From positions 2,852,001 through 2,916,000 of the forward strand of contig NZ_CP022098.1 of assembly GCF_002305875.1 (NCBI RefSeq): a DNA stretch of 64,000 bases, in the 5' to 3' direction. The first letter of the stretch is position 1. Each line of letters starts with the position of its first letter. Below are positions 1-64,000 of this stretch, in pieces. The notes beneath the pieces are model-generated. The model was not told the origin of the DNA. It worked only from the letters and a program-made list of their open reading frames with translations, and ran no database searches. This DNA is from Cystobacter fuscus (GTDB lineage: Bacteria > Myxococcota > Myxococcia > Myxococcales > Myxococcaceae). The translations under genes were made by a program, and so were the position numbers.

Positions 1-494
1 ATGACATCCAGACGCTCGTGGACATCCGCACGGTGCCCCGCTCGCGGACGAATCCCCAGTTCAACCGGGACACGTTGCCCCGGACGCTCGCGCGGGCGGA
101 CATCCGGTACGTGCACCTGGCGAGACTCGGAGGACTGCGGCGCGCGCGGGCGGACTCACCCAACGGCGCGTGGCGCAACGCCAGCTTCCGAGGCTATGCC
201 GACTACATGCTGACGGACGAGTTCACGCGGGGGCTCGAGGAACTGAGGGAACTGACTCCGGACGGGCCGCTGGCGCTCATGTGCGCCGAGGCGGTGCGCT
301 GGCGGTGTCACCGTTCGCTCGTGGCGGACGCGCTGTTCGCCCGGGGCGTGGAGGTGCTGCACATCACCAGCCGCACCCGCGCCGAGCCGCACAAGCTCAC
401 TTCCTTCGCGCGACTGCACGGCAGGCAGGTGCTCTATCCCGAGGACAGGACTTCGTCCGCGGACCTGTCCGCGCCGAGTGCATCGGGGAGTTGA
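1..494 (+). CDS. DUF488 family protein (5' end outside window)
   Basis: The frame is open from base 3 and ends at the stop at 494, so the true start lies upstream. The first visible residues read DIQTLVDIRTVPRSRTNPQF, the usual early motif of DUF488 proteins, where a VDVRxxPxSR segment follows the first strand. Further on, LALMCAEAVRWRCHRSLVAD matches the conserved C-terminal CxExxxxxCHR motif of the family, with the Cys and His residues intact. DUF488 proteins are small cytoplasmic proteins of unresolved biochemical function. A GTG at 18 would open an in-frame start, but it would cut into the conserved motif, so I treat the gene as truncated by the window. The family call is secure; no function is claimed. 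Confidence 0.85.
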   Translation, partial: DIQTLVDIRTVPRSRTNPQFNRDTLPRTLARADIRYVHLARLGGLRRARADSPNGAWRNASFRGYADYMLTDEFTRGLEELRELTPDGPLALMCAEAVRWRCHRSLVADALFARGVEVLHITSRTRAEPHKLTSFARLHGRQVLYPEDRTSSADLSAPSASGS

Positions 495-577
495 GGGCGC
501 GAGCCTGGGCCCAGTCCGCCATCGTGGACGGGAACGTTCTTGCCATCCTCTTCGTCCGTGGTTCGTTCTCGGCGCTC

Positions 578-1402
578 ATGCTGCCTTCGGTCCGCTCCGG
601 CTGTTCCCGGTTCATCCTCCTGCTTCTGAGCTGTGCGCTGCTCGGCTCGTGCGCGGCCCATCCCCGGCACTCCGGCTTCTCCGGTGGGGCCTTGCGCCTC
701 GACTCGGAGACGGCAGGCCGCATGCGCCATGCCGCGGCCTTGAAGAGAGCGGCGGGTGTAGTGGTCTCCACAGTCGCCGCGGCCTCGACGATTGGCCTCC
801 TGGCTCCCGAGGTCCTCGGGTTTTTCCAGAACGATGAGGAGGAACTCAGTCGGTTGGAGGTAGCCCTCCTGGAGTGTGTCCAGCGAGCGGAGCGGGACAT
901 CAACGCCGAGCGCTTTGGCTACGGCGCCCCAACCGCTGCGGACTGCAATGCGGTGGTGGGGGTAGACCGGTGTGGCAGGCCCATCTACCAGTCCATGGAA
1001 CTGGGCAACTTGAAGCACGCCCGAGCCCTCGCTTGTATGCAAGACATCCTGAAAGAACTCTGGCCCGGCCCCTTCAGCATCGAGCAGCGGTATCGGTTCT
1101 ATCGCCATGCCAAGGTCCTCGAGACGGTCAGCCGAGAGCAGGAGAAGCGCCTTCTCGATGCGGACTGTGCCGAAGAGCTACGGGGCACCATCAAGCCCGA
1201 TGTTGTCCTCCACGCGGACCGCCATCTTCTCCAGGCCATCCTGATCCTGGATCTCAAGTTCCCTTGCTCCGGAAGCGGGAAGCCCAAGTGGACGGAGTAT
1301 GGTGACAAGAGTGCCTATGCCGGTTCGAGTCAGGATCGAATCTACCAGGAAGCGTTGGGCGGAAAATCCTTGATGTTGTCTCCAAAGGGGATCTTCGAAT
1401 GA
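578..1402 (+). CDS. SitA-like lipoprotein toxin with REase-fold C-terminus (locus 1, copy 1)
   Basis: A 274-residue protein with a lipoprotein signal peptide (residues 1-24) ending in the lipobox LGSC with Cys25, so outer-membrane lipidation is expected. Residues 30-200 are a helical, Cys-containing body. The C-terminus holds a PD-(D/E)xK-like nuclease signature: KPD at 206-208 and LDLK with D225 and K227, then a Q252/Y256 segment. The stop overlaps the next start in ATGA, coupling it to a DUF3396 gene, a family known as immunity to restriction-endonuclease-fold toxins. Lipidation plus a C-terminal nuclease fits the SitA toxins of Myxococcus, which pass between kin by TraA/TraB-dependent outer membrane exchange. 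The ATG at 578 is chosen because it opens the signal peptide; the frame runs further upstream only as GC-rich noise. Nuclease activity and delivery route are inferred. Confidence 0.72.
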   Translation: MLPSVRSGCSRFILLLLSCALLGSCAAHPRHSGFSGGALRLDSETAGRMRHAAALKRAAGVVVSTVAAASTIGLLAPEVLGFFQNDEEELSRLEVALLECVQRAERDINAERFGYGAPTAADCNAVVGVDRCGRPIYQSMELGNLKHARALACMQDILKELWPGPFSIEQRYRFYRHAKVLETVSREQEKRLLDADCAEELRGTIKPDVVLHADRHLLQAILILDLKFPCSGSGKPKWTEYGDKSAYAGSSQDRIYQEALGGKSLMLSPKGIFE

Positions 1403-2319
1403 GCGAGCGCTACCCTGTGGTGCAAGTGCGTGGAATAGATGGGCAAATCACCGTTCGAGATGGTCTCATCCTGTGCTTCTTCATGCGGCGCAAGCATAAG
1501 GAAATCGCTCAGAAAATCTGGCATTCTCTACAGATCTACTTGCGTTCCATTCCCACTGAAGCACTGGCCTGGTACGTATCTCCAGAGGGAGACACGTTGC
1601 TGTTGAATGAACAGGGCTGGATGCATATCCGCGAGAAGATCCTGGATCGCCCTTGGGCTCAGGCTTGCCATGTTGAACTGTTGCAGCTGGAGTCTGGAGC
1701 GGGGGGCTACAATTTCGAATATGATGGCTACGAAATTGATCCCCTGTGTGACTATGACGAGAAAGCGGCCTGCGCCATCGCTTTCTCCCTGCCCACGGAG
1801 TATCTCCTGGAGCACGGCGCGGACAAGGTCCGAACTCTTGCCCTGGAACTGTCTCGCGATCTGCCCTTCAGCTTTGGCTACGCCAGCCTGGCCTTCGTTG
1901 CCCCCAGCGGGCAGTGGTACTCGGTCCGCAGGGAGTTGCTGCCCCTCCTCGAGCGTTACTGGGGGTTCGACCTCTACAGCCTCGGCAGGACCAGCCGAGT
2001 CATTGGCACCGGTGCCCGTGGCGCCTATTGGCTCACCTTCATGGGCCAGCCCCTGCTGAACCAACTCGGTGGCCTGGAGGTGCTGCGCCGCGAACTGCCT
2101 TTCCCCGAGGTCTCCTTCGAGTCCCTGGAAGGCGAACGCCTGCTCCTCACCCTGGGCGAGTGGCCCAGCCCCATGGATATCCGCGAGCACATCGTCCGAC
2201 CCCACTTCAGGGCCCTCGCCCGTCTCCTGGAGCCCTACTTTCCCGCGGAGACAAACGGCCTGACCTCTCTGTTGGACAACCGCAACATGGGCCGTTGGCT
2301 CCGCCGCTTCTGCCTGTGA
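1399..2319 (+). CDS. DUF3396 (type VI immunity-like) protein, copy 1
   Basis: A 306-residue cytoplasmic protein with no signal peptide, starting at the ATGA overlap with the toxin gene. It shows DUF3396 features: an early RDGLILCFFMRR strand, FSFGYASLAF in the middle, then RGAYWLTF and a C-terminal leucine-rich helix. DUF3396 proteins are typically encoded next to REase-fold effectors and neutralise them, so this is the likely cognate immunity protein. Compared with the copy at 3226-4146, residues about 10-125 are clearly diverged whereas residues 126-306 are nearly identical. This places a likely specificity-determining part in the N-terminal half. Direct binding to the toxin is inferred. 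Confidence 0.8.
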   Translation: MSERYPVVQVRGIDGQITVRDGLILCFFMRRKHKEIAQKIWHSLQIYLRSIPTEALAWYVSPEGDTLLLNEQGWMHIREKILDRPWAQACHVELLQLESGAGGYNFEYDGYEIDPLCDYDEKAACAIAFSLPTEYLLEHGADKVRTLALELSRDLPFSFGYASLAFVAPSGQWYSVRRELLPLLERYWGFDLYSLGRTSRVIGTGARGAYWLTFMGQPLLNQLGGLEVLRRELPFPEVSFESLEGERLLLTLGEWPSPMDIREHIVRPHFRALARLLEPYFPAETNGLTSLLDNRNMGRWLRRFCL

Positions 2320-2402
2320 GCCGAGTCCACCATGGGAGGATGCACTGTCATGCGACTTCTTCTTCGCACGTGCTCACCGCGTATGGTTTGTTGACAGCCT
2401 AT

Positions 2403-3229
2403 ATGCTGCCCTTGCTCCGCTTCGGCTGTTCCCGGTTCATCCTCCTGCTTCTGAGCTGCGCGCTGCTCGGCTCGTGCGCGGCCCATCCCCGGCACTCCGG
2501 CTTCTCCGGTGGGGCCTTGCGCCTCGACTCGGAGACGGCAGGCCGCATGCGCCATGCCGCGGCCTTGAAGAGAGCGGCGGGTGTAGTGGTCTCCACACAG
2601 TCGCCGCGGCCTCGACGATTGGCCTTCTGGCTCCCGAGGTCCTCGGTTTTTTCCAGAACGACGAGGAGGAACTCAGTCGGTTGGAGACAGCCCTCCTGGA
2701 GTGTGTCCAGCGAGCGGAGCGGGACATCAACGCCGAGCGCTTTGGCTACGGCGCCCCAACCGCTGCGGACTGCAATGCGGTGGTGGGGGTAGACCGGTGT
2801 GGCAGGCCCATCTACCAGTCCATGGAACTGGGCAATCTGAAGCACGCCCGAGCCCTCGCTTGTATGCAAGACATCCTGAAAGAACTCTGGCCCGGCCCCT
2901 TCAGCATCGAGCAGCGGTATCGTTTCTATCGCCATGCCAAGGTCCTCGAGACGGTCAGCCGAGAGCAGGAGAAGCGCCTTCTCGATGCGGACTGTGCCGA
3001 AGAGCTGCGGGGCACCATCAAGCCCGACGTCGTCCTCCACGCGGACCGCCATCTTCTCCGGGCCATCCTGGTCCTGGACCTCAAGTTTCCTTGTCCCGCG
3101 GGCAGAGAGCCCAAGTGGACGCAATATGGAGACACGAGCGTCTATGCGGGTTCCGATCAGCGAGAAATCTATGGGGCCGCCTTCGGTGGAAAGGCACTGA
3201 TGATGTCTCCGAAGGGAATCTTCAAATGA
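2403..3229 (+). pseudogene. Frameshifted second copy of the SitA-like toxin (locus 1, copy 2)
   Basis: The reading frame from ATG 2403 matches copy 1 through the signal peptide (LLGSC lipobox) up to residue 65. There the DNA has CACACAG (2594-2600) where copy 1 has CACAG (769-773), a 2-base CA gain that throws translation out of frame until a stop ending at 2792. The remainder of the toxin, including the PD...DLK nuclease signature, is intact in another frame and ends at 3229. No convincing start with a ribosome binding site exists inside that frame, and it would lack a signal peptide. The downstream immunity gene is intact. Possibilities are toxin inactivation, slippage between CA repeat numbers as an on/off switch, or an assembly error. 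Confidence 0.85.
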
Positions 3230-4146
3230 GCGAGCGCTACCCTGTGGTGAAAGTGCGTGGAATAGATGGGCAGCCCACTGCCCGAGACGGTCTCATCCTG
3301 TGCTTCTTCATGCGGCGCAGGTACCCGGAGATTGCTCAAACGGTCTGGCTTGCTCTGCAAACCTATCTGCGTGCCATCCCTTCTGGTTCTCTGGGATGGT
3401 ATGTGGATCAACAGGGAGACATGCAGTTGCTGGATGAGCAGGGCTGGATGTATATCAATGAAAAAATCCTGAATCGTCCCAGGGCCCATGCCTGTCACGT
3501 CCAATTATTGCAATTCGATATTGGGGTGGGGGGCTACAACTTCGAGTATGACGGCTACCAGCTTGACTCCCAGCTCCTCAATGACGAGAAAGCGGCCTGC
3601 GCCATCGCTTTCTCTCTGCCCACGGAGTATCTCCTGGAGCACGGCGCGGACAAGGTCCGAGCCCTGTCTCTCGAACTAGCTCACGACCTGCCTTTCAGCT
3701 TTGGCTATGCCAGCCTGGCCTTCGTTGCTCCTAGCGGGCAGTGGTACTCGGTCCGCAGGGAGTTGTTGCCCCTCCTTGATCGCTACCGGGGCTTCGACCT
3801 CTACCACCTCGGCACGACCAGCCGAGTTATCGGCACCGGTGCCCGCGGCGCCTATTGGCTCACCTTCCTGGGCCAGCCCCTGCTGAACCAACTCGGCGGC
3901 CTGGAGGTGCTGCGCCGCGAACTGCCTTTCCCCGAGGTCTCCTTCGAGTCCCTGGAAGGCGAGCGTCTGTTGCTCACCCTGGGCGAGTGGCCCAGCCCCA
4001 TGGATATCCGCGAGCACATCAGCCGGCCCCACTTCAGGGCCCTCGCCCGCCTCCTGGAGCCCTACTTCCCCGAGGAGAAGATTGGCCTCACCTCGCTATT
4101 GGAAAATCGCAACATGGCCCGTTGGCTCCGCCGCTTCTGTCTGTGA
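3226..4146 (+). CDS. DUF3396 immunity protein, copy 2
   Basis: A 306-residue paralogue of the protein at 1399-2319, with the same ATGA junction to the preceding (now frameshifted) toxin reading frame. The first nine residues and the segment from about 126 to the end are almost unchanged, while residues 10-125 carry most substitutions. Because the toxin copy ahead is broken, this gene is effectively an orphan immunity gene, likely retained to protect against the matching toxin from siblings or to keep a useful specificity. Translation may rely on the upstream frame only if the frameshift is not polar; no separate strong ribosome binding site is obvious before 3226. The immunity role is inferred from family and context. 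Confidence 0.8.
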   Translation: MSERYPVVKVRGIDGQPTARDGLILCFFMRRRYPEIAQTVWLALQTYLRAIPSGSLGWYVDQQGDMQLLDEQGWMYINEKILNRPRAHACHVQLLQFDIGVGGYNFEYDGYQLDSQLLNDEKAACAIAFSLPTEYLLEHGADKVRALSLELAHDLPFSFGYASLAFVAPSGQWYSVRRELLPLLDRYRGFDLYHLGTTSRVIGTGARGAYWLTFLGQPLLNQLGGLEVLRRELPFPEVSFESLEGERLLLTLGEWPSPMDIREHISRPHFRALARLLEPYFPEEKIGLTSLLENRNMARWLRRFCL

Positions 4147-4198
4147 GTGTCCGTCAGTCCTTCACGCTTCTGCCAGGATTGAGTTGAGGGAAGCGCGT

Positions 4199-4915
4199 AT
4201 GAAGTATTTCAGAGTCGAGCAGGACCGGTCCTCTCGCTACACGGGCGATGTTGACGGCGCGCACAAATGGGGCCTTCCAGGCATCTTCTGCTGCCCTGTC
4301 TGTCAGGCCACCTGGAGCGGCGGCTCCAAGACATACCCCTCGGTGGATTTGACTTCAGTCTCCCAGATGGCTGACTTCGAAGACGCTCGAGCCGAGCCCA
4401 TCGAGGAGTACGAAAGACTGAGTGAGATGGTACGCCCGCTGCTTCCTTCTGGTGCCATTGTGGAGCCGGGTTCTTCCTTTGGTCCGCTCATGGGAAAGGC
4501 ACGGGGTTCCTTCGGGTCGTTTGTCACGCCGGTTCCCTGGTGGCTGCTGGTTCGTCGTGAGTCACTGGAGAAACTCCAGGCCGGGGGTCTACGCGGTCTC
4601 AAGGGATGCCCAACCCAATTGCGCTTCCGCCAGCATGCCTCGCCGGAGTTGCTGGAACTGGAACTCCTCCCCGTGGGTCGGCTCCACCCGGATTGTCTGC
4701 CCCCGGAGCGCAAACCGCTCTGCGCTCGCTGTGGCCGCCGTGGTATTCGCTTGCCCGAAACCCTCTTGCTGGACGCCGCGACCCTTCCCCACGATCTGGA
4801 CGTCTTCCGGCTGGAGGACTTCTCTACCGTCATCCTCTGCACCGAACGGTTTGTCGATGCCTGTCTGCGCTTGGGGCTCGACGGTGTGACCTTTCAACCC
4901 CTGTCCGTGAAGTGA
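4199..4915 (+). CDS. Double-CXXCG motif protein (SitI6-like immunity candidate, orphan)
   Basis: A 238-residue soluble protein of the myxobacterial double-CXXCG paralogue family. The first cysteine pair is CPVC at residues 32-35 and the second is in LCARCGRRG near residue 180, likely forming a zinc site. Members of this family occur as immunity proteins beside Sit-type toxins. Here it lies 52 bases behind the second DUF3396 gene with its own ribosome binding site (GAGGGA) before the ATG at 4199. No matching toxin gene is adjacent, so it is either an orphan immunity gene or a third component of locus 1. A CDS reading back to 4082 is possible in frame, but the conserved MKYFRVE start and ribosome binding site favour 4199. 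The family is recognised with good confidence; the partner is unknown. Confidence 0.75.
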   Translation: MKYFRVEQDRSSRYTGDVDGAHKWGLPGIFCCPVCQATWSGGSKTYPSVDLTSVSQMADFEDARAEPIEEYERLSEMVRPLLPSGAIVEPGSSFGPLMGKARGSFGSFVTPVPWWLLVRRESLEKLQAGGLRGLKGCPTQLRFRQHASPELLELELLPVGRLHPDCLPPERKPLCARCGRRGIRLPETLLLDAATLPHDLDVFRLEDFSTVILCTERFVDACLRLGLDGVTFQPLSVK

Positions 4916-4961
4916 ACCAGGCTGTACGCGGCGGATGTCCGTGACGGCCTGGCCTCCCGGC

Positions 4962-6743
4962 TCATTTGGCTGGAGAGCGCGCCGCCAGGACTGCGGGGAT
5001 GAACTCCTCGCGCACGGCCCGGGCCAGCAGCTCCGGCGGCAGCAGCCCCTGGTTGACGAGGAAGGTGTTGAAGGCCTGGCGATCGAACTTCGTCCCGAGC
5101 GCGAGCTCGGTCTCGGCGCGCAGCTCCAGCAGCCGCGTGTACCCGTAGAAGTAGCTGCCCGCCTGTCCCGGGGATCGGGACGTGTATCGGTCAATCTCCT
5201 GCCGGGCCAGGGGCACGGACAGTCCCACCTGCTCGGTGAGGATGCGCAGGGCCTCCTCGGGTGAAATCTGTCCCAGGTTGAGCATGGGATCGAGCATGGC
5301 GCGGGCCGCGCGCAACAGGCGGAACTGCAGGGCGATGAACTGGCCGTCGAGGGGCTCGTACGGGAGCATCTCCGCCTCGGCGTAGAGCGCCCAGCCCTCG
5401 ACGTTGACGGAGTTGAAGGCGAACAGGCTCCGCGCGAGCGACACGCCCCGCTCCATCATGGCGGCGAACTGGAGCTCATGCCCCGGGCGGCCCTCGTGGG
5501 CGGAGAGGCTCCAGGCCGCCGCCCCGAAGGAGAAGTCGTCCGAGGGCCCCTCCTGGCCGCCTGCCTTCGAACTGCCCAACGACAGCACGAACTGGCCCGG
5601 CCTTCCGCTCCCGCCCACGAAGTCGGGTAGCTGCATGTAGGGGGCGGGATGCGCGGCGCTCTCGGCCTCCGAGGCCATGCGCATCACCACCGGACGCGGG
5701 GGCAGCTCCACCACCCGATGCTTCGTGATCGACTTCTCCAGCTCGCCGAGCACCTCGCGGTAGTGTCCCTCGAGCCGCTCCCGGCCCAACTGCTCCTTCT
5801 TCAACGCGCGCAGCACACCGAGCGTGTCCGTGGCCGGCAGCCGCCGGGCCTTCGCCACGAGTGGCGCCAGGGCCGCCATCTGCGCGCGCAGCTCCACGAA
5901 CGCCACCTGCGCGCGGCGCACCAGTTGCTCGGGAGGCAGGTCGATGCCCATCTGCCTCAGCTTGAAGGCATACAGCTCGGGCGGCAGGCGGACGTCCTCG
6001 CGCGCCCGGGGCAGCACCACCTCGCGCCGCCAGCGCGCGTCCTCCTCCACCTGCTTCGCGAGCGCCGCCAGGGCGGGCTCGGCGCCCTCGAGCTTGTACT
6101 CCGTGAACAGCTCCCGGATGCCCCGCACGTAGGTGGGGGCCTCGCTCATCGCCCGCTCCAGCGCGGGCTTCACCGGTCCGAGCCGCTCGGGGTGGGCGAG
6201 CCCTTCCTCGAAGCGCGCCCGGGCCAGGTGCGTCAACGGGGTGCTGCCCGGTTCCAGTCCCACGTAGCGCCGCAAGCGGGACAGGGCATGGGCGCGGCGC
6301 TCGGGGGGAACGTCCTCCTGGAGCAGCTCGCGCAGGCCGAGGAACATCACCTGGGGTGCGTCCACCCAGTGCAACAGGTAGCGCTCCTGGAGCGTTGACT
6401 CCTGGATGGCCTCGTCCACGGCGTCCACGAGGATGCGCAGATCCTGGCGGACGTTCGGATCCTTCTCCGCCTCGAGCCGCTGCTCCAGGGTGGCCTTTGC
6501 CTGGGTCATGGCGGCGCGCTTGCGCCCAGCCACTCCGGGACCCAGGTCCATCACCTGCTCGTCCCGCCCGGTCATGCCGAGTGCCGAGGCGTCCTCGGGG
6601 TCGAAGCGCGCCAGGAGATCCAACAGCACCCGGGCATTGGCGTCACTGCGCGCCATCCACTCGGGCTTGCCCGCCTGGGGCCGTGCCGGGGCCGTGGAGG
6701 CCATGAGGCAGAGCACCAGTCCCGCGATCCTCCGTGAATCCAT
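4962..6743 (-). CDS. DUF885 family exported peptidase-like protein
   Basis: A 593-residue protein with a short N-terminal signal sequence ([20 protein letters not shown]). The central part is all helical. The diagnostic DUF885 motif [10 protein letters not shown] is present and resembles the HExxH zinc site of gluzincin metallopeptidases, followed by [10 protein letters not shown], the second conserved block that carries a likely zinc-ligand Glu. The C-terminal [18 protein letters not shown] is the third family block. The start at 6743 begins the signal sequence; the frame extends 37 codons further but that segment is not conserved-looking. It is transcribed away from the acyl-CoA synthetase gene. 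Zinc peptidase activity in the periplasm is an inference from the motif; the substrate is unknown. Confidence 0.85.
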
Positions 6744-6862
6744 GTCGTCTCCCGCTGGGCGTGAACCCCGGTCCGCCCTGTCCTGACGCGTCAAGCGGTG
6801 GAGCCATTGCGTGGGACGTCGCCCTTGCGAGCCTCGCCGTGTCGCGAACATCATCCCGGCCC
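6744..6862. promoter_or_regulatory. Divergent intergenic region, DUF885 gene and acyl-CoA synthetase
   Basis: The 119 bases between two divergent starts must carry both promoters unless they overlap the genes. I see no clear palindrome or recognisable sigma-factor motif in it. Confidence 0.4.
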
Positions 6863-8503
<1,641 letters not shown>

Positions 8504-8565
8504 CGCGAGGGTCGGAATCTGCACTCTAATGCGGGCCGCCCCCCACGTGCCCAGGAGCCTTGCCG

Positions 8566-9159
8566 GTGCACCCTTCGTCCCCCTCTGATCCCGGAATGGA
8601 GCAACTCGTGGCGTTGGCCCATCCCACGGACACCTGCCGGGGCATGTTCTTCAACGGCCTGCTGGACGCCGCGCGCTCCCTGGGCGGCGAGCCGCTGCGG
8701 GCCCGATGCCTCGCGGCCGCGGGTGAGCGCAAGTTCGTGGACTTCTTCAGCTACCCCATCGCGGACTTCCTGCGGTCCGTCTTCCTCGCCGCGGAAGTGC
8801 TCGGCCCGACGCATGGGGGCACCGAGGCCGTCCTGCACCTGCTCGGGCGGCGCGCGACGACGGACTTCGCCCAGTCCACCGTGGGCAAGACGCTGCTCGC
8901 GCTTGCCGGCCACGACCCCGGGCGGGTGCTCGCCGCCATCCCCAATGGGTGCCGGGCGTCGCTGAGCTACGGCGAGCGCTCGTTGGAGATACTGGAAGAA
9001 GGGCACGCCCGGTTGCTGGCGCGCCGGGACTTCATGCCCCTGCAGTACAACGAGGGGATGATCACCGCCGCGATCGAGCTCTCCTCGGCCCGCGACATCC
9101 AGGTGCGCGGCGAGCGCCGGGGCGTGCTCGACGTCGATTACGAGGTGCGCTGGTCGTGA
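8566..9159 (+). CDS. TIGR02265 / DUF2378 family protein
   Basis: A 197-residue protein of the TIGR02265 family (DUF2378), a paralogous family that is expanded in and largely confined to myxobacteria. Typical features are DTCRGMFFNGLLDAA near the start, FFSYPIADFLRSVF in the middle and RDFMPLQYNEGM towards the end. Its function is unknown; no catalytic motif or membrane segment is visible. I chose the GTG at 8566 because AGGAG at 8553-8557 lies eight bases before it. The TTG at 8560 is too close to that site, and the ATG at 8596 has no obvious site. It follows the acyl-CoA synthetase after 62 bases and could share its transcript. Confidence 0.8.
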   Translation: MHPSSPSDPGMEQLVALAHPTDTCRGMFFNGLLDAARSLGGEPLRARCLAAAGERKFVDFFSYPIADFLRSVFLAAEVLGPTHGGTEAVLHLLGRRATTDFAQSTVGKTLLALAGHDPGRVLAAIPNGCRASLSYGERSLEILEEGHARLLARRDFMPLQYNEGMITAAIELSSARDIQVRGERRGVLDVDYEVRWS

Positions 9160-9331
9160 GGGGCCCGTTATGGGAAGCGCCCGCCTGGTCGCTCTCCGTG
9201 TCGAGACGTGTCGGGTGGGCGCCGGGGGGGGGCTGGGGAACCCCGGAATACCTCCGGTTCGCGACATAATCCGCGCCTTCCACCCGTTGCGAGGGGATGA
9301 GGCTCGAAGCAGACGGAGAAACGAGGACGCG

Positions 9332-10594
9332 ATGGGTGTGAAGTTGCTGCTGGCGGGTTGGTACGGACAGGAAGACGCGCTCTCGGGTCCCGAGGCACCC
9401 CGTCCCTGGTTGCGGCGCGTGGAGGCCTGGCTGCGCGAGGCCGCGGGAGACGAGCTGGAAGGCACGCGGGTGGTGGAGAGCGCGCAGGGCCCCATCCTCC
9501 TGTCGAGGCTGCATCCGGCCGCGGACGACGTGGCCATCGTGGCCGCCGGACAGGGGCGGGTGGTGGTCTCGGCCAACACCTCCATGGTGGGGCCCGGCTA
9601 TCACCGCTACCTGTGCGATCTGCTGCATGCCCTGGGCGACGCGCTCCAGGTGGACTGGGCGGACTCGGCCATCACCACCGCGGGGGTGGGAGACCCCACG
9701 GGTTACTTCCATACGGGGGACGCGAGCGGTATCGCCCCGCGCATGCTGGCCTGGCTCGGGGAGATGGCGGGCCGGGTGTTGGACTTCCGCAAGCAGGGCC
9801 ACTCGGGGGCCATGTTGTCGCTGCGCGCCGGGCATGGTTTCGAGCACCCCGGGGCCGTGCTCACGCCCCTGGGGCCTCGTGACGAGGCATGGCTGCGGGC
9901 CGTCCGGGAGGATCCCTCGCGGGGCCAGGACATCTTCCCCTGGTGGGAGCCCGGCCGGAGCGCGGCGGAGAAGCTGGGCCGCGCGCTCAGCCGCATCTGG
10001 ACGGAGATGGTGTGGCGTCCGCCCCTGCTCGAGGAGGAGCGCCAGCTCTTCCGCGACGTGGCCCGGTGGCTGGAGCAGGCGTGGCGGGAGGACCCGTCCC
10101 TGTCCTACCCCTGGCGCGAGTGGCAGCAGGTGCTGGGCTACCTGGGCGTGGGCGGGACGCTGGCCGAGGAGGTGTCCCGGCGCGCGTCGGCCGCTCCCTC
10201 GGGTCCGCTCATCGGCTACCGGCGCGGCTCGGTGCAGGTGACGCTGCCCCAGGGGTGGGAGATCCGCATCCCCGGCTCGCTGGCCGAGCAGCGTCTGGCG
10301 GACGGCAGTTGGGTGGCGAGGGATCACCGCCGCAGCGTGCGCTTCCTGCCGTTGCAGGACGTGGGGGGCATCGCCCCGGGGCCCGAGCAGGAGCTGCCCT
10401 ATGAGTTCCAGCACCGGGGCGAGCGGGTGAAGGGCCGGGCCACGTTGCAGAGCGAATCGGGGGAGTATCGGCTCACGGCGCTGTGCGAGGCCGGGGCGCA
10501 CCGGGCCCTGTGCGTCGTCAGCTTCGATGACCCCGAGGAGCAGGAGTGGGCGCTGGGCACCTGGCGCTCGTTGGATCACGCCGTCGCGGCGTGA
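9332..10594 (+). CDS. Conserved-looking hypothetical protein with DcrB-like C-terminal region
   Basis: A 420-residue soluble protein I do not recognise. Residues 1-300 are rich in Trp, Arg and Glu and contain GPGYHRYLCDLLHALGDAL and GYFHTGD segments; this may be one globular domain. The last 110 residues read like a separate beta-rich domain (VQVTLPQGWEIRIP ... SFDDPEEQEWALGTWRSL), with the shape of domains that follow a stress or secretion-associated protein family of DcrB type; this comparison is weak. There is no signal peptide. The start at 9332 follows GGAG within GACGGAGAAACGAGGACGCG. It ends two bases before the stop of the convergent phosphoesterase gene. Confidence 0.5.
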   Translation: MGVKLLLAGWYGQEDALSGPEAPRPWLRRVEAWLREAAGDELEGTRVVESAQGPILLSRLHPAADDVAIVAAGQGRVVVSANTSMVGPGYHRYLCDLLHALGDALQVDWADSAITTAGVGDPTGYFHTGDASGIAPRMLAWLGEMAGRVLDFRKQGHSGAMLSLRAGHGFEHPGAVLTPLGPRDEAWLRAVREDPSRGQDIFPWWEPGRSAAEKLGRALSRIWTEMVWRPPLLEEERQLFRDVARWLEQAWREDPSLSYPWREWQQVLGYLGVGGTLAEEVSRRASAAPSGPLIGYRRGSVQVTLPQGWEIRIPGSLAEQRLADGSWVARDHRRSVRFLPLQDVGGIAPGPEQELPYEFQHRGERVKGRATLQSESGEYRLTALCEAGAHRALCVVSFDDPEEQEWALGTWRSLDHAVAA

Positions 10595-10595
10595 G

Positions 10596-11933
10596 TCACG
10601 TCTCCGGGGGCACCGTGGCCAGCTCGGGGTACTTCGCCTCGGCGGGGAGCGGGCCCTCGTGCCGCTTGAGCTCGAGGGCGGCCTTCTGGAAGGCGCGCTC
10701 GCTGGCGGAGCGGGGGGGCCGTCTCATCGAGGGCTGGGGCGCGCTCGCGTGCGGCACCACGGTGGGGAAGGCCCGGAGCGTGGGGACGTCCGACAGGGCC
10801 TCGGCCACGCTGCGGATGCCCTGGGCGCGGCGGTGGTTGACCGAGGCCGAGTAGTCCTCGGGCCCCGCGCCGAATTTCTCGGCGAACAACTGCAAGAGCG
10901 AGGTGTGATCGAGCGGGCCGTGGAAGGCCCGGCCCGGCCGGACCCAGGGCGAGACGATCAGCCCGGGGACGCGGGGGCCCGTCGTGGTGAAGGGCTCGGT
11001 GTAGTGCGCTCCCGCGGCGATGGGCTGCTCGATGGGCAGGGGCGGCACGTGATCGAAGAAGCCGCCGTGCTCGTCATAGGTGATGATGAGCAGCGTGCGT
11101 GCCCACTGCTCGGGGTCGCGCGTGAGCGCCGTGTACAGCCGGTGCACGAGCAGCTCGCCCTGGCTGACGAGCGCGAGCGGGTGGTTGCAGTTGGCGGGCT
11201 CGTCCGTCCAGGCGATGTCGTAGTAGCGCGGCTCGATGAAGAGGACCTGGGGCGCGGAGTCCGGGGGCTCCTCGCGCAGGTCGCGCGCGAGCGAGTCGAA
11301 GGGGCGGTACTTCGAGCCCAGCAGCTCCGTGAAGCGTCCGAACAGCAGGAAGAAGGGCGGGCCGTCGTAGTAGACGCGCCAGCGCACGTGGTGGCGGTCC
11401 AACCAGTCGAAGACATGGTCCCGGTGGGGCAGCAGACGGGACTCGGTGCGATCGATGAGGGTGTCCCCCGTGAAGGCCATGCAGCGGTTGGGCTGGGTGT
11501 CCGCCGGCAGGGGGGTGAACCAGCGGTCGCAGACGCAGTACTCGCGGGCGAGGAAGGAGGACATCCACGCCCCCCGCGAGTCGAAGTAGCCCATGGGCGG
11601 CGAGTGCTGGGCCCGGTGCTGGGTATAGGTGACGTAGGCGTCGACGAAGCCGGACATGCGGAACCTGCCGCTCGTGCTCCGGGCCAGCTGCCGGGCCACG
11701 AGCTCCCGTTGATGGGGCGGATCCCGGATGACCGACGCCTCGTCCTCGATGAGGAAGGGGCGGTGGACGCGGTTCTCGAAGACGTTGGCGTAGCGCGGAT
11801 TGACGTCCGGCTCGCGCAAGCCGTCCACGTCCGGGTGGAGGTTCTCCAGCGACAGATGCCCGAGCAGATGGTCGAACGACCGGTTCTCCAGCATCAGCAG
11901 GACGATTCTCTGGATTCCGTCGAGCGCGGCCAT
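10596..11933 (-). CDS. Phosphoesterase family protein (phospholipase C / acid phosphatase type)
   Basis: A 445-residue member of the phosphoesterase family PF04185, which includes bacterial non-hemolytic phospholipase C and AcpA acid phosphatase. The N-terminal metal site and nucleophile region VLLMLENRSFDHLLG is intact, with E-N-R-S-F-D-H matching the family block. TPLPADTQPNRC follows in mid-protein, and TYDEHGGFFDHVPP is the second metal-binding block. No signal peptide is visible, whereas many family members are exported by Tat, so it may act in the cytoplasm. GAGGTGA lies before the ATG. It starts four bases after the stop of an upstream lipoprotein gene, so the two are probably one operon. 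The substrate is not determined. Confidence 0.85.
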   Translation of the reverse strand: MAALDGIQRIVLLMLENRSFDHLLGHLSLENLHPDVDGLREPDVNPRYANVFENRVHRPFLIEDEASVIRDPPHQRELVARQLARSTSGRFRMSGFVDAYVTYTQHRAQHSPPMGYFDSRGAWMSSFLAREYCVCDRWFTPLPADTQPNRCMAFTGDTLIDRTESRLLPHRDHVFDWLDRHHVRWRVYYDGPPFFLLFGRFTELLGSKYRPFDSLARDLREEPPDSAPQVLFIEPRYYDIAWTDEPANCNHPLALVSQGELLVHRLYTALTRDPEQWARTLLIITYDEHGGFFDHVPPLPIEQPIAAGAHYTEPFTTTGPRVPGLIVSPWVRPGRAFHGPLDHTSLLQLFAEKFGAGPEDYSASVNHRRAQGIRSVAEALSDVPTLRAFPTVVPHASAPQPSMRRPPRSASERAFQKAALELKRHEGPLPAEAKYPELATVPPET

Positions 11934-11937
11934 GGCG

Positions 11938-12588
11938 TCACCTCGGGCAGGAGAGTTGGAGCTGGAGCAGCAGCCGTCCGTCCACGGCTTCGAGCGCGTC
12001 CTCGCAGCGCTCGCCCTCGTCGAGCGGCAGTCGCAGCCGCCAGCGGCCCAGGGCGGGCTGGCCCTCGAAGGCGGAGGAGCGGGCGCCCTCGTCCAGGGTC
12101 GCGGAGGTCTCCGCCTTCTCCATCACGAGGGTGCGCGCGTTGAGGTTGCGCACCTCGCCGAGGGTCACCTGGGGGGACAGGTTGGCCTCCTCGAGGCTCA
12201 GCGTGGTTTCCAGCACCCGCTCTTCGGTGCGGCACGTGAAGGGGCTCGGCTGGCCACTGTCGACGACGCCGTACTCCACGGGGCGGGGAGGTGTGAGCAC
12301 CTCGCTCTCGGTGAGCGCCGTCTTGGAGCCCCGTGAGACTTCCAAACGGAAGCGCGTGGACTCCTTCACCGGGAGTGTCTGGGTGCCCGAGCGCGCCTTG
12401 TCTCCCAGGCCGGAGAGCGCGGGGATGGCCTCGAGCCAGGCCGAGCCGTTCGTGTCCCAGCTCAGGGTCACCGCGTCTCCCGGGCAGACGATGGAGGGCG
12501 TGGCGGTGAAGCGCAGGATCTGCGGTTTGGGACAGCCAGCGAGTCCAGCCGCCAGTGAGACGACACCCATCGTCCATGCCCATCGCAT
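11938..12588 (-). CDS. Lipoprotein with Ig-like N-terminal domain
   Basis: A 216-residue protein with signal peptide and lipobox LAGC (Cys19 by count). The segment after the Cys, PKPQILRFTATPSIVCPGDAVTLSWDTNG, matches the start of bacterial Ig-like or PKD-like beta-sandwich domains. The remainder shows no motif I recognise and contains three further Cys residues. AGAGGTG precedes the ATG at 12588. It is the first gene of a probable two-gene unit with the phosphoesterase, suggesting a shared envelope process. Function unknown. Confidence 0.7.
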   Translation of the reverse strand: MRWAWTMGVVSLAAGLAGCPKPQILRFTATPSIVCPGDAVTLSWDTNGSAWLEAIPALSGLGDKARSGTQTLPVKESTRFRLEVSRGSKTALTESEVLTPPRPVEYGVVDSGQPSPFTCRTEERVLETTLSLEEANLSPQVTLGEVRNLNARTLVMEKAETSATLDEGARSSAFEGQPALGRWRLRLPLDEGERCEDALEAVDGRLLLQLQLSCPR

Positions 12589-12704
12589 GCGCGCACCTCT
12601 CTTGCTGAACCCGGAAGCTGGCTGACGGCTTCCTGGAGTCTTCCACGCCCAACGTCCGTGAAGACAGCCCTCGGGGCCCGAGGCGGCGTAGAGTGGACGG
12701 CACG

Positions 12705-13196
12705 ATGCCGGATGCGTCCACGCTCGCCGAATGGGGATTGCCGGGGCTGTTCCTCGTGGCGGTGGTGGCCGGCTCGGTGCTTCCCGCTCCGTCCGAGGCG
12801 GTGCTGGCCGCCCTCATCTATGGAGGAGTGCGCCCGGGGTGGGCCGTGACGGTGGCCACCGCCGGCAACGTGCTCGGCGCGCTCACCGTCTATGCCCTGG
12901 GCCGCTGGGGGGCACGTGGCGAGGGCGGGGGCGTGGTGGGGCGATGGCTCCAGCGCCGGAGCGCCCGGGAGGGGGCCCGCCTGCTCCGGGCCCGCGAGCG
13001 CCTGGCCACCTGGGGAGCGCCCTGGCTCCTGCTCGCCTGGCTGCCCGTCGTGGGAGACGTCTTCGTGCTCGCCGCGGGCCTCGTGGGCGTGCGTCCCGGG
13101 CCCTTCGTCGCCTTCGTTTCACTTGGAAAGGGGCTGCGCTACCTCGGAGTCGCACTCTCTGTCCTCGCGGCGCGTCATACTGGAATTTCACAATGA
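12705..13196 (+). CDS. YqaA/DedA-like membrane protein
   Basis: A 163-residue membrane protein with about four hydrophobic segments. GLFLVAVVAGSVLPAPSEAV and ALIYGGVRPGWAVTVATAGN followed by LGALTVYALGR match the YqaA subfamily of the DedA/SNARE-associated proteins, which are proposed to take part in lipid flipping or proton-coupled membrane homeostasis. A later segment, PWLLLAWLPVVGDVFVLAAGL, carries the conserved P-x-x-G-D. The ATG at 12705 is preferred; a GTG at 12693 would add four residues. Divergent from the lipoprotein gene at 12588, with 116 bases between. Confidence 0.7.
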   Translation: MPDASTLAEWGLPGLFLVAVVAGSVLPAPSEAVLAALIYGGVRPGWAVTVATAGNVLGALTVYALGRWGARGEGGGVVGRWLQRRSAREGARLLRARERLATWGAPWLLLAWLPVVGDVFVLAAGLVGVRPGPFVAFVSLGKGLRYLGVALSVLAARHTGISQ

Positions 13197-13280
13197 GGCT
13201 GCGAGACGGGAGCAGGGACGATGGACTAAAAATGCCCTCGTCCCTCACCGCCCGCGTCTTCAGCGGGCAGGAAGCACGCG

Positions 13281-14915
13281 ATGCCACTGCGCTCCTCCTC
13301 ACCGACGCCCGCACGTGCGGGCCGCTGGTTGCTCTGTTCCCTGCTGTCCGTATCTCTCGCCGCGTGTGGGCAGGGAAGCGTCCCGCGGGCGAAGGAGGCA
13401 CACGAGCTGTCCTCCCAGCGCGACGTGTTGGGAGAGGCGCGGATCCGGTTGATGGCCGCCAACATCACGAGCGGCAACAACCAGAGCTATGACCCGGGTC
13501 ACGGCATCCGCATCTTCCAGGGCACGAAGCCCGACGTGGTGATGATCCAGGAGTTCAAGTACGGCACCAACTCCGATGCCGACATCCGCTCCTTCGTCGA
13601 CACCGCCTTCGGCTCGAACTTCCACTACTACCGGGAGGCGCAGTCGGGAGGCATTCCCAATGGCGTCATCAGCCGCTATCCCATCCTCGCCGCGGGCGAG
13701 TGGGAGGACACGAGGGCACCCGACCGGGACTTCGCGTGGGCACGCATCGACATCCCCGGGCCGAAGGATCTCTGGGTGGTGAGCGTGCACCTGCTCACCG
13801 CGGACAGCGGTACGCGCAACACGGAGGCGAACCAGCTCGTCGGCTACATCCAGCAGAACGTGCCCGCGGGGGACTTCCTCGCCATCGCCGGTGACTACAA
13901 CACCGACAACCGGAGCGAGTCGTGCTTCTCCACCTTCTCCGCCGTGGTGTCGACGAGTGGCCCCCACCCGGTGGCCCAGGACAACAAGGAGGGCACCAAT
14001 GCCAGCCGCGCCAAGCCGTATGACCACGTGCTGGTGAGCAACAACCTGCGTGCCTACCAGACGGCCACCGTCATCGGCGCCAGCTCCTTCAGCGCGGGTC
14101 TCGTCGTGGACACGCGCGTCTACTCGCCCATCGAGGAGATCGCTCCCGCGCAGAGCGGCGACAGCGACTCCAGCAACATGCAGCACATGGCCGTCATCAA
14201 GGACTTCCTCGTGCCGTCGGATGACCCCACGACCCCGATTCCCACGGGCCGCGTGACGGTGGTGGTTCCCAACGGAGGCGAGAGCTGGAGCGCGGGCAGC
14301 ACCCGCTCCATCGCCTGGACGACGAGCGAGAGCACCCACGTGAAGCTCGAGTACACGACGGATGGGAGCACCTGGAACGTCATCGCCGACAGCATCCCCG
14401 CCGCCGACGGGGGCTACACGTGGCAGGTGCCGGCGTCGGCGACCACGAAGGCACGCGTGCGCGTGAGTGATGCCTCCGAGGCGGCCGTCACCGACACGAG
14501 CGACGCCGACTTCGCGATCACCAGTGCTCCGCCCCAGGACCCGCGCGCCACCATCACCCAGGAGACCGAGGCCAACAACTCCGCGGCGACCGCCAGTGGC
14601 CGGGTGGGGGCGGACAAGAACGTGAGTGGCGCCCTGTCCACCAGCTCGGACGTGGACTGGTTCGCCTTCAACGTGACCACGGCGGGCAGCGTCAAGGTGA
14701 AGCTGAGCATGTCCGGCGCGCAGGACCTGGACTGGTACGTGTACTCCGCGTCGGATCTGCTCTTCTCCGCGGCTTCCAGCGCCACCATGAGCAATCCCGA
14801 AGTGGGGACCTTCTCCGCCAACGCCCCGGGCATCTACTACGTGAAGGTGGTGGGCTACGCGGGCGCCACGGGGGCCTACACGCTCAACGTGAGCGGCGCG
14901 GGCGTGCAGCCGTAG
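13281..14915 (+). CDS. Secreted endonuclease/exonuclease/phosphatase-fold lipoprotein with PPC domain
   Basis: A 544-residue protein with a lipobox-type signal (SLAAC). Residues about 50-310 are an endonuclease/exonuclease/phosphatase domain: MIQEFKYG carries the metal-binding Glu, FLAIAGDYNTDN the Asp/Asn pair, and MQHMAVIKDF the terminal His region. A Ser/Thr-rich beta-sandwich follows (VVVPNGGESWSAGSTRSIAWTT), like domains in other surface proteins, and then a pre-peptidase C-terminal domain (residues about 430-540). Such an architecture suggests an extracellular nuclease, phosphodiesterase or sphingomyelinase-like enzyme used on released prey material. The ATG at 13281 has AGGAAG upstream. 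The substrate cannot be told apart from the sequence. Confidence 0.8.
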   Translation: MPLRSSSPTPARAGRWLLCSLLSVSLAACGQGSVPRAKEAHELSSQRDVLGEARIRLMAANITSGNNQSYDPGHGIRIFQGTKPDVVMIQEFKYGTNSDADIRSFVDTAFGSNFHYYREAQSGGIPNGVISRYPILAAGEWEDTRAPDRDFAWARIDIPGPKDLWVVSVHLLTADSGTRNTEANQLVGYIQQNVPAGDFLAIAGDYNTDNRSESCFSTFSAVVSTSGPHPVAQDNKEGTNASRAKPYDHVLVSNNLRAYQTATVIGASSFSAGLVVDTRVYSPIEEIAPAQSGDSDSSNMQHMAVIKDFLVPSDDPTTPIPTGRVTVVVPNGGESWSAGSTRSIAWTTSESTHVKLEYTTDGSTWNVIADSIPAADGGYTWQVPASATTKARVRVSDASEAAVTDTSDADFAITSAPPQDPRATITQETEANNSAATASGRVGADKNVSGALSTSSDVDWFAFNVTTAGSVKVKLSMSGAQDLDWYVYSASDLLFSAASSATMSNPEVGTFSANAPGIYYVKVVGYAGATGAYTLNVSGAGVQP

Positions 14916-14936
14916 TCCCTTCCCCCGCATGCACGA

Positions 14937-14972
14937 GGGCTCCCGGGCGACAGGCGTCGCATCCGGGAGCCC
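14937..14972. terminator. Bidirectional hairpin between convergent genes
   Basis: GGGCTCCCGG pairs perfectly with CCGGGAGCCC, and inside it GCGAC pairs with GTCGC around an AGGC loop, giving a 15-pair stem with a two-base bulge. It sits between the stop of the EEP-fold gene and the stop of the AI-2E-family gene. There is no T-run, but the position and length fit a shared terminator in GC-rich DNA. Confidence 0.75.
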
Positions 14973-14994
14973 GGAAGGAAGCGCGCGAGCGGCC

Positions 14995-16173
14995 TCAGTG
15001 GGAGCGCGCTTCCTCGGACGCGTGTTGGGCATGGGCCCCGGAGTCCTCCCACTCCTCGCCCTCGGCCAGGGTGGGCGAGTTGCTCGTGGGCGGCGTGGGC
15101 GGCGCTCCGGGGTGCTCATTGGGCCGGCCGTAGTCGCGCTCGTAGATGCGCACCACGGAGAGGAAGAAGGCCAGGATGAGCGGCCCGAGCAACAGGCCGA
15201 TGGCACCGAAGACGGCGAGGCCTCCGAGCAGCGAGAAGAAGACCAGGGCGCCGTGCATGTTCATGCCGCGCTTGGCCAGCAGCGGCTTGACGACGTTGTC
15301 GGACAGGCCCACCACGAAGATGCCCCAGGCGGCCAGGAAGATGGCCATGGCGGGATGGCCCGTGGCGAGCAGCAGCAGGGCGGCGATGACGCACACCATG
15401 GCGGCGCCGACGGCCGGAATGAGGGCGAAGAAGAACGACACCGCCGCGAAGAAGACGGGCACCGGCACCCGGGTGATGAGGAAGCCCACCAGCGCCAGCG
15501 TCGCTTGCACCCCCGCGGTGAGCAGGGTGGACGTGAGCACCGAGTGGGTGACGCGGCGGAACTCGGTGAGCAGCTCCGTCGTCTGCCCGCGCCGCAGCGG
15601 CGACACGCTCTCCACCCACGCGACGAGCTTCTCGCCATCCACGAGCAGGAAGTAGAGCGCGATGAGCATCATCGCCAACTGGATCGCCACGCTTCCGGTG
15701 GCCATCACCACGCCACCCACTGTCTGGGCGGCCGCGGCTCCCTGCGCCGACACGTGTTCCTGGACGATCTGCCACACGCTGGCGCTTTCCGTCTGGAAGC
15801 GGTCGAGCATGCGCGCGGCGGGCTCCCGCAGGGCCTGGGGCACATAGGCCAGCAGTCCCTCCAGGCCCCGCTGGTTGATCACCCCGGTGATGAAGTTCAC
15901 CCCCTTGATGACCTCGGAGACGATGAAGGCGGTGAGGGCGGCGATGGGCGAGAGCAGCGCCACGATGATGCCCACCACGATGACGCCCGCGGCGAGCCCC
16001 TGCCGGCCTCGGAAGCGTCGCGTCAGCCAGTTCTGCAGGCCATTGAACGCACCCGCCAGCACCGCGGCCAGGAAGAACGCTTCGAAGAAGGGGCGCGCGA
16101 TGAGCCCCACCAGGGCGATGGACAGCAGGATGAGCCCGATGAAGACGCGGCGGGCTCCTTGTTCGGTGGCCAT
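14995..16173 (-). CDS. AI-2E family transporter (PerM-like)
   Basis: A 392-residue polytopic membrane protein of family PF01594. There are about eight hydrophobic segments with a long amphipathic stretch (residues about 95-150) between them, as usual for the family. LLITRVPVPVFFAAVSFFFALIPAVGAAM-type segments and the motif DNVVKPLLAKRG near residue 310 are characteristic. The C-terminal 50 residues are hydrophilic, Pro-, Glu- and His-rich and probably cytosolic. The family includes the proposed autoinducer-2 exporter and Na+(Li+)/H+ antiporters, so the cargo is open. It is a single-gene unit ending at the shared hairpin. Confidence 0.88.
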   Translation of the reverse strand: MATEQGARRVFIGLILLSIALVGLIARPFFEAFFLAAVLAGAFNGLQNWLTRRFRGRQGLAAGVIVVGIIVALLSPIAALTAFIVSEVIKGVNFITGVINQRGLEGLLAYVPQALREPAARMLDRFQTESASVWQIVQEHVSAQGAAAAQTVGGVVMATGSVAIQLAMMLIALYFLLVDGEKLVAWVESVSPLRRGQTTELLTEFRRVTHSVLTSTLLTAGVQATLALVGFLITRVPVPVFFAAVSFFFALIPAVGAAMVCVIAALLLLATGHPAMAIFLAAWGIFVVGLSDNVVKPLLAKRGMNMHGALVFFSLLGGLAVFGAIGLLLGPLILAFFLSVVRIYERDYGRPNEHPGAPPTPPTSNSPTLAEGEEWEDSGAHAQHASEEARSH

Positions 16174-16403
16174 GACGGCACAATGCGAATGGTCCTCGCC
16201 GCGCGGTAGGGGCGGGTGTCATCCCATGGCTCGTTGTGTCTGGTTGCTCAGCGGGCTTCCACTCTCCGTCCTTCCTCGAACCGGTGGCTGGAACGTTCAC
16301 CTCCGGTCATTCATGACCGGAGGCGTGAAGGGGATCGCGCCCGCGCGCGCCGTAGTAGGCTCGCCCCTCCCTGCCTTGCCCGGCGGGGACCTCCAGGAGG
16401 CCC

Positions 16404-17855
16404 ATGGAACACCTGCGCTTCTTCTTGAATGACCGCCCCATCGAGGAGACGGGGATCGCGCCCACCACCACGCTGTTGCGCTACCTGCGCGACCGGGTGC
16501 ACCTCACGGGCACCAAGGAGGGTTGCGCCGAGGGGGATTGCGGTGCCTGCTCGGTGGCCATTCTGGAGCAGGATGGCCAGGGGGCGCCCACCCTGCGCGC
16601 GGTGAACGCGTGCCTGCTGCTGCTGCCCATGGTGCAGGGCAAGCGCGTCTACACGGTGGAGGCCCTGCGCGAGGGCGGCAGGTACCACGTCGTCCAGGAG
16701 ACGCTGGCGCGCACGCTGGGCTCGCAGTGCGGCTACTGCACGCCGGGTATCGCCATGTCGATGCTGGAGGCCTGTCACCGCCGCGACCTGGACGAGCCCT
16801 GGAAGCTGGACGCGCAGATGTGCGGCAACCTCTGTCGGTGCACCGGCTACCGGCCCATCCGGGAGGCCGTGCGCGAGGTAGCCGGCTTGCGCCCCGGGGA
16901 TCGCTTCGCCCGGGCGCTCGCCGAGACGCGGCCCGAGTCCATGGTGCTGGCGTACGAGGCCGGTGCCCAGCGCTTCTTCACGCCGGACTCGCTGGCGGCG
17001 CTCTGGGACGTGCTGGACGAGCACCCCACGGCGCGCTTCGTGGTGGGAGGAACGGATCTGTCGCTGGAGGTGACCAAGCGCTACGCCGAGCCGCCGCTGT
17101 TGGTGTCGTTGGAGGCCGTGCCCGAGCTGCGCGTGCTGGAGCCGCGCGGCGGGGGGCACCGGCTGGGCGCCACGGTGCGGCTGACGGACGTGGAGGACTA
17201 CGCGCGCGCGGTGAGCCCGCCCCTGGAGCGCATGCTGCGCTACTTCGGTTCGCGGCAGATCAAGAACCGCGCGACGGTGGGTGGCAACCTGTGCACTGCC
17301 TCGCCCATTGGGGACCTGGCGCCGGTGCTGCTCGCGCTCGGGGCCGAGGTGGTGTTGCGCTCGCGCGCGGGGGAGCGGCGGCTGCCATTGGAGGACTTCT
17401 TCGTGGGCTACCGGCGCACGGCGCTCGCGGCGGGCGAGGTGCTCGCGTGCGTGGACGTGCCGGCGCAGCCCGAGGGGGCGCGCGCCCTGGCCTACAAGGT
17501 GTCCAAGCGGCGCGAGGCGGACATCAGCAGCGTGTCCGCGGGCTTCCGGGTGGTGGTGGATGGGGAGGGCAAGGTGGCCGAGGCGCGGCTGGCCTATGGC
17601 GGCATGGCGGCCACGCCCGCGCGCGCCCGGCGCACCGAGGCCGCGTTGGTGGGCCAGCCCTGGACGGAGGACAGCGTGGAGCAGGCGCTGCCCCGGCTGA
17701 GGGAGGACTTCCAGCCGCTGTCGGATCATCGCGGCTCGGCGTGGTATCGCGCGCAACTGGCCGAGAACCTCTTGCGCGGCTTCTTCCATGAAACGCTCTC
17801 CACGCCGCAGCCCCGGCTCGCGGAGCGTCACTCGGCCACGGTGCAGGTGAGGTGA
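16404..17855 (+). CDS. xdhA: Xanthine dehydrogenase small subunit (2Fe-2S and FAD)
   Basis: A 483-residue subunit with the normal order of domains. The plant-type 2Fe-2S domain has Cys41, Cys46 and Cys49 in GCAEGDCGACSV plus Cys70. The second 2Fe-2S domain has GSQCGYCTPG and CGNLCRCTGYRPI. The FAD domain contains FVVGGTDLSL and TVGGNLCTASPIGD, and the C-terminal CODH-type domain follows. The enzyme would oxidise hypoxanthine to xanthine and urate in purine catabolism, passing electrons to NAD. AGGAGG lies three bases before the ATG. The large subunit follows with an overlapping or nine-base-removed start. The maturation factor xdhC is not in the window. Confidence 0.93.
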   Translation: MEHLRFFLNDRPIEETGIAPTTTLLRYLRDRVHLTGTKEGCAEGDCGACSVAILEQDGQGAPTLRAVNACLLLLPMVQGKRVYTVEALREGGRYHVVQETLARTLGSQCGYCTPGIAMSMLEACHRRDLDEPWKLDAQMCGNLCRCTGYRPIREAVREVAGLRPGDRFARALAETRPESMVLAYEAGAQRFFTPDSLAALWDVLDEHPTARFVVGGTDLSLEVTKRYAEPPLLVSLEAVPELRVLEPRGGGHRLGATVRLTDVEDYARAVSPPLERMLRYFGSRQIKNRATVGGNLCTASPIGDLAPVLLALGAEVVLRSRAGERRLPLEDFFVGYRRTALAAGEVLACVDVPAQPEGARALAYKVSKRREADISSVSAGFRVVVDGEGKVAEARLAYGGMAATPARARRTEAALVGQPWTEDSVEQALPRLREDFQPLSDHRGSAWYRAQLAENLLRGFFHETLSTPQPRLAERHSATVQVR

Positions 17856-17860
17856 TCCGG

Positions 17861-20230
17861 ATGAGCGCGCTTCCTTCCTCTTCCCCCGATGTCGCCTCCA
17901 CGCCCGAGGGCGTGCCGGCCCGCTCGCCCCTGCATGCCCCGGCCCCGCATGAGAGCGGCCTGCGCCACACGAGCGGTGAGGCGCTCTACGTGGACGACAT
18001 GCCGGAGCCGCGCGGCCTGTTGACGGGGCACCTCGTCACCTCGCCCCACGCGCACGCGCGCCTGCTGCGGGTGGACGCCACGAAGGCGCGGGCCCTGCCC
18101 GGCGTCGTCGCGGTGCTCGTGGCCGGGGACATTCCCGGTCACAACCAGGTGGGCCCCGTCATCCAGGACGAGCCCCTGATGGCCGACGGCGAGGTGCACT
18201 TCGTCGGGCAGACGGTGGCACTGGTGTTGGCGGAGGGGGCGGGTGTCGCCCGCCGGGCCGCCGCGCTGGTGGAGGTGGAGTACGAGCCGCTGCCCGCGCT
18301 GCTCTCGGTGAAGGCGGCGGTGGAGGCGGGTGCCTTCCTGTCCGAGCCGCACGTCATCCGCCGGGGCGCGCCCGAGAACGCGCTCGCCGCCGCGCCGGTG
18401 CGTCTGTCCGGCGAGTGCATGACGGGGGCGCAGGATCACTTCTACCTGGAGACGCAGGTGACGCTCGCGGTGCCGGGCGAGGACGGGGCGGTCCACCTGT
18501 GGTGCTCCACCCAGCACCCCACCGAGGTGCAGACGCTGGTGGCGGAGGTCCTCGGCACGGGGCGGCACCAGGTGGTGGTGGAGGTGCCGCGCATGGGTGG
18601 GGGCTTTGGCGGCAAGGAGACGCAGGCGGCGCCCTTCGCCTGCCTGGCGGCCCTGGGCGCGCGCGTCACGGGACGGCCGGTGAAGGTGTGGCTCAACCGG
18701 GACGAGGACATGGCGCGCACCGGCAAGCGCCACCCGTTCTGGGGCCGCTACGACGCGGGCTTCGATGAGACGGGGCGGCTGCTCGCGCTCAAGGTGGAGC
18801 TCGTCTCCGATGGCGGGTGGAGCACGGACCTGTCGCGGGCGATCCTCGATCGGGCGCTCTTCCACCTGGACAACACGTACTTCGTTCCGGAGCTCGAGTT
18901 CACTGGCCGGGTGGCGCGCACGAACCTGCCCTCCAACACGGCCTTCCGCGGCTTCGGCGGGCCCCAGGGCATGTTCGTGATGGAGGAGGTGCTCAACCAT
19001 GCCGCCGAGCGGCTCGGGTTGGATCCCGCCAGCGTGCGCGAGCGCAACTACTACCGCGAGGCTCCGCACCACCTCACGCCGTATGGCCAGGCGGTGGAGG
19101 GCAACCGCCTGCCGCGGCTGCACTCGGAGCTCATGGCCTCCAGCGACTACGCCCGGCGCCGCGCGGAGATCGAGTCCTTCAATGCCGCCTCGCGCTGGAC
19201 GAAGCGGGGCATCGGCTTCCAGCCGGTGAAGTTCGGCATCTCCTTCACCACGGGCTTCCTCAATCAGGCCGGGGCGCTGGTGTCGGTGTTCACGGACGGC
19301 AGCGTGCAGCTCAACCATGGAGGCACGGAGATGGGGCAGGGGTTGCACACGAAGATGCGGGCCGTGTGCGCGCACGAGCTGGGTGTGCTCCCCGAGCGCG
19401 TCCGGGTGATGCACACCGCCACGGACAAGGTGCCCAACACCTCCGCGACGGCGGCCTCGAGTGGCTCGGACCTCAATGGCCAGGCGGTGAAGCAGGCGTG
19501 CGAGGTGCTTCGCGAGCGGCTGCGCCCGGTGGCCGCGCGGTTGTTGAAGCTGGAATCGCCCGGGGACGCGGCGGCGATCGCGTTCTCCGGAGGCCAGGTG
19601 TTCCACGCCGCGCGTCCCCTGCGCACGGTGCGCTTCGCCGAGGTGGTCCATGCCGCCTACCTGGATCGCGTCTCCCTGTCGGCCACGGGGTACTACGCCA
19701 CGCCGGACATCTCCTATGACCGCTCGACGGGGCGCGGCAGGCCGTTCCACTACTATGCCTTTGGCGTCGCGGTGGTGGAGGTGGAGGTGAGTGGCCTCAC
19801 CGGCGAGCACCGGGTGCGCCGCGTGGACGTGCTGCAGGACGTGGGCACCTCGCTCGTGCCGAGCATCGACCGGGGTCAGGTGGAGGGCGGCTTCATCCAG
19901 GGCCTGGGCTGGCTCACGAGCGAGGAGGTGCTCTTCGACGCGAAGGGGCGGCTCGTCACGCACTCTCCGGACACGTACAAGATTCCCGCGGTGGGGGATG
20001 CGCCCGAGGACTTCCGCGTCCAGCTGCTGGAGCGCGCGCCCCAGGACAACACGATCCATGGCAGCAAGGCGGTGGGAGAGCCCCCCTTCATGCTGGCCCT
20101 GGGCGCGGTGACGGCGCTGCGCCAGGCCATCGCCGCCTTCGGCCCACCGCGCACCCCGGTGTCGCTCGCCTCGCCCGCGACGCCCGAGGCCATCCTCCGC
20201 GCGGTGGCGGCCGCGAGGGAGGCCAGTTAG
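17861..20230 (+). CDS. xdhB: Xanthine dehydrogenase large subunit (molybdopterin)
   Basis: A 789-residue molybdenum-cofactor subunit. The molybdopterin-binding GGGFGGKE block, the substrate-pocket segment LPSNTAFRGFGGPQ and the C-terminal KAVGEPPFMLA, whose Glu is the catalytic base in the family, are all present. Substitution of the substrate-binding residues was not noticed, so xanthine or hypoxanthine oxidation is the favoured reaction. The ATG at 17861 has GAGGTG about eight bases upstream; an alternative GTG at 17852 overlaps the xdhA stop (GTGA). The gene pair and order match bacterial xdhAB operons. Confidence 0.93.
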   Translation: MSALPSSSPDVASTPEGVPARSPLHAPAPHESGLRHTSGEALYVDDMPEPRGLLTGHLVTSPHAHARLLRVDATKARALPGVVAVLVAGDIPGHNQVGPVIQDEPLMADGEVHFVGQTVALVLAEGAGVARRAAALVEVEYEPLPALLSVKAAVEAGAFLSEPHVIRRGAPENALAAAPVRLSGECMTGAQDHFYLETQVTLAVPGEDGAVHLWCSTQHPTEVQTLVAEVLGTGRHQVVVEVPRMGGGFGGKETQAAPFACLAALGARVTGRPVKVWLNRDEDMARTGKRHPFWGRYDAGFDETGRLLALKVELVSDGGWSTDLSRAILDRALFHLDNTYFVPELEFTGRVARTNLPSNTAFRGFGGPQGMFVMEEVLNHAAERLGLDPASVRERNYYREAPHHLTPYGQAVEGNRLPRLHSELMASSDYARRRAEIESFNAASRWTKRGIGFQPVKFGISFTTGFLNQAGALVSVFTDGSVQLNHGGTEMGQGLHTKMRAVCAHELGVLPERVRVMHTATDKVPNTSATAASSGSDLNGQAVKQACEVLRERLRPVAARLLKLESPGDAAAIAFSGGQVFHAARPLRTVRFAEVVHAAYLDRVSLSATGYYATPDISYDRSTGRGRPFHYYAFGVAVVEVEVSGLTGEHRVRRVDVLQDVGTSLVPSIDRGQVEGGFIQGLGWLTSEEVLFDAKGRLVTHSPDTYKIPAVGDAPEDFRVQLLERAPQDNTIHGSKAVGEPPFMLALGAVTALRQAIAAFGPPRTPVSLASPATPEAILRAVAAAREAS

Positions 20231-20260
20231 ACAAGGGCCTTCTCCACCTCCGAGGAGCCC

Positions 20261-21214
20261 ATGTCATCCAGACACCTTGTCGATCCCGAGCTGCTGCCCC
20301 TGCTGGACTCGTTTCCCGTGATGACGCTGGCGCGCGAGACGCTGGCCCAGCAGCGGGAGGCGGGGGTCCAGTTCTTTCGCTCCTCGCCCAAGCCGGAGGT
20401 TCCCGAGGTGGAGACCCTCGAGCGCCGCGTTCCGGGTCCAGCGGGAGCACCCGAGGTCCGTGTCCTCGTGTACAGGCCCCGGGCGGCGGGGGAGCGGCGG
20501 CCCGCGCTGCTGCACGTCCACGGAGGTGGCTACGTCATGGGCCTGCCCGAGATGACGGGCGCGCGCAACGCGCTGCTCGCGAAGCAACTCGATTGTGTCG
20601 TCGTCTCGGTGGACTATCGCCTGGCGCCCGAGACTCCCTTCCCGGGCCCGGTCGAGGACTGTTACGCCGCGCTCAAGTGGCTGCATGCGAATGCCGACGG
20701 GCTGGGCGTGGACGCGCGGAGGATCGCCATTGGCGGTGAGAGCGCGGGCGGTGGGCTCGCCGCGGCGCTGGGGCTGCTCGCGCGTGACCGGGGTGAGTTC
20801 TCCATCCTCTTCCAGTGGCTCCACTGCCCCATGTTGGATGATCGGACGGTTGTCCGGGAGACGTCTCCCCTGCTGGGCGAGTTCGTGTGGACGCGGGCCT
20901 CGAATCGCTTCGGGTGGACGAGTCTGCTCGGCCGCGAGCCGGGAGGCGAGGGCATCTCTCCCTACGCCTCGCCCGCCCGGGCCGAGACGCTCGCGGGCCT
21001 GCCGCCCACCTTCATCAACGTGGGCTCGTTGGATCTCTTCCTCGAGGAGGACATCGAGTACGCGCGCCGGTTGGCGAGCGCGGGGGTGCCCGTGGAGTTG
21101 CACGTGTACCCGGGCGGGTTCCATGGCTTCGATGTGTTCGCCCAGAGCCGGTTGGGAACGCGGGCGCATCACGATGCCACGGAGGCACTGCGGCGCGCGT
21201 TGTCGCGCGCCTGA
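20261..21214 (+). CDS. Alpha/beta hydrolase (hormone-sensitive lipase family)
   Basis: A 317-residue carboxylesterase-type enzyme. HGGGY forms the oxyanion hole, GESAGG holds the nucleophilic Ser, and LDLFLEED and GGFHGFD near the end supply the Asp and His of the triad. The motif VDYRLAPETPFP is typical of the HSL/PF07859 family. It has no signal peptide. It begins 30 bases after xdhB with its own GAGGAG and may be cotranscribed, though there is no evident biochemical link. Short-chain ester hydrolysis is likely; the natural substrate is unknown. Confidence 0.88.
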   Translation: MSSRHLVDPELLPLLDSFPVMTLARETLAQQREAGVQFFRSSPKPEVPEVETLERRVPGPAGAPEVRVLVYRPRAAGERRPALLHVHGGGYVMGLPEMTGARNALLAKQLDCVVVSVDYRLAPETPFPGPVEDCYAALKWLHANADGLGVDARRIAIGGESAGGGLAAALGLLARDRGEFSILFQWLHCPMLDDRTVVRETSPLLGEFVWTRASNRFGWTSLLGREPGGEGISPYASPARAETLAGLPPTFINVGSLDLFLEEDIEYARRLASAGVPVELHVYPGGFHGFDVFAQSRLGTRAHHDATEALRRALSRA

Positions 21215-21223
21215 TGGCCGGGG

Positions 21224-21934
21224 CTAGGCCCCGAACGCGCCGCGCAGGGGCGTGAGGGCCTGGAGCCACCCGTTTCGGGCCTCCTCGCGCGCTTCCCTCT
21301 CCTGGGGCAGGCCACGGCCCAGCACCTCGAAGAGCGCATACACGCTCCGCACGGCGCGCGAGGCCTCGTGGAGGAGCGCCTCGCGTGCGCTCTTGCTCAG
21401 GGTCAGCTGATCCAACGTGTCGAGCAGGTGCGCACGGTAGGCCTCGCCGTCCAGGTGGGTGGCGTGGCGCAGGAAGACCGTCCCCGCCGAGCCCCGCAGC
21501 CCGAGCGCCCGGGCCACGCCGCCGCCCGTCTGTCCCTGGCCGGGCAGGGCCGTCGCGTAGAGCGCCCAGGCATGCGCGGCGAGCAACTCCGGCGCCTCGT
21601 CGCACAGCAGCCCCAGCCGCTCCACGGTGGGAGCCGCGTCCTGGCGATGCGCGCTCGCGTACCAGCTCGGGCCCAGCAGGGCGCTCAGGTCGTCCTGCAG
21701 CAGCTCGTTGCACCACAGCTCGGGCAGGCACAGCGGGCCCACCACCGGGTGCTGGCGGTGCCACATGAGGGCCCACTCCAGCTCCGCGTAGATGGCCTGG
21801 AGGCAGGACAGCCAGCGCACATAGGCGCCACGCTCCAACGTTCCGCGCGCGAGCCTCCGGGCGAACGCCGTCCCCGCCACCGCGCGCAGCTCCTCGGCGG
21901 TGGCTCGTTGCAGCAACTCCGTCAGCGGGCTCAT
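21224..21934 (-). CDS. Heme-oxygenase-like protein lacking the usual proximal histidine
   Basis: A 236-residue all-helical protein. LARGTLERGAYVRWLSCLQAIYAELEWAL followed by QHPVVGPL aligns with helices of biliverdin-producing heme oxygenases. In the family, helix 1 usually reads TRxxHxxAE, giving the proximal heme ligand; here the equivalent is TAEELRAVA, so the His position appears to be Leu. It may be a heme-oxygenase-fold protein with another ligand or activity, or my alignment may be off by a few residues. It is downstream of and overlaps (ATGA, 21931-21934) a small Cys-rich gene, and a Fur-like box lies ahead of both. This supports a role in iron or heme homeostasis. The start at 21934 gives a short N-terminus as in the family. 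Confidence 0.65.
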   Translation of the reverse strand: MSPLTELLQRATAEELRAVAGTAFARRLARGTLERGAYVRWLSCLQAIYAELEWALMWHRQHPVVGPLCLPELWCNELLQDDLSALLGPSWYASAHRQDAAPTVERLGLLCDEAPELLAAHAWALYATALPGQGQTGGGVARALGLRGSAGTVFLRHATHLDGEAYRAHLLDTLDQLTLSKSAREALLHEASRAVRSVYALFEVLGRGLPQEREAREEARNGWLQALTPLRGAFGA

Positions 21935-22161
21935 TGCTTCCACTCGCTGGAAGAAGTCACCGGCGCGGCCTCCTTCTCCGCCATGCCCGACAGCGCACGC
22001 AGCGCATCGCCGATGGTGTGCCACGTCGCATGCAGCGTGTCCGCGTCCAGGCGGATCGTCATCGGCCCGAGGCTCAAGTGGATGTGCCCGCACGAGCAGC
22101 GTGCCACTTCCGCGCTGGGTCCACGGGCCAGGAGGGTGCGGCAGCAGGTGGGCGGGGGCAT
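21931..22161 (-). CDS. Small Cys/His-rich protein ahead of the heme-oxygenase-like gene
   Basis: A 76-residue protein with two N-terminal Cys (CC at 6-7) and a CSCGHIHLSLG block that could bind a metal. The remaining part, MTIRLDADTLHATWHTIGDALRAL, is predicted to be a strand and helix. It ends at the ATGA overlap with the heme-oxygenase-like gene, so translation is probably coupled. A putative Fur box lies 28 bases ahead of its start. I do not recognise the family, but a C-x-C-G-x-x-H-L-x-x-G core next to iron-regulated genes would fit a heme- or iron-related accessory protein; that is inference. Confidence 0.6.
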   Translation of the reverse strand: MPPPTCCRTLLARGPSAEVARCSCGHIHLSLGPMTIRLDADTLHATWHTIGDALRALSGMAEKEAAPVTSSSEWKQ

Positions 22162-22189
22162 GCGGTTCTCCTCGGCATTCGCCGTTGTT

Positions 22190-22208
22190 GATTCTGATTA
22201 TTAATTTC
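22190..22208 (-). promoter_or_regulatory. Putative Fur box
   Basis: GATTCTGATTATTAATTTC matches 13 of 19 positions of the Fur consensus GATAATGATAATCATTATC. It lies in a short AT-rich island within very GC-rich DNA, just ahead of the small Cys-rich gene and heme-oxygenase-like gene on the minus strand. Repression by iron-loaded Fur is expected if the site is real. Confidence 0.6.
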
Positions 22209-22406
22209 AAAATCAAGATGCACCGGAACGGGGGTGGAGTCAATGGGGGGACGCGCGGGAGTGTGAACGGGGCTTCTCTCCCGGGCAGGGAGCGTGTCAG
22301 CTTGTGGCCATGTTGCTCACGGCTCCGCTGACCACGCCCCGGCTGTTGCTGCGCGAGTTCGCGGCGGCCCACGTGAGCGGGTAGCGGCGGGAGGAGGGGA
22401 GCGCGC

Positions 22407-23237
22407 ATGGCGAGGAAGCCGAAGGTGCCCCGGTGGTTGGAGGCCGCGCGCCGGCGTCAGGCGCCGGTGCCCGAGGGAGAACGCGCGGGGTGGTTGGCCC
22501 GGGCGTTGGGCCGGGCGGGGGTGTTGCCCCGGGTGGAGGCGGAGCGGGCCATCCGCGAGGGGCGGGTGGAGGTGGACGGGCGGGTGGAGCGGGATCCGTT
22601 CGCGCCGGTGCATGCGCGCAGTGAGGTGCGGTTGGAGGGGCGGCCGTGCGCGCTGGGGGCACGCACGCGGGTGTTGATGTTCCACAAGCCCGCGGGCGTG
22701 GTGGTGCACGGGAGCGATCCCGAGGGCGTGGGGACCGTCTTCGAGCGCCTGCGGGACGTGCTCCCGCCGGAGCTGCGGGGCTACGAGTGGTATGCGGTGG
22801 GGCGGTTGGACCGCGACACCACGGGCCTGCTGCTCTTCACCAACGAGGAGCGGCTGGTGGCGCACGCGACCTCGCCGGAGACGCACCTGTCCAAGCGTTA
22901 CGTGGCGCGGGTGGAGGGTCTCCCCGTGGAGGCCGCGCTCCAGCGACTGCGCGAGGGGCTCGTGCTCGACGACGGTCCGACGCGGCCGGCCGAGGCCCGG
23001 CTGCGCGCTCCCGGGTGCGTGGAGCTGGTGCTCACGGAGGGCCGGCACCATCAGGTGAAGCGGATGCTCGCGGCGGTGGGGCACCCGGTGCGCGAGCTGC
23101 ACCGCGAGGCGGTGGGTCAGGTGTCCCTGGACGTGCCGATGGGAGGCTGGCGCGAGCTCTCGGAGGCCGAGGTGGCGGAGGGGCTCGGGTTCGCGCCGGG
23201 GAGCGCGAGCAGCTCGGACACGGTCACGAAGCGGTAG
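22407..23237 (+). CDS. rsuA: RsuA-like 16S rRNA pseudouridine synthase
   Basis: A 276-residue member of the RsuA/RluB/E/F family. An S4-like domain is at residues 25-75 (LARALGRAGVLPRVEAERAI). The catalytic motif GRLDRDTTGLLLFTNE contains the essential Asp, and EGRHHQVKRMLAAVGHPV is the RsuA-type form (RluB has NREVRR here), supporting modification of 16S rRNA U516. The N-terminus is basic. A strong GGGAGGAGGGG precedes the ATG at 22407. The last 40 codons (23117-23237) overlap the 3' end of the convergent deacetylase gene; in this protein that part is a non-conserved tail. Exact target position is inferred. Confidence 0.82.
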   Translation: MARKPKVPRWLEAARRRQAPVPEGERAGWLARALGRAGVLPRVEAERAIREGRVEVDGRVERDPFAPVHARSEVRLEGRPCALGARTRVLMFHKPAGVVVHGSDPEGVGTVFERLRDVLPPELRGYEWYAVGRLDRDTTGLLLFTNEERLVAHATSPETHLSKRYVARVEGLPVEAALQRLREGLVLDDGPTRPAEARLRAPGCVELVLTEGRHHQVKRMLAAVGHPVRELHREAVGQVSLDVPMGGWRELSEAEVAEGLGFAPGSASSSDTVTKR

Positions 23238-23908
23238 CCCTGGGCGCGGAGCTTCTCCAGGACGAGGTCCACGGCCTGGAGGGTGCCCGGCTTGTCGCGT
23301 CCCCCATCGTGGAACAGGAGGATGGAGCCGGGCCGGACGGACGCCATGACGCGGGACGTGAGCAGCGCCACGTCCTGGGTCTCGTCATCCCGGGGCACCA
23401 CGTCGAAGAGGATGTCCTTGCGGTGCGCCCGGGCGAGCAGCCATGGCAGGACCAGCAGCTTCTTGCCGTAGGGGGGCCGGAAGAGGATGTCGCCCTGGAC
23501 GCCCACCGCGCGCAGCAGGGCGTCCGTCTTGTCGATCTCCCGCCGCACGTAGGACGGTGACTTGAAGATGAGTCGATGGTGCGAATACGAGTGGTTGCCC
23601 AGCTCATGTCCCTCGTCGAGCGCCCGGGCCGCGAGCTCCGGGTGGCGTGCGAGGTTCTGCCCCACCAGGAAGAAGGTGGCCTTCACGCCGTGCCGTTTGA
23701 GGATGTCGAGCACGGCCTCCGTCTGACCGGGCTTTGGCCCATCATCGAAGGTCAGCGCCACGACGCGCTCGGTGGTGTCCACGTGTGCATGGAGTTCGCC
23801 GAACACCTGGAATGTCCACGATCGTGAAAGCTGCCACGCGCCCGCCAGGAGGACCAGCACGCCCAGTGGTATTGCTATCACCCAGCGCATCCATCGTTTC
23901 CGCGTCAT
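23117..23908 (-). CDS. Polysaccharide deacetylase (NodB homology, membrane-anchored)
   Basis: A 263-residue protein with an N-terminal membrane anchor (residues 7-28), then a NodB domain. TFDDGP is motif 1 with the catalytic and metal Asp, HELGNHSYSHH motif 2 with the two metal His, RPPYGKK motif 3, and LLFHDGG motif 5 with the catalytic His. It would remove N-acetyl groups from peptidoglycan or another GlcNAc polymer at the periplasmic side. The C-terminal 40 residues (Ser/Pro-rich) lie on the strand opposite the rsuA-like 3' end. The start at 23908 is set by the anchor; the frame upstream is not conserved-looking. Confidence 0.88.
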   Translation of the reverse strand: MTRKRWMRWVIAIPLGVLVLLAGAWQLSRSWTFQVFGELHAHVDTTERVVALTFDDGPKPGQTEAVLDILKRHGVKATFFLVGQNLARHPELAARALDEGHELGNHSYSHHRLIFKSPSYVRREIDKTDALLRAVGVQGDILFRPPYGKKLLVLPWLLARAHRKDILFDVVPRDDETQDVALLTSRVMASVRPGSILLFHDGGRDKPGTLQAVDLVLEKLRAQGYRFVTVSELLALPGANPSPSATSASESSRQPPIGTSRDT

Positions 23909-24243
23909 GGGTCCGCTCCCATTGCAGGAGTCGCGCCGCGACACGCTCCGAGCGAACGCCGTGCCCCATGTCTCCGCATGGCCACACCGGCTGGGGAGCC
24001 TCGGGGCGTTGCGAGGCAGGCCAGCCACACCTTCTTCCCCGGTGTCCAACCCATGCGCCAATGCATGGAAAACCAGAGCGCGGGAGGTGCTGTGGGCGGG
24101 GTTTTGACTCCCTGCGCCATCCTTGCGTGGGATTTTTTTTACTTCTACGTTTGCCCCCCGCGTTGGCTTGCCACGGCTGGCAGGGAGCCCCCATTCCCTC
24201 GCGTCCGCGGAATCCGCGCGCCCCCGACACACTGGAGCTGGAC
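23909..24243. other. 335-base divergent intergenic region
   Basis: Lies between the deacetylase and GH3 starts. It holds a T8 run at 24130-24138 and a pyrimidine-rich stretch to 24165, less GC-rich than the genes on either side, so promoters for both are likely here. I find no operator palindrome and no gene; the frames that cross it lack coding character. Confidence 0.4.
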
Positions 24244-27200
24244 ATGCAACGGTTGTTCTCGCGGCAGAAGAGTCTTTCTCTCGCCGCCCTGCTGCTATTG
24301 ACGCTCGCGGCCTGTAACCCCGATCCCACTCCGGGGCCCGACGACGCGGGGACCACCCATCCCCCAGACGACGCGGGCACCGACGCCGGTATTCCCGATG
24401 ACTGGCCGGCCATCCAGAGCGCGATCCCCAAGGACACCGAGATCGAGAAACGGATCGACACCCTGCTCTCCAGCATGTCGCTCGAGGAGAAGGTCGGGCA
24501 GATCACCCAGGTGGAAATCTCCAACGTCACCCCGGACGAGGTGAAGCAGTACCACCTCGGCTCCGTGCTCAACGGCGGTGGTGCGTGGCCCAACGGCAAG
24601 AAGGGCTCCACGGTGGCGGAGTGGAACGCGCTGGCCGATCAGCTCTGGGCGGCCTCGATGGATCCGGTCAACCCCCACCAGATCCCCATCATCTGGGGCG
24701 TGGACGCGGTGCACGGGCACAACAACGTGAAGGGCGCCACCCTCTTCCCGCACAACATCGGCCTGGGCGCCGCGAACGATCCCGAGCTGGTGAAGCGCAT
24801 TGGCGAGGTGACGGCGCGTGAAGTGGCCCAGACGGGTCTGGACTGGGCCTTCGGGCCGACGGTCGCCGTCGTGCGCGATGACCGCTGGGGCCGCACCTAT
24901 GAGGGCTACTCCGAGGACCCCGCCATCGTCGAGGCCTTCGCCGGCAAGATCGTCGAGGGGCTCCAGGGCCAGCTCGGCAAGGACGCGAAGGCGAACGAGA
25001 AGGTGATCGCCTCGGTCAAGCACTTCCTGGGCGACGGCGCCACGAACGAGGGCAAGGACCAGGGCGTCACCCGGTTGACGGAGAAGCAACTGCGCGACCT
25101 CCATGGCCGCGGCTACTTCACGGCGCTCGCGGCCGGTTCGCAGACGGTCATGGCCTCGTTCAACAGCTGGCAGGACGCGTCCCAGCCCGAGACCGCCAAG
25201 GCCTACAAGATGCATGGCAACAAGTACCTGCTCACGGACGTGCTGAAGACCAAGATGGGCTTCGACGGCTTCGTCATCTCCGACTGGAACGGCATCGGAC
25301 AGATCAACCGGAACAACAGCGACTCGCTCCGGGACTGCACCAACGGTGACTGCCCGCAGGCCATCAACGCCGGCGTCGACATGGTGATGGTGCCCTACCG
25401 CACCGATTGGATGCCCTTCATCACCAACACGATCGCCTCCGTGAAGAATGGGGAGATTCCCCAGGCGCGCCTGGATGACGCGGTTCGCCGCATCCTGCGC
25501 GTGAAGCTGCGCCTGGGCCTCTTCGAGAAGCCCAAGCCCTCGGAGCGCACCGCCTCGCACGAGATTGGCACCGCAGAGAACCGGGCCGTGGCCCGGGAGG
25601 CGGTGCGCAAGTCGCTGGTGCTCCTCAAGAACAACGGCGCTGTCCTGCCCCTGGCGCGCTCGGCCAAGGTGCTCGTGGCGGGCAAGAGCGCCAACAACCT
25701 GTCGAACCAGTCCGGTGGCTGGTCCCTCACCTGGCAGGGCACGGACAACACCAACGCCGACTTCGGCGGCGGCACCACCTTGTGGCAGGCCATCCAGAAG
25801 ATCGCCCCCAACGCGAAGCTGGACACCAGCGCGGATGGCGCCCAGGCGAACGCGGACTACGACGTCGCCGTGGTCGTGATTGGCGAGACGCCCTACGCCG
25901 AGGGCAATGGCGACATCGGCAAGACCAAGACGCTGGAGCTCGCCCGGCTGCGCCCGGAGGACTACACGCTGCTGCAGAGCCTCAAGGCCAAGGGCGTGAA
26001 GAAGATCGTCACGGTGCTCTTCTCCGGCCGTCCGCTCTACACCAACAAGGAGCTCAACGTGTCCGACGCCTTCGTCGCCGCGTGGCTGCCCGGCACCGAG
26101 GGAGAGGGCCTGACGGACGTGCTGTTCCGCAAGGAGGATGGCTCCATCGACCACGACTTCCACGGCAAGCTCTCCTTCTCGTGGCCCAAGGCGCCCTGCC
26201 AGGTGTCGATCAACAAGGGGGATGCGAACTACGAGCCGCTCTTCGCCTATGGCTATGGCCTGACGTACGCCTCGGCCCAGGAGCTGAGCGCGTTCGAGGA
26301 GACGACCCAGATCAACGGCTGCGGCGTGGCTCCGGGAGACGGGAGCACCACCAACCTCCCGCTGACCCTCTTCGAGCGCGGCAACCAGGATGACTGGGTG
26401 ATGCGCATCGGCGCGCCGTCCAACTGGGGCGGCATCGACGTGCGGCAGGGCACCAGCAACACCACGAGCCTGGCCCCCAATGAAATCAGCGTCACCCCGG
26501 TGGACGACCAGGGCGGGCTCCAGTGGGCCGCGGTCAACGTCAAGTTCAGCGGCACGGGGCAGGTGTACATGCAGAACAAGAACGGCAACGAGGGCCGCAA
26601 CCTCCAGCCCTACCTGAACTCCAAGGGCGCGCTCGTCTTCGCGGTGAAGGTGAACACGGCTCCGAGCGCCCAGGTGAACCTGTCCACGCACTGCATCTAC
26701 CCGTGCCAGGGGGAGATCCAGATCACCGAGACCCTCAAGGGCCTGGCGGGCAAGGGGTGGAGCGAGCTGGCCGTTCCGCTCCAGTGCTTCGCGGACAAGG
26801 GGCTGGACTTCGGCATCGTGAACTCGCCTTTCCTGCTCTACACCTCGGACACGCTGGACGTGACGCTCGCCAGCATCCGCTGGGAGCCGAACCGGGCGGG
26901 CAACGTGAGCTGCACGGGCACGCCTCCCGTGCCGCCCATCGCCATCACCGATGACAAGGACGCCTACGTCAACGGCGTGTCCGACACCGCGCTCTTCGCC
27001 ACGCCCAACGCATGGACCAGTGGGACGACGGGGACGGTGACGCTGAATCCCGCGTACGACATCGGCGGGGGCGAGAAGGTCATCGACGTGGTGATGAAGG
27101 GCCTCAAGGAGGGCGGCGGCAACGGCGGCATCGCCTTCGGGGTCAAGGAGCCGAACCTGCTGGACGTGTCGGCCATCGCCGAGACGGGCGGCGTGGAGTT

Positions 27201-27492
27201 CGAGGTGCGGGTGCTCGACTACGGTCTGACCACCCAGGACTTCTGGGTGAAGAGTGTCTGCGACCGCAAGCCGGACTCCTGCGCGACGGGTGACCTGAAG
27301 ACTTTGATTGGGCACCCGGAGGTGGGGACGTGGAAGACGGTGAAGATGCCGTTCTCCGACGCGGCCTACCCGGCCACCTGGAACAAGACCAAGGTCAGCG
27401 CGGTCTTCGAGATGCTGCCCGCCTGGGGTGACCAGGGCGGCGACATCCACTTCCAGGTGCGCAACGTCCGCATCAAGAAGCAGCTCCAGTAG
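24244..27492 (+). CDS. GH3 beta-glucosidase lipoprotein with ExoP-like C-terminal domain
   Basis: A 1082-residue secreted glycosidase with lipobox LAAC (Cys23 region) and a Pro/Asp/Gly linker to about residue 55. The GH3 N-terminal TIM barrel is at residues 65-420; the nucleophile is D347 in VISDWNG, and ASVKHFLGDG and GVDAVHGHNN are family motifs. The GH3 C-domain is at 430-680. A further part (about 690-1080) has ligand-binding beta-sandwich character like the C-terminal domain of exo-beta-glucanases of the ExoP type. The activity is probably on beta-1,3/1,4-glucans at the outer membrane. GGAG lies upstream of the ATG at 24244. Length about 1080 agrees with ExoP-like enzymes. Confidence 0.9.
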   Translation: MQRLFSRQKSLSLAALLLLTLAACNPDPTPGPDDAGTTHPPDDAGTDAGIPDDWPAIQSAIPKDTEIEKRIDTLLSSMSLEEKVGQITQVEISNVTPDEVKQYHLGSVLNGGGAWPNGKKGSTVAEWNALADQLWAASMDPVNPHQIPIIWGVDAVHGHNNVKGATLFPHNIGLGAANDPELVKRIGEVTAREVAQTGLDWAFGPTVAVVRDDRWGRTYEGYSEDPAIVEAFAGKIVEGLQGQLGKDAKANEKVIASVKHFLGDGATNEGKDQGVTRLTEKQLRDLHGRGYFTALAAGSQTVMASFNSWQDASQPETAKAYKMHGNKYLLTDVLKTKMGFDGFVISDWNGIGQINRNNSDSLRDCTNGDCPQAINAGVDMVMVPYRTDWMPFITNTIASVKNGEIPQARLDDAVRRILRVKLRLGLFEKPKPSERTASHEIGTAENRAVAREAVRKSLVLLKNNGAVLPLARSAKVLVAGKSANNLSNQSGGWSLTWQGTDNTNADFGGGTTLWQAIQKIAPNAKLDTSADGAQANADYDVAVVVIGETPYAEGNGDIGKTKTLELARLRPEDYTLLQSLKAKGVKKIVTVLFSGRPLYTNKELNVSDAFVAAWLPGTEGEGLTDVLFRKEDGSIDHDFHGKLSFSWPKAPCQVSINKGDANYEPLFAYGYGLTYASAQELSAFEETTQINGCGVAPGDGSTTNLPLTLFERGNQDDWVMRIGAPSNWGGIDVRQGTSNTTSLAPNEISVTPVDDQGGLQWAAVNVKFSGTGQVYMQNKNGNEGRNLQPYLNSKGALVFAVKVNTAPSAQVNLSTHCIYPCQGEIQITETLKGLAGKGWSELAVPLQCFADKGLDFGIVNSPFLLYTSDTLDVTLASIRWEPNRAGNVSCTGTPPVPPIAITDDKDAYVNGVSDTALFATPNAWTSGTTGTVTLNPAYDIGGGEKVIDVVMKGLKEGGGNGGIAFGVKEPNLLDVSAIAETGGVEFEVRVLDYGLTTQDFWVKSVCDRKPDSCATGDLKTLIGHPEVGTWKTVKMPFSDAAYPATWNKTKVSAVFEMLPAWGDQGGDIHFQVRNVRIKKQLQ

Positions 27493-27511
27493 CCCTCACG
27501 GGTGATCGCGG

Positions 27512-27546
27512 GCCTGGCTGGCGCGTCATGTGGCGCCTGGCCAGGC
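27512..27546. terminator. Hairpin between convergent GH3 and immunity genes
   Basis: GCCTGGCTGGCGC (27512-27524) can pair with GCGCCTGGCCAGGC (27533-27546) apart from a one- to two-base bulge. It sits in the 72 bases between the two convergent stops, as a shared terminator would. Confidence 0.55.
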
Positions 27547-27564
27547 TCGCGGCTCTTGTCCCTG

Positions 27565-28896
27565 TCAGGAGCGGTGCCGTTCGGCGACGCGGTAGAGCTG
27601 GGTGAGAGAGAAGTCCAGCAGTGATTGGCACGAGCGCATGTAGCGCGAGGCCCGGACGAAGGGCAGCCAGACGCGCCTGCCCACGAGCACCTGGGTTTCC
27701 TCGAGCTTCCGGCGCGGAATCCATTGGCCGCCCAGGTGGCGCACGAGCACTTCGCCCAGGTAGGCGCCAATGGCGGGCACCGCGTGCGCGTCGATGTGTT
27801 CCCGCTCGAAGACCCTCGGAAATTCTTCCTGCCAGAAGTGGAAGTCCACGTCCGTGAGGGACTCGGGGGAGGTGTCGAAGACGGAGGGCACCTTCGAGTG
27901 GAGCAGGGCCACGAGGTGTTCGGCGAGGTCGCCGTAATGCGCGCGAGCACCCACCGGGTCGTCCACGTCCGTGGGCAGGGCGGAGCTAGCGGGGAGCCAC
28001 TCGTCGGGCTCGGGTGGTTGGTACGCGTTGAATTCGGCGATCTTCCGCTGGCGCTCGTGAAAGGCGACGCTGTCCACCACGTGAGAAAGGAGCGGGGCCA
28101 CGTCCGGGTGAAAGCGGGGTTCCACGGGGGCGAGTGTGGCGCTGCGCTCGCGCAGGGTGCGCAGCACCGTGTCGAAGTCCAGGTCCGGCCGGAGGTGGAC
28201 ATGCGCGCGGGCCTGGGCCTCACGAGCCTCGTCACTGGCGAAGTGCGCGGCGGTAGGCCAGAGCACCAGGAGGACGGAGCCATTGGGTAACTCCTCCACC
28301 CGGTGCGCCGGGGTGGAGAGCATGCGCTCGCGACCGACAGCTTCCACCAGCTTCGGACCGAAGACATTGAGCCAGGACACCTCGTAGATTTTGTCGAACC
28401 CATCTCGTATGGATGTCTGCATCTCGCGGCCGAAGCGGGGCTCGCCCGCCAGTTCCGCGTCATCCTCGCTGTGGGCCGCGGCGTGGGTGACCGGGTAGTG
28501 AGAGACCCAACTGCGTACCATCTCCACGAATTGGCGACAGCGCTCCGCCTCCGCGAAAAAGGAGAGCGGCCTCACCTTGAGCCGGATGTCCAATTCGGGG
28601 GAACGCGGAGGGAACCAGAGCCAGAGCCGCATGTCCAACGCGGGCCACTCGGTCCGGTAGAGTCCGAGGGCCGTGCTGTTCCCATCGCGCCGCTCCTCCA
28701 ATGCTTTCCAGAAGGAAGGGCGGGAATATCTGCGTTGTCGCTTGCCGTTGACGACGTCCGGCATCCACTCGCCCGCGTATGCCTCGAGTGCCTGGAGGAA
28801 GGGCTCCAGATTACGTTCCAGTGTCACCCGCGAGTCGGTAGCCCCTTTGAAGGTGAGCCGAAGGCCGTCCTCACCCCTCATCTCCAGTACCTTCAT
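27565..28896 (-). CDS. Cognate immunity candidate of Sit-like locus 2, copy B
   Basis: A 443-residue soluble protein. The start overlaps the toxin stop in ATGA (28893-28896), as for copy A. The N-terminal part (residues 1-160; SFFAEAERCRQFVEMVRSW) differs strongly from copy A. From MQTSIRDGFDKIYEVSWLNVFGP onward the two are nearly identical to the C-terminus. The C-terminal half contains WLPASSALP..., DFHFWQEEFPRVFE and HAVPAIGAYLGEVLVRHLGG, a region that reads as a second domain. The variable N-terminal half probably carries toxin recognition. I cannot assign it to a named immunity family with confidence; the role follows from its position behind a lipoprotein toxin. Confidence 0.7.
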   Translation of the reverse strand: MKVLEMRGEDGLRLTFKGATDSRVTLERNLEPFLQALEAYAGEWMPDVVNGKRQRRYSRPSFWKALEERRDGNSTALGLYRTEWPALDMRLWLWFPPRSPELDIRLKVRPLSFFAEAERCRQFVEMVRSWVSHYPVTHAAAHSEDDAELAGEPRFGREMQTSIRDGFDKIYEVSWLNVFGPKLVEAVGRERMLSTPAHRVEELPNGSVLLVLWPTAAHFASDEAREAQARAHVHLRPDLDFDTVLRTLRERSATLAPVEPRFHPDVAPLLSHVVDSVAFHERQRKIAEFNAYQPPEPDEWLPASSALPTDVDDPVGARAHYGDLAEHLVALLHSKVPSVFDTSPESLTDVDFHFWQEEFPRVFEREHIDAHAVPAIGAYLGEVLVRHLGGQWIPRRKLEETQVLVGRRVWLPFVRASRYMRSCQSLLDFSLTQLYRVAERHRS

Positions 28897-30833
28897 TGGA
28901 ACAGCACCTCCACACTTGGAACCTTCTCGTTGACCATGTTCACGGCTGCATCCAGGTCACCCACCTTCTTGGGCTTGAGGTTGCCACCCTCATAGATGAG
29001 ACGGACTCTCGAAACTCGCACCTCGCCGCTTCCCGTGAGAAGGGACTGGAGAGAGGGTCGGCGGATGTTCAGCACTTCACCGTAATTCCGCAGGGCTTCT
29101 CTCGCGTCTTCGAGCATCTGTGCTTCCAGTGCCTCGTATTTCAGCGCCGAGAGGTTACGGCTCTTGACACTCCAGGTCTCCACGCGAGGTGGTCGTCCGG
29201 CGAGTTCGCCCGTTTCGATGATGAGTATATCCGCGAAGCGCAGGCCGGGACCTGGCTTCATCACGCCCACATTCGTTTCGAGCCGGGGCTGGTCGAAATC
29301 CCCGAGGAATCGGCGCTGTGCCCGAGGCCGTTCCGCATCGGCGCGCAGCAGTTTCAACAAAGCTCGTTCGAAAGCCAGCCCCCGGTTGAACCACCCCCGC
29401 ATGGACTCGTAGGGCTCCCAGCGCAGCGGCCCTTTGGTTGCCGTGTCCTGCTTGGTTTCCCCGAGGCGCTTCTCGTAATAGGCGACGTACTCGGGCCAGC
29501 GCGGGTTGCCCTCGGCGCCGGGAGGCGGAGCTTCCACGGAGGGACGTTGCTTCTGCAGCACCGTGACGTCCGTGGGCAGACGCGGGCCCGTGGCCTCCAG
29601 CTCCACCAGCGACAGCCGGGCTTCCAGTACCTCGCGGGTGAGGCCCACCCCCTCGTCCACCAGCGAGGCCAGGCTCTCGGGCGTGCTCCCGGTTCTCCTC
29701 GTTGCAGAGCCCGTGGCCTCGGCCCTGGCCTTGGACAGCACCGCCTGGGCCCTGGCCACGTTGCCTCGGGCCTCGCGCAGCGCCAGCGCGGCGTCCACTC
29801 CTCCCACGGCGACGAAGCGCCCCGCCTCGCGGCTGGCTTGAATGTCCCGGGCCAGCTCCCGCAGCCCGTCCACCCCCAGCCGTGCATTCCACTGCCGCAC
29901 CACGTCCTGGAGGGCGGGCAGGCGCGGCTCGGACACGGCACGCAGGCCCTTGCCCCCGGCGTACAGCGCGCCCACCAGCAGGGCGGGTGCCAATTCGCGA
30001 GTGGCCTGCTCGTACTGGCCCTGGGACAGAGAGGCGAGGCCCTGGCCGGTGCCAACGCCCAGGTAATAGAAGCCCAGGGGCACGCCGAAGGTGAGCGAGT
30101 CGAAGCTGCCCAGCACCACGCGGCCCGGGGCGAAGTGCTGCCAGGCCAGGGCGAGCTCCACCTCGTGCAGGGCCTGGCGGTAGGGGGGAGGCAACTGCTC
30201 GCGCCGGGCGGACATTTCCAGGTAGCGCAGGCCGTCAATGGCCAGGCTGGTGGCGAGGGCGTCCCGAGCGGCGCGGCCCAGGCCGCGTAGCACGTCACCG
30301 GCCCGCTCGCCGCGCTCGGGGAAGGAGGAGAGGGGGAAGCCGCGCCGCTTCAACTCCTCGCGCACGGTGGGCATGAGCGCCAAGGTCTGGCCCAACAGCT
30401 TGTCGCGGGCCAACAGGTGCAACAGCGCGTCCACCTCGTCGTCGTGTGCCGAGTGCAGCACGTAGAGGGCGAACACCTCGGCATAGGCGAGGCCATAGCG
30501 CTCGGTGACGGAGAGGAGGAAGGAGGCGCGCTTGCGCTGGAGAATGGCGGCGGCGTCCTCGCGTACGGGCCCCAGGGAGCCCAGGCGCACGGCGCTCCAG
30601 TCATCCAGGGACTCCAGCAGCCGGGGCATGTCCACGCGCTGCTGCAGGGCGACGTACTCGGCGGGTGAGGTGCAGGAGAAGAAGGGGGCGAGCCGTGGCT
30701 CCACCTCGCCGGAGGACGGGGCCGCTCCGCCACACGCGTGCGCGCACCCCCTGGCGAGCGGGGCGCTGGTGGCACACCCGGAGAGCAGCAGGAGCCCCGC
30801 CGTGAGCAGGAGTGCCAGGCCCACACGTATCAT
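28893..30833 (-). CDS. SitA-like lipoprotein toxin (locus 2, copy B)
   Basis: A 646-residue protein with signal peptide and lipobox LSGC (Cys20). Residues 20-450 are a large helical delivery body, almost identical to copy A: FFSCTSPAEYVALQQRVDMP, a hydrophobic PALLVGALYAGGKGL segment near 290 and a Pro-rich linker near 430. The C-terminal 170 residues look like a REase-fold nuclease: LRFADILIIE (Asp, Glu), ETWSVKSRNLS (Lys) and VSRVRLIYEGG. The layout matches SitA-type toxins exchanged by TraA/TraB. I chose the ATG at 30833; the GTG at 30836 immediately before it is also possible. AAAGGGA lies upstream, twelve bases after the stop of immunity copy A. Nuclease action is inferred. Confidence 0.75.
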   Translation of the reverse strand: MIRVGLALLLTAGLLLLSGCATSAPLARGCAHACGGAAPSSGEVEPRLAPFFSCTSPAEYVALQQRVDMPRLLESLDDWSAVRLGSLGPVREDAAAILQRKRASFLLSVTERYGLAYAEVFALYVLHSAHDDEVDALLHLLARDKLLGQTLALMPTVREELKRRGFPLSSFPERGERAGDVLRGLGRAARDALATSLAIDGLRYLEMSARREQLPPPYRQALHEVELALAWQHFAPGRVVLGSFDSLTFGVPLGFYYLGVGTGQGLASLSQGQYEQATRELAPALLVGALYAGGKGLRAVSEPRLPALQDVVRQWNARLGVDGLRELARDIQASREAGRFVAVGGVDAALALREARGNVARAQAVLSKARAEATGSATRRTGSTPESLASLVDEGVGLTREVLEARLSLVELEATGPRLPTDVTVLQKQRPSVEAPPPGAEGNPRWPEYVAYYEKRLGETKQDTATKGPLRWEPYESMRGWFNRGLAFERALLKLLRADAERPRAQRRFLGDFDQPRLETNVGVMKPGPGLRFADILIIETGELAGRPPRVETWSVKSRNLSALKYEALEAQMLEDAREALRNYGEVLNIRRPSLQSLLTGSGEVRVSRVRLIYEGGNLKPKKVGDLDAAVNMVNEKVPSVEVLFQ

Positions 30834-30845
30834 CACGAGTCCCTT

Positions 30846-32186
30846 TCAGGAGCGGTGCCGTTCGGCGACGCGGTAGAGCTGGGTGAGGGAGAAGTCCAAC
30901 AGCGACTGGCACGAACGCATATAGCGCCCGGCCCGGACGAAGGGCAGCCAGACGCGTTTGCCCACGAGCACCTGGGCCTCCTCGAGCTTCTGGCGCGGAA
31001 TCCACTGTCCGCCCAGGTGGCGCACGAGCACCTCGCCCAGGTAGGCGCCAATGGCGGGCACCGCGTGCGCGTCGATGTGCTCCCGCTCGAAGACTCGCGG
31101 AAACTCCTCCTGCCAGAAGTGGAAGTCCACGTCCGTGAGGGACTCGGGGGAGGCGTCGAAGACGGAGGGCACCTTCGAGTGGAGCAGGGCCACGAGGTGT
31201 TCGGCGAGGTCGCCGTAATGCGCGCGAGCACGCACCGGGTCGCCTATATCCGGAGGCAGGGCGGATTCAGAGGGGAGCCACTCGTCGGGCTCGGGCGGTT
31301 GGTACGTGTTGAATTCGGCGATCTTCCGCTGGCGCTCGTGAAGGGCGACGCTGTCCACCACGCGAGAGAGGATCGGGGCCACATCCGGGTGGAAGCGGGG
31401 CTCCACGGGGGCGAGCGCGGCGCTGCGCTCGCGCAGGGTGCGCAGGAGGGTGTCGAAGTCCAGGTCTGGCCGGAGGTGCGCGTGTGCGCGGGCCTGCGCC
31501 TCACGAGCCTCATCACTGGCGAAGTCCGCGGCGGTGGGCCAGAGCACCAGGAGGACGGAACCGTTGGGAAGTTCCTCCACCCGGTGGGCTGGTGTGGACA
31601 GCATGCGCTTGCGGCCGACAGCTTCCACCAGCTTCGGACCGAACACATTGAGCCAGGACACCTCGTAGATTTTATCGAACCCGTCTCGAATGGAGGTCTG
31701 CATCTCGCGTCCAAAGTTGGGAGCGCTAGACAATTGGTTGTCAGCCAGACCATGAGCCAAGGCATGGGAAATCAGATAGCGCGAGGCCCAGGTTCGTACC
31801 AATTCCACGAGTTGGCGACACCGCTCCTCTTCCGCGAAGAAGGAGAGCGGTTCTACCTTGAGCAAGATGTCCAGTTTGGGAGGGGTTGTTGGAAAGTAGA
31901 GACTGAGCGTCATGCTCAACGCGGGCCAGTTCGTGCGATAGAACCCGATGGTTGTCCCTCTTTCGTGGCGTTGCTCCTCCAGGGCCTTCCAGATGGCGGC
32001 GCGGGCATACTTGCGTCGTCTTTTGCCCTCGATGACGTCCGGCATCCAACCGTCCGCGTACTTCTCGAGCATTTGGAATAGGGGTTCCAATTCGCTCGCT
32101 AGTGCCGCCTGTGTGTCGAAGGCACCGTCGAAGGTGAGCAAGAGGCTGTCCTCCGCCTTCAAGTCTTCAAATTCCAACACCTTCAT
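30846..32186 (-). CDS. Cognate immunity candidate of Sit-like locus 2, copy A
   Basis: A 446-residue paralogue of the protein at 27565-28896. The start at 32186 overlaps the toxin A stop (ATGA, 32183-32186) and gives MKVLEFEDLKAEDS, matching the MKVLEMRGED start of copy B. The frame is open further upstream only as noise through the toxin gene. Residues 1-165 have diverged strongly from copy B; the remainder is almost identical, including EVSWLNVFGPKLVEAVGR and DFHFWQEEFPRVFE. It is followed after twelve bases by toxin copy B, so all four genes may be one transcript. Immunity role inferred from context. Confidence 0.7.
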   Translation of the reverse strand: MKVLEFEDLKAEDSLLLTFDGAFDTQAALASELEPLFQMLEKYADGWMPDVIEGKRRRKYARAAIWKALEEQRHERGTTIGFYRTNWPALSMTLSLYFPTTPPKLDILLKVEPLSFFAEEERCRQLVELVRTWASRYLISHALAHGLADNQLSSAPNFGREMQTSIRDGFDKIYEVSWLNVFGPKLVEAVGRKRMLSTPAHRVEELPNGSVLLVLWPTAADFASDEAREAQARAHAHLRPDLDFDTLLRTLRERSAALAPVEPRFHPDVAPILSRVVDSVALHERQRKIAEFNTYQPPEPDEWLPSESALPPDIGDPVRARAHYGDLAEHLVALLHSKVPSVFDASPESLTDVDFHFWQEEFPRVFEREHIDAHAVPAIGAYLGEVLVRHLGGQWIPRQKLEEAQVLVGKRVWLPFVRAGRYMRSCQSLLDFSLTQLYRVAERHRS

Positions 32187-34129
32187 TGGAACAGTACCTC
32201 TACTCCTGGAAGTGCGTTCTTGGTTGCGCTCACGGCCCTGTTCACCTCGTTGGTGTCCTTGGGCAGGAGTTGTCCGCCCTCGTAGACGAGGCGAACCTTT
32301 GAGACAGGCACCTTGCTTCCCTCGCGGAGAAGAAGCTGAAGGGAGTCGCGGCGGATGTCCAGAGTCTCTCCGTATTTCTTTAGCGCTTCCCTCGCGTCTT
32401 CCATGATCTGAGCTTCGAGAGCCATACCTTTCAGCCCCGAGAGATTGCGGCTCTTGAAGCTCAACGTCTCGACGCGAGGTGGCCGACCGGCGAGTTCGCC
32501 CGTTTCGATGACGAGCACATCCGCGAAGCGCAGACCAGTACCGGGTTTCATCACGCCGACGTACCTCTCGAGCCGAGGCTGGTCGAAGTCCCCGAGGAAA
32601 CGGCGCTGGGCCCGGGGCAGTTTCGCGTCTGCTTGCAGTAGCTCCACCATGAGGCGCTCGAAAGCCAGCCCCCGGGTGAACCATCCCCGCATGGACTCGT
32701 AGGGCTCCCAGCGCAGCGGCCCTTTGGTTGCCGTGCCCTGCCGTAATTCTCCGAGACGCCTCTCGTAGTAGGCGACGTACTCGGGCCAGCGCGGGCTACC
32801 CTCGGCGCCGGGCGGCGGAGCTTCCACGGAGGGACGTTGCTGCTCCAGCACCGCGACGTCCCTGGGCAGGCGTGGGCCCGTGGCCTCCAACTCCACCAGC
32901 GCCAGCCGGGCCTCCAGTACCTCGCGGGTGAGGCCTGCCCCCTCGTCCACCAGTGAGGCCAGGGTTTCGGTGCGCCCCGTGCCAACGGCTCTCCTCGCCG
33001 AGGAGCCCGTGGCCTCGGGTCTGGCCTTGGACATCACCGCCTGGGCTCTGGCCACGTCGCCTCGGGCCTCGCGCAGCGCCAGCGCGGCATCCATGCCTCC
33101 CACGGCCACGAAGCGGCCCGCCTCGCGGCTGGCTTGAATGTCCCGGGCCAGCGCACGCAGCCCGTCCACCCCCAGCCGTGCATTCCACTGCCGCACCACC
33201 TCCTGGAGGGCTGGCGGGCGTGATTCGGGCAGGGCGCGCAGGCCCTTGCCTCCGGCGTACAGCGCTCCCACCAGGAGCGCGGGGGCCAGCTCGCGCGTGG
33301 CCTGCTCGTACTGGCCTTGGGACAAGGAGGAGAGGCCCTGGGTAGTGCCGACGCCCAGGTAATAGAAGCCCAGGGGCACGCCGAAGGTGAGCGAGTCGAA
33401 GCTGCCCAGCACCACGCGGCCCGGGGCGAAGTGCTGCCAGGCCAGGGCGAGCTCCACCTCGTGCAGGGCCTGGCGGTAGGGGGGAGGCAACTGCTCGCGC
33501 CGGGCGCTCATCTCCAGGTAACGCTGGCCTTCAATGGCCTGGCTGGTGGCGAGGGCGTCCCGAGCGGCGCGGCCCAGGCCCCGCAGCACGTCGCCGGCCC
33601 GCTCGCCGCGCTCGGGGTAGGCAGACAGGGGAAGGCCGCGGCGCTTCAACTCCTCGCGCACGGTGGGCATGAGCCCCAAGGTCTGGCCCAACAGCTTGTC
33701 GCGGGCCAACAGGCGCAACAGTGCGTCCAACTCGTCGTCGTGCGTCGAGTGCAGCACGTAGAGGGCGAACACCTCGGCATAGGCGAGGCCATAGCGCTCG
33801 GTGACGGAGAGGAGGAAGGAGGCGCGCTTGCGCTGGAGAATGGCGGCGGCGTCCTCGCGTACGGGCCCCAGGGAGCCCAGGCGCACGGCGCTCCAGTCAT
33901 CCAGAGCCTCCAGCAGCCGGGGCATGTCCACGCGCTGCTGCAGGGCGACGTACTCGGCGGGTGAGGTGCAGGAGAAGAAGGGGGCGAGCCGTTGCTCCAC
34001 CTCGCCGGAGGACGGGGCCGCTCCGCCACACGCGTGCGCGCACTCCCTGGAGAGCGGAGCGCTGGTGGCACACCCGGAGAGCAGCAGGAGCCCCGCCGTG
34101 AGCAGGAGTGCCAGGCCCACGCGGGTCAT
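32183..34129 (-). CDS. SitA-like lipoprotein toxin (locus 2, copy A)
   Basis: A 648-residue protein with the same layout as copy B: signal peptide, lipobox LSGC, conserved helical body, linker with RPSVEAPPPGAEG, and C-terminal nuclease-like part (LRFADVLVIE; ETLSFKSRNLS; VSKVRLVYEGG). In copy A the last 100 residues differ in many positions from copy B, while the N-terminal body is nearly identical. The lysine of the putative catalytic core is retained in SFKS, as in SVKS. The start at 34129 is placed by homology with copy B; an ATG at 34162 would add eleven basic residues and still give a good signal peptide. This is the first gene of the locus, 75 bases upstream of the DUF4956 stop. Confidence 0.75.
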   Translation of the reverse strand: MTRVGLALLLTAGLLLLSGCATSAPLSRECAHACGGAAPSSGEVEQRLAPFFSCTSPAEYVALQQRVDMPRLLEALDDWSAVRLGSLGPVREDAAAILQRKRASFLLSVTERYGLAYAEVFALYVLHSTHDDELDALLRLLARDKLLGQTLGLMPTVREELKRRGLPLSAYPERGERAGDVLRGLGRAARDALATSQAIEGQRYLEMSARREQLPPPYRQALHEVELALAWQHFAPGRVVLGSFDSLTFGVPLGFYYLGVGTTQGLSSLSQGQYEQATRELAPALLVGALYAGGKGLRALPESRPPALQEVVRQWNARLGVDGLRALARDIQASREAGRFVAVGGMDAALALREARGDVARAQAVMSKARPEATGSSARRAVGTGRTETLASLVDEGAGLTREVLEARLALVELEATGPRLPRDVAVLEQQRPSVEAPPPGAEGSPRWPEYVAYYERRLGELRQGTATKGPLRWEPYESMRGWFTRGLAFERLMVELLQADAKLPRAQRRFLGDFDQPRLERYVGVMKPGTGLRFADVLVIETGELAGRPPRVETLSFKSRNLSGLKGMALEAQIMEDAREALKKYGETLDIRRDSLQLLLREGSKVPVSKVRLVYEGGQLLPKDTNEVNRAVSATKNALPGVEVLFQ

Positions 34130-34204
34130 GACCAACGGGCGGGCGGACAAGGGGCGTGTCATGCGGCCCCGGACATAGCACCGTCCGGTGGGCCGCTGGC
34201 ACCC

Positions 34205-34873
34205 TCACGGCTCGTCGATGGAGGCACTCCTCACGCCGGGAAGCGTGCCGCGCAGTCCCTCGAGCAACTGGAAACCATCCATCCGCTCCGGGAGGGCGAG
34301 CTCGAAGACGGCGGTGCCTTCCCGGGACGCCGGCACCTGTTCGATCGCGAGCATGCGTGCGTCGGGATGCATGGCTCGCAGCGGGGGCAGGGCGGCTCCC
34401 AGGTCCTCCACGCTCAGCGACAGCTTGACCCACTGGGGGCGGCGCTGTGCCGTCATATCCAGCGCGACGAGGACGGCGCCGAGAAATCCCGTGGCGCAGA
34501 TGGCCACCCGGAAGGCGCCGAGGCCACAGGACATGCCCACGCCGATGAGCACGAACATGACGGCCGCGTCGCGCGTGTCCTTGATGCCCGAGCGGAAGCG
34601 GATGAATCCGCCGAGCCCCACCAGTCCGAAGGCGCGCGACATGCTGTCCCCAATCACCGTCGTCATCACCGCGCCGGCCACGGCGATGAGCAACTGGGTA
34701 TGCGCGGTCTCCTGGGGCATCACGGGGGCGGACGGCATCCACCGGCGCCAGGGCCGGTAGGCCAGGAGCGCGCCGAGCACCAGGGCGAGGCTGAAGCGCA
34801 GCAGGGCCTCGGGGATGAACAGCTCGTGGGGATCCGACACGTCCGTGCGCGTCAGCATCTCAAGCGGTGGCAT
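34205..34873 (-). CDS. DUF4956-like polytopic membrane protein
   Basis: A 222-residue membrane protein with about five hydrophobic segments: residues 24-42, 63-82, 108-125 and 127-140 are clear. The motif FGLVGLGGFIRFRSGIKDTRDAAVMFVL is the diagnostic loop of DUF4956/MgtC-type proteins (G-x-x-x-I-R-F-R followed by D-x-x-D-A). The last 75 residues form a soluble domain. It overlaps the thymidylate-kinase-like gene by 14 bases (34860-34873), as last gene of the five-gene operon. DUF4956 proteins often neighbour VTC and CotH genes; their function is unknown. Confidence 0.8.
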   Translation of the reverse strand: MPPLEMLTRTDVSDPHELFIPEALLRFSLALVLGALLAYRPWRRWMPSAPVMPQETAHTQLLIAVAGAVMTTVIGDSMSRAFGLVGLGGFIRFRSGIKDTRDAAVMFVLIGVGMSCGLGAFRVAICATGFLGAVLVALDMTAQRRPQWVKLSLSVEDLGAALPPLRAMHPDARMLAIEQVPASREGTAVFELALPERMDGFQLLEGLRGTLPGVRSASIDEP

Positions 34874-36545
34874 GAAGCCGCTCCTGTCCAGGGTGTGCCG
34901 CCACCCGCGCCGCCTGCCGCAACAGGGCGAAATCCCGGGGATGGTCCGTGAGCAGCCGGGAGATGAGCTCCTGTCCCCGAGCGCTCGAGGCCAGGGGTCC
35001 CATGCTCTTCACCGTGGCCGCGGGCCACGTGTCCGCCAGCGCCTGGCGCAGCCGCCACGCCGTGGCTCCGTCCATCCCCTCGAAGGACTCCAGGGCCTCC
35101 TCGCAGGAGACGCCAAAGGACTCGCGCAGGGCCCAGGCCCGAGGGTTGTTCAACCCTCGCAGGGACTCGAGGACGAGCCGCGAGGCCCGCCCCGCGTGTT
35201 GTTCGCGCAAGGCCCACGCCCGCTCACTGTCGAGTCCCTCCAGGGTGCGCAGCACGGCATCCGGCGCCACCTCCCACGTCCGCTCCCGCCAGTCCCAGGC
35301 GGGTGTGTCATCCACGCCCCGGATGGATCGGCAGGCGATGCGCGCCACCTTCTCCTGACCGAGCGCCGCCTGACCTCCCCGCTGGGACAGCCAGCGCTCG
35401 CGCAGCACCCAGGCCCGCGCGTCGCCGAGCCCCGTGAGCGAGGTGACCACGGGCTCCGGAAACCTCCCGTGGAGGCGCTCGCGCATCGCCCACGCCTGTT
35501 CCGAGCCGAGCCCATCCAGGGAGGCGGCGACGGCCTCGGGCGCCCGCTGTTCCCACCGCTCCCGGAGCGCCCACGCCTGGGAGGACTCCGCGGCCGGCTC
35601 CTTGAGCGAGCCGAGCACCTGCATGGGCGCGGCGTCCTCCAGGCGGGCCCGCAGGCTCCACGCGCTCGCGTCGGTGAGGCCGGAGAGGCCATGGGCGATG
35701 AGCTCGGGGCAGCGCGCGGCCAGCCGCTCACGGCGCGTGTCGATGTCCGCGCCTTCCAGTCCCGAGAGGAACCAGGCGGCGAGCCCCGGCTCTTCCTCCA
35801 TCCACCGGTCCACCCGTTCGAGGAATCGCGCCCGGGCCTCGTCGGCGGAGCGGGGCGGGGTCGGAGCACGAGGAGAGGGGAACGGGGTGCCCGGCTCGCC
35901 CCCGCGCACCATCCGCAGCACCTCCTGGGTGAGCTGGGTGACGAGCGCCTCGAGCGTCACGTCCGTGTTCTCGATGAGGGTCCATTGCTCGGGCGACTCC
36001 GCGGCGAGTGCCCGGTAGCCGGCGCGCAGCCGGGTCTGCATGCCCGCTCCGGCGAGCCCCTTGCGTGAGGAGGGAGCCCCCGTGTCGGGCGCGAGCAGCT
36101 TCGAGATGCGGCGGCGGGCGCGCGCGATGGCCGGGTCCACGTCGATGAGGAAGACGCGCTCGGGCCGCAGTCCCCGGGTGCAGGCGTCCACGACGGGGCG
36201 CACCGCGTGCTCGGGCAGACCCCGTCCCCACCGGGCGAGCACCTCGGCGGTGTAGAGGAAGCGGTCGGCGATGACGACCTCGTACTCGGCGAGCGCCGGG
36301 CGCGTCACCTCCTCCAGCAACTGGGTCTCGCGGGCGGAGTAGAGGAGCAGCTCCGCCATGGGGGTGAGCGCGAGGTGGAGGGGATTCTTGGTGAAGAGCC
36401 TCAGTCCCTCGGACACGGGCGAGGCCAGCTTGCCGTCCTCGCGCACGTGCCGCACGCGCAGCCCCGCCTGGCGCAGCTCCCGTGCCACGCGGTTGGACAG
36501 CGTCGTCTTGCCGGAACCATCGATTCCCTCGAATACGATCAGCAT
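34860..36545 (-). CDS. Thymidylate-kinase-like P-loop protein fused to an AWxLRE repeat region
   Basis: A 561-residue fusion. Residues 1-210 resemble dTMP kinase: the P-loop is GIDGSGKTT at 7-15, the base-binding DRF is near 94, and RPERVFLIDVDPAIARARRR leads into the lid. The usual REPGGT of Tmk is replaced by REDGKLASP. Residues about 230-540 carry eight repeats with the motif A-W-x-L-R at 26-29-residue spacing (one is 38), for example QAWALRERWEQRAPEAV and RAWALREQHAGRA. These would form a helical repeat solenoid with Trp and Arg at fixed places. The start overlaps the porin stop by one base (TGATG). A housekeeping Tmk normally has about 210 residues, so this is a specialised P-loop kinase; PPK2 polyphosphate kinases have the same fold, which could matter here. 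Confidence 0.78.
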   Translation of the reverse strand: MLIVFEGIDGSGKTTLSNRVARELRQAGLRVRHVREDGKLASPVSEGLRLFTKNPLHLALTPMAELLLYSARETQLLEEVTRPALAEYEVVIADRFLYTAEVLARWGRGLPEHAVRPVVDACTRGLRPERVFLIDVDPAIARARRRISKLLAPDTGAPSSRKGLAGAGMQTRLRAGYRALAAESPEQWTLIENTDVTLEALVTQLTQEVLRMVRGGEPGTPFPSPRAPTPPRSADEARARFLERVDRWMEEEPGLAAWFLSGLEGADIDTRRERLAARCPELIAHGLSGLTDASAWSLRARLEDAAPMQVLGSLKEPAAESSQAWALRERWEQRAPEAVAASLDGLGSEQAWAMRERLHGRFPEPVVTSLTGLGDARAWVLRERWLSQRGGQAALGQEKVARIACRSIRGVDDTPAWDWRERTWEVAPDAVLRTLEGLDSERAWALREQHAGRASRLVLESLRGLNNPRAWALRESFGVSCEEALESFEGMDGATAWRLRQALADTWPAATVKSMGPLASSARGQELISRLLTDHPRDFALLRQAARVAAHPGQERLHATA

Positions 36546-37675
36546 CAGAACACCACCTCCAACTGCAACAGCAGGGCCTTGCGGGTGACGAGGTCATCGT
36601 CCAGGACACTCAGCAGGGCCGGGACGGCGGCCTGGGCCACGCGGCGCTCGACCTGCGCCTGCAACCGCCAGCGCCGCCACTGTCCGACGTTGACGCCTCC
36701 CACCGCTTCTCCCAGCAGATCGTTCTGCGTCTTCAGGTCCGGCTCGAGCACCGAGAGCATGGCGAAGGGCTCCGCGTACCAGGCGCCCTTGGACACGCCG
36801 CCGAAGCGCACCGCCGTCAGGGCGCGCCCGGTGAGCATCCGTCCCTGGGCGCCCGACAGCACGGACGAGCGTCCCACCAGCACCTCGGCCCAGGAGCGCC
36901 ACTCGCCCCAGCCGAACGGCAGCGCGTGCTTCAAGTCGAGTCCGGCCGTCCAGTTGGCCGCCACGCCGCTCGGGCTCGTGCCCAGCAGCTCCGCCCGCGC
37001 GGAGCCGCCCAGCTCGAGCGACTCCAACACCTGCCACGTCGCCCGGGCCATGGGCACGAGGCCGAGTCCCTTCTGGAGGCTGGCCCGCTCGGGGTCGTTC
37101 TGGAACACGCCCGCGCGTACCCGCACCACCCGCTCGCAGCCCGTGCACTGCCATTCCAGCTGCGCACCGACGCGGCGGCCGGTGAGGTTGAGCGTGTCCT
37201 CGGACAACACCTCGCGCAGCAGGCCCCGGCGCACCACGGGCAGCCGCGCGGTGGACTCCAGCTCCACGAGTGACAGGGGCACCTTGAACTGGCCCACCCG
37301 GACGGCGAGCCCGTCGACGAGCTTCAGCGAGGCGTAGGCGTCCTTGAGTCCGTCCGTGACGTCGAACTCCACCACGGCCTTCAGGCGCTTCTTCCATTGA
37401 TAGGTGAATTCCAGACGCGCGGAGGAAATGGACAGGATGCCCTTGAGCACCTTGTCCTCCTTGGCGCTGAGGGCCTCGCGGGCGCGCAGCCGGCCACCGA
37501 TCTCCACCGAGCCGAAGGCGGAGGGCAGCACGAGGCTCGCCTCGGTGTTGCCGCTGGGGGGCGGGCTGGCGTCGGACGGGCCCTGGTGTTGATCCGAATC
37601 CTGGGCCTGGGCGGAGGACACCAGGAGCAGCGTGGCGAGGACGAGCCACCGCGCGGGAGGAAAGGCCGGCTTCAT
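36545..37675 (-). CDS. OprO/OprP-like porin
   Basis: A 376-residue outer-membrane beta-barrel candidate with a cleavable signal peptide (residues 1-24, ending AQAQ) and a terminal Phe. GSVEIGGRLRAR, DAYASLKLVDGLAVRVGQFKVPLSL and LTGRRVGAQLEW match the phosphate-selective porin O/P family, in which the GQFKxP block is typical. The N-terminal 45 residues form a Pro/Ser/Gln linker rather than the coiled coil seen in some members. The start overlaps the VTC stop (ATGA) and its stop overlaps the next start. OprO binds polyphosphate or pyrophosphate in Pseudomonas, which fits a neighbour that makes polyphosphate; whether this porin does so is inferred. Confidence 0.75.
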   Translation of the reverse strand: MKPAFPPARWLVLATLLLVSSAQAQDSDQHQGPSDASPPPSGNTEASLVLPSAFGSVEIGGRLRAREALSAKEDKVLKGILSISSARLEFTYQWKKRLKAVVEFDVTDGLKDAYASLKLVDGLAVRVGQFKVPLSLVELESTARLPVVRRGLLREVLSEDTLNLTGRRVGAQLEWQCTGCERVVRVRAGVFQNDPERASLQKGLGLVPMARATWQVLESLELGGSARAELLGTSPSGVAANWTAGLDLKHALPFGWGEWRSWAEVLVGRSSVLSGAQGRMLTGRALTAVRFGGVSKGAWYAEPFAMLSVLEPDLKTQNDLLGEAVGGVNVGQWRRWRLQAQVERRVAQAAVPALLSVLDDDLVTRKALLLQLEVVF

Positions 37676-38439
37676 GGCAGGTCCATCTCCGCGTCCAGGC
37701 GCCAGCGCATGCCTTGTTCGAACTTCGAGTCCTGGGTCTCGAAAACCTCCAGGTTGCGCAGACAGTCGCGCAGCCACGGGGGGCTGTTCGCCCGCCACTT
37801 CACCTCGAGCAGGATGGCGGGGGCGTGACGGATGAGCCGCTCGGGCATGGCGGGCGCTCCCGGTCCGGTGGGCCGGGGCGGAAGGGCGAACACGAGATCC
37901 TCGTCCACGGTGAAGCGCACGCTGGCGTCGGCGTTCGCGTGGGTGCCGCGCCGGTACCAGGCCGTCACCCAGGGCCTGACGGGGCCATGGGGACTGTCGC
38001 GCAGCAACCGGGCCGCCGCGCTGTCCTCGTCGAGGGATCCACCCGCCAACAGGGCCACCGCTTCGCCCGGGGACACGGGGATGCGGACCTTGGTGCGCCG
38101 CTGACCCGTGTTGGTCTTCATCTCCAGGTAGCGCGTGCCGGTGAGCACGGGGGGCTCGGACAGGGAGGCACTTCCCGCGTACTCCCGGAGCCGCAGCCGC
38201 TGCGTATGTCCATGGCGGCACGAGTCCAGGAAGCGCAGATCCTCGGTGTCGAAGTAGGTCGTCCGCGTGAAGGCGAATGGCAGGCGGGCGTCGTACACAC
38301 AGGGTTGGGTCCAGGGGCGGGTGGCCCGCATGAAGTCCTCCAGCGCCGTGCGGGAGGGCAGGAAGCGCCGCTCATGGTCCTGCTGCGACGCGAGGGGGGG
38401 GGAGGGGAGGGAGGGACTCATGCGGGCCACCGCGCTCAT
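37672..38439 (-). CDS. VTC-domain polyphosphate polymerase-like protein
   Basis: A 255-residue soluble protein of the VTC family (PF09359), whose eukaryotic member Vtc4 makes polyphosphate from ATP within a tunnel-shaped beta barrel lined by Lys and Arg. Typical blocks are HERRFLPS (basic residues at the first strand), TTYFDTEDLRFLD, RLRLREY, YLEMKTN, RRTKVRIPV and AILLEVKWR. These supply the conserved basic and acidic positions. No SPX domain or membrane segment is present, so this is a stand-alone catalytic module. It overlaps both neighbours by ATGA. Catalytic activity is expected but not shown. Confidence 0.88.
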   Translation of the reverse strand: MSAVARMSPSLPSPPLASQQDHERRFLPSRTALEDFMRATRPWTQPCVYDARLPFAFTRTTYFDTEDLRFLDSCRHGHTQRLRLREYAGSASLSEPPVLTGTRYLEMKTNTGQRRTKVRIPVSPGEAVALLAGGSLDEDSAAARLLRDSPHGPVRPWVTAWYRRGTHANADASVRFTVDEDLVFALPPRPTGPGAPAMPERLIRHAPAILLEVKWRANSPPWLRDCLRNLEVFETQDSKFEQGMRWRLDAEMDLP

Positions 38440-40031
38440 GGAGTGGCTCCCAGGGCTGCCTTGACCTCACCCTGACGCCGGGCGGCGAAGCCCAGCAGCC
38501 CGTTGGTGCCGCTGAACGCGTCGATGAACGCCTGGGGCGAGCTCAGGAAGGTGTAGCCCGGCTGCTCGGCGTTCTCGCCCACCACCCAGGGAGTGATGAG
38601 CTCATGCGCCGCGCGCAGGCGGGCCTGGAACGGCTCCGGTGCCATCACCCCGTTCGCGGCCTCCAGCGCGTACCTCGTGTAGTCGGCCTTGTAGGTGGGG
38701 TCGTCGAGCAGGTAGCGGATGAGTGGCCAGGTGGCGTCGGTGGTGTCGTACGTCAGGGACGTGGACCGGCCCATGCCCTCGCCCATGGAGCGATCATGGT
38801 CCCAGGTAATCCAATGCAGCCGGCCGTTCTCCTGGGAGTGGGCGTAGAGATAGTAGTTGTGGGACATGGCGCCGTAGGCGTCCCAGTTCTGGACCACGGT
38901 GTTGACCGCGAGCCACTTGAGGAAGCCCTGCACGTTCAGCTTCTGCTCGAGGCGCGCGCGCCAGGCAGCCGCGTCGCTCCGGTCGGAGTGGAGGGCGTTG
39001 ATGGCTTCCTGCACGGGAGTCCAGCCAATCTCCTCGTTGGCCTGGATGTCGAAGGACGCCTCGTCGAAGGTGCCCCAGCGGGCGCCGGTGCCATCGGCCT
39101 CGTAGAGCGCGCCCTTGTGTTCCCCGAAGTAGCCGTCGAGCAGCGAGTTGTTGTCGATGTCCTCGTCGAGCGTATAGAGGCCCCAGTACTGGGTGCCCTC
39201 GCCATGGTCCACGTACAGGGCGACGAAGGCGGTGCGGGGCGCGGGCACACCGGACTCGCGGAAGATGTCCGAGGCGATCTTGTCGCGCATGAGCGACGCG
39301 TCGGCCGCGCCATTGCCCAGCGACAGCGTCTTGAAGCCGTAGAAGCGCTGATCCTGCGTCTCGGGATGCTCATCCTCGAACTTGTCGAAGTTCAGACGCA
39401 GCGGCAGCTTGGACACACCGCTGCGCCAGGTCTGCGCCAGCGAGGAATTGCCCTTCATGCGCACGCCGATGTAGGGCCAGGTCTTGCCCTCGAACTTGAA
39501 GGTCGCGGGCACGTAGACGGGCGTGTTGGGGATGATGTCCCCGCCGCCGCCCCCACCCGGAGCGCCACCGCCACCGCCACCGAACTGTGGCCTGCAGATG
39601 AGTTGCGCGCCGCCCGGACCCTGCTCACAGGTACTGGTGAAGGTGTTTCCCTGGAAGGTGGCGGTGCAGGCGTCTCCCGCGGCCTTGTCCACGCACGGCT
39701 CGGTGAGCTCCACGGGAATCTGCCCGCCTCCCGGGCCTCCACCGCCTCCACCGGGGCCGCCTCCACCGCCTCCCGGGCCCATGCCACCGCCCGCGCCGAA
39801 CTCGCCCGCCATGGCGGTCATGTCGTCCTGCATCTTCTGCCAGTCCGCGGGGGCGATGATGAGGTCGAACCTCTTCACCTGCTCCTGGGGAAAGACGACG
39901 GCATAGGCGGGAGCGGCGTTCTTGCCGTGGGACTCCTCGCTCCATCCCTCGATGGGCTCGGTGCCTCCACACGCGGAGGTGAAGGTGAAGACGACGGTGG
40001 CGAATGCGCCAAGGCGCGGACTTCGGTGCAT
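38436..40031 (-). CDS. CotH kinase family lipoprotein
   Basis: A 531-residue protein with a lipoprotein signal (TSAC, Cys20). Residues 40-70 start the CotH fold (FDLIIAPADWQKM). An insertion of about 110 residues follows, with two Gly-rich stretches (GPGGGGGGPGG type) and four Cys. The kinase region contains RMKGNSSLAQ, LPLRLNFDKFE and a late HWITWDHDRSMGEG with the D-H-D that matches the metal-binding D-x-D of CotH kinases. CotH in Bacillus spores phosphorylates coat proteins; here the target is unknown but lies in the envelope. The ATG at 40031 has GAGAGG upstream. It is the first gene of the five-gene operon. Confidence 0.85.
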   Translation of the reverse strand: MHRSPRLGAFATVVFTFTSACGGTEPIEGWSEESHGKNAAPAYAVVFPQEQVKRFDLIIAPADWQKMQDDMTAMAGEFGAGGGMGPGGGGGGPGGGGGGPGGGQIPVELTEPCVDKAAGDACTATFQGNTFTSTCEQGPGGAQLICRPQFGGGGGGAPGGGGGGDIIPNTPVYVPATFKFEGKTWPYIGVRMKGNSSLAQTWRSGVSKLPLRLNFDKFEDEHPETQDQRFYGFKTLSLGNGAADASLMRDKIASDIFRESGVPAPRTAFVALYVDHGEGTQYWGLYTLDEDIDNNSLLDGYFGEHKGALYEADGTGARWGTFDEASFDIQANEEIGWTPVQEAINALHSDRSDAAAWRARLEQKLNVQGFLKWLAVNTVVQNWDAYGAMSHNYYLYAHSQENGRLHWITWDHDRSMGEGMGRSTSLTYDTTDATWPLIRYLLDDPTYKADYTRYALEAANGVMAPEPFQARLRAAHELITPWVVGENAEQPGYTFLSSPQAFIDAFSGTNGLLGFAARRQGEVKAALGATP

Positions 40032-40149
40032 GAGGGTCCTCTCGGAAGGAAACGGGGGTTCCTTCGCCAGGGCGGGCGGTGGGCCTGCCCTGGCGTCACG
40101 AGTGGCCACCCTGGAGCGTGCCAGTGACCCCTTCTTTACGCGTTTGTGA

Positions 40150-40162
40150 CGAAATATTTTCG
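40150..40162. promoter_or_regulatory. AT-rich palindrome in the cotH upstream region
   Basis: CGAAATATTTTCG has perfect CGAAA/TTTCG arms around TAT. It lies about 120 bases ahead of the cotH start, within the 219-base gap 40032-40250, the only AT-rich spot there. It could be an operator or promoter element for the CotH-VTC operon. No other feature is seen in the gap. Confidence 0.35.
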
Positions 40163-40250
40163 AAATGGGGGATTGACGCGCAGCCGGACCCCACGGTGGT
40201 GCTCCGGGGGTTCTGGGTTCATTCCTCGGGCCCTGCGCGGCCCGTTTCCA

Positions 40251-41849
40251 TCATGGCGCCATGGGGGTGACGGTGTTGGACGCCCAGAGCGGGCCGCCCG
40301 CCGAGTCGTAGATCACGAGGTTTCCATCGTTCTGCACATAGAACATGGCGCCCCCCTGGCCAGCGGTGCGGGTTTGCCACAGGATCTGCCCGGCTGAATC
40401 GTATTCAACGAGGTTTCCATCCTGTTGGAACAACACTTCGGCCGCCGTGCTTCCTACCGTGCCCGTGGAGAAGAGGGGCGTGGAGCCATGGTACAAAACC
40501 AGATTGCCATCGTTCTGCAACGTCAGTGAGAAACGGCCATCGCAAGACACCAGGCTCTGTCCTCTCGACAAGCCCTGGCCCGGAGACAGGGCTCCGCATT
40601 CAGTGGGCGGCTGCACCGGGGGCAGAGGCGTGGAGGGCGGCGCGGTGAAGAGGCCGAGGTCGACTGCATTGGCGATGGCCGCCAGGCCAGCGACGTTCGG
40701 GTGCAGGTGGTCTCCGGTGTCGAATGCCGGCAAGAACCAGGTGGGCTTCGCCGGGTCATGCGTGGCCGTGTCCTGGTCGATCACCGCGTCACAGCCGCTC
40801 GCCGCGCTGCGCACGAAGCTGTTGAACTGCTGGCGGACCTGCTCCTGGCTGGACGTCCATCCCGTGGTGCCTTCATACGGCGTCAGCGTCGAGCAGAAGA
40901 ACTCGATCTGGTTCTGATGGGCCTTGGCGATGAGGCGCTTGAGCACGTCGATGAGCTGCGTGGCCGTCGGCTGCGGCGACGCCATCAGATCGTTGATGGG
41001 ATCGTCGGAATAGATGACCCAACGGACGCCCGGTTGATCCAGCACGTCGGTGTCGAACCGGTGCTCGGCGCTCAACCCGGCGCCATCGGCCAGACTGCGG
41101 TTGCCGCTGATGCCTTGATTGAGAACGCCGACTTGAATGCCTTGTTGCAGCAGGCGTTTCGCCAGGACGTTGGGCCAGCGGTCATTGCCATTGAAATTGC
41201 TGCCCACGCCATCGGTGATCGACGCGCCCAGGGTGACCACGCTGCCCAACGCCTGGGGGTTCTGCACGTCCAGGTTGGTGAGGAGGTAGTAGCTGCCGGT
41301 GGTACTCACGTTGCTCAGGTTCACGCTGCTTCCCACATCGCCAGGGGCGATGTAGTTGGTCTGCTGGCCCGTCTGGTGCGTCGTGGCCGGGCCCGTCGCA
41401 GCGGGCAGGTACATGCTGATGGCCACATCTCCAAACGCTGGCACCTGGAACTGGATCGGATCGCTGGTCAGCCTGGCCCCGACCGGGATCGTGATTTGCG
41501 TGCTCCCACCGAAGGTGATGGCGCGATCGGTCCCGGACACGATCGACGAACCATTGCCTCGTAGCGCGATGCGCACGTTGGAGATCCGCAACGGCTGCGA
41601 GCCGAACTGGTTGGACACTTCCACGCGCACGACCGACCCGCCAATGCTGGTGCGCACGATCTGGCGCAGTGTCTGCGCATTGAAGGTGTCACCGCTTGCC
41701 TGTGGAGACACGGCCCAGGTTCCCACCCACCCGTCGATCACCGCCGCTTTTCCGTGTCCAACGGCCTGGCCGCTGTGTACGGCACAGGCCATCAATAGCG
41801 TGGTCTTGGCGAATTGGCGGAACCAAGATGGAAAATGATTCTTGCTCAT
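40251..41849 (-). CDS. Secreted SGNH/GDSL esterase with mannose-lectin C-terminus
   Basis: A 532-residue exported protein (signal to about residue 31). Residues 40-200 form a beta-sandwich starting with VGTWAVSPQ. The SGNH hydrolase core is at 205-415: the nucleophile block reads LGASITDG (normally GDS), the block-III region reads DDPIND (normally GIND), and the last block is DHLHPN with the Asp/His pair. A C-terminal B-type lectin domain (about 420-530) carries three QxDGNLVxY sites: LQNDGNLVLY, FQQDGNLVEY and VQNDGNLVIY. Such lectins bind mannose or a related glycan, so the enzyme is probably targeted to a surface. GGGAGAA lies before the ATG at 41849. Activity on acetyl or lipid esters is inferred. 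Confidence 0.82.
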   Translation of the reverse strand: MSKNHFPSWFRQFAKTTLLMACAVHSGQAVGHGKAAVIDGWVGTWAVSPQASGDTFNAQTLRQIVRTSIGGSVVRVEVSNQFGSQPLRISNVRIALRGNGSSIVSGTDRAITFGGSTQITIPVGARLTSDPIQFQVPAFGDVAISMYLPAATGPATTHQTGQQTNYIAPGDVGSSVNLSNVSTTGSYYLLTNLDVQNPQALGSVVTLGASITDGVGSNFNGNDRWPNVLAKRLLQQGIQVGVLNQGISGNRSLADGAGLSAEHRFDTDVLDQPGVRWVIYSDDPINDLMASPQPTATQLIDVLKRLIAKAHQNQIEFFCSTLTPYEGTTGWTSSQEQVRQQFNSFVRSAASGCDAVIDQDTATHDPAKPTWFLPAFDTGDHLHPNVAGLAAIANAVDLGLFTAPPSTPLPPVQPPTECGALSPGQGLSRGQSLVSCDGRFSLTLQNDGNLVLYHGSTPLFSTGTVGSTAAEVLFQQDGNLVEYDSAGQILWQTRTAGQGGAMFYVQNDGNLVIYDSAGGPLWASNTVTPMAP

Positions 41850-42134
41850 TCTGTTCTCCCATTCATCAGTGGCTGAATAAAGGGTCAGCCGAGGCGGCCT
41901 CCTGCCCCTGTACCTCATGATGAGTAATGAGAACAGAACCAACTCCTTCCTCTCATCGGCTGAGAATTCCTCCAGGCTCGGCCTCATCCATGGGAATGAG
42001 AAACAGAGTGTTTGTAATGGTACGGTGAAGTGGCTCAGGGAGGGAGAGGAATGTGATGGTGTTGGAATCTGATTGACTTCCCGGTTCATCTATTGGGGAA
42101 TTCAAGTAAAACCAGTTGAATCGGGAGTCGCGGA
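41850..42134. other. Divergent intergenic region of 285 bases, less GC-rich
   Basis: Between the SGNH esterase and the RCC1 gene. It includes a relatively AT-rich stretch at 41850-41950 (ATGAGTAATGAG type) and probably both promoters. I see no RNA gene or clear operator. Confidence 0.35.
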
Positions 42135-44381
42135 ATGCGAATCAGCGCGCCGTGGTGGATGAGCAGGTTGTTGGCGGTCTGGCTCGGAGTCTTGTTGGGA
42201 GTTGGCTGTGGGCAGCCGGGTGGTGCTTCCGAAGAGCCGGAGGTGCTGGACTCTTCCCTGCTGGGTCCGTGGGCTCGAGCCCGTGTCGCCGCGGGAATGG
42301 ATCATTCCCTGGTCGTGCGTCTGGATGGATCGGTCTGGGCGGCGGGTGACAATTCGGACGGCCAATTGGGGGATGGGACCACGGTCTCTCGCCACGTGCC
42401 GGTGCGAGTACGCGGGTTGCGAGGAGTGGTGGCCGTGGCCGCCGGCACCGGCCATTCACTGGCACTGCGCCATGACGGCAGCGTGTGGGCCTGGGGCAAC
42501 AATGCCTTTGGCCAGTTGGGGGACGGAACCTCGGACAGCCACTCCGAGCCGGTGCGGGTGCGAGGGTTGAGCGGAGTGACGGCCGTATCCGCGGGCGAGG
42601 GCCATTCACTGGCACTGCGCCATGACGGCAGCGTGTGGGCCTGGGGCGACAATGCCTTTGGCCAGTTGGGAGACGGAACCTCGGACAGTCACTCCGAGCC
42701 GGTGCGGGTGCGAGGGTTGAGTGGAGTGGTGGCCGTGTCCGCGGGCGACAATCACTCGCTGGTGCTGCGCTCGGATGGCTCCGTCTGGGCGTGGGGCGAC
42801 AACAGCTCCGACCAACTGGGGGGAGCTCCTGGAGATCAAAGCTATTCCGTGCCATGGCGGTTGGAAGACCTGAGTGGGGTGGTGGCCGTGGTCGCGGGTG
42901 GTAATCACTCCCTGGCGGTGCGTTCCGACGGCAGCGTGTGGGCCTGGGGCGACAACTTCGCCGGCCAGTTGGGAGACGGAAACATCCTGACCACCCGCTG
43001 GCTGCCGCGGCAGGTCCAGGGGTTGAGCGGGGTGGTGGCCGTGTCCGCGGGCTGGGCCCACTCGATGGTGGTGCTCTCCGACGGGACCGTGTGGACCTGG
43101 GGCAACAACACCTCTGGCCAGTTGGGCAACGGCATCTCGGTGGCGTACGGCGCCCTGCCGGAGCAGGTGCAAGGATTGCGCGGGGTGATGGCCGTGGCGG
43201 CTGGCGGTCTCTACTCGCTGGCGCTGCGCTACGACGGCACCCTGTGGGCCTGGGGCTCCAACGACCATGGCCAGCGCGGAGATGGTTCCACGGTCTATCT
43301 CTCCTCGTCGGTGCGGGTGCGAGGGCTGAGCGGGGTGGTGGCCATGGCCGCGGGCTCCGCCCACTCCCTGGCGGTGCGTTCCGACGGCACCCTGTGGGCC
43401 TGGGGGGCCAACTACTACGGCCAACTGGGGGATGGGACCCGGGAGGATCACATCACCCCGAAGCGGGTGCAGGGGCTGAGCGGAGTGGTGGCCGTGGCCG
43501 CGGGGGACGGTCACTCGCTCGCGCTGCTCGCCGACGGCACCGTGTGGACCTGGGGCTACAACCAAGAGGGTCAGCTGGGGCATGGCTCCACGAACGCCAG
43601 CCCCGTGCCGCTGCATGTGCGAGAGCTGAGCGGGGTGGTGGCCGTGGCCGCGGGGGCACTGCACTCGCTGGCGGTGCTCTCCGATGGCTCCGTGTGGACC
43701 TGGGGCTACAACAGACAGGGCCAGCTGGGAGATGGCAGCCTGATCAGCAGCGCCGAGCCGGTGCGGGTACAGGGGCTGAGCGGGGTGGCCGCCGTGTCCG
43801 CTGGCCTCAACCACTCGCTGGCGAGGGGCACCGATGGCAGCGTGTGGGCCTGGGGCGGCAACTCCTTCGGCCAACTGGGAGAGGGCACCACGAGCAACGC
43901 CCTGGTGCCGGTGCGGGTGCGGGGGTTGAGCGGGGTGGAGACAATCTCCGCTGGCTTCAACCACTCGCTGGCGAGGGGGGCCGATGGCGGCGTGTGGGCC
44001 TGGGGCGGCAACTACACCGGTCAACTGGGAGATGGGACCACGAGCAACAGTTCCGTGCCGGTACGGGTGCAGGGGCTGAGCGGAGTGACGACCCTGTTCG
44101 CTGGCCTCAACCACTCGCTGGCGGTGCGCACCGACGGTTCCGTGTGGGCCTGGGGCATCAACTCCTTTGGCCAGTTGGGAGATGGGACCACGAACACCAG
44201 TTTCGTGCCGGTACAGGTGCGGGGGCTGAGCGGGGTGAAGACGGTAGCCGCTGGTTCTCTTCACTCGCTGTCCGTGGGCTCCGACGGCTCCATGTGGTCC
44301 TGGGGGAACAACCACTACGGCCAGTTGGGCCATGGGCTTCCCGGAAGATCTCCCACCCCCGTTCGCTCCCTGCTGTATTGA
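42135..44381 (+). CDS. RCC1-repeat surface lipoprotein (14 units)
   Basis: A 748-residue protein with a signal peptide and a lipobox-like GVGC (Cys25). The rest is 14 RCC1-type units of 50 residues or so, each containing HSL-x-x-x-x-DG-S/T-V-W-x-W-G-x-N-x-x-G-Q-L-G-D-G. Fourteen units would make two seven-bladed propellers. Units 2 and 3 are nearly identical over 150 bases of DNA each. In bacteria such proteins usually sit on the surface or are secreted, and the propeller mediates protein contacts. No catalytic domain exists. The start ATG at 42135 opens the signal sequence. Ligand unknown. Confidence 0.85.
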   Translation: MRISAPWWMSRLLAVWLGVLLGVGCGQPGGASEEPEVLDSSLLGPWARARVAAGMDHSLVVRLDGSVWAAGDNSDGQLGDGTTVSRHVPVRVRGLRGVVAVAAGTGHSLALRHDGSVWAWGNNAFGQLGDGTSDSHSEPVRVRGLSGVTAVSAGEGHSLALRHDGSVWAWGDNAFGQLGDGTSDSHSEPVRVRGLSGVVAVSAGDNHSLVLRSDGSVWAWGDNSSDQLGGAPGDQSYSVPWRLEDLSGVVAVVAGGNHSLAVRSDGSVWAWGDNFAGQLGDGNILTTRWLPRQVQGLSGVVAVSAGWAHSMVVLSDGTVWTWGNNTSGQLGNGISVAYGALPEQVQGLRGVMAVAAGGLYSLALRYDGTLWAWGSNDHGQRGDGSTVYLSSSVRVRGLSGVVAMAAGSAHSLAVRSDGTLWAWGANYYGQLGDGTREDHITPKRVQGLSGVVAVAAGDGHSLALLADGTVWTWGYNQEGQLGHGSTNASPVPLHVRELSGVVAVAAGALHSLAVLSDGSVWTWGYNRQGQLGDGSLISSAEPVRVQGLSGVAAVSAGLNHSLARGTDGSVWAWGGNSFGQLGEGTTSNALVPVRVRGLSGVETISAGFNHSLARGADGGVWAWGGNYTGQLGDGTTSNSSVPVRVQGLSGVTTLFAGLNHSLAVRTDGSVWAWGINSFGQLGDGTTNTSFVPVQVRGLSGVKTVAAGSLHSLSVGSDGSMWSWGNNHYGQLGHGLPGRSPTPVRSLLY
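42450..42729 (+). repeat. Near-identical 150-base tandem repeats within the RCC1 gene
   Basis: The stretch 42450-42579 recurs at 42600-42729 with only a few differences (offset exactly 150 bases, 50 codons). The other RCC1 units are similar at the protein level but diverged in DNA. This indicates a recent unit duplication or conversion. Confidence 0.85.
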
Positions 44382-44473
44382 GGGGCGGTGGTGGAGGGAT
44401 AGAGAGCTGCCCCACGGGGCTCCGGGGCGCGCCCGGTCCCCCGCGGGGTGTCTACTTCCTCGCTGGATGGCGA

Positions 44474-44944
44474 TCAGACTTCCTCGTCCGGCATGAGCGT
44501 ACGCAGCAACTCGTCGTCGGGACCCAGCGGCCGCCAGCCGGGCGGCGGCGGGGTGGTGCGGAGCGCTGTCATGACCCGCTCGGCTCGTTTCCTATGCGTC
44601 TCTGGGGTGAAGCCGAACCAGAAGGCGAGTGCCTGGGCGACTTCGAAGCGGTTTGCCTCGTCCATCACGGTTGGCCAACCACCGGGGAGGCTTTCGGAAA
44701 GCTCGCGCACGAATTGGCTACGCACCAGGCGTGTGACCTGGTGACTTTGCTCCGCCTCGGCCACCAGACCGCTGAAAATCTGCACTGCGCTGATGTCGGC
44801 CTCGCCCAGTTCCTCGGCAAGCGCAACCAGCGAGATGGTAGGGCGCGCTTCGGCGAAGGCGGTGAGCGAATCAAACCCACGCTCGCGGACTCGCTCGTAC
44901 AAGCGCACCTTCCAGTTGTCTTCCCAGGAAGAGCCCCTGTTCAT
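44474..44944 (-). CDS. Immunity candidate of Sit-like locus 3
   Basis: A 156-residue helical, acidic cytosolic protein. It starts inside the ATGA overlap with the DUF2380 lipoprotein stop (44941-44944), the same junction as in the other two toxin loci. GFDSLTAFAEARPTISLVALAEELG and FEVAQALAFWFGFTPETHRKRAERVM are the main helices; no motif for an enzyme is present. I do not recognise the family. Its place behind a lipoprotein with a nuclease-like C-terminus makes it the natural immunity partner. Confidence 0.6.
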   Translation of the reverse strand: MNRGSSWEDNWKVRLYERVRERGFDSLTAFAEARPTISLVALAEELGEADISAVQIFSGLVAEAEQSHQVTRLVRSQFVRELSESLPGGWPTVMDEANRFEVAQALAFWFGFTPETHRKRAERVMTALRTTPPPPGWRPLGPDDELLRTLMPDEEV

Positions 44945-46488
44945 CGCCCTCTCCTGGGGATGAAGTTCATCGGAAGGTTATAGCGCTTCATGGCTTTGGC
45001 GACGAGTCTCAGGATTTCGTTCGGCGTCAACATCCGGCCTGCTTCGGTTTCTGCTTTGCTCAGTACGTCCATGATCATCCGGTTCCATTCGTTGGGCCAT
45101 GTGCGGCCCAGACGCCAGTTGCCACCCCCATGGATCGCCTCATGTTTTGCCCGCTCCAGATTGACGCAGAACCGGTCGATGCTCATCTCGCCGGTGAATC
45201 CGCGCTTCTCGAACCACTCGCGAAACTCTCGCGGTAGGACGTGGTGTTCTGGTGGTTCGGCCATGCCGGCTCCCGTTCTGCCCGTCACGTGCATGCCACG
45301 CACCTCGGGCCCATCGCCCAGCGCTTCGCGAACGCCCGGCGGCAACTTGTCGTGCGCCTTCGCCATCATCACCTGGCCAGCCTGAATCCGGACGGCGGCG
45401 CTGACGACAGGGAGGGAGAGCACCCCCGCTTGCACCAGTCGGTGCATCATCTCCACCCACTCGGCGGAGACGACCACCCGTGTGCCCAGCATCACTCCGT
45501 TGGAGCCCACCACGAGGCCCATGCCGAGCGTCGCGGGTGCGGCCCGTGGCAGAGATGGCAGCGAGAACCGTATGGCCGATAGCAGCGTGAGCGCCTCAAT
45601 GGACTCCTTCAGCACCCGCAGCTTCTCGATGTTCTCCGCGGTCATACGCACGGACTCGCGGGTCGCAACGAATTCGTTGGTGAGGTGGCCTACCAACGCG
45701 GGCAAGTCGGTTGCCGCTGCCTCCAAAGGTTCCGGCTCCAGAGAGGAAAGTGCTTGCATCGCGGGCTCGAGCATCTTCTGAGCGCGGTCCATGTTCGCGA
45801 ACAGACTCTCCACGTTGTAGGAGGGGTACTGTTCGAGCACGACGTCGGCGAGGTTGAGGAAGTCGAACCAGACGGCGAGTAGGAAGGCGCCCATCATGGT
45901 TGCCTCGAGCCGTGGGCCGGCGAGACGCAGGAGGGCGAGCTGCATGTCTGGGTCATCCACTTCCGAAGCGGCGTGAGTCAGCCGGGTGGCGGCAGTGAGT
46001 CCGGCGTCAATCCACCGCAGTTGACGTTCCCCATAATCAACGTAGGGGACGAATACTCCGGAGGCCTTACCGACGATGCCCTGCCTGCTGGCCCTGAGCC
46101 TGGAGAGCTCGTCGGATGCACGGCGGGTGGTGCCGGACACGTCGCGAAGGGCACCCAGAAACGCCAGGTGTGTCGCGAGGGCGCTCTGCCTCACAGCCCC
46201 CTCATCGCTGCCTGGGCTCATCGTTGGCACGGCCTCTCGGGAGCCGCGACGAGGGTGTAACCGCTCCGATGTATCGGGTTCGGACGTAGGGAACGCAGCA
46301 GAGGCGAGGGCGGGTGGGGACTCGCCGCTCGGTGCTTCGGACAACGCGGACCCGGTGGTCTCGCGGGGCGTGTAGCTCAGGTTCACGCCCCGGCCGGATG
46401 GTGGCGTCAGCGACGCACAGCCGGTGGATGACAGGGCCGTGACAATCAGCAGGCCCACCCCAAGGACGCCTGGCAAGTCAGTTCTCAT
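44941..46488 (-). CDS. DUF2380-family lipoprotein, candidate nuclease toxin (locus 3)
   Basis: A 515-residue lipoprotein with lipobox-like STGC (Cys24). The N-terminal 100 residues are a Ser/Pro/Glu-rich linker. A helical body with two hydrophobic stretches (MGAFLLAVWFDFLNLADVV; TLGMGLVVGSNGVMLGTRVVV) follows. The C-terminal 105 residues contain EHHVLPREFREWFEKRGF (H415, H416) and LERAKHEAIHGGGNWR, a His-rich HH...H..IHGG pattern like HNH/ENDO VII-type nuclease toxins of the myxobacterial DUF2380 family. It fits the SitA plan: lipoprotein carrier with a replaceable C-terminal toxin. Start at 46488 begins the signal sequence. Nuclease activity and exchange are inferred. Confidence 0.72.
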   Translation of the reverse strand: MRTDLPGVLGVGLLIVTALSSTGCASLTPPSGRGVNLSYTPRETTGSALSEAPSGESPPALASAAFPTSEPDTSERLHPRRGSREAVPTMSPGSDEGAVRQSALATHLAFLGALRDVSGTTRRASDELSRLRASRQGIVGKASGVFVPYVDYGERQLRWIDAGLTAATRLTHAASEVDDPDMQLALLRLAGPRLEATMMGAFLLAVWFDFLNLADVVLEQYPSYNVESLFANMDRAQKMLEPAMQALSSLEPEPLEAAATDLPALVGHLTNEFVATRESVRMTAENIEKLRVLKESIEALTLLSAIRFSLPSLPRAAPATLGMGLVVGSNGVMLGTRVVVSAEWVEMMHRLVQAGVLSLPVVSAAVRIQAGQVMMAKAHDKLPPGVREALGDGPEVRGMHVTGRTGAGMAEPPEHHVLPREFREWFEKRGFTGEMSIDRFCVNLERAKHEAIHGGGNWRLGRTWPNEWNRMIMDVLSKAETEAGRMLTPNEILRLVAKAMKRYNLPMNFIPRRGR

Positions 46489-46875
46489 ATCGGCAGCATG
46501 CCCACCGCAGCGTTGCTGGCCACCGTGGCTGCTATAGGGGAACCCTCCGCGACGTCTGGCGCTGAACTGCGTCGAGTGCTGTTCCTGCCCTGGGCGCGGG
46601 TGGCGGTGAAGGTGGTCCCTTGGAGGAGTCCGGGGGCTGGGACGTCCGTGGATTCGCTTGACCCCCTATCTTCCGACCGATAGGTAAGGCCCCGCCCGAC
46701 GAACCGAGGAGGCGCGGCGGGATGAGTCGGTCTGGAGGGGAGCGGCTTTTTCGCCGCCGGGGCCGTGGGTTGTGGCCTTCCCGCCTGACCGCGAGCATCC
46801 GCGTGGCCGGCACGCCTTGGCTTGGTTCACCACCCTTGTCCGTTGCCCAGGTCCTGGCCCGTCCAGGAACGCTCC
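46489..46875. other. 387-base intergenic region with a candidate operator
   Basis: Lies between the divergent DUF2380 lipoprotein and efflux adaptor genes. CCTATCTTCCGACCGATAGG at 46665-46684 has perfect 6-base arms with an 8-base spacer, a size usual for TetR/MarR-type operators; it would lie some 190 bases ahead of the adaptor start. The small open frames in this region look non-coding. Function of the palindrome is unproven. Confidence 0.4.
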
Positions 46876-48057
46876 ATGCACTCCGATCGAAACCGGACTC
46901 CCTTCTTCTCCGCCCTTGCTCTCATGTCCGTCCTGGGAGCCGGGGCCTGCAAGTCCTCTGAAGCGCCCCCTCCGGCCGCTCCCCCGGCCGTGGAGGTGGG
47001 CGCGATCACGGTGCGGCCCTCGACCATTCCGGTGCTCGATGAACTGCCGGGGCGCATCGCTCCGACACGGGTCGCCGAGGTGCGTCCGCGCGTCTCCGGC
47101 ATCATCGTCGAGCGCGTCTTCCGGCAGGGTGGCAGCGTGAAGGCGGGGGACGTGCTCTTCAAGATCGACTCCTCGCTGTTCGAGGTCGAACGCGCGAGCG
47201 CCAGGGCCGTGCTGGTCAAGGCCGAGGCCACGGCCGCGGAGGCGCGCCAGCAGGGGGAGCGGGGCGAGAAGCTCATGGCCAGCGGTGTCATCACCCAGGA
47301 GCAGCACGAGGCGCTCCGGGCGGCGCTCCAGCGGGCCGAGGCCGATGTCGCCGTGGCCCGGGCGGCGGTGCGCCGCGCGGAAATCAATCTGGACTACACG
47401 ACGATCCGCGCGCCCATCAGCGGGAGGATCGGCCGGGCCCTGGTGACGGAAGGTGCCCTGGTGAGCCAGGGAGATCCCACGGCGCTCGCGGTCATCCAGC
47501 AGCTCGATCCCATCTACGCGGACTTCACCCAGCCCGCGATGGAGCTCCACCGTCTGCGCCAGGCGTTCAAGGACGGGCGCATCCAGGGCGTCACCTCCGA
47601 TCAGGCCAACGTCCGGCTGGTGCTCGACGATGGCTCCTTCTACGCGAAGCCGGGCAAGCTGCTCTTCTCGGACGTGACGGTGGATCCCGGCAGCGGCCAG
47701 TTGACGCTGCGGGGCGAGTTCCCCAATCCGGACGCCGAGCTTCTTCCGGGCATGTACGTGCGGGGACAGGTCGAGCAGGGCTCGCTGAGCGAGGCGCTCG
47801 CCGTGCCCCAGCAGGCCATCCAGCGGGACAACGCGGGCAAGTCCCAGGTCTTCGTGGTCGCGCCCAATGGCACCGCCGAGGTGCGCCCGGTGCGCACCTC
47901 CCGCGTCTACCAGAACCAGGCGGTGATCCAGGAGGGCCTCAAGGCGGGCGATCAGGTCATCGTCGAGGGCTTCCAGAAGATCGCCGCGGGCGCACCGGTC
48001 AAGCCGGTGGCGTGGACCGCGCCTGGAACCGACGTCACTCCCTCCCAGCCTCGATAG
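46876..48057 (+). CDS. RND efflux periplasmic adaptor (AcrA/MexA type)
   Basis: A 393-residue membrane-fusion lipoprotein (GAC lipobox, Cys near residue 25). VAEVRPRVSGIIVERVFRQGGSVKAGDVLFKID is the lipoyl-type half, a coiled coil follows at about 100-170 (RASARAVLVKAEATAAEARQ), then TTIRAPISGRIG and the beta-barrel and membrane-proximal domains. It would link the inner-membrane pump to an outer-membrane channel. AGGA lies upstream of ATG 46876. The pump gene follows after 11 bases. No outer-membrane factor is encoded beside it, so a TolC-like protein elsewhere must serve. Confidence 0.92.
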   Translation: MHSDRNRTPFFSALALMSVLGAGACKSSEAPPPAAPPAVEVGAITVRPSTIPVLDELPGRIAPTRVAEVRPRVSGIIVERVFRQGGSVKAGDVLFKIDSSLFEVERASARAVLVKAEATAAEARQQGERGEKLMASGVITQEQHEALRAALQRAEADVAVARAAVRRAEINLDYTTIRAPISGRIGRALVTEGALVSQGDPTALAVIQQLDPIYADFTQPAMELHRLRQAFKDGRIQGVTSDQANVRLVLDDGSFYAKPGKLLFSDVTVDPGSGQLTLRGEFPNPDAELLPGMYVRGQVEQGSLSEALAVPQQAIQRDNAGKSQVFVVAPNGTAEVRPVRTSRVYQNQAVIQEGLKAGDQVIVEGFQKIAAGAPVKPVAWTAPGTDVTPSQPR

Positions 48058-48068
48058 GGCCCACCGCC

Positions 48069-51000
48069 ATGCCTCGTTTCTTCATCGACAGGCCCATCTT
48101 CGCCTGGGTCATCGCGCTGTTCATCATCATGGCGGGCGTGCTCGCCATCCCCAACCTGCCGGTGGCGCAGTACCCCAGCGTGGCGCCGCCGCAGATCACC
48201 ATCTCGACCTTCTACCCGGGCGCGTCTCCCGAGGATCTCTACCAGAGCGTCACGCGCATCATCGAGGAGGAGCTCAACGGCACGAAGTCGTTGCTCTACT
48301 TCGAGTCGAGCAGTGACGCGACGGGGGCGGTCTCCATCACCGCGACGTTCGCGCCGGGGACGGATCCCGCCCTGGCCGCCGTCGATCTCCAGAATCGGGT
48401 CAAGCGGGTCGAGCCGAGACTGCCGCTCGCCGTGTCGCAGCAGGGCTTGCAGATCGAGGAGGCGGGCAGTGGCTTCCTCCTGATGGTGACGCTGCGGTCC
48501 ACCGACGGCTCCTTCGACGAGATCGGCCTCGGGGATTACCTCTCGCGCAACGTGCTCAATGAGTTGCGGCGCATTCCGGGCGTGGGCCGGGCGCAGCTCT
48601 TCTCCTTCGAGCGCGCCATGCGCATCTGGGTGGATCCGAACAAGTTGCAGGGTCTGGGCCTGTCCTCCCAGGACGTGACGAACGCCATCCGCTCGCAGAA
48701 CGCCCAGGTGGCGGCGGGCTCGCTCGGCGCGCAACCCGGGCCGGTGACCCAGCAGGTCACGGCGACCGTGCTGGTGAAGGGCCAGCTGACCTCGCCGGAG
48801 GAGTTCGGTGCGATCGTGCTGCGCGCGAACGCGGATGGTTCCTCCGTGCGCCTGCGGGACGTGGCCCGCGTGGAGCTGGGTGGGCAGAGCTATGCCATCT
48901 CCTCGCGGCTCAATGGCCAGCCGAGCGCGGCCATCGGTGTCCAGCTGTCCCCCACGGGCAATGCGCTCGCCACCTCGACGGCGATCCGCGCGAAGATGGA
49001 GGAGCTGTCCCGGTTCTTCCCGAAGGGCGTCGAGTACGACGTTCCCTATGACACGGCCCCGTTCGTGGGCGTGTCGATCAAGAAGGTCCTCGTGACGCTC
49101 GTCGAGGCGGTGCTCCTGGTCTTCCTGGTGATGTTCCTGTTCCTCCAGAACATCCGCTACACCATCATCCCCACGATCATCGTCCCCATCGCCCTGCTCG
49201 GCACCTGCGCGGTGATGTTCGCGATGGGCTTCTCCATCAACGTGCTGACCATGTTCGCCATGGTGCTCGCGATCGGCATCCTCGTGGACGACGCCATCGT
49301 GGTGATCGAGAACGTGGAGCGCATCATGAGCGAGGAGGGCCTGTCTCCGCGCGAGGCCACGCAGAAGGCCATGAAGCAGATCACCGGGGCCGTCATCGGC
49401 ATCACGCTCGTGCTCAGCGCCGTCTTCGTGCCCATGGCCTTCTTCCCCGGCTCCGTCGGCGTCATCTACAAGCAGTTCTCGCTGACGATGGTGGTGTCCA
49501 TCCTGTTCTCGGCGCTGCTCGCGTTGTCGTTGACGCCGGCGCTGTGCGCGACCTTCCTGAAGCCCGTCGCCAAGGGGCATGCGCACGCGCGCACGGGGTT
49601 CTTTGGCTGGTTCAACCGGGGCTTCGAGCGCACGTCCCACGCCTATCGTGGACTGGTGGGCCGCACCCTGAATCGCGCGGGCCGGTTCATGCTCGTCTAC
49701 GTCGCGGTGTTCGCGGCGCTCGGCTGGCTGTTCGTCCAGCTCCCCTCGTCCTTCATCCCTAGCGAGGACCAGGGCTTCATCATCCTCGGGGTGCAGGCGC
49801 CGCCGGAAGCCACGGTCAACCGGACGTTGGACGTGGTGGTGCAGATGGAGAAGTCGCTGCTGGCGGAGCCGGGAGTGGACCGGGTCGTGGCCATCCTGGG
49901 CTTCAGCTTCTTCGGCCAGGGGCAGAACGCGGCCTTGAGCTTCGCGACGCTCAAGCCCTGGGATCAGCGGGGTGCTCAGGACGGAGCGGAGGCCATCGCC
50001 GGGCGGATGAACGGGGCGCTGTCGGCGGTGCGGGATGCGTTCGTCTTCGCGCTCTCTCCTCCGCCCATCGAGGGCCTGGGAACGTCGGGTGGCTTCTCCT
50101 TCCGCCTGGAGGACCGGGGCGGCATGGGTCAGGAGGCGCTCGCCGCCGCGAGGGATCAACTCCTGGCGGCCGCCGCCCAGAGTCCCGTCCTCTCCGGGGT
50201 GATGTTCGAGGGCCTGGCGAACGCGCCGCAGGTGGAATTGCGCATCGATCGCGAGAAGGCCAGCGCGCTTGGACTCACGTTCGCGGAGATCAATGAAACC
50301 CTCTCCACCAACCTGGGCTCGGCCTACTCCAATGACTTTCCCAACAGCGGCCGGATGCAGCGGGTGATCGTGCAGGCGGAGGGAAGCCGGCGCATGCAGC
50401 CGGAGGATCTCCTCGCGCTCAACGTGCGCAATCGCCAGGGCACCCCGGTGCCCCTGTCCGCCTTCGCCACGGTGGACTGGCGGGTGGGCGCCACCCAGGT
50501 CATCGGCTACAACGGCTATCCCTCGGCCCGCATCAGCGGCAACGCGGCTCCCGGCCATTCGAGTGGCGAGGCCCTCCTGGAAATGGAGCGCCTGGCGAGC
50601 CAGCTCCCGCGGGGGTTCGGCTTCGACTGGAGCGGGCAATCCCTTCAGGAACTCCAGTCGGGCTCGCAGGCCCCGTTCCTGATCGGCCTGTCCATGCTCT
50701 TCGTGTTCCTGTGTCTGGCCGCCCTCTATGAGAGCTGGTCCATTCCCGTGGCGGTGATGCTCGTCGTGCCCCTGGGCGTGCTCGGCTCGGTGCTGGCGGT
50801 CATGTTCCGGGGAATGAGCAACGACGTCTATTTCAAGGTCGGCCTCATCACCATCATTGGCTTGTCGGCCAAGAACGCCATCCTCATCATCGAGTTCGCC
50901 AAGGATCTCCGGGCGCAGGGCAGGTCCATCACGGACGCGGCGCTCGAGGCCGCGCAGCTGCGCTTCCGTCCCATCCTCATGACCTCGCTCGCCTTCACGC

Positions 51001-51203
51001 TGGGCGTGGTCCCGCTCGCCATCGCGAATGGGCCCGGCGCCGCCAGCCAGCGAGCCATTGGCACGGGGGTGCTCGGAGGAATGCTGTCCGCCACGGTGCT
51101 CGCGGTCCTCTTCGTGCCCATCTTCTACGTCTTCATCATGCGGCTGCTCAATCGGCGGGCCGTGGAGATCGAAACGTTACGATTGCCAGACGCCACGGAT
51201 TGA
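48069..51203 (+). CDS. RND multidrug efflux transporter (AcrB/HAE1 family)
   Basis: A 1044-residue inner-membrane pump. MPRFFIDRPIFAWVIAL is the standard N-terminal TM1 start. GILVDDAIVVIENVERIM carries the essential Asp pair of the proton relay, and GLSAKNAILIIEFAKDL has the Lys of the relay. The two large periplasmic loops and twelve TM segments are where expected. It uses the proton gradient to export hydrophobic drugs, detergents or secondary metabolites. Closest in layout to MexB/AcrB; the substrate range is not readable. It ends at a strong terminator. Confidence 0.94.
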   Translation: MPRFFIDRPIFAWVIALFIIMAGVLAIPNLPVAQYPSVAPPQITISTFYPGASPEDLYQSVTRIIEEELNGTKSLLYFESSSDATGAVSITATFAPGTDPALAAVDLQNRVKRVEPRLPLAVSQQGLQIEEAGSGFLLMVTLRSTDGSFDEIGLGDYLSRNVLNELRRIPGVGRAQLFSFERAMRIWVDPNKLQGLGLSSQDVTNAIRSQNAQVAAGSLGAQPGPVTQQVTATVLVKGQLTSPEEFGAIVLRANADGSSVRLRDVARVELGGQSYAISSRLNGQPSAAIGVQLSPTGNALATSTAIRAKMEELSRFFPKGVEYDVPYDTAPFVGVSIKKVLVTLVEAVLLVFLVMFLFLQNIRYTIIPTIIVPIALLGTCAVMFAMGFSINVLTMFAMVLAIGILVDDAIVVIENVERIMSEEGLSPREATQKAMKQITGAVIGITLVLSAVFVPMAFFPGSVGVIYKQFSLTMVVSILFSALLALSLTPALCATFLKPVAKGHAHARTGFFGWFNRGFERTSHAYRGLVGRTLNRAGRFMLVYVAVFAALGWLFVQLPSSFIPSEDQGFIILGVQAPPEATVNRTLDVVVQMEKSLLAEPGVDRVVAILGFSFFGQGQNAALSFATLKPWDQRGAQDGAEAIAGRMNGALSAVRDAFVFALSPPPIEGLGTSGGFSFRLEDRGGMGQEALAAARDQLLAAAAQSPVLSGVMFEGLANAPQVELRIDREKASALGLTFAEINETLSTNLGSAYSNDFPNSGRMQRVIVQAEGSRRMQPEDLLALNVRNRQGTPVPLSAFATVDWRVGATQVIGYNGYPSARISGNAAPGHSSGEALLEMERLASQLPRGFGFDWSGQSLQELQSGSQAPFLIGLSMLFVFLCLAALYESWSIPVAVMLVVPLGVLGSVLAVMFRGMSNDVYFKVGLITIIGLSAKNAILIIEFAKDLRAQGRSITDAALEAAQLRFRPILMTSLAFTLGVVPLAIANGPGAASQRAIGTGVLGGMLSATVLAVLFVPIFYVFIMRLLNRRAVEIETLRLPDATD

Positions 51204-51234
51204 ACGGGCGGCGGTCTCCCGCCCGTGGGTTTTT
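51204..51234 (+). terminator. Rho-independent terminator after the RND pump
   Basis: Directly after the stop codon, ACGGGCGG and CCGCCCGT form an 8-pair stem with a 7-base loop, followed by GGG and five T. A second hairpin with the same flavour (GGGCGGG/CCCGCCC, 51305-51322) lies about 100 bases on, without a T-run. Confidence 0.85.
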
Positions 51235-51599
51235 CACGTTTATTTTGTGCGGTGGGCGACGACGCACTCCGGGTGCGGACTGTCTCCTCGCGCAGGCTTC
51301 CCGAGGGCGGGGTCTCCCGCCCGGTGGGTTCATGACCTGCTACATCCGCCGAATCGTGTCACCTGATGACGTTTGAGGCGGTTGGGATTCGAGGGCTCCA
51401 CGCCCGCTCCCAACCTGCGCCGTCACAACGCGACACACCGGCCCTTTTTTACATCTTGTGTGTCTTCTCGTCGACGCCGCGCGTGTCGCGTTGCGTCATG
51501 TTTTTCACGTTTCCCGGGGCTGGCAAGTGTTGTAAAACTTTACTTGCTCGTTTTACTTTTTCTTCTCGTCTTTCGAGGGACGGGGAAGGGTTCGAGGAC
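51235..51599. other. 365-base non-coding region ahead of the GH16 gene
   Basis: Contains the second hairpin (51305-51322) and then a pyrimidine-rich, T-rich leader from about 51440 to 51585 that stands out against the GC-rich surroundings. It most likely carries the GH16 promoter and a long 5' leader. No operator identified. Confidence 0.4.
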
Positions 51600-54212
51600 A
51601 TGACACAGAGGAGTAGGGGTTCGTCCTGGAAGCAGTTCGTGGTGGGAACTGGCTTCTGGGCGGTGGGCGTGATCGCTGGCGTGGGCTGCGCCGTGGCGAC
51701 CAGCGATGACACCCTGGACCCTGCCGAGGCAGGGGTTGAGGCGTCGTTGGAGTCCACGGGTTCCAAGACGCTCACCATTGGTGGGCAGACGTTCGGCCTG
51801 ACGTGGGAGGATGACTTTGGCGGTGACCTGAACAAGGGCCAGCCCAAGTCCTATCTCAACACGCAGTACTGGACGAAGGAGAACCTGGGCGTCAACTTCG
51901 AGCAGCAGGCCTACACGAACCGGGAATGTCCCAACAATCCCAACAACTGGAACTACTGTGTCGAGAACGGCAAGCTGACGCTGCTGGCGCGCAAGGAGCC
52001 GCTGGACTGTGTGGTCTGGAAGCAATGTACCGCTTCCAGCGAGTGCGGCACCAATGGCACGTGCGCGGCCACCGGCTACTGCGTGTACGACCAGAACCGC
52101 AACGGTGTCTACGATCACGAGGAGTGTGCGCCGTTCAACGGCACGGCCAACGCGCCGGTCAACGGGACGCAGTACTCCTCGGGCCGCATCAAGAGCGACG
52201 AGAAGGTCGAGTACCGCTACGGCTACGTCGAGTTCCGCGCGCGCATGCCCTTCGCGGATCTGCCCGCCGGCGCCACGCCGCCCAACGGCATGTGGCCCGC
52301 CATCTGGATGCTCGGCGCCAACGGAACCATCACCAATGGTGGCCGTGATGACAGCGCGGGCTGGCCCATGAATGGCGAGATCGACATCATGGAGTACACG
52401 CAGATCAAGGAGAACAAGGCCCTCTACCCGAACAACGAGGCCATGGGCTACAACGTGCTGTGGCGCGAGTACCCCGAGGCGGGTGAGCTGGCGAACAACT
52501 CCGGTGGATGGGAGCCCAACGCGTGCAGCTCCTGGCCCAACAACGGCGACGCGAAGTGCGACGGGGACGTGGGCGGCGCCCGGGCCACCTGGAATGGCAA
52601 GACGATCGACTACCACCAGTGGCACACCTGGGGCTTCCTGTGGGACGAGAACGGGTTCAAGATCTACATCGACAACCTGCCGCAGAACGGCGGCCAGCCG
52701 GTGGGCACCTTCTCCATTGGTGACGGCGCAACCGAGTTCCGTCAGCCGATGTACCTCATCCTCAACAACGCGGTGGGTGGCGAGCTGGGCTGCCTGGGTT
52801 TCAAGGATCGCGCCTGCTCCTCCAGCGCGCAGTGCGCCAATGGCGCGGCGTGCGTGAGCGGCAAGTGCCAGGAGACGGCGAGCTCGTGCATCAACATCGA
52901 CTGGGCGGCCCATGGTGACAAGGCCAAGCTCGAGGTGGACTACATCCGCTGGTATCACCGCGGCTCTGGTTATCCGCAGGCTGCCCGGGCCGCGTGCCAG
53001 GACAGCGACAACAACGGCGTGCCCGACAACCTCATCCGCAACTGTGGCTTCAACGAGGACTTCACCTATCACCGCAGCGATCTGTTCTTCGACGGTGGCG
53101 CGGGTCTCACCGAGGTCATCAACGAGGGCGGCACGCACGGCTACGTGCAGTGGGTGCGCGTGGACAACGGCGGCTGGGCGACCCACAGCGTGCAGGTGCG
53201 GCAGGAGGGCTTCCAGCTCCAGGCCGGTACCTCCTACAAGTGGAAGGTGGATCTGAAGTCGAACGCGGCGCGCTCGGTGCCCGTGAAGATCGTCCAGGCG
53301 CATGATCCGTGGACGGTCATCTCCTCCTTCAACTGCAACGTGGGCACCGGGTGGACGACCTGCACCGGGCCGAACTTCACCCCGTCCGCCACGGACACCT
53401 ACAAGTTCGAGATCTCCATGGGTGGCTCCGCCTACACCGGCGCGCAGCTCTACCTGGACGACATGTACATCGGCACCACGACCAACGCCTGCCAGCCGGA
53501 CTGCACGGGCAAGCTGTGTGGCAGCGATGGGTGCGGTGGCACCTGCGGCGCGTGCCGCTCCGGTAGCACCTGCGGCAGCTGGGGCCAGTGCGTGGCCGGC
53601 ACCAGCACCTGCACGCCCTCGTGCTCGGGCAAGGTGTGTGGCAGCGACGGCTGCGGCGGCACCTGCGGCACCTGCGGCTCGGGCCAGACGTGCAGCAGCA
53701 CGGGCCAGTGCACCAGCACCTGCACGCCCTCGTGCTCGGGCAAGGTGTGCGGCAGCGATGGCTGCGGCGGCACCTGCGGCACCTGCGGCTCGGGTCAGAC
53801 GTGCAGCAGCGCGGGCCAGTGCACCGGCGGCACCACGACGCCTCTCCGCCTGGAGGCGGAGAGCGCCACGCTGACGGGCTGCTTCGCCGAGGCCGGCGGT
53901 GACAGCGGTGGCAAGGTCGTCGCCTTCGAGGGCAACGACACCATCTGCTGGAGCAACGTGAACATGTCGGGCATCACCTCCGCGACGGCCCACGTGGGCG
54001 CGCCGTACTCCGGTGGCCAGGCGCAGCTGAAGTTCAACGGCACCGTCATCGGCACGTTCACCCTGAGCACGGCGTCCGGTGGCTGGAGCAGCCCGAGCCT
54101 GACCAACCTCACCACGTCGGTGGCCACCAGCGGTACGGGCACGCTCTGCCTGGCGGGTCTGACCCATCCGAATGGGTGGATCTTCTCGGTCGACTACCTC
54201 GACCTGAAATAG
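51600..54212 (+). CDS. GH16 endo-beta-glucanase with Cys-rich repeats and CBM
   Basis: An 870-residue exported protein; a signal with GVGC (Cys30) suggests lipidation but the lipobox is weak. The GH16 domain (residues about 65-460) has the catalytic EIDIME with E260, D262 and E265, consistent with beta-1,3(4)-glucanase (laminarinase) activity. It contains two Cys-rich excursions (CTASSECGTNGTC; CSSSAQCANGAAC). Next is a CenC-like carbohydrate-binding domain (about 490-630), then three Cys-rich units (CxPxCxGKxCGSDGCGGTCG), and a C-terminal CBM35/CBM6-like domain (about 740-870). The ATG at 51600 with GAGGAC upstream is used; the upstream frame extension is T-rich leader DNA. Likely degrades fungal or bacterial glucans. 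Confidence 0.88.
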   Translation: MTQRSRGSSWKQFVVGTGFWAVGVIAGVGCAVATSDDTLDPAEAGVEASLESTGSKTLTIGGQTFGLTWEDDFGGDLNKGQPKSYLNTQYWTKENLGVNFEQQAYTNRECPNNPNNWNYCVENGKLTLLARKEPLDCVVWKQCTASSECGTNGTCAATGYCVYDQNRNGVYDHEECAPFNGTANAPVNGTQYSSGRIKSDEKVEYRYGYVEFRARMPFADLPAGATPPNGMWPAIWMLGANGTITNGGRDDSAGWPMNGEIDIMEYTQIKENKALYPNNEAMGYNVLWREYPEAGELANNSGGWEPNACSSWPNNGDAKCDGDVGGARATWNGKTIDYHQWHTWGFLWDENGFKIYIDNLPQNGGQPVGTFSIGDGATEFRQPMYLILNNAVGGELGCLGFKDRACSSSAQCANGAACVSGKCQETASSCINIDWAAHGDKAKLEVDYIRWYHRGSGYPQAARAACQDSDNNGVPDNLIRNCGFNEDFTYHRSDLFFDGGAGLTEVINEGGTHGYVQWVRVDNGGWATHSVQVRQEGFQLQAGTSYKWKVDLKSNAARSVPVKIVQAHDPWTVISSFNCNVGTGWTTCTGPNFTPSATDTYKFEISMGGSAYTGAQLYLDDMYIGTTTNACQPDCTGKLCGSDGCGGTCGACRSGSTCGSWGQCVAGTSTCTPSCSGKVCGSDGCGGTCGTCGSGQTCSSTGQCTSTCTPSCSGKVCGSDGCGGTCGTCGSGQTCSSAGQCTGGTTTPLRLEAESATLTGCFAEAGGDSGGKVVAFEGNDTICWSNVNMSGITSATAHVGAPYSGGQAQLKFNGTVIGTFTLSTASGGWSSPSLTNLTTSVATSGTGTLCLAGLTHPNGWIFSVDYLDLK
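53497..53825 (+). repeat. Three tandem Cys-rich units in the GH16 protein
   Basis: Three copies of a unit with CGSDGCGGTCG in its centre. Units 2 and 3 (from about 53611 and 53722) are nearly identical DNA of 111 bases; unit 1 is more diverged. The units probably form small disulphide-bonded spacers. Confidence 0.8.
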
Positions 54213-54228
54213 GCTCCTGAAGTGATCA

Positions 54229-54273
54229 GGACCCCTCCCGGTGACTTTCACTGGGAGGGGTCCTTCGTTTATT
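54229..54273 (+). terminator. Strong hairpin terminator after the GH16 gene
   Basis: GGACCCCTCCCGGTG pairs with CACTGGGAGGGGTCC (one mismatch in 15) around ACTTT, followed by TTCGTTTATT. It lies 16 bases after the GH16 stop. Confidence 0.85.
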
Positions 54274-54311
54274 CTGTCTGTCGTCGTCTGGCCGTCGCTG
54301 TCGAGCCGTGG

Positions 54312-54348
54312 CTGTCTGGCTGTAGCTGTCTGGCTGTAGTTGTCTGAC
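54312..54348. repeat. Short tandem repeat (CTGTCTGGCTGTAG) ahead of the GH3 gene
   Basis: Two perfect 14-base copies (54312-54325 and 54326-54339) plus a partial third, preceded by related GTCTGGC/GTCGTCTGG steps from 54276. It sits between the GH16 terminator and the GH3 start, within a possible promoter. Function unknown. Confidence 0.7.
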
Positions 54349-54376
54349 ATTCATTCCTCGCGGTTCTCCTTCCCCC

Positions 54377-57300
54377 ATGAATCTTTTCAATCCTCTTTTC
54401 CACGGCGCGCGCAGCGCCTGGACACGGTGGGCGTCTGCCTGCGCGAGCCTGGTGCTCGCGGGCATGACGGCCACCTGGCCCATCGCCGCGCACGCTCAAA
54501 CCAATACCAACCTCGCCCGAGGCAAGCCCGTCACGGTGTCGTCGACGGATGGTGTGTTCTCGGGCTCCTCCGCGGTCGACGGTGATCCGGGCACCCGCTG
54601 GAGCAGTGGTTTCACCGACAATGAATGGATCTCCATCGACCTCGGGTCGACCGTGTCCATTGGCCGCGTGGTCCTCAACTGGGAGACCGCCTTCGGCAAG
54701 GACTACACGCTCGAGTCTTCCACCGACGGGACGAACTGGACGGCGCTGAAGACCGTCACCAACGGGGATGGGGGCATCGACGATTGGACGGTGTCCGGCT
54801 CGGGCCGCTATGTCCGCATGCGCGGGCAGACCCGGGCCATCGGCTACGGGTACTCGCTGTGGGAGTTCGAGGTGTATGGCTCGGGCGGCACGACGAGCAC
54901 GGACCTCGCGCGGGGCCGTTCCTCCACGGCCACGAGCATCGAGAACAACGACCCCAACCTGGGGCCGAGCTTCGCCTTCGACGGCAACGTCAACACGCGC
55001 TGGTCGTCCGTCGCCGGGGTGGATCCCCAGTCGATCCGGGTCGACCTGGGCTCGTCCCAGCAGGTGGGCCGGGTGGTGCTCAACTGGGAAGGCGCCTACG
55101 CCAAGACCTACACCATCGATGGCTCCAACGATGACGCCACCTGGCAGACCCTGGCCACCATCACCGATGGCGCGGTGGGCATCCGGGAGATTCCCGTGTC
55201 CGGCACGTACCGCTACGTGCGCATGCGCGGCACCGCGCGCGGCACGGGCTATGGCTATTCGCTCTATTCCTTCGAGGTCTACCAGTCCGGTGGCACCACG
55301 CCGCCTCCGACGCAGACGACCAACCAGACCGTCAAGCTGGTCTTCCCCGACCTGGCCTACGCGAAGGTGAGCATCTCGCCCACGCCGCTGGCCGTGTCTC
55401 CCGTTCCGGAGGAGGGCCTCGCGACGCCCTCCGTGCGCAACCCGGCCAAGGTGGTCACCTACCTGTGCACGTTCCCGCCCAACACCACGGTGACGATGTC
55501 CAAGAACCAGTTCTCGCCCACCCAGCCCAACACCGATATCCGCCTGGTGGTCACGGACTCCACGGGCACCACCCGGCGCGCGCAGTCCGTCACCGCGCTC
55601 GCGGTGCAGGACGCGGTGTGGCAGGTGGAGATCTACAGCACGGGTTCCACGGATCCGGGCACGCCCACCGGTCCCATCATCCCCGACCCGTACGTGAAGG
55701 TGGCCCCTCCGGCGACGACCGGCTCGTTCGCGGTGACCGCGCCCGCCAACGGCGCGATGATCACCAACACCCGCCGCCCCACGTTCCAGTGGGCCGCCGT
55801 CACCGGCGCCACCAACTACAAGCTCTTCGTCAACATCACCCGGAATGACTACGACTGGATGGCGTCCGGGGACCTCCTCAACCGCTTCACCGAGGTGGGC
55901 TCCACCACGGGCACCTCGCTCACCCTCAACCAGGACCTGGTCGATCGCTGGACCTACAAGTGGTACGTCGTCGCCACGCTCGCCAGTGGGGCCACGAGCC
56001 GCTCGGACCTGCGCACCTTCAGCGTCTACCTCCCCGTGGTCGAGACCGTGGCGGATGGCGTGTCGCTCATCAACGGGATGCGCGACATGAACAAGAACGG
56101 CGTCATCGATCCGTACGAGGACTGGCGCAACCCCATCGCCACGCGCGTCAACGATCTGATGAGCCGGATGACGCGGCACCAGAAGGTGATGCAGCTGTTC
56201 TTCAATGCCAAGGAGTACCCCGACGCGGGCTTCACCATGGGTCCGCTGGCGCCGGAGGACATCGTCGCCTTCCAGAAGGCCTCGGCGGCCACGCCCCTGG
56301 GCATCCCCTACATCGACGCGGGTGACTCCATCCACGGCTTCAAGACGAGCTGGCCCACCCAGCCCGGTCTGGTGGCCACGCGCGACCCGCAGCTCGCGTA
56401 TGAGATGGGTGACATCCAGCGGCGCGAGCAGCTCGCCGTGGGCAGCCGCGGCACCCTGTCACCCCTGGCCGAGGTGGGTACGAAGATCCTCTACCCGCGC
56501 ATCCAGGAGGGCAGTGGCGAGGACGCGGACGTGGCGGCCGGCTTCTCGCGCGCGCTCATCGCCGGCTTGCAGGGCGGCCCCGAGGTGAATCCCCACTCCA
56601 TCTGGGTCACCACCAAGCACTGGCCGAGCCAGGGCGCCGGTGGCGAGGGCGGCATCACCTACGACGGCACCACCATCCACTACCACATGCGTCCGTGGCA
56701 CGCGGCCCTCGAGGCCGGCACCAGCGGCATCATGCCTGGCTATGCCGGCAGCAAGCTCCTGGCTCCGGGCCAGTGGGGCGCGGGCGACAGCCCGGGCATC
56801 ATCAACTACCTGCGCCAGAACATGGGCTACAACGGTGTCATCTGCACGGACTGGCTGCCCGCGGGCGATCCCTGGGTCCGCTCGCTCATGGCCGGCTCCG
56901 ACGTGATGGGTGGCGCCGACCCCGGGCAGATGGGTGACTTCGAGAGCCGGGTCACCGATGCCCGCGTCGACGAGTCCGCCCGCCGCGTGATCGAGCTGAA
57001 GTTCCGGCTCGGCCTGTTCGAGGATCCCTATCGCAAGGGGCTCGCGGGAACCGCCGAGTGGCACACCGCCAGCAGCAAGAACGCGGCCCGCCTGGCCGCC
57101 CAGGAGTCGATGACCCTGCTCAAGAACGACGGTGCCCTGCCGCTGCGCATGGGCGCGGGCTCCTCGATCGTCATCGCCGGTCCACGCGCCGATGATCCGT
57201 CCTGCATGGTCACCTGGCGCTCGGACTTCCACAACACGGAGTTCGGCGCCCTGACCATCTACCAGGCCATCAAGCAGCGCGCCGAGGCGGCGGGCATCAC

Positions 57301-58864
57301 GGTGTACAAGGACGCGGCGCCCGCGGGCGTCACGCCCAGCGCGGCCATCGTGGCGGTGGGTGAGAGCTACTTCACGCACGGCACCGCGTGGGACAAGGAG
57401 AAGCCCTACATCCCGGGTGATCCGGCCGGCCCCGCGCACACCGCCTTCGCAAGGCCGGAAGAGCCTCGCGATCACTACGGCATCATCACCAGCTTCAAGT
57501 CGAAGAACATCCCGACGATCACGGTGATGGTCCTGCCGCGGCCCTACATCCTCACCAACGTGGCGCCGCAGAGCAACGCGCTGGTGGCCATCTACCGGCC
57601 CGGAGATCTGGGTGGCCCGGCGCTGGCGGACGTGCTGTTCGGCGACGTGCTGCCCCGCGGCAAGCTGCCGTGGGATCTGCCGCGCTCGTTGGATCAGATC
57701 GGCACCGACGTGGAGACCGACCAGAAGGAGCGGTGGGATCTGCCGTTCGACCTCGGGGCCACCGAGGCCGAGCGCACCGCCATCCGTGACCGGATCGCCC
57801 AGGGTCTGCCCGTGCAGCCCATCTATGGCAATCCGTTCTACCGCTATGGCGATGGCATCCAGGGCTTCGGTCTGACCGACTCCACGCCGCCCACGGCGTT
57901 CACCCTCCAGACGCCGGCGAATGGCACCACCATCACCGGCACGCGGCCCGCGTTCTCGTGGACGGCGAGCAGCGATCCACAGACGGGCATCCAGTACTAC
58001 GAGGTCGTCATCGACGGTCAGGCCGTGCTGGGGGGCCGCACGAAGGCCACCTCCGCCGCGCTCGAGGGGCTCAAGCTCGCCAATGGTCAGCACTCCTGGT
58101 ACGTGAGGGCCGTCAACTGGGCCAACGGGGTGACCACGTCGGCCACGTCCACGTTCACCCTCAATGACACCACGCCGCCCGCGGCCTTCTCCGCGCTCCT
58201 TCCGGCGGCGGGCTCGGCGGTTCCCGGCACCTCCACGCGCTTCATCTGGGAGCGCACGAGCGATGTGGGCGCGGGCGTTGCCCAGTACGTCCTCAACGTG
58301 GATGGCACGGACCGCACCCCGGCCATCACGGCGGGAGCCTACACGGCCACGACCGTCAACCTGGCGCGTGGCAAGAATGTCACCGCCACCTCCAACGAGT
58401 TCGGCAGCGCCAACGACGCGGTGGATGGCAACACCACCACGCGCTGGTCCAGCCGGGCGGACACCGCCAACCCGAACACCGAGTCGATCACCATCGACCT
58501 CGGCGCCGTCCATTCCATCAAGCGCGTGGTGCTCAACTGGGAGGCCGCGTACGGCACGAAGTACGTGGTGGAGGCCTCGCTCGATGGCACCACCTGGACG
58601 ACGCTGTACACGGAGAACGCCGGCAATGGTGGCATCGATGACCTCACCAACCTGAGTGGGGTGGGCCAATACGTGCGGATGCGGGGTGTGCAGCGCGCGA
58701 CGGCGTATGGCTACTCGCTGTGGGAGTTCGAGGTGTATGGCCTGGCCACGCACGAGACCACGCTGACCGGGCTGGCGGCCGGAAGCCACACCTGGCGCGT
58801 GCGCGCCGTGGATGGTGCCAACAACAGCACGCAGTCCAACGGCCCCATCTCGTTCACGAAGTAG
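54377..58864 (+). CDS. Secreted multidomain GH3 glycosidase with three discoidin (F5/8C) domains
   Basis: A 1495-residue exported enzyme (signal peptide ending AHAQ at 40). Two discoidin-like carbohydrate-binding domains follow (NLARGKPVTVSS at 45-170 and DLARGRSSTATS at 175-310), then an Ig-like domain (about 455-560). The GH3 catalytic region is at about 565-1165, with nucleophile D825 in VICTDW and family blocks GLVATRDPQLAYEMG and TKHWPSQG. Two Ig/Fn3-like domains complete it. The second of these is interrupted by a third discoidin domain (1326-1459) before its last strands return. Probably acts on a beta-glycan outside the cell. The start ATG 54377 has no strong ribosome binding site. 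Confidence 0.88.
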   Translation: MNLFNPLFHGARSAWTRWASACASLVLAGMTATWPIAAHAQTNTNLARGKPVTVSSTDGVFSGSSAVDGDPGTRWSSGFTDNEWISIDLGSTVSIGRVVLNWETAFGKDYTLESSTDGTNWTALKTVTNGDGGIDDWTVSGSGRYVRMRGQTRAIGYGYSLWEFEVYGSGGTTSTDLARGRSSTATSIENNDPNLGPSFAFDGNVNTRWSSVAGVDPQSIRVDLGSSQQVGRVVLNWEGAYAKTYTIDGSNDDATWQTLATITDGAVGIREIPVSGTYRYVRMRGTARGTGYGYSLYSFEVYQSGGTTPPPTQTTNQTVKLVFPDLAYAKVSISPTPLAVSPVPEEGLATPSVRNPAKVVTYLCTFPPNTTVTMSKNQFSPTQPNTDIRLVVTDSTGTTRRAQSVTALAVQDAVWQVEIYSTGSTDPGTPTGPIIPDPYVKVAPPATTGSFAVTAPANGAMITNTRRPTFQWAAVTGATNYKLFVNITRNDYDWMASGDLLNRFTEVGSTTGTSLTLNQDLVDRWTYKWYVVATLASGATSRSDLRTFSVYLPVVETVADGVSLINGMRDMNKNGVIDPYEDWRNPIATRVNDLMSRMTRHQKVMQLFFNAKEYPDAGFTMGPLAPEDIVAFQKASAATPLGIPYIDAGDSIHGFKTSWPTQPGLVATRDPQLAYEMGDIQRREQLAVGSRGTLSPLAEVGTKILYPRIQEGSGEDADVAAGFSRALIAGLQGGPEVNPHSIWVTTKHWPSQGAGGEGGITYDGTTIHYHMRPWHAALEAGTSGIMPGYAGSKLLAPGQWGAGDSPGIINYLRQNMGYNGVICTDWLPAGDPWVRSLMAGSDVMGGADPGQMGDFESRVTDARVDESARRVIELKFRLGLFEDPYRKGLAGTAEWHTASSKNAARLAAQESMTLLKNDGALPLRMGAGSSIVIAGPRADDPSCMVTWRSDFHNTEFGALTIYQAIKQRAEAAGITVYKDAAPAGVTPSAAIVAVGESYFTHGTAWDKEKPYIPGDPAGPAHTAFARPEEPRDHYGIITSFKSKNIPTITVMVLPRPYILTNVAPQSNALVAIYRPGDLGGPALADVLFGDVLPRGKLPWDLPRSLDQIGTDVETDQKERWDLPFDLGATEAERTAIRDRIAQGLPVQPIYGNPFYRYGDGIQGFGLTDSTPPTAFTLQTPANGTTITGTRPAFSWTASSDPQTGIQYYEVVIDGQAVLGGRTKATSAALEGLKLANGQHSWYVRAVNWANGVTTSATSTFTLNDTTPPAAFSALLPAAGSAVPGTSTRFIWERTSDVGAGVAQYVLNVDGTDRTPAITAGAYTATTVNLARGKNVTATSNEFGSANDAVDGNTTTRWSSRADTANPNTESITIDLGAVHSIKRVVLNWEAAYGTKYVVEASLDGTTWTTLYTENAGNGGIDDLTNLSGVGQYVRMRGVQRATAYGYSLWEFEVYGLATHETTLTGLAAGSHTWRVRAVDGANNSTQSNGPISFTK

Positions 58865-58902
58865 TCCTGACGGGTCACACGTCCCGAGCAGGGTGAAGAC
58901 AG

Positions 58903-58928
58903 GGGGCGGCCTCGCGAGGGGCCGCCCC
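58903..58928. terminator. Bidirectional hairpin between GH3 and fadD
   Basis: GGGGCGGCC (58903-58911) pairs with GGCCGCCCC (58920-58928) around TCGCGAGG. It lies between the convergent stops at 58864 and 58949; no T-run. Confidence 0.65.
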
Positions 58929-58948
58929 TCCTGCTTCCGGGGCGAGGC

Positions 58949-60625
58949 TCAGCTCCCCGTCTTCTCGCGCAGCTCCCGGCGGAGGATCTTCCCCACGTTG
59001 GTCTTGGGCAGCTCGGTGCGGAACTCGATGAACCTGGGCCGCTTGTAGCCGGTGAGCTGCTGGCGGCAGTAGTCGAGCAGTTGCGCCTCGGTGAGGGACG
59101 GGTCCTTCTTCACCACGAAGAGTTTGACGGCCTCTCCGGAGTGTTCGTCGGACACGCCCACGGCGGCCACCTCCAACACGCCCGGGTGCATGGCGACCAC
59201 GCCCTCCACCTCGTTGGGATAGACGTTGAAGCCCGACACGAGGATCATGTCTTTCTTCCGGTCCACGATGCGGGTGTGTCCGCGCTCGTCCATGATGCCG
59301 ATGTCGCCGGACTTGAAGAAGCCGTCGGGCAGCATGACCTTGGCCGTCTCGTCCGGGTGGTTCCAGTAGCCCGCCATCACCTGGGGGCCGCGGATGCAGA
59401 TCTCCCCGGGCTGGCCGAGCGGCACGTCCTTTCCCTCGTCATCGCGGATGGCGATCTCCGTGGAGGGCAGGGGAAGGCCGATGGTGCCGGAGTACTCCGT
59501 CGCGGTGGCCGGGTTGCTGGTGGCCACCGGCGAGGTCTCGGACAAGCCATAACCCTCGATGATGGGAACGCGGGTGATGGCGAACCACTTCTCCGCCGTG
59601 GCCCGCTGCACGGCCATGCCGCCTCCGTTGGCGACCCGCAGGTGGGAGAAGTCGAGTCTGGCGAAGTCGGGGTGGTGCACCAGCGCGTTGTAGAGGGTGT
59701 TGACGGCCGGCAGGATGTGGAAGGGCTGCTGGGACAGCGTCTTGATGAACTCTGGAATGTCGCGTGGGTTGGGGATGAGGACGTTCATCGAGCCCATGCG
59801 GATGCCCATCAGCCCGCAGACGGTGAGCGCGAAGATGTGGTAGAGCGGCAGCGCGCAGACGACGTTGAGCGCCTCGGACGGATTGCCTCTCATGGCGGGC
59901 TGGAGCCAGGCTTCCACCTGCAACAGATTGGCGATGACATTGCGGTGCAGCAGCGTGGCGCCCTTGCTCACACCCGTGGTGCCACCCGTGTATTGCAGGA
60001 AGGCGACGTCGTCGCGAGACGTCGTCACCGGCACGAGCGAGAGGCGCTTGCCCTCGGCCAGCATCTGGTTGAACTTGACGGCGCGGGGCAGGTGGTAGGC
60101 GGGCACCAGCTTCTTCACCTTGCGCACCACGAGGTTGACGAGGGCGCCCTTCACGCCGCCCAGCAGGTCACCCATCGAGGCGACCACCACGTGCTGGAGG
60201 GCCGTGCGCTCCAATACCTGTTGGAGCGTGATCGCGAAGTTCTCCAGGATGAAGATGGCCTGGGCTCCACTGTCCTTGAGCTGGTATTCCAGCTCGCGCG
60301 GCGTGTAGAGCGGGTTGACGTTCACCACCGTGTAGCCCGCGCGCAGGATGGCGGCGATGCAGATCGGGTACTGCAACACGTTGGGCATCATGATGGCGAC
60401 GGTCGCGCCACGGGTGAGCCCTCGGGATTGCAGCCACGCGCCCACCCGCTGCGACAGGACATCGAGTTCCCGGTAGGTGATGGACTTGCCCATGCACTTG
60501 AAGGCCGGGCGATCGGCGAACTTGCGGAACGACTCTTCCAGCAGGTGGGTCAGCGAGGCGTACTGCTTGTCATCGATCTCGGCCGGAACCCCAGGCGGGT
60601 AGTGCTTGAGCCAGATCTTCTCCAT
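58949..60625 (-). CDS. fadD: Long-chain fatty acid-CoA ligase
   Basis: A 558-residue ANL-family enzyme close to FadD in length and motifs. QYTGGTTGVSKGA is the ATP-binding motif, GYGLSETSPV the second, DGFFKSGDIG and RIVDRKKDMILVSGFNVYPNEVE the FACS signature and hinge. NVGKILRRELR near the C-terminus holds the catalytic Lys. It would activate long-chain fatty acids for beta-oxidation or lipid synthesis. MEKIWLKHYPPGVPAEI at the N-terminus is the typical FadD opening, so the start at 60625 is secure. Cytoplasmic, membrane-associated. No fatty-acid genes adjoin. Confidence 0.93.
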   Translation of the reverse strand: MEKIWLKHYPPGVPAEIDDKQYASLTHLLEESFRKFADRPAFKCMGKSITYRELDVLSQRVGAWLQSRGLTRGATVAIMMPNVLQYPICIAAILRAGYTVVNVNPLYTPRELEYQLKDSGAQAIFILENFAITLQQVLERTALQHVVVASMGDLLGGVKGALVNLVVRKVKKLVPAYHLPRAVKFNQMLAEGKRLSLVPVTTSRDDVAFLQYTGGTTGVSKGATLLHRNVIANLLQVEAWLQPAMRGNPSEALNVVCALPLYHIFALTVCGLMGIRMGSMNVLIPNPRDIPEFIKTLSQQPFHILPAVNTLYNALVHHPDFARLDFSHLRVANGGGMAVQRATAEKWFAITRVPIIEGYGLSETSPVATSNPATATEYSGTIGLPLPSTEIAIRDDEGKDVPLGQPGEICIRGPQVMAGYWNHPDETAKVMLPDGFFKSGDIGIMDERGHTRIVDRKKDMILVSGFNVYPNEVEGVVAMHPGVLEVAAVGVSDEHSGEAVKLFVVKKDPSLTEAQLLDYCRQQLTGYKRPRFIEFRTELPKTNVGKILRRELREKTGS

Positions 60626-60748
60626 TCGCGTGTCTCCTCGCCCTTCGAAGGTGATGGGACTGGAATGGTAGTGGATCTCCCCGCCGGCACCTCAAGCACT
60701 GAGTTCACGGTGCGTGTGGATGTGGACCCCCGTGGACGGCGCGGAGCG

Positions 60749-62515
60749 TCAGGAAGGCGGAAGGAGCCCGAGTACGGCGAGCAGGGTGAGGGTGAGGCTC
60801 ACCAGGCTCTCTCCGGCGATGAGGCCCGCGGCCAGGGGGACGGTGGCGACGAGCGCGAAGGCGGGCCGCGCGCGGGTGAGGAGGGCCGCGGCGAGCGAGC
60901 CCAGGAACATGGACAGGGAGAGGGAGGGGGGGATCGCGAAGGCGATTCCCACGCCGATGGCCGAGGGGACGAAGGGGCGCAGGCGTTCGGGGGCGTGTTG
61001 CTCGAGCAGCGCCAGGAGGATGCCGCTCACCCCTCCGGCGAGCGCGCCCCAGCGGGAGGCCGGGGCCAGGGCCTCGAGGCCCGCGGCGAGCACCCGGGCC
61101 AACCCCTCCACGAAGGTTCCGCCGGGAGCGGGGAAGTGCTCCTTGGAGAGGACGGAGGTGTCCGGCACGAGGAGCAGGAAGGCGGGGACGATGACGGCCG
61201 AGCCGACGAGACAACCCCAGAGCTGGGCGAGGACGGTCTGCCGGGGGGTCGCGCCGAGCAGCGAGCCGGCCTTGACATCGGTGAGCAGGTCCGCGCTGGT
61301 GGAGGCGGTGGAGCCCGAGAGGCTGGCGGCGATGGTGCTGGCCAGGGGGTTGCCGGGCATGACGACGCAGAAGGCGATCTGGGCGAGCTGTCCCAGGGCT
61401 CCCGAGGGGGTGACGTCCGTCTCCCCGGTCACCCGGCACGCCGCCACGGCGAGCGGGAAGGAGAGCAGCACGCCGAACAGCCCCAGGTGGGGGGGGATGC
61501 CGAAGACTCCAGCTCCCAGCACCACCGTCCCCAGCGAGAGCAGCGCGAGGCTGGCGAGCCACCAGGAGCGTGGAACCTGTCCCGGGCCGGTTTGGCTCCC
61601 CGGGCCCACGGCTCCGGCCTGGAGGAGCGAGGAGAACGCGCGGCTCAGGACGTCCCGCCGCGACAGCAGGTGGGTGAGGGCGGCGCTCGTCACCAGGGCG
61701 GTGCCGGGCCACATGCTCCACTCGAACGCGTGTTCGTAGTCGGGTTGGGGCAGGGTGCCTCGAACGTGGAGCCAGGGGACGAGCACGCCGAAGCAGGTGA
61801 GGGCGCCGAGCAGGATCGAGGCGGCGATGCGCGGGCCCACCAGGGCGCCGACTCCAGGGGAGAGCAGGCTGAGGTCGAGGGAGAAGGAGAGCGGCGCCAG
61901 CGGTACGCCGTGGACGGTGCCTGGAAGGGGCAGCGAGGTGGGTATCCGTTTCAGTCCATCGCGGGCGAACGTGAGCAGGCCGGCCACCAGGGCCGCCCCA
62001 CCGAGCAACCGGGTTCCCTGGCGCGCGGAGACGTCTCCTTGCTGGAGCATCCGCGCCGCCGAGGCCGCGGCCAGTCCGGAGGGGAAGGGGAGGTTCTCGC
62101 GGTGGAGGAAGGTGTGCTGGAGCGGGACGGCGAAGAGGACACCGAGCGCGGAGACGAGCAGCGTCCAGCAGAAGAGCGCCCAGCCCGGAGGGTGGTGGCC
62201 GGAGAGCATCAGCCACGCCACGTTGGCGGAGATGAGGGTGCCTCCCGTGGAGTAGCCCGCCGAGGAGGCCGTGGACTGCATGGCGCTCGTCTCCAGCAGG
62301 GACAGCCCGGGGCGGGAGCGGGCGCGCCACGGCCACGCCAGCGCCCGGTACATGCCGAGCCCCAGCACGCAGGCGATGACCGTCACCGGAAAGGCCAGCC
62401 CCGTCTTCAGTCCGACGTAGAGGTTGGTGAGGCTCAGCCCCGCGCCCAGGAGTCCGCCGAGCGCCAATGCGCGGGGGGTGAGTGCCCTGCCGGACGCGCT
62501 CCGCTCCTCTCTCAT
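60749..62515 (-). CDS. OPT family oligopeptide transporter
   Basis: A 588-residue polytopic protein with about fourteen hydrophobic segments. The blocks NLYVGLKTGLAFPVTVIA, ENLPFPSGLAAA and STSADLLTDVKAGSLLG belong to the OPT superfamily (PF03169), and the last of these is the usual motif of the bacterial members. These carry small peptides or metal-chelate complexes into the cytoplasm. The ATG at 62515 (MREERSASG) is chosen since the 14 residues further upstream look non-coding. No clear operon partner; gene stands alone between fadD and the histidine kinase. Confidence 0.88.
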   Translation of the reverse strand: MREERSASGRALTPRALALGGLLGAGLSLTNLYVGLKTGLAFPVTVIACVLGLGMYRALAWPWRARSRPGLSLLETSAMQSTASSAGYSTGGTLISANVAWLMLSGHHPPGWALFCWTLLVSALGVLFAVPLQHTFLHRENLPFPSGLAAASAARMLQQGDVSARQGTRLLGGAALVAGLLTFARDGLKRIPTSLPLPGTVHGVPLAPLSFSLDLSLLSPGVGALVGPRIAASILLGALTCFGVLVPWLHVRGTLPQPDYEHAFEWSMWPGTALVTSAALTHLLSRRDVLSRAFSSLLQAGAVGPGSQTGPGQVPRSWWLASLALLSLGTVVLGAGVFGIPPHLGLFGVLLSFPLAVAACRVTGETDVTPSGALGQLAQIAFCVVMPGNPLASTIAASLSGSTASTSADLLTDVKAGSLLGATPRQTVLAQLWGCLVGSAVIVPAFLLLVPDTSVLSKEHFPAPGGTFVEGLARVLAAGLEALAPASRWGALAGGVSGILLALLEQHAPERLRPFVPSAIGVGIAFAIPPSLSLSMFLGSLAAALLTRARPAFALVATVPLAAGLIAGESLVSLTLTLLAVLGLLPPS

Positions 62516-62575
62516 GGGCGGGAAGCTACTCCGGGCCGCGGAGCAACTCCAAGGCACGACTCCGTGCCGGTGGGC

Positions 62576-64000
62576 TCAGGCCGGGGGTTCCCGCGCGCTC
62601 AGGGGCAGCTCCAGGGTGAAGCGCGCGCCATGGCCCTTGCCCTGGCTCTCACAGCGCAGCCGGCCCTTCATCGCCTCGGCGGCCAGCGCGCTGGAGTGAA
62701 GGCCAAAGCCATGGCCTTCCTTCTTGGTGGTGAAGCCATGGGAGAACAGCCGCGACAGGTGCTCCGGGGCGATGCCCACCCCATTGTCTTCCACCTCGAT
62801 GCGCAGCCACTCCTCGCCCTCGCGCCGCACGCGCAGCGACAACCACTTGTCATCGCGTCCGCTCTCCGCCAGGGCATGCCGCGCGTTGCCCAGGAGATTC
62901 ACGAGGATCTGCAGCAGCCGGTGCCGGTCCAGCGGCAGCGGTGCCATCTCGGCGTACTCGCGCTGGATGCGGATGCCCAGACGCTCGAAGGCGTCCAGGT
63001 GCAGGCGCAGCGCGCTGTCGATCAGCTCGGGCACCGTGACCAGCTCCACCCGCCCCACGACGCGGGCGTTCTCCTGCTGCAGGCTCACCACCTCGCGGAT
63101 GTGCTCCACGTTGCGCAGCAGCTCCTTCATCTCCGTCAGCAGGTCCTCCTGCTCCTGCACCAGGTGCCGGGACACCGTGGACATGTACTGCGGAAGCTGA
63201 CGTCCCCGGGCATCCTCCGTCAGGAAGGTGGGCAGGTTGGTTTCGTGCTCGCGCAGCAGCTCCGAGGCACGCAGCAGGGACGTGGTGCGCGAGCCTTTCA
63301 GCCGCTCGAGGACGAGCGAGGCGGAGACGTTGACGCTGTTGAACATGTTGCCCACGTTGTGCAGCACGCCCGTGGCCATCTCCGCCATGCCCGCCTGGCG
63401 TGACACTTCCATCAGCCCCCGGTGCAGCTCCCCCAGCTTCGCCTCGGCCTCCTTGCGCTCCGTGATGTCCCGTCCGAAGAGCGTCACCCCCACGGGCCGA
63501 TCCCCCTCTCCCCACAGGGGGTGGAGCGCCACATCGAACACCCAGGTGCGGTGGGGGTTCCGCCGGATCCACTCGAAGCGGACGCTCTCTCCGCGCAGGG
63601 CGCGTTGCAGGCTGTTGCGCCATTGTTCCTGCACCACGGGATCGCTGTGCTGATCCAGCTCGGCGCCCGGGCGCAGCTCCCTGCCGTACATCTCCTGGAA
63701 CATCTTCCTCGCCACGCTGTTGGACGTGATGGCGCGTCCCCGTTCGTCGAGCGAGCACACCGGATCCGTCGTGCTCTCCAGCAGGCTGTGCAGCTTGCGC
63801 TCGCTGTCGCGCACCGTGGCGGAGGCGTCGTCCCGCGCGATGCCAAACAGCGAGCTCAGCCCCCAGCCGAGCAGCAGGATGAGGGAGTCGAGCACTCCGG
63901 CGATCCACGCCTGGGAGTTGGCGAAGATTGGCTCCCGGCTCCCGAACCCCGACTGGTAGAGGGGGAGGAGGATCCCCGAGTTGAGACAGAAGAAACCCGT
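62576..64000 (-). CDS. PAS-domain sensor histidine kinase (5' end outside window)
   Basis: The reading frame stays open from 63895 to the window edge, so the gene is longer than a GTG at 63895 would suggest. Residues encoded beyond it (GFFCLNSGILLPLYQSG and a second hydrophobic stretch) are an N-terminal membrane region. Next are a PAS domain (SLLESTTDPVCSLDERGR ... VTLFGRDITERKEAE) and the kinase part: an H-box-like segment MATGVLHNVGNMFNSV with the phospho-accepting His, an N-box ILVNLLGNARHAL, G1 EDNGVGI and G2 GHGFGLHSSALAA. It senses an unknown signal at the membrane. No response regulator is visible in the window. Confidence 0.88.
   Translation of the reverse strand, partial: TGFFCLNSGILLPLYQSGFGSREPIFANSQAWIAGVLDSLILLLGWGLSSLFGIARDDASATVRDSERKLHSLLESTTDPVCSLDERGRAITSNSVARKMFQEMYGRELRPGAELDQHSDPVVQEQWRNSLQRALRGESVRFEWIRRNPHRTWVFDVALHPLWGEGDRPVGVTLFGRDITERKEAEAKLGELHRGLMEVSRQAGMAEMATGVLHNVGNMFNSVNVSASLVLERLKGSRTTSLLRASELLREHETNLPTFLTEDARGRQLPQYMSTVSRHLVQEQEDLLTEMKELLRNVEHIREVVSLQQENARVVGRVELVTVPELIDSALRLHLDAFERLGIRIQREYAEMAPLPLDRHRLLQILVNLLGNARHALAESGRDDKWLSLRVRREGEEWLRIEVEDNGVGIAPEHLSRLFSHGFTTKKEGHGFGLHSSALAAEAMKGRLRCESQGKGHGARFTLELPLSAREPPA

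Follow-up and report, generated by a model that had tools for sequence, protein, structure and literature searches.

Genes for CotH, VTC and DUF4956 proteins co-occur in many bacteria, and to our knowledge no function has been agreed for the set. CotH proteins of spore coats are protein kinases. In Gram-positive bacteria, Pel operons are flanked by genes for CotH, VTC (a polyphosphate polymerase), DUF4956 and DUF4832 (PMC7112168), and deletion of the CotH and DUF4956-like genes of Streptococcus intermedius lowers both Pel and aggregation (PMC12345266). The eukaryotic relative of the VTC protein is the yeast VTC complex (Vtc4/Vtc3/Vtc1), in which R264, R266 and E426 of Vtc4 are catalytic (PMC9911596). 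Two further systems bear on the locus described here: the OprP and OprO porins of Pseudomonas, which are enriched 82-fold and 87-fold, respectively, under Pi starvation (PMC9769906), and Pho boxes, which are direct repeats at 11-base steps (PMC4415409).

Here, we describe a five-gene operon of the myxobacterium Cystobacter fuscus (GCF_002305875.1, contig NZ_CP022098.1), located in a window of 64,000 nt (the whole stretch of DNA that was analysed, forward-strand positions 2,852,001–2,916,000) of a genome that forms a single contig of 12.35 Mb. Like the Gram-positive Pel accessory genes (S. intermedius SIR_1592–1594; PMC7112168, PMC12345266), it contains CotH, VTC and DUF4956 genes in one contiguous set; the initial annotation was thus right that this trio is known to co-occur. 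We regard the operon as a variant of that known module, to which it adds Pi-transporter linkage and three new elements: an OprP-like porin, a solenoid-bearing kinase derived from thymidylate kinase (Tmk) and a promoter with a Pho-box-like operator. In contrast to the Gram-positive hosts, C. fuscus is without Pel genes, as judged by PelG, which was searched for in its genome and is absent. A Pel link is therefore rejected for this organism, and the module can work without Pel. Another version of the accessory set does adjoin Pel genes in the myxobacterial metagenome-assembled genome (MAG) UBA2376 (L189 with L083, 1209–13616), where pelF-pelG-kinase is divergent from DUF4832-VTC-HEAT-CotH-CotH. 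With this locus, the Pel accessory set of Gram-positive bacteria has a Gram-negative counterpart. A DUF4956 match inside the PelG region of L083/L125 was discarded as a wrong-frame artefact.

The operon resembles the yeast VTC complex in its catalytic tunnel domain, in a likely membrane partner and in probable phosphate control. However, the window protein of 255 aa shows neither an SPX domain nor a Vtc1-like membrane subunit, its membrane partner would be the unrelated DUF4956 protein, and the porin, the kinase and CotH have no yeast counterpart.

Operon architecture

The operon and its promoter comprise the following features:

40124–40150, minus strand: Pho-box-like operator of three units at 11-base steps (GTCAC-N6-GTAA(A)-N6-GTCAC), 92 bases ahead of the CotH start
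38436–40031, minus strand: CotH-family kinase-fold lipoprotein, 531 aa (Pfam CotH 8e-60), with lipobox FTSAC and a Gly-rich linker
37672–38439, minus strand: VTC-domain protein, 255 aa (Pfam VTC 5e-17; Vtc4 E 2e-14), probable ATP-dependent polyphosphate polymerase
36545–37675, minus strand: outer-membrane porin, 376 aa (Pfam Porin_O_P 6e-9), with signal peptide and a modelled OprP/OprO-like fold
34860–36545, minus strand: Tmk-derived P-loop kinase with C-terminal helical-repeat solenoid, 561 aa (Pfam Thymidylate_kin 1e-19)
35901–36545, minus strand: P-loop kinase domain of this protein, residues 1–215; ATP site retained, thymine pocket gone, LID motif SRKGLxGxG new
34899–35846, minus strand: helical-repeat solenoid of this protein, residues ~234–549, in units of ~33–36 aa with AWxLRE and without a Pfam match
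34205–34873, minus strand: DUF4956 (MgtC-like) inner-membrane protein, 222 aa (Pfam DUF4956 2e-8)

The five overlapping genes of the initial annotation were confirmed in their positions, their Pfam families and all four junctions. They occupy 34205–40031 of the minus strand in the order CotH-VTC-porin-kinase-DUF4956 (type A), joined by ATGA (-4), ATGA (-4), TGATG (-1) and a 14-base overlap (-14). The CotH lipobox and the porin signal peptide can be read off the sequence directly. The DUF4956 protein also matches Pfam MgtC (9e-5), at a score under the MgtC cut-off.

Conservation and variants of the operon

VTC is present in 75 of the 145 genomes of the order, and 40 neighbourhoods were read. 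The complete type-A order recurs in 18 further loci in the Myxococcaceae, with porin and kinase beside VTC-CotH in each, which bears out the earlier expectation of a gene order kept in relatives. The CotH-VTC (-4), porin-kinase (-1) and kinase-DUF4956 (-14) junctions are identical in 18/18 of the complete operons, and the VTC-porin spacing varies from -4 to +132, with some gene starts in the compared loci being uncertain. Three of the four overlaps are thus conserved, and only a few close relatives share the one between VTC and porin. Flanking genes are conserved with the type-A operon only in the nearest relatives, and those in the window (GDSL lipase, RCC1 repeats and a 659-aa lipoprotein) show no conservation with it, so that the unit consists of the five genes, accompanied by DUF47/Pit in some relatives. 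One of these flanking genes (42135–44381 of the window), adjoining the GDSL lipase with its B-lectin-like tail, encodes a 748-aa protein made up almost entirely of RCC1 repeats (14 stretches).

Several rearranged forms were found. Two genomes have a split type-A operon with all five genes retained, divided into CotH-VTC and porin-kinase-DUF4956 (G108) or into VTC-porin and CotH-kinase-DUF4956 (G083), and one lineage has the order porin-VTC-kinase-DUF4956-CotH. A paralogous operon, porin-VTC-kinase-DUF4956-lipoprotein (type B), occurs in most Myxococcaceae and is more widespread than type A; C. fuscus holds a type-B copy as its second operon. The module kinase also reaches a distant phylum, the Planctomycetota (17 of 392 genomes), in a gene set close to that of the myxobacteria: VTC-kinase, with DUF4956, several CotH genes or both usually lying 3′ of this pair. 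Many of these loci have a barrel-like or porin-like gene without a Pfam name 5′ of VTC-kinase, and some are devoid of porin and CotH. Two planctomycete MAGs (L117 and L120) carry four tandem CotH lipoprotein genes 3′ of VTC-kinase.

A Pho-box-like operator and phosphate transporters

Alignment of the regions upstream of CotH revealed a block, GTCAC-N6-GTAA(A/C)-N6-GTCAC, that is conserved inside otherwise divergent promoters. Of 23 orthologous type-A transcription-unit starts, 22 have it with at most one mismatch, while all 4000 of 4000 background segments have at least four mismatches. The operator also precedes detached pieces of split operons, namely VTC-porin-DUF47 (L045), porin-kinase-DUF4956 (L170) and CotH-kinase-DUF4956 (L171); three of the four such pieces keep it, and the fourth (L041) has three mismatches. 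Across the 12.35-Mb genome, the sole other site with at most one mismatch lies directly ahead of phoB and phoR, which are paired in a locus that also encodes PstS and PstB. PstS and PstB score above their NCBIfam cut-offs, and the PhoB assignment follows the best score, to TIGR02154, which is under the cut-off of that model. The operon and phoB/pst promoters thus have direct repeats at 11-base steps in common. In relatives, the motif precedes phoB and pstC (Archangium) or DUF47-Pit (elsewhere). In one locus (L257, 3241–5715), an additional type-A-like CotH gene stands alone and is divergent from DUF47; the intergenic region contains a Pho-box-like site. Other sites recovered with a loosened motif (e.g. 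position 88727) adjoin no evident phosphate gene and may be due to chance; a reversed-pattern control likewise yields about one match per genome.

Phosphate transport genes also accompany the operon itself. DUF47 lies directly 3′ of the type-A operon in six loci, in one of which Pit follows, and a seventh DUF47 gene lies 3′ of a split-off porin. In three MAG loci of the Kofleriaceae and Polyangiaceae type (L081, L084, L086), VTC and the solenoid kinase occur with a Na/Pi cotransporter that replaces DUF4956, and L081 and L086 also encode Pit and DUF47 at a distance of a few kb.

Judged from these promoters, Pho control of the type-A operon is very likely and is the step of our model in which we have most confidence. 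It is not universal for the module, because no Pho site was found consistently at type-B promoters. These instead carry a sigma-54 -24/-12 element, GGCAC-N5-TTGCA, upstream of the porin gene (at most one mismatch in 13 of 14 loci, including L032), so that the two paralogues seem to be differently controlled.

A Tmk-derived kinase that traces the module

Retrieval by the kinase alone, through a genome scan and searches of the Myxococcota and Planctomycetota, gave 64 distinct long kinases. Sixty of these have a VTC gene on the same strand within 5 kb, a count from which loci picked through VTC were excluded. Of the other four, one comes from a split operon, one lies at the end of a contig, one is in a Pel locus whose VTC gene is ~8 kb off, and one is in a genome without VTC (G139). 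The same scan also retrieved 23 ordinary thymidylate kinases, none of which lies near VTC, DUF4956, CotH or porin genes. No partner accompanies the module kinase as constantly as VTC, not even the porin.

The kinase model (pLDDT 90) has the Tmk fold (Z 22.9, residues 1–215) followed by a helical solenoid of ~300 residues. As in bacterial Tmk, the ATP site is intact: the P-loop, DR-motif and LID-Arg residues that contact ATP and phosphate (D9, G12, K13, T14, D94, R95 and R144) are present in 64/64 kinases. Unlike Tmk, the family is without the thymine-pocket residues that were looked for (the Arg of DR-A-x-H, the Tyr-Gln of AYQ, and Phe). Position 73, where the DR-A motif has Arg after Asp, is acidic (D or E) in all 64 kinases; position 104, the Gln of AYQ, is S, A, T, G or C in all 64; and position 103, the Tyr of AYQ, is replaced by L (50 kinases), H (9) or, in single cases, other residues. 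In Tmk structures, these positions contact thymine. The LID, in turn, has gained the motif SRKGLxGxG, each position of which is kept in 60–63 of the 64 kinases. The G139 solenoid kinase (L166, 6657–8726) lacks this motif; this single case is suggestive of a tie between the motif and VTC.

Judged by these residues, the fourth gene does not encode a dTMP kinase. The dTMP kinase annotation, for which its NCBIfam score is just over the cut-off (87.1 versus 83.25), was rejected because the pocket residues are lost. A separate canonical Tmk is encoded in the C. fuscus genome. The earlier label of a thymidylate-kinase-like protein thus holds for Pfam family, fold and ATP site but not for function.

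VTC, porin, CotH and DUF4956 proteins

The profile match of the VTC protein to yeast Vtc4 (E 2e-14) spans the whole tunnel domain, while Vtc2/3 match over a short stretch only. The Vtc4 residues R264, R266 and E426 align with R83, R85 (K/R in others) and E212 of the window protein, and polyphosphate synthesis by this protein is likely. All aligned type-A VTCs, including that of the window (37672–38439), have Glu-x-Arg on the first tunnel strand, where types B and C have Glu-x-Lys; the exchange could weaken catalysis in type A. As the genome also encodes PPK1, VTC would not be the sole polyphosphate route.

Structure models used 16–17 sequences. The porin model (pLDDT 79) is a barrel of ~16 strands whose first three structural matches, with both aligners, are OprP and OprO structures (Z 28.0 for OprP and 27.7 for OprO, versus 25.2 for the next porin). 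Pho-type control, which the Pseudomonas porins have, is shared with the operon. However, the operon porin is only 17% identical to OprP, so that the arginine ladder and lysine cluster of phosphate selectivity cannot be mapped safely, and it differs from OprP/OprO in its setting beside VTC and CotH. Sequence searches of solved structures with the porin and with DUF4956 gave no meaningful match. The CotH protein matches spore coat CotH (5jd9, E 2e-30), and D384, N392, W410 and D411 are invariant in its domain; with the catalytic Asp in place, it is a putative kinase. The C. fuscus genome has five CotH-domain genes, one of them in this operon.

A probable phosphate and polyphosphate system at the cell envelope

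The reading that we favour, and consider reasonably probable, places all five genes in the Pho regulon, as an operon whose products handle phosphate and polyphosphate in the envelope of the cell. Under low phosphate, a PhoB-type regulator would bind the three-unit operator and switch on the operon along with the phoBR, pst and Pit genes. The OprP/OprO-like porin would let phosphate or short polyphosphates cross the outer membrane, in whichever direction the flux may run, and Pst or Pit, or in some relatives the Na/Pi cotransporter from the same gene cluster, would transport phosphate across the inner membrane. At the inner face of the inner membrane, VTC would polymerise ATP-derived phosphate to polyphosphate, with DUF4956 as membrane partner or channel. 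The kinase may dock via its solenoid and catalyse phosphoryl transfer between ATP and an acceptor that carries phosphate but is not dTMP, possibly polyphosphate or pyrophosphate. CotH would act on its presumed target as the surface lipoprotein kinase of the same system. The initial annotation had proposed a phosphate or polyphosphate envelope system, and this part is strongly and independently backed by the Pho-box-like promoter, the OprP/OprO-like fold, the Vtc4 residues and the Pi transporters of relatives; a functional thymidylate kinase as fourth member is not supported. Going further, the operon could encode the bacterial equivalent of the VTC machine of yeast, with synthesis coupled to translocation through a DUF4956 channel, an OprO-like porin as outer gate and the Tmk-derived kinase as a new enzyme class (with polyphosphate or some other phosphate that is not a nucleotide as its acceptor), and with Pho control over the whole. 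We offer this version tentatively, as possible but not probable.

Other readings share parts of this evidence. The Pel neighbourhoods of Gram-positive bacteria, the S. intermedius deletions and the UBA2376 locus would all fit a role in adhesion or biofilm formation, in which VTC and DUF4956 make and push out polyphosphate that porin and CotH deposit on the surface, bound to a cationic exopolysaccharide such as Pel. We consider this unlikely for C. fuscus, which is without PelG; moreover, none of the type-A loci seen is flanked by exopolysaccharide genes, and the operator points to phosphate supply. The same operator, together with the OprP-like porin and the Pit/DUF47 linkage, would also suit a pure uptake system, where the porin imports Pi or PPi, and VTC, CotH and the kinase have a regulatory or modifying role that involves no synthesis of polyphosphate chains. 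The Vtc4 catalytic residues retained by VTC, and its greater constancy as kinase partner compared with the porin, make this a doubtful prospect, more so than surface deposition. Finally, CotH and the P-loop kinase might phosphorylate an envelope polysaccharide or surface protein, with VTC as another triphosphate tunnel enzyme, e.g. a triphosphatase. Such a role would agree with the established kinase activity of spore-coat CotH and with the up to four or five CotH genes beside VTC-kinase in Planctomycetota, but we deem it the least credible, as it leaves the Vtc4-type match and the Pi-transporter linkage unexplained.

For the CotH-VTC-DUF4956 module, the operon supplies a strong regulatory clue in its Pho-box-like operator and Pi-transporter partners, and the phosphate-type porin ties the module to the outer membrane. 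It also brings to light a family of kinases to which automatic annotation would give the name dTMP kinase despite the missing thymine pocket. Whether a bacterial VTC makes and moves polyphosphate becomes a question that is directly testable in culturable myxobacteria.

Follow-up and report, generated by a model that had tools for sequence, protein, structure and literature searches.

A thymidylate-kinase-like protein with arginine-bearing helical repeats as a probable partner of bacterial VTC-type polyphosphate polymerases

The operon and its surroundings

The window analysed here is a 64,000-nucleotide stretch of the Cystobacter fuscus genome, which is assembled as a single contig of 12.35 Mb. 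Five minus-strand genes follow one another within it in the order CotH, VTC, porin, TmkR and DUF4956, TmkR being the name that we give to the family in which a kinase domain is fused to helical repeats.

38436 to 40109, minus strand: CotH-family kinase (PF08757, E 8.8e-60), with an ATGA overlap with VTC
37672 to 38439, minus strand: VTC-type polyphosphate polymerase, 255 aa (PF09359, E 4.6e-17)
36545 to 37675, minus strand: phosphate-selective porin O/P-like outer membrane protein with a signal peptide (PF07396, E 5.6e-9)
34860 to 36545, minus strand: TmkR, 561 aa, a Tmk-fold kinase followed by Arg-ladder helical repeats
34205 to 34873, minus strand: DUF4956/MgtC-like membrane protein (PF16316, E 2.4e-8)

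Every junction overlaps, by 4 (ATGA), 4 (ATGA), 1 (TGATG) and 14 bases in that order, the bases shared by VTC and the porin gene being the ATGA at 37675-37672. The TmkR frame opens with ATG. An earlier, sequence-only reading of this DNA had pointed to VTC and a porin nearby, and this observation can be extended, as the polyphosphate-polymerase operon to which TmkR belongs is found again and again in two phyla. The conserved residues of the VTC protein comprise R-x-[KR]-E, E-x-K, R164, R175, E212-x-K214 and SKF, and the residues invariant among ten TmkR-linked VTCs include basic tunnel motifs. Because a phmmer search by sequence found no solved VTC structure, conservation was the sole basis for judging the catalytic residues.

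Elsewhere in the window, two similar minus-strand lipoprotein genes (28893-30836 and 32183-34162; 647 and 659 aa, without a Pfam match) have another open reading frame (30846-32684 region) between them; they may be lipoproteins of a polymorphic toxin-like kind, accompanied by partner genes. The minus-strand gene at 40251-42089 encodes a GDSL lipase domain and a C-terminal match to a putidacin L1-like lectin bacteriocin model; this C-terminal part also matches B_lectin, below the cut-off.

The kinase domain and the separate thymidylate kinase

35898 to 36545, minus strand: Tmk-fold kinase domain, residues 1-216 (PF02223 and VIA-align to 5zb0), with the P-loop at residues 6-15, DRF at 94-96 and the LID at 142-168 carrying SRKGLAGAG
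36429 to 36443, minus strand: altered REPGGT loop, RE-D-G-K, residues 35-39

The open reading frame and Tmk-type domain proposed from the letters alone are real, with residues 5-194 matching Pfam Thymidylate_kin (PF02223) at E 1.3e-19 and 71 bits against a cut-off of 27. The NCBIfam dTMP_kinase model TIGR00041 scores 87.1 against its cut-off of 83.25, about 4 bits above it. Structure matches to the domain are headed by dTMP kinases, and VIA-align superposes it on Thermus thermophilus Tmk (5zb0) with a Z of 23.7 and an rmsd of 1.5 over 179 residues, the identity in this structural alignment being about 34%. Together with the intact P-loop and DR motif, these matches would be in keeping with a rival explanation, in which the cell has in TmkR a second dTMP (or dNMP) kinase, divergent and co-transcribed with its neighbours by chance, whose repeats do no more than tether it.

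An alignment of 57 TmkR and 76 canonical Tmk sequences argues against that explanation. TmkR keeps E6-G-I-D-G-S-G-K13, D94-R95 and R144; across 46 TmkR sequences the P-loop GxxGxGK[ST] and DR[YF] are invariant or nearly so, and Lys13, Asp9, Asp94, Arg95 and Arg72 are invariant. The earlier reading had described an intact P-loop and DRF beside an altered REPGGT region, and both descriptions hold: EGIDGSGKTT and DRF are present, while RE-D/G-G-x-L-x-S-P stands where REPGGT would be, without the proline (Pro37) found in 98% of canonical Tmks, Asp, Gly or Lys taking its place. Further replacements affect Arg73 (98% in canonical enzymes; Asp or Glu in TmkR, with Arg72 invariant instead), Thr100 (85%; Ala, Gln, His or Leu), Tyr103 (98%; Leu, His or Thr), Gln104 (100%; Ala, Ser or Gly) and the LID Glu163 (84%, otherwise Asp), which becomes Gly inside a new SRKGLxGxG motif. 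The dTMP-site residues (REPG Pro, Arg73, Ser/Thr100, Tyr103 and Gln104) and the DR[FM]E LID, present at 84-100% in the 76 canonical sequences, are replaced in every TmkR clade. TmkR has newly conserved residues in His33, Tyr98, Trp188 and Asn193, its acceptor pocket differs among clades, and its kinase domains are monophyletic with a support of 1.0. Because several of the replaced positions contact thymine or deoxyribose in Tmk structures, dTMP is an unlikely substrate of TmkR. From the residues that are kept and lost, we infer that the domain is an active phosphotransferase with an acceptor other than dTMP.

The genome also carries a separate Tmk (G000:C1:5264433-5265104) that retains the REP, AADR and AYQ motifs. 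It is matched in 58 of 59 near genomes, mostly at full length, many of them without any TmkR match, and it is the sole Tmk matched in many genomes that lack TmkR. Since this separate enzyme is present even where TmkR is not, TmkR is dispensable as the dTMP kinase of the cell. The search for another tmk gene, which the sequence-only reading had proposed, thus succeeded, and in combination with the changed acceptor-site residues it bears out the suspicion that TmkR is not the housekeeping enzyme. The presence of another Tmk in almost every relative, whether or not it has TmkR, and a VTC linkage that spans two phyla also weigh against a second dTMP kinase, which we consider improbable.

Two observations concern the other Tmk-like genes themselves. 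The P-loop of the housekeeping Tmk reads GAGTTT, the Walker A lysine being replaced by Thr, as it also is in those closer relatives that were checked (in L021-L032); even so, no other gene of the genome matches dTMP kinase better, and in several relatives no other Tmk was matched. A fourth Tmk-like match (G000:C1:9690134-9690661) resembles a deoxynucleoside kinase (VVEGPIGVGKTSL).

PPK2 is related to thymidylate kinases through a P-loop ancestor (PMC8776046), a relationship that makes a polyphosphate-related enzyme with a Tmk fold plausible. The same ancestry and the operon context could be taken to favour TmkR as a PPK2-type polyphosphate:nucleotide phosphotransferase. PPK2 membership was rejected, since PF03976 did not match even at E up to 1 and the hhalign comparison with the regular PPK2 that the genome also encodes was weak and no better than the one obtained for canonical Tmk. 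A PPK2-type activity for TmkR is accordingly improbable, and these comparisons lend no support to the proposal of the sequence-only reading that the kinase could use polyphosphate or transfer phosphate in the polymer pathway.

The repeat domain

34899 to 35840, minus strand: C-terminal helical repeat domain, residues 236-549 (AlphaFold mean pLDDT 96.1)
35046 to 35663, minus strand: eight A-W-x-[L/M/W]-R units, residues 295-500, with repeat arginines Arg299, 328, 355, 382, 420, 447, 474 and 500

The claim of eight A-W-x-L-R units of about 27 residues was confirmed. Motifs begin at residues 295, 324, 351, 378, 416, 443, 470 and 496, at spacings of 29, 27, 27, 38, 27, 27 and 26, and an extra degenerate unit contains Arg272. 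In the C-terminal part, sequence autocorrelation is highest at a lag of 27 (z=8.7, against 1000 shuffles in which no lag exceeded 4.9), and the kinase half displays no periodicity. The repeat units are old, as the arrays are not tandem repeats at the DNA level, TRF having returned a single trivial 9-bp row. The sequence-only reading also knew no named domain for the repeat, and none was found: searches of Pfam (to E 10), PDB sequences, PADLOC and PHROGs yielded no convincing match, no Pfam family scored above its cut-off, the HEAT, armadillo and TPR models of Pfam did not match, and neither did CHAD (PF05235) at E up to 10.

AlphaFold predicts the whole of TmkR with a mean pLDDT of 93.7. Each predicted unit pairs a short helix of roughly 6 residues, by way of a turn, with a helix of 10 residues bearing A-W-x-L-R, and the units stack into a two-helix solenoid that most resembles the Rpn1/Rpn2 ring. 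A Foldseek search of the repeat domain against the PDB gave no significant match (E 0.08 or worse). When the top 1000 Foldseek matches were realigned by VIA-align, Rpn1/Rpn2 chains occupied ranks 1-35 with Z of 12.0-14.8 and an rmsd near 5 over about 300 residues, Z values that helical repeats can attain through a common arrangement; open solenoids trailed with a Z of 10.3 and an rmsd of 20. This ranking hints at a ring of TmkR repeats.

Conservation within the repeat is centred on the arginine. With the eight repeats of 36 sequences pooled, Arg is conserved at 99%, Ala at 85%, Leu at 71% and Trp at 68%, and the most acidic positions reach just 61%. The arginine is therefore conserved beyond the hydrophobic core and has no equally conserved acidic partner. 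Because a salt-bridge partner should be about as conserved as the arginine, ligand binding by this residue is plausible, but it may also act structurally, for example by bonding main-chain oxygens. The domain is not basic overall, the window protein having 45 Arg and Lys against 49 Asp and Glu.

An ordinary HEAT-like protein-binding solenoid, in which the arginine is purely structural, is a serious contender. The two-helix unit of 27 residues and a list of structure matches full of alpha-solenoids are in keeping with it, and HEAT repeats carry a conserved Arg too. We lean somewhat against it, as the TmkR arginine is more conserved than Trp and the core, lacks a comparable acidic partner and occurs in a domain without a HEAT match in Pfam. 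The repeat appears to define a new family of helical repeats, whose Arg ladder is a candidate for binding polyanions.

Linkage to VTC, proposed role and known systems

In a public scan the nearest named full-length relatives belong to Archangium species (about 74% identity), which places this myxobacterium close to Archangium. Of 195 Myxococcota genomes, 75 contained matches to a profile of the repeat domain, at 97 places in all; among 392 Planctomycetota genomes there were 17 such places, in 17 genomes. Intact copies, which represent 57 distinct full-length proteins, are always fused to the kinase; the 195 Myxococcota genomes held no stand-alone repeat protein, all matches lying in TmkR frames except those cut by contig ends. 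The repeat was not found in 347 genomes from the phylum of an Acidobacteria MAG, in 52 from that of a Lambdaproteobacteria MAG or in 18 mixed genomes, each set being searched without a positive control.

Pfam detects VTC within 6 kb of 89 of the 97 myxobacterial places, and the co-occurrence of TmkR and VTC in genomes gives a Fisher p of 8e-26, uncorrected for ancestry. Several of the remaining places have an explanation: that of G102 starts at the edge of a contig, G006 carries a split TmkR whose N-terminus lies beside VTC on another contig, G016 and G138 have VTC on another contig, and G032 has a VTC detected by a local profile. In G066, G137 and G024 (L039, with no VTC nearby) the absence of VTC within 6 kb is without explanation. 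Among planctomycetes VTC lies upstream of TmkR in all 15 loci with enough upstream DNA, where protein identity is 33-37%, and DUF4956 follows downstream in several. Seven sequences went into the VTC profile, and Pfam bears out VTC in the window and L052 as well as DUF4956 in L160 and L170. Not every VTC gene of Myxococcota has a TmkR: 31 of 120 VTC places are without one, so that TmkR is characteristic of only part of the VTC systems.

The same genome holds a TmkR paralogue of 41% identity 0.64 Mb away, in an operon (L036 7551-11791) ordered porin, VTC, TmkR and DUF4956, without CotH. In a tree of full-length proteins the window TmkR groups with the myxobacterial MAG proteins L050 and L051 and apart from the other type. 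The two paralogues are therefore not a recent duplicate, and both lineages look ancient. The L051 locus (2980-13333), from a Myxococcales MAG, is a phosphate-handling neighbourhood, in which VTC, a Na/Pi cotransporter and TmkR are followed by a phosphate-permease-like frame and a PhoU-like DUF47.

These gene neighbourhoods argue for a strong pathway link between TmkR and VTC. Because the pairing is conserved across two phyla, we favour, with moderate confidence, TmkR as a dedicated cytoplasmic partner of bacterial VTC in polyphosphate synthesis, either phosphotransferase or regulator, rather than a maker of dTDP. In Myxococcota it travels with VTC, usually also with DUF4956 and the porin, as an operon of overlapping genes, and in Planctomycetota VTC is its direct neighbour. 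Having retained the Tmk fold, the P-loop lysine and the DR motif and lost the dTMP-recognition set, its kinase would phosphorylate another acceptor. Less certainly, the ladder of one Arg per repeat may bind a polyanion, most likely the polyphosphate made by VTC, and the kinase might then act on the growing chain or its nucleotide by-products, or regulate in response to them, with DUF4956 and the porin providing membrane steps of the same phosphate or polyphosphate traffic. That polyphosphate is held on the ladder beside the kinase is speculative. Points against the partner reading are the perhaps structural role of the arginine, the repeat domain's lack of an overall basic charge, the TIGR00041 score just over the dTMP-kinase threshold and the G024 locus, where VTC is not nearby. 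There is an outside chance that the repeats form a closed ring that binds or threads VTC polyphosphate through one invariant arginine per unit and that the kinase primes or caps the chain or draws phosphate from it for another acceptor.

Another possibility, to which we give some but minor weight, is that TmkR is a regulatory ATPase or sensor that switches VTC, with repeats docking VTC or DUF4956 and no small-molecule acceptor. The constant fusion, the tight operon and the variation of the acceptor pocket among clades would suit such a role, and so would the absence from bacterial VTC, to our knowledge, of the SPX regulator that the yeast enzyme has. The invariance of the five catalytic-site residues across 46 sequences, however, exceeds what binding alone would need.

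As a dedicated partner, TmkR would be a conserved, previously unnamed handle on the priming, regulation or export coupling of bacterial VTC polymerases, which are widespread and hardly studied in the open-access literature searched. The open-access papers searched contained no link of a thymidylate-kinase-like protein to VTC and no report of a Tmk-repeat protein. Many 'dTMP kinase' annotations in myxobacteria and planctomycetes are probably wrong. Should the ring reading be true, TmkR would represent a new polyphosphate-handling fold and, beside PPK2, a second entry of P-loop kinases into polyphosphate metabolism.

TmkR shares its fold, P-loop and DR motif with bacterial Tmk (PF02223/TIGR00041) but differs in its dTMP-recognition residues and LID, its repeat fusion and its own monophyletic branch. 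CotH, polyphosphate polymerase and DUF4956 occur together as Pel accessory genes of Gram-positive streptococci and clostridia in the portion of PMC7112168 consulted; that portion likewise has all three in one operon but names no Tmk-repeat protein or porin O/P, whereas here TmkR lies between VTC and DUF4956. PPK2 resembles TmkR as a Tmk-related P-loop kinase with a link to polyphosphate, and TmkR differs from it in sequence, in its LID and in carrying a repeat domain. The polyphosphate-binding CHAD domain (PF05235) offers an analogy as a helical domain beside a tunnel-fold phosphate polymer enzyme, although CHAD comprises two four-helix bundles with conserved His and TmkR a repeat solenoid with an Arg ladder. 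The best structural alignment of the repeat domain is to the PC-repeat ring of Rpn1/Rpn2 in the 26S proteasome (Z 14.8, rmsd 4.9, 306 of 316 residues, 9% identity), from which TmkR is set apart by 27-residue units, shorter than PC repeats, and by the lack of any sequence similarity.
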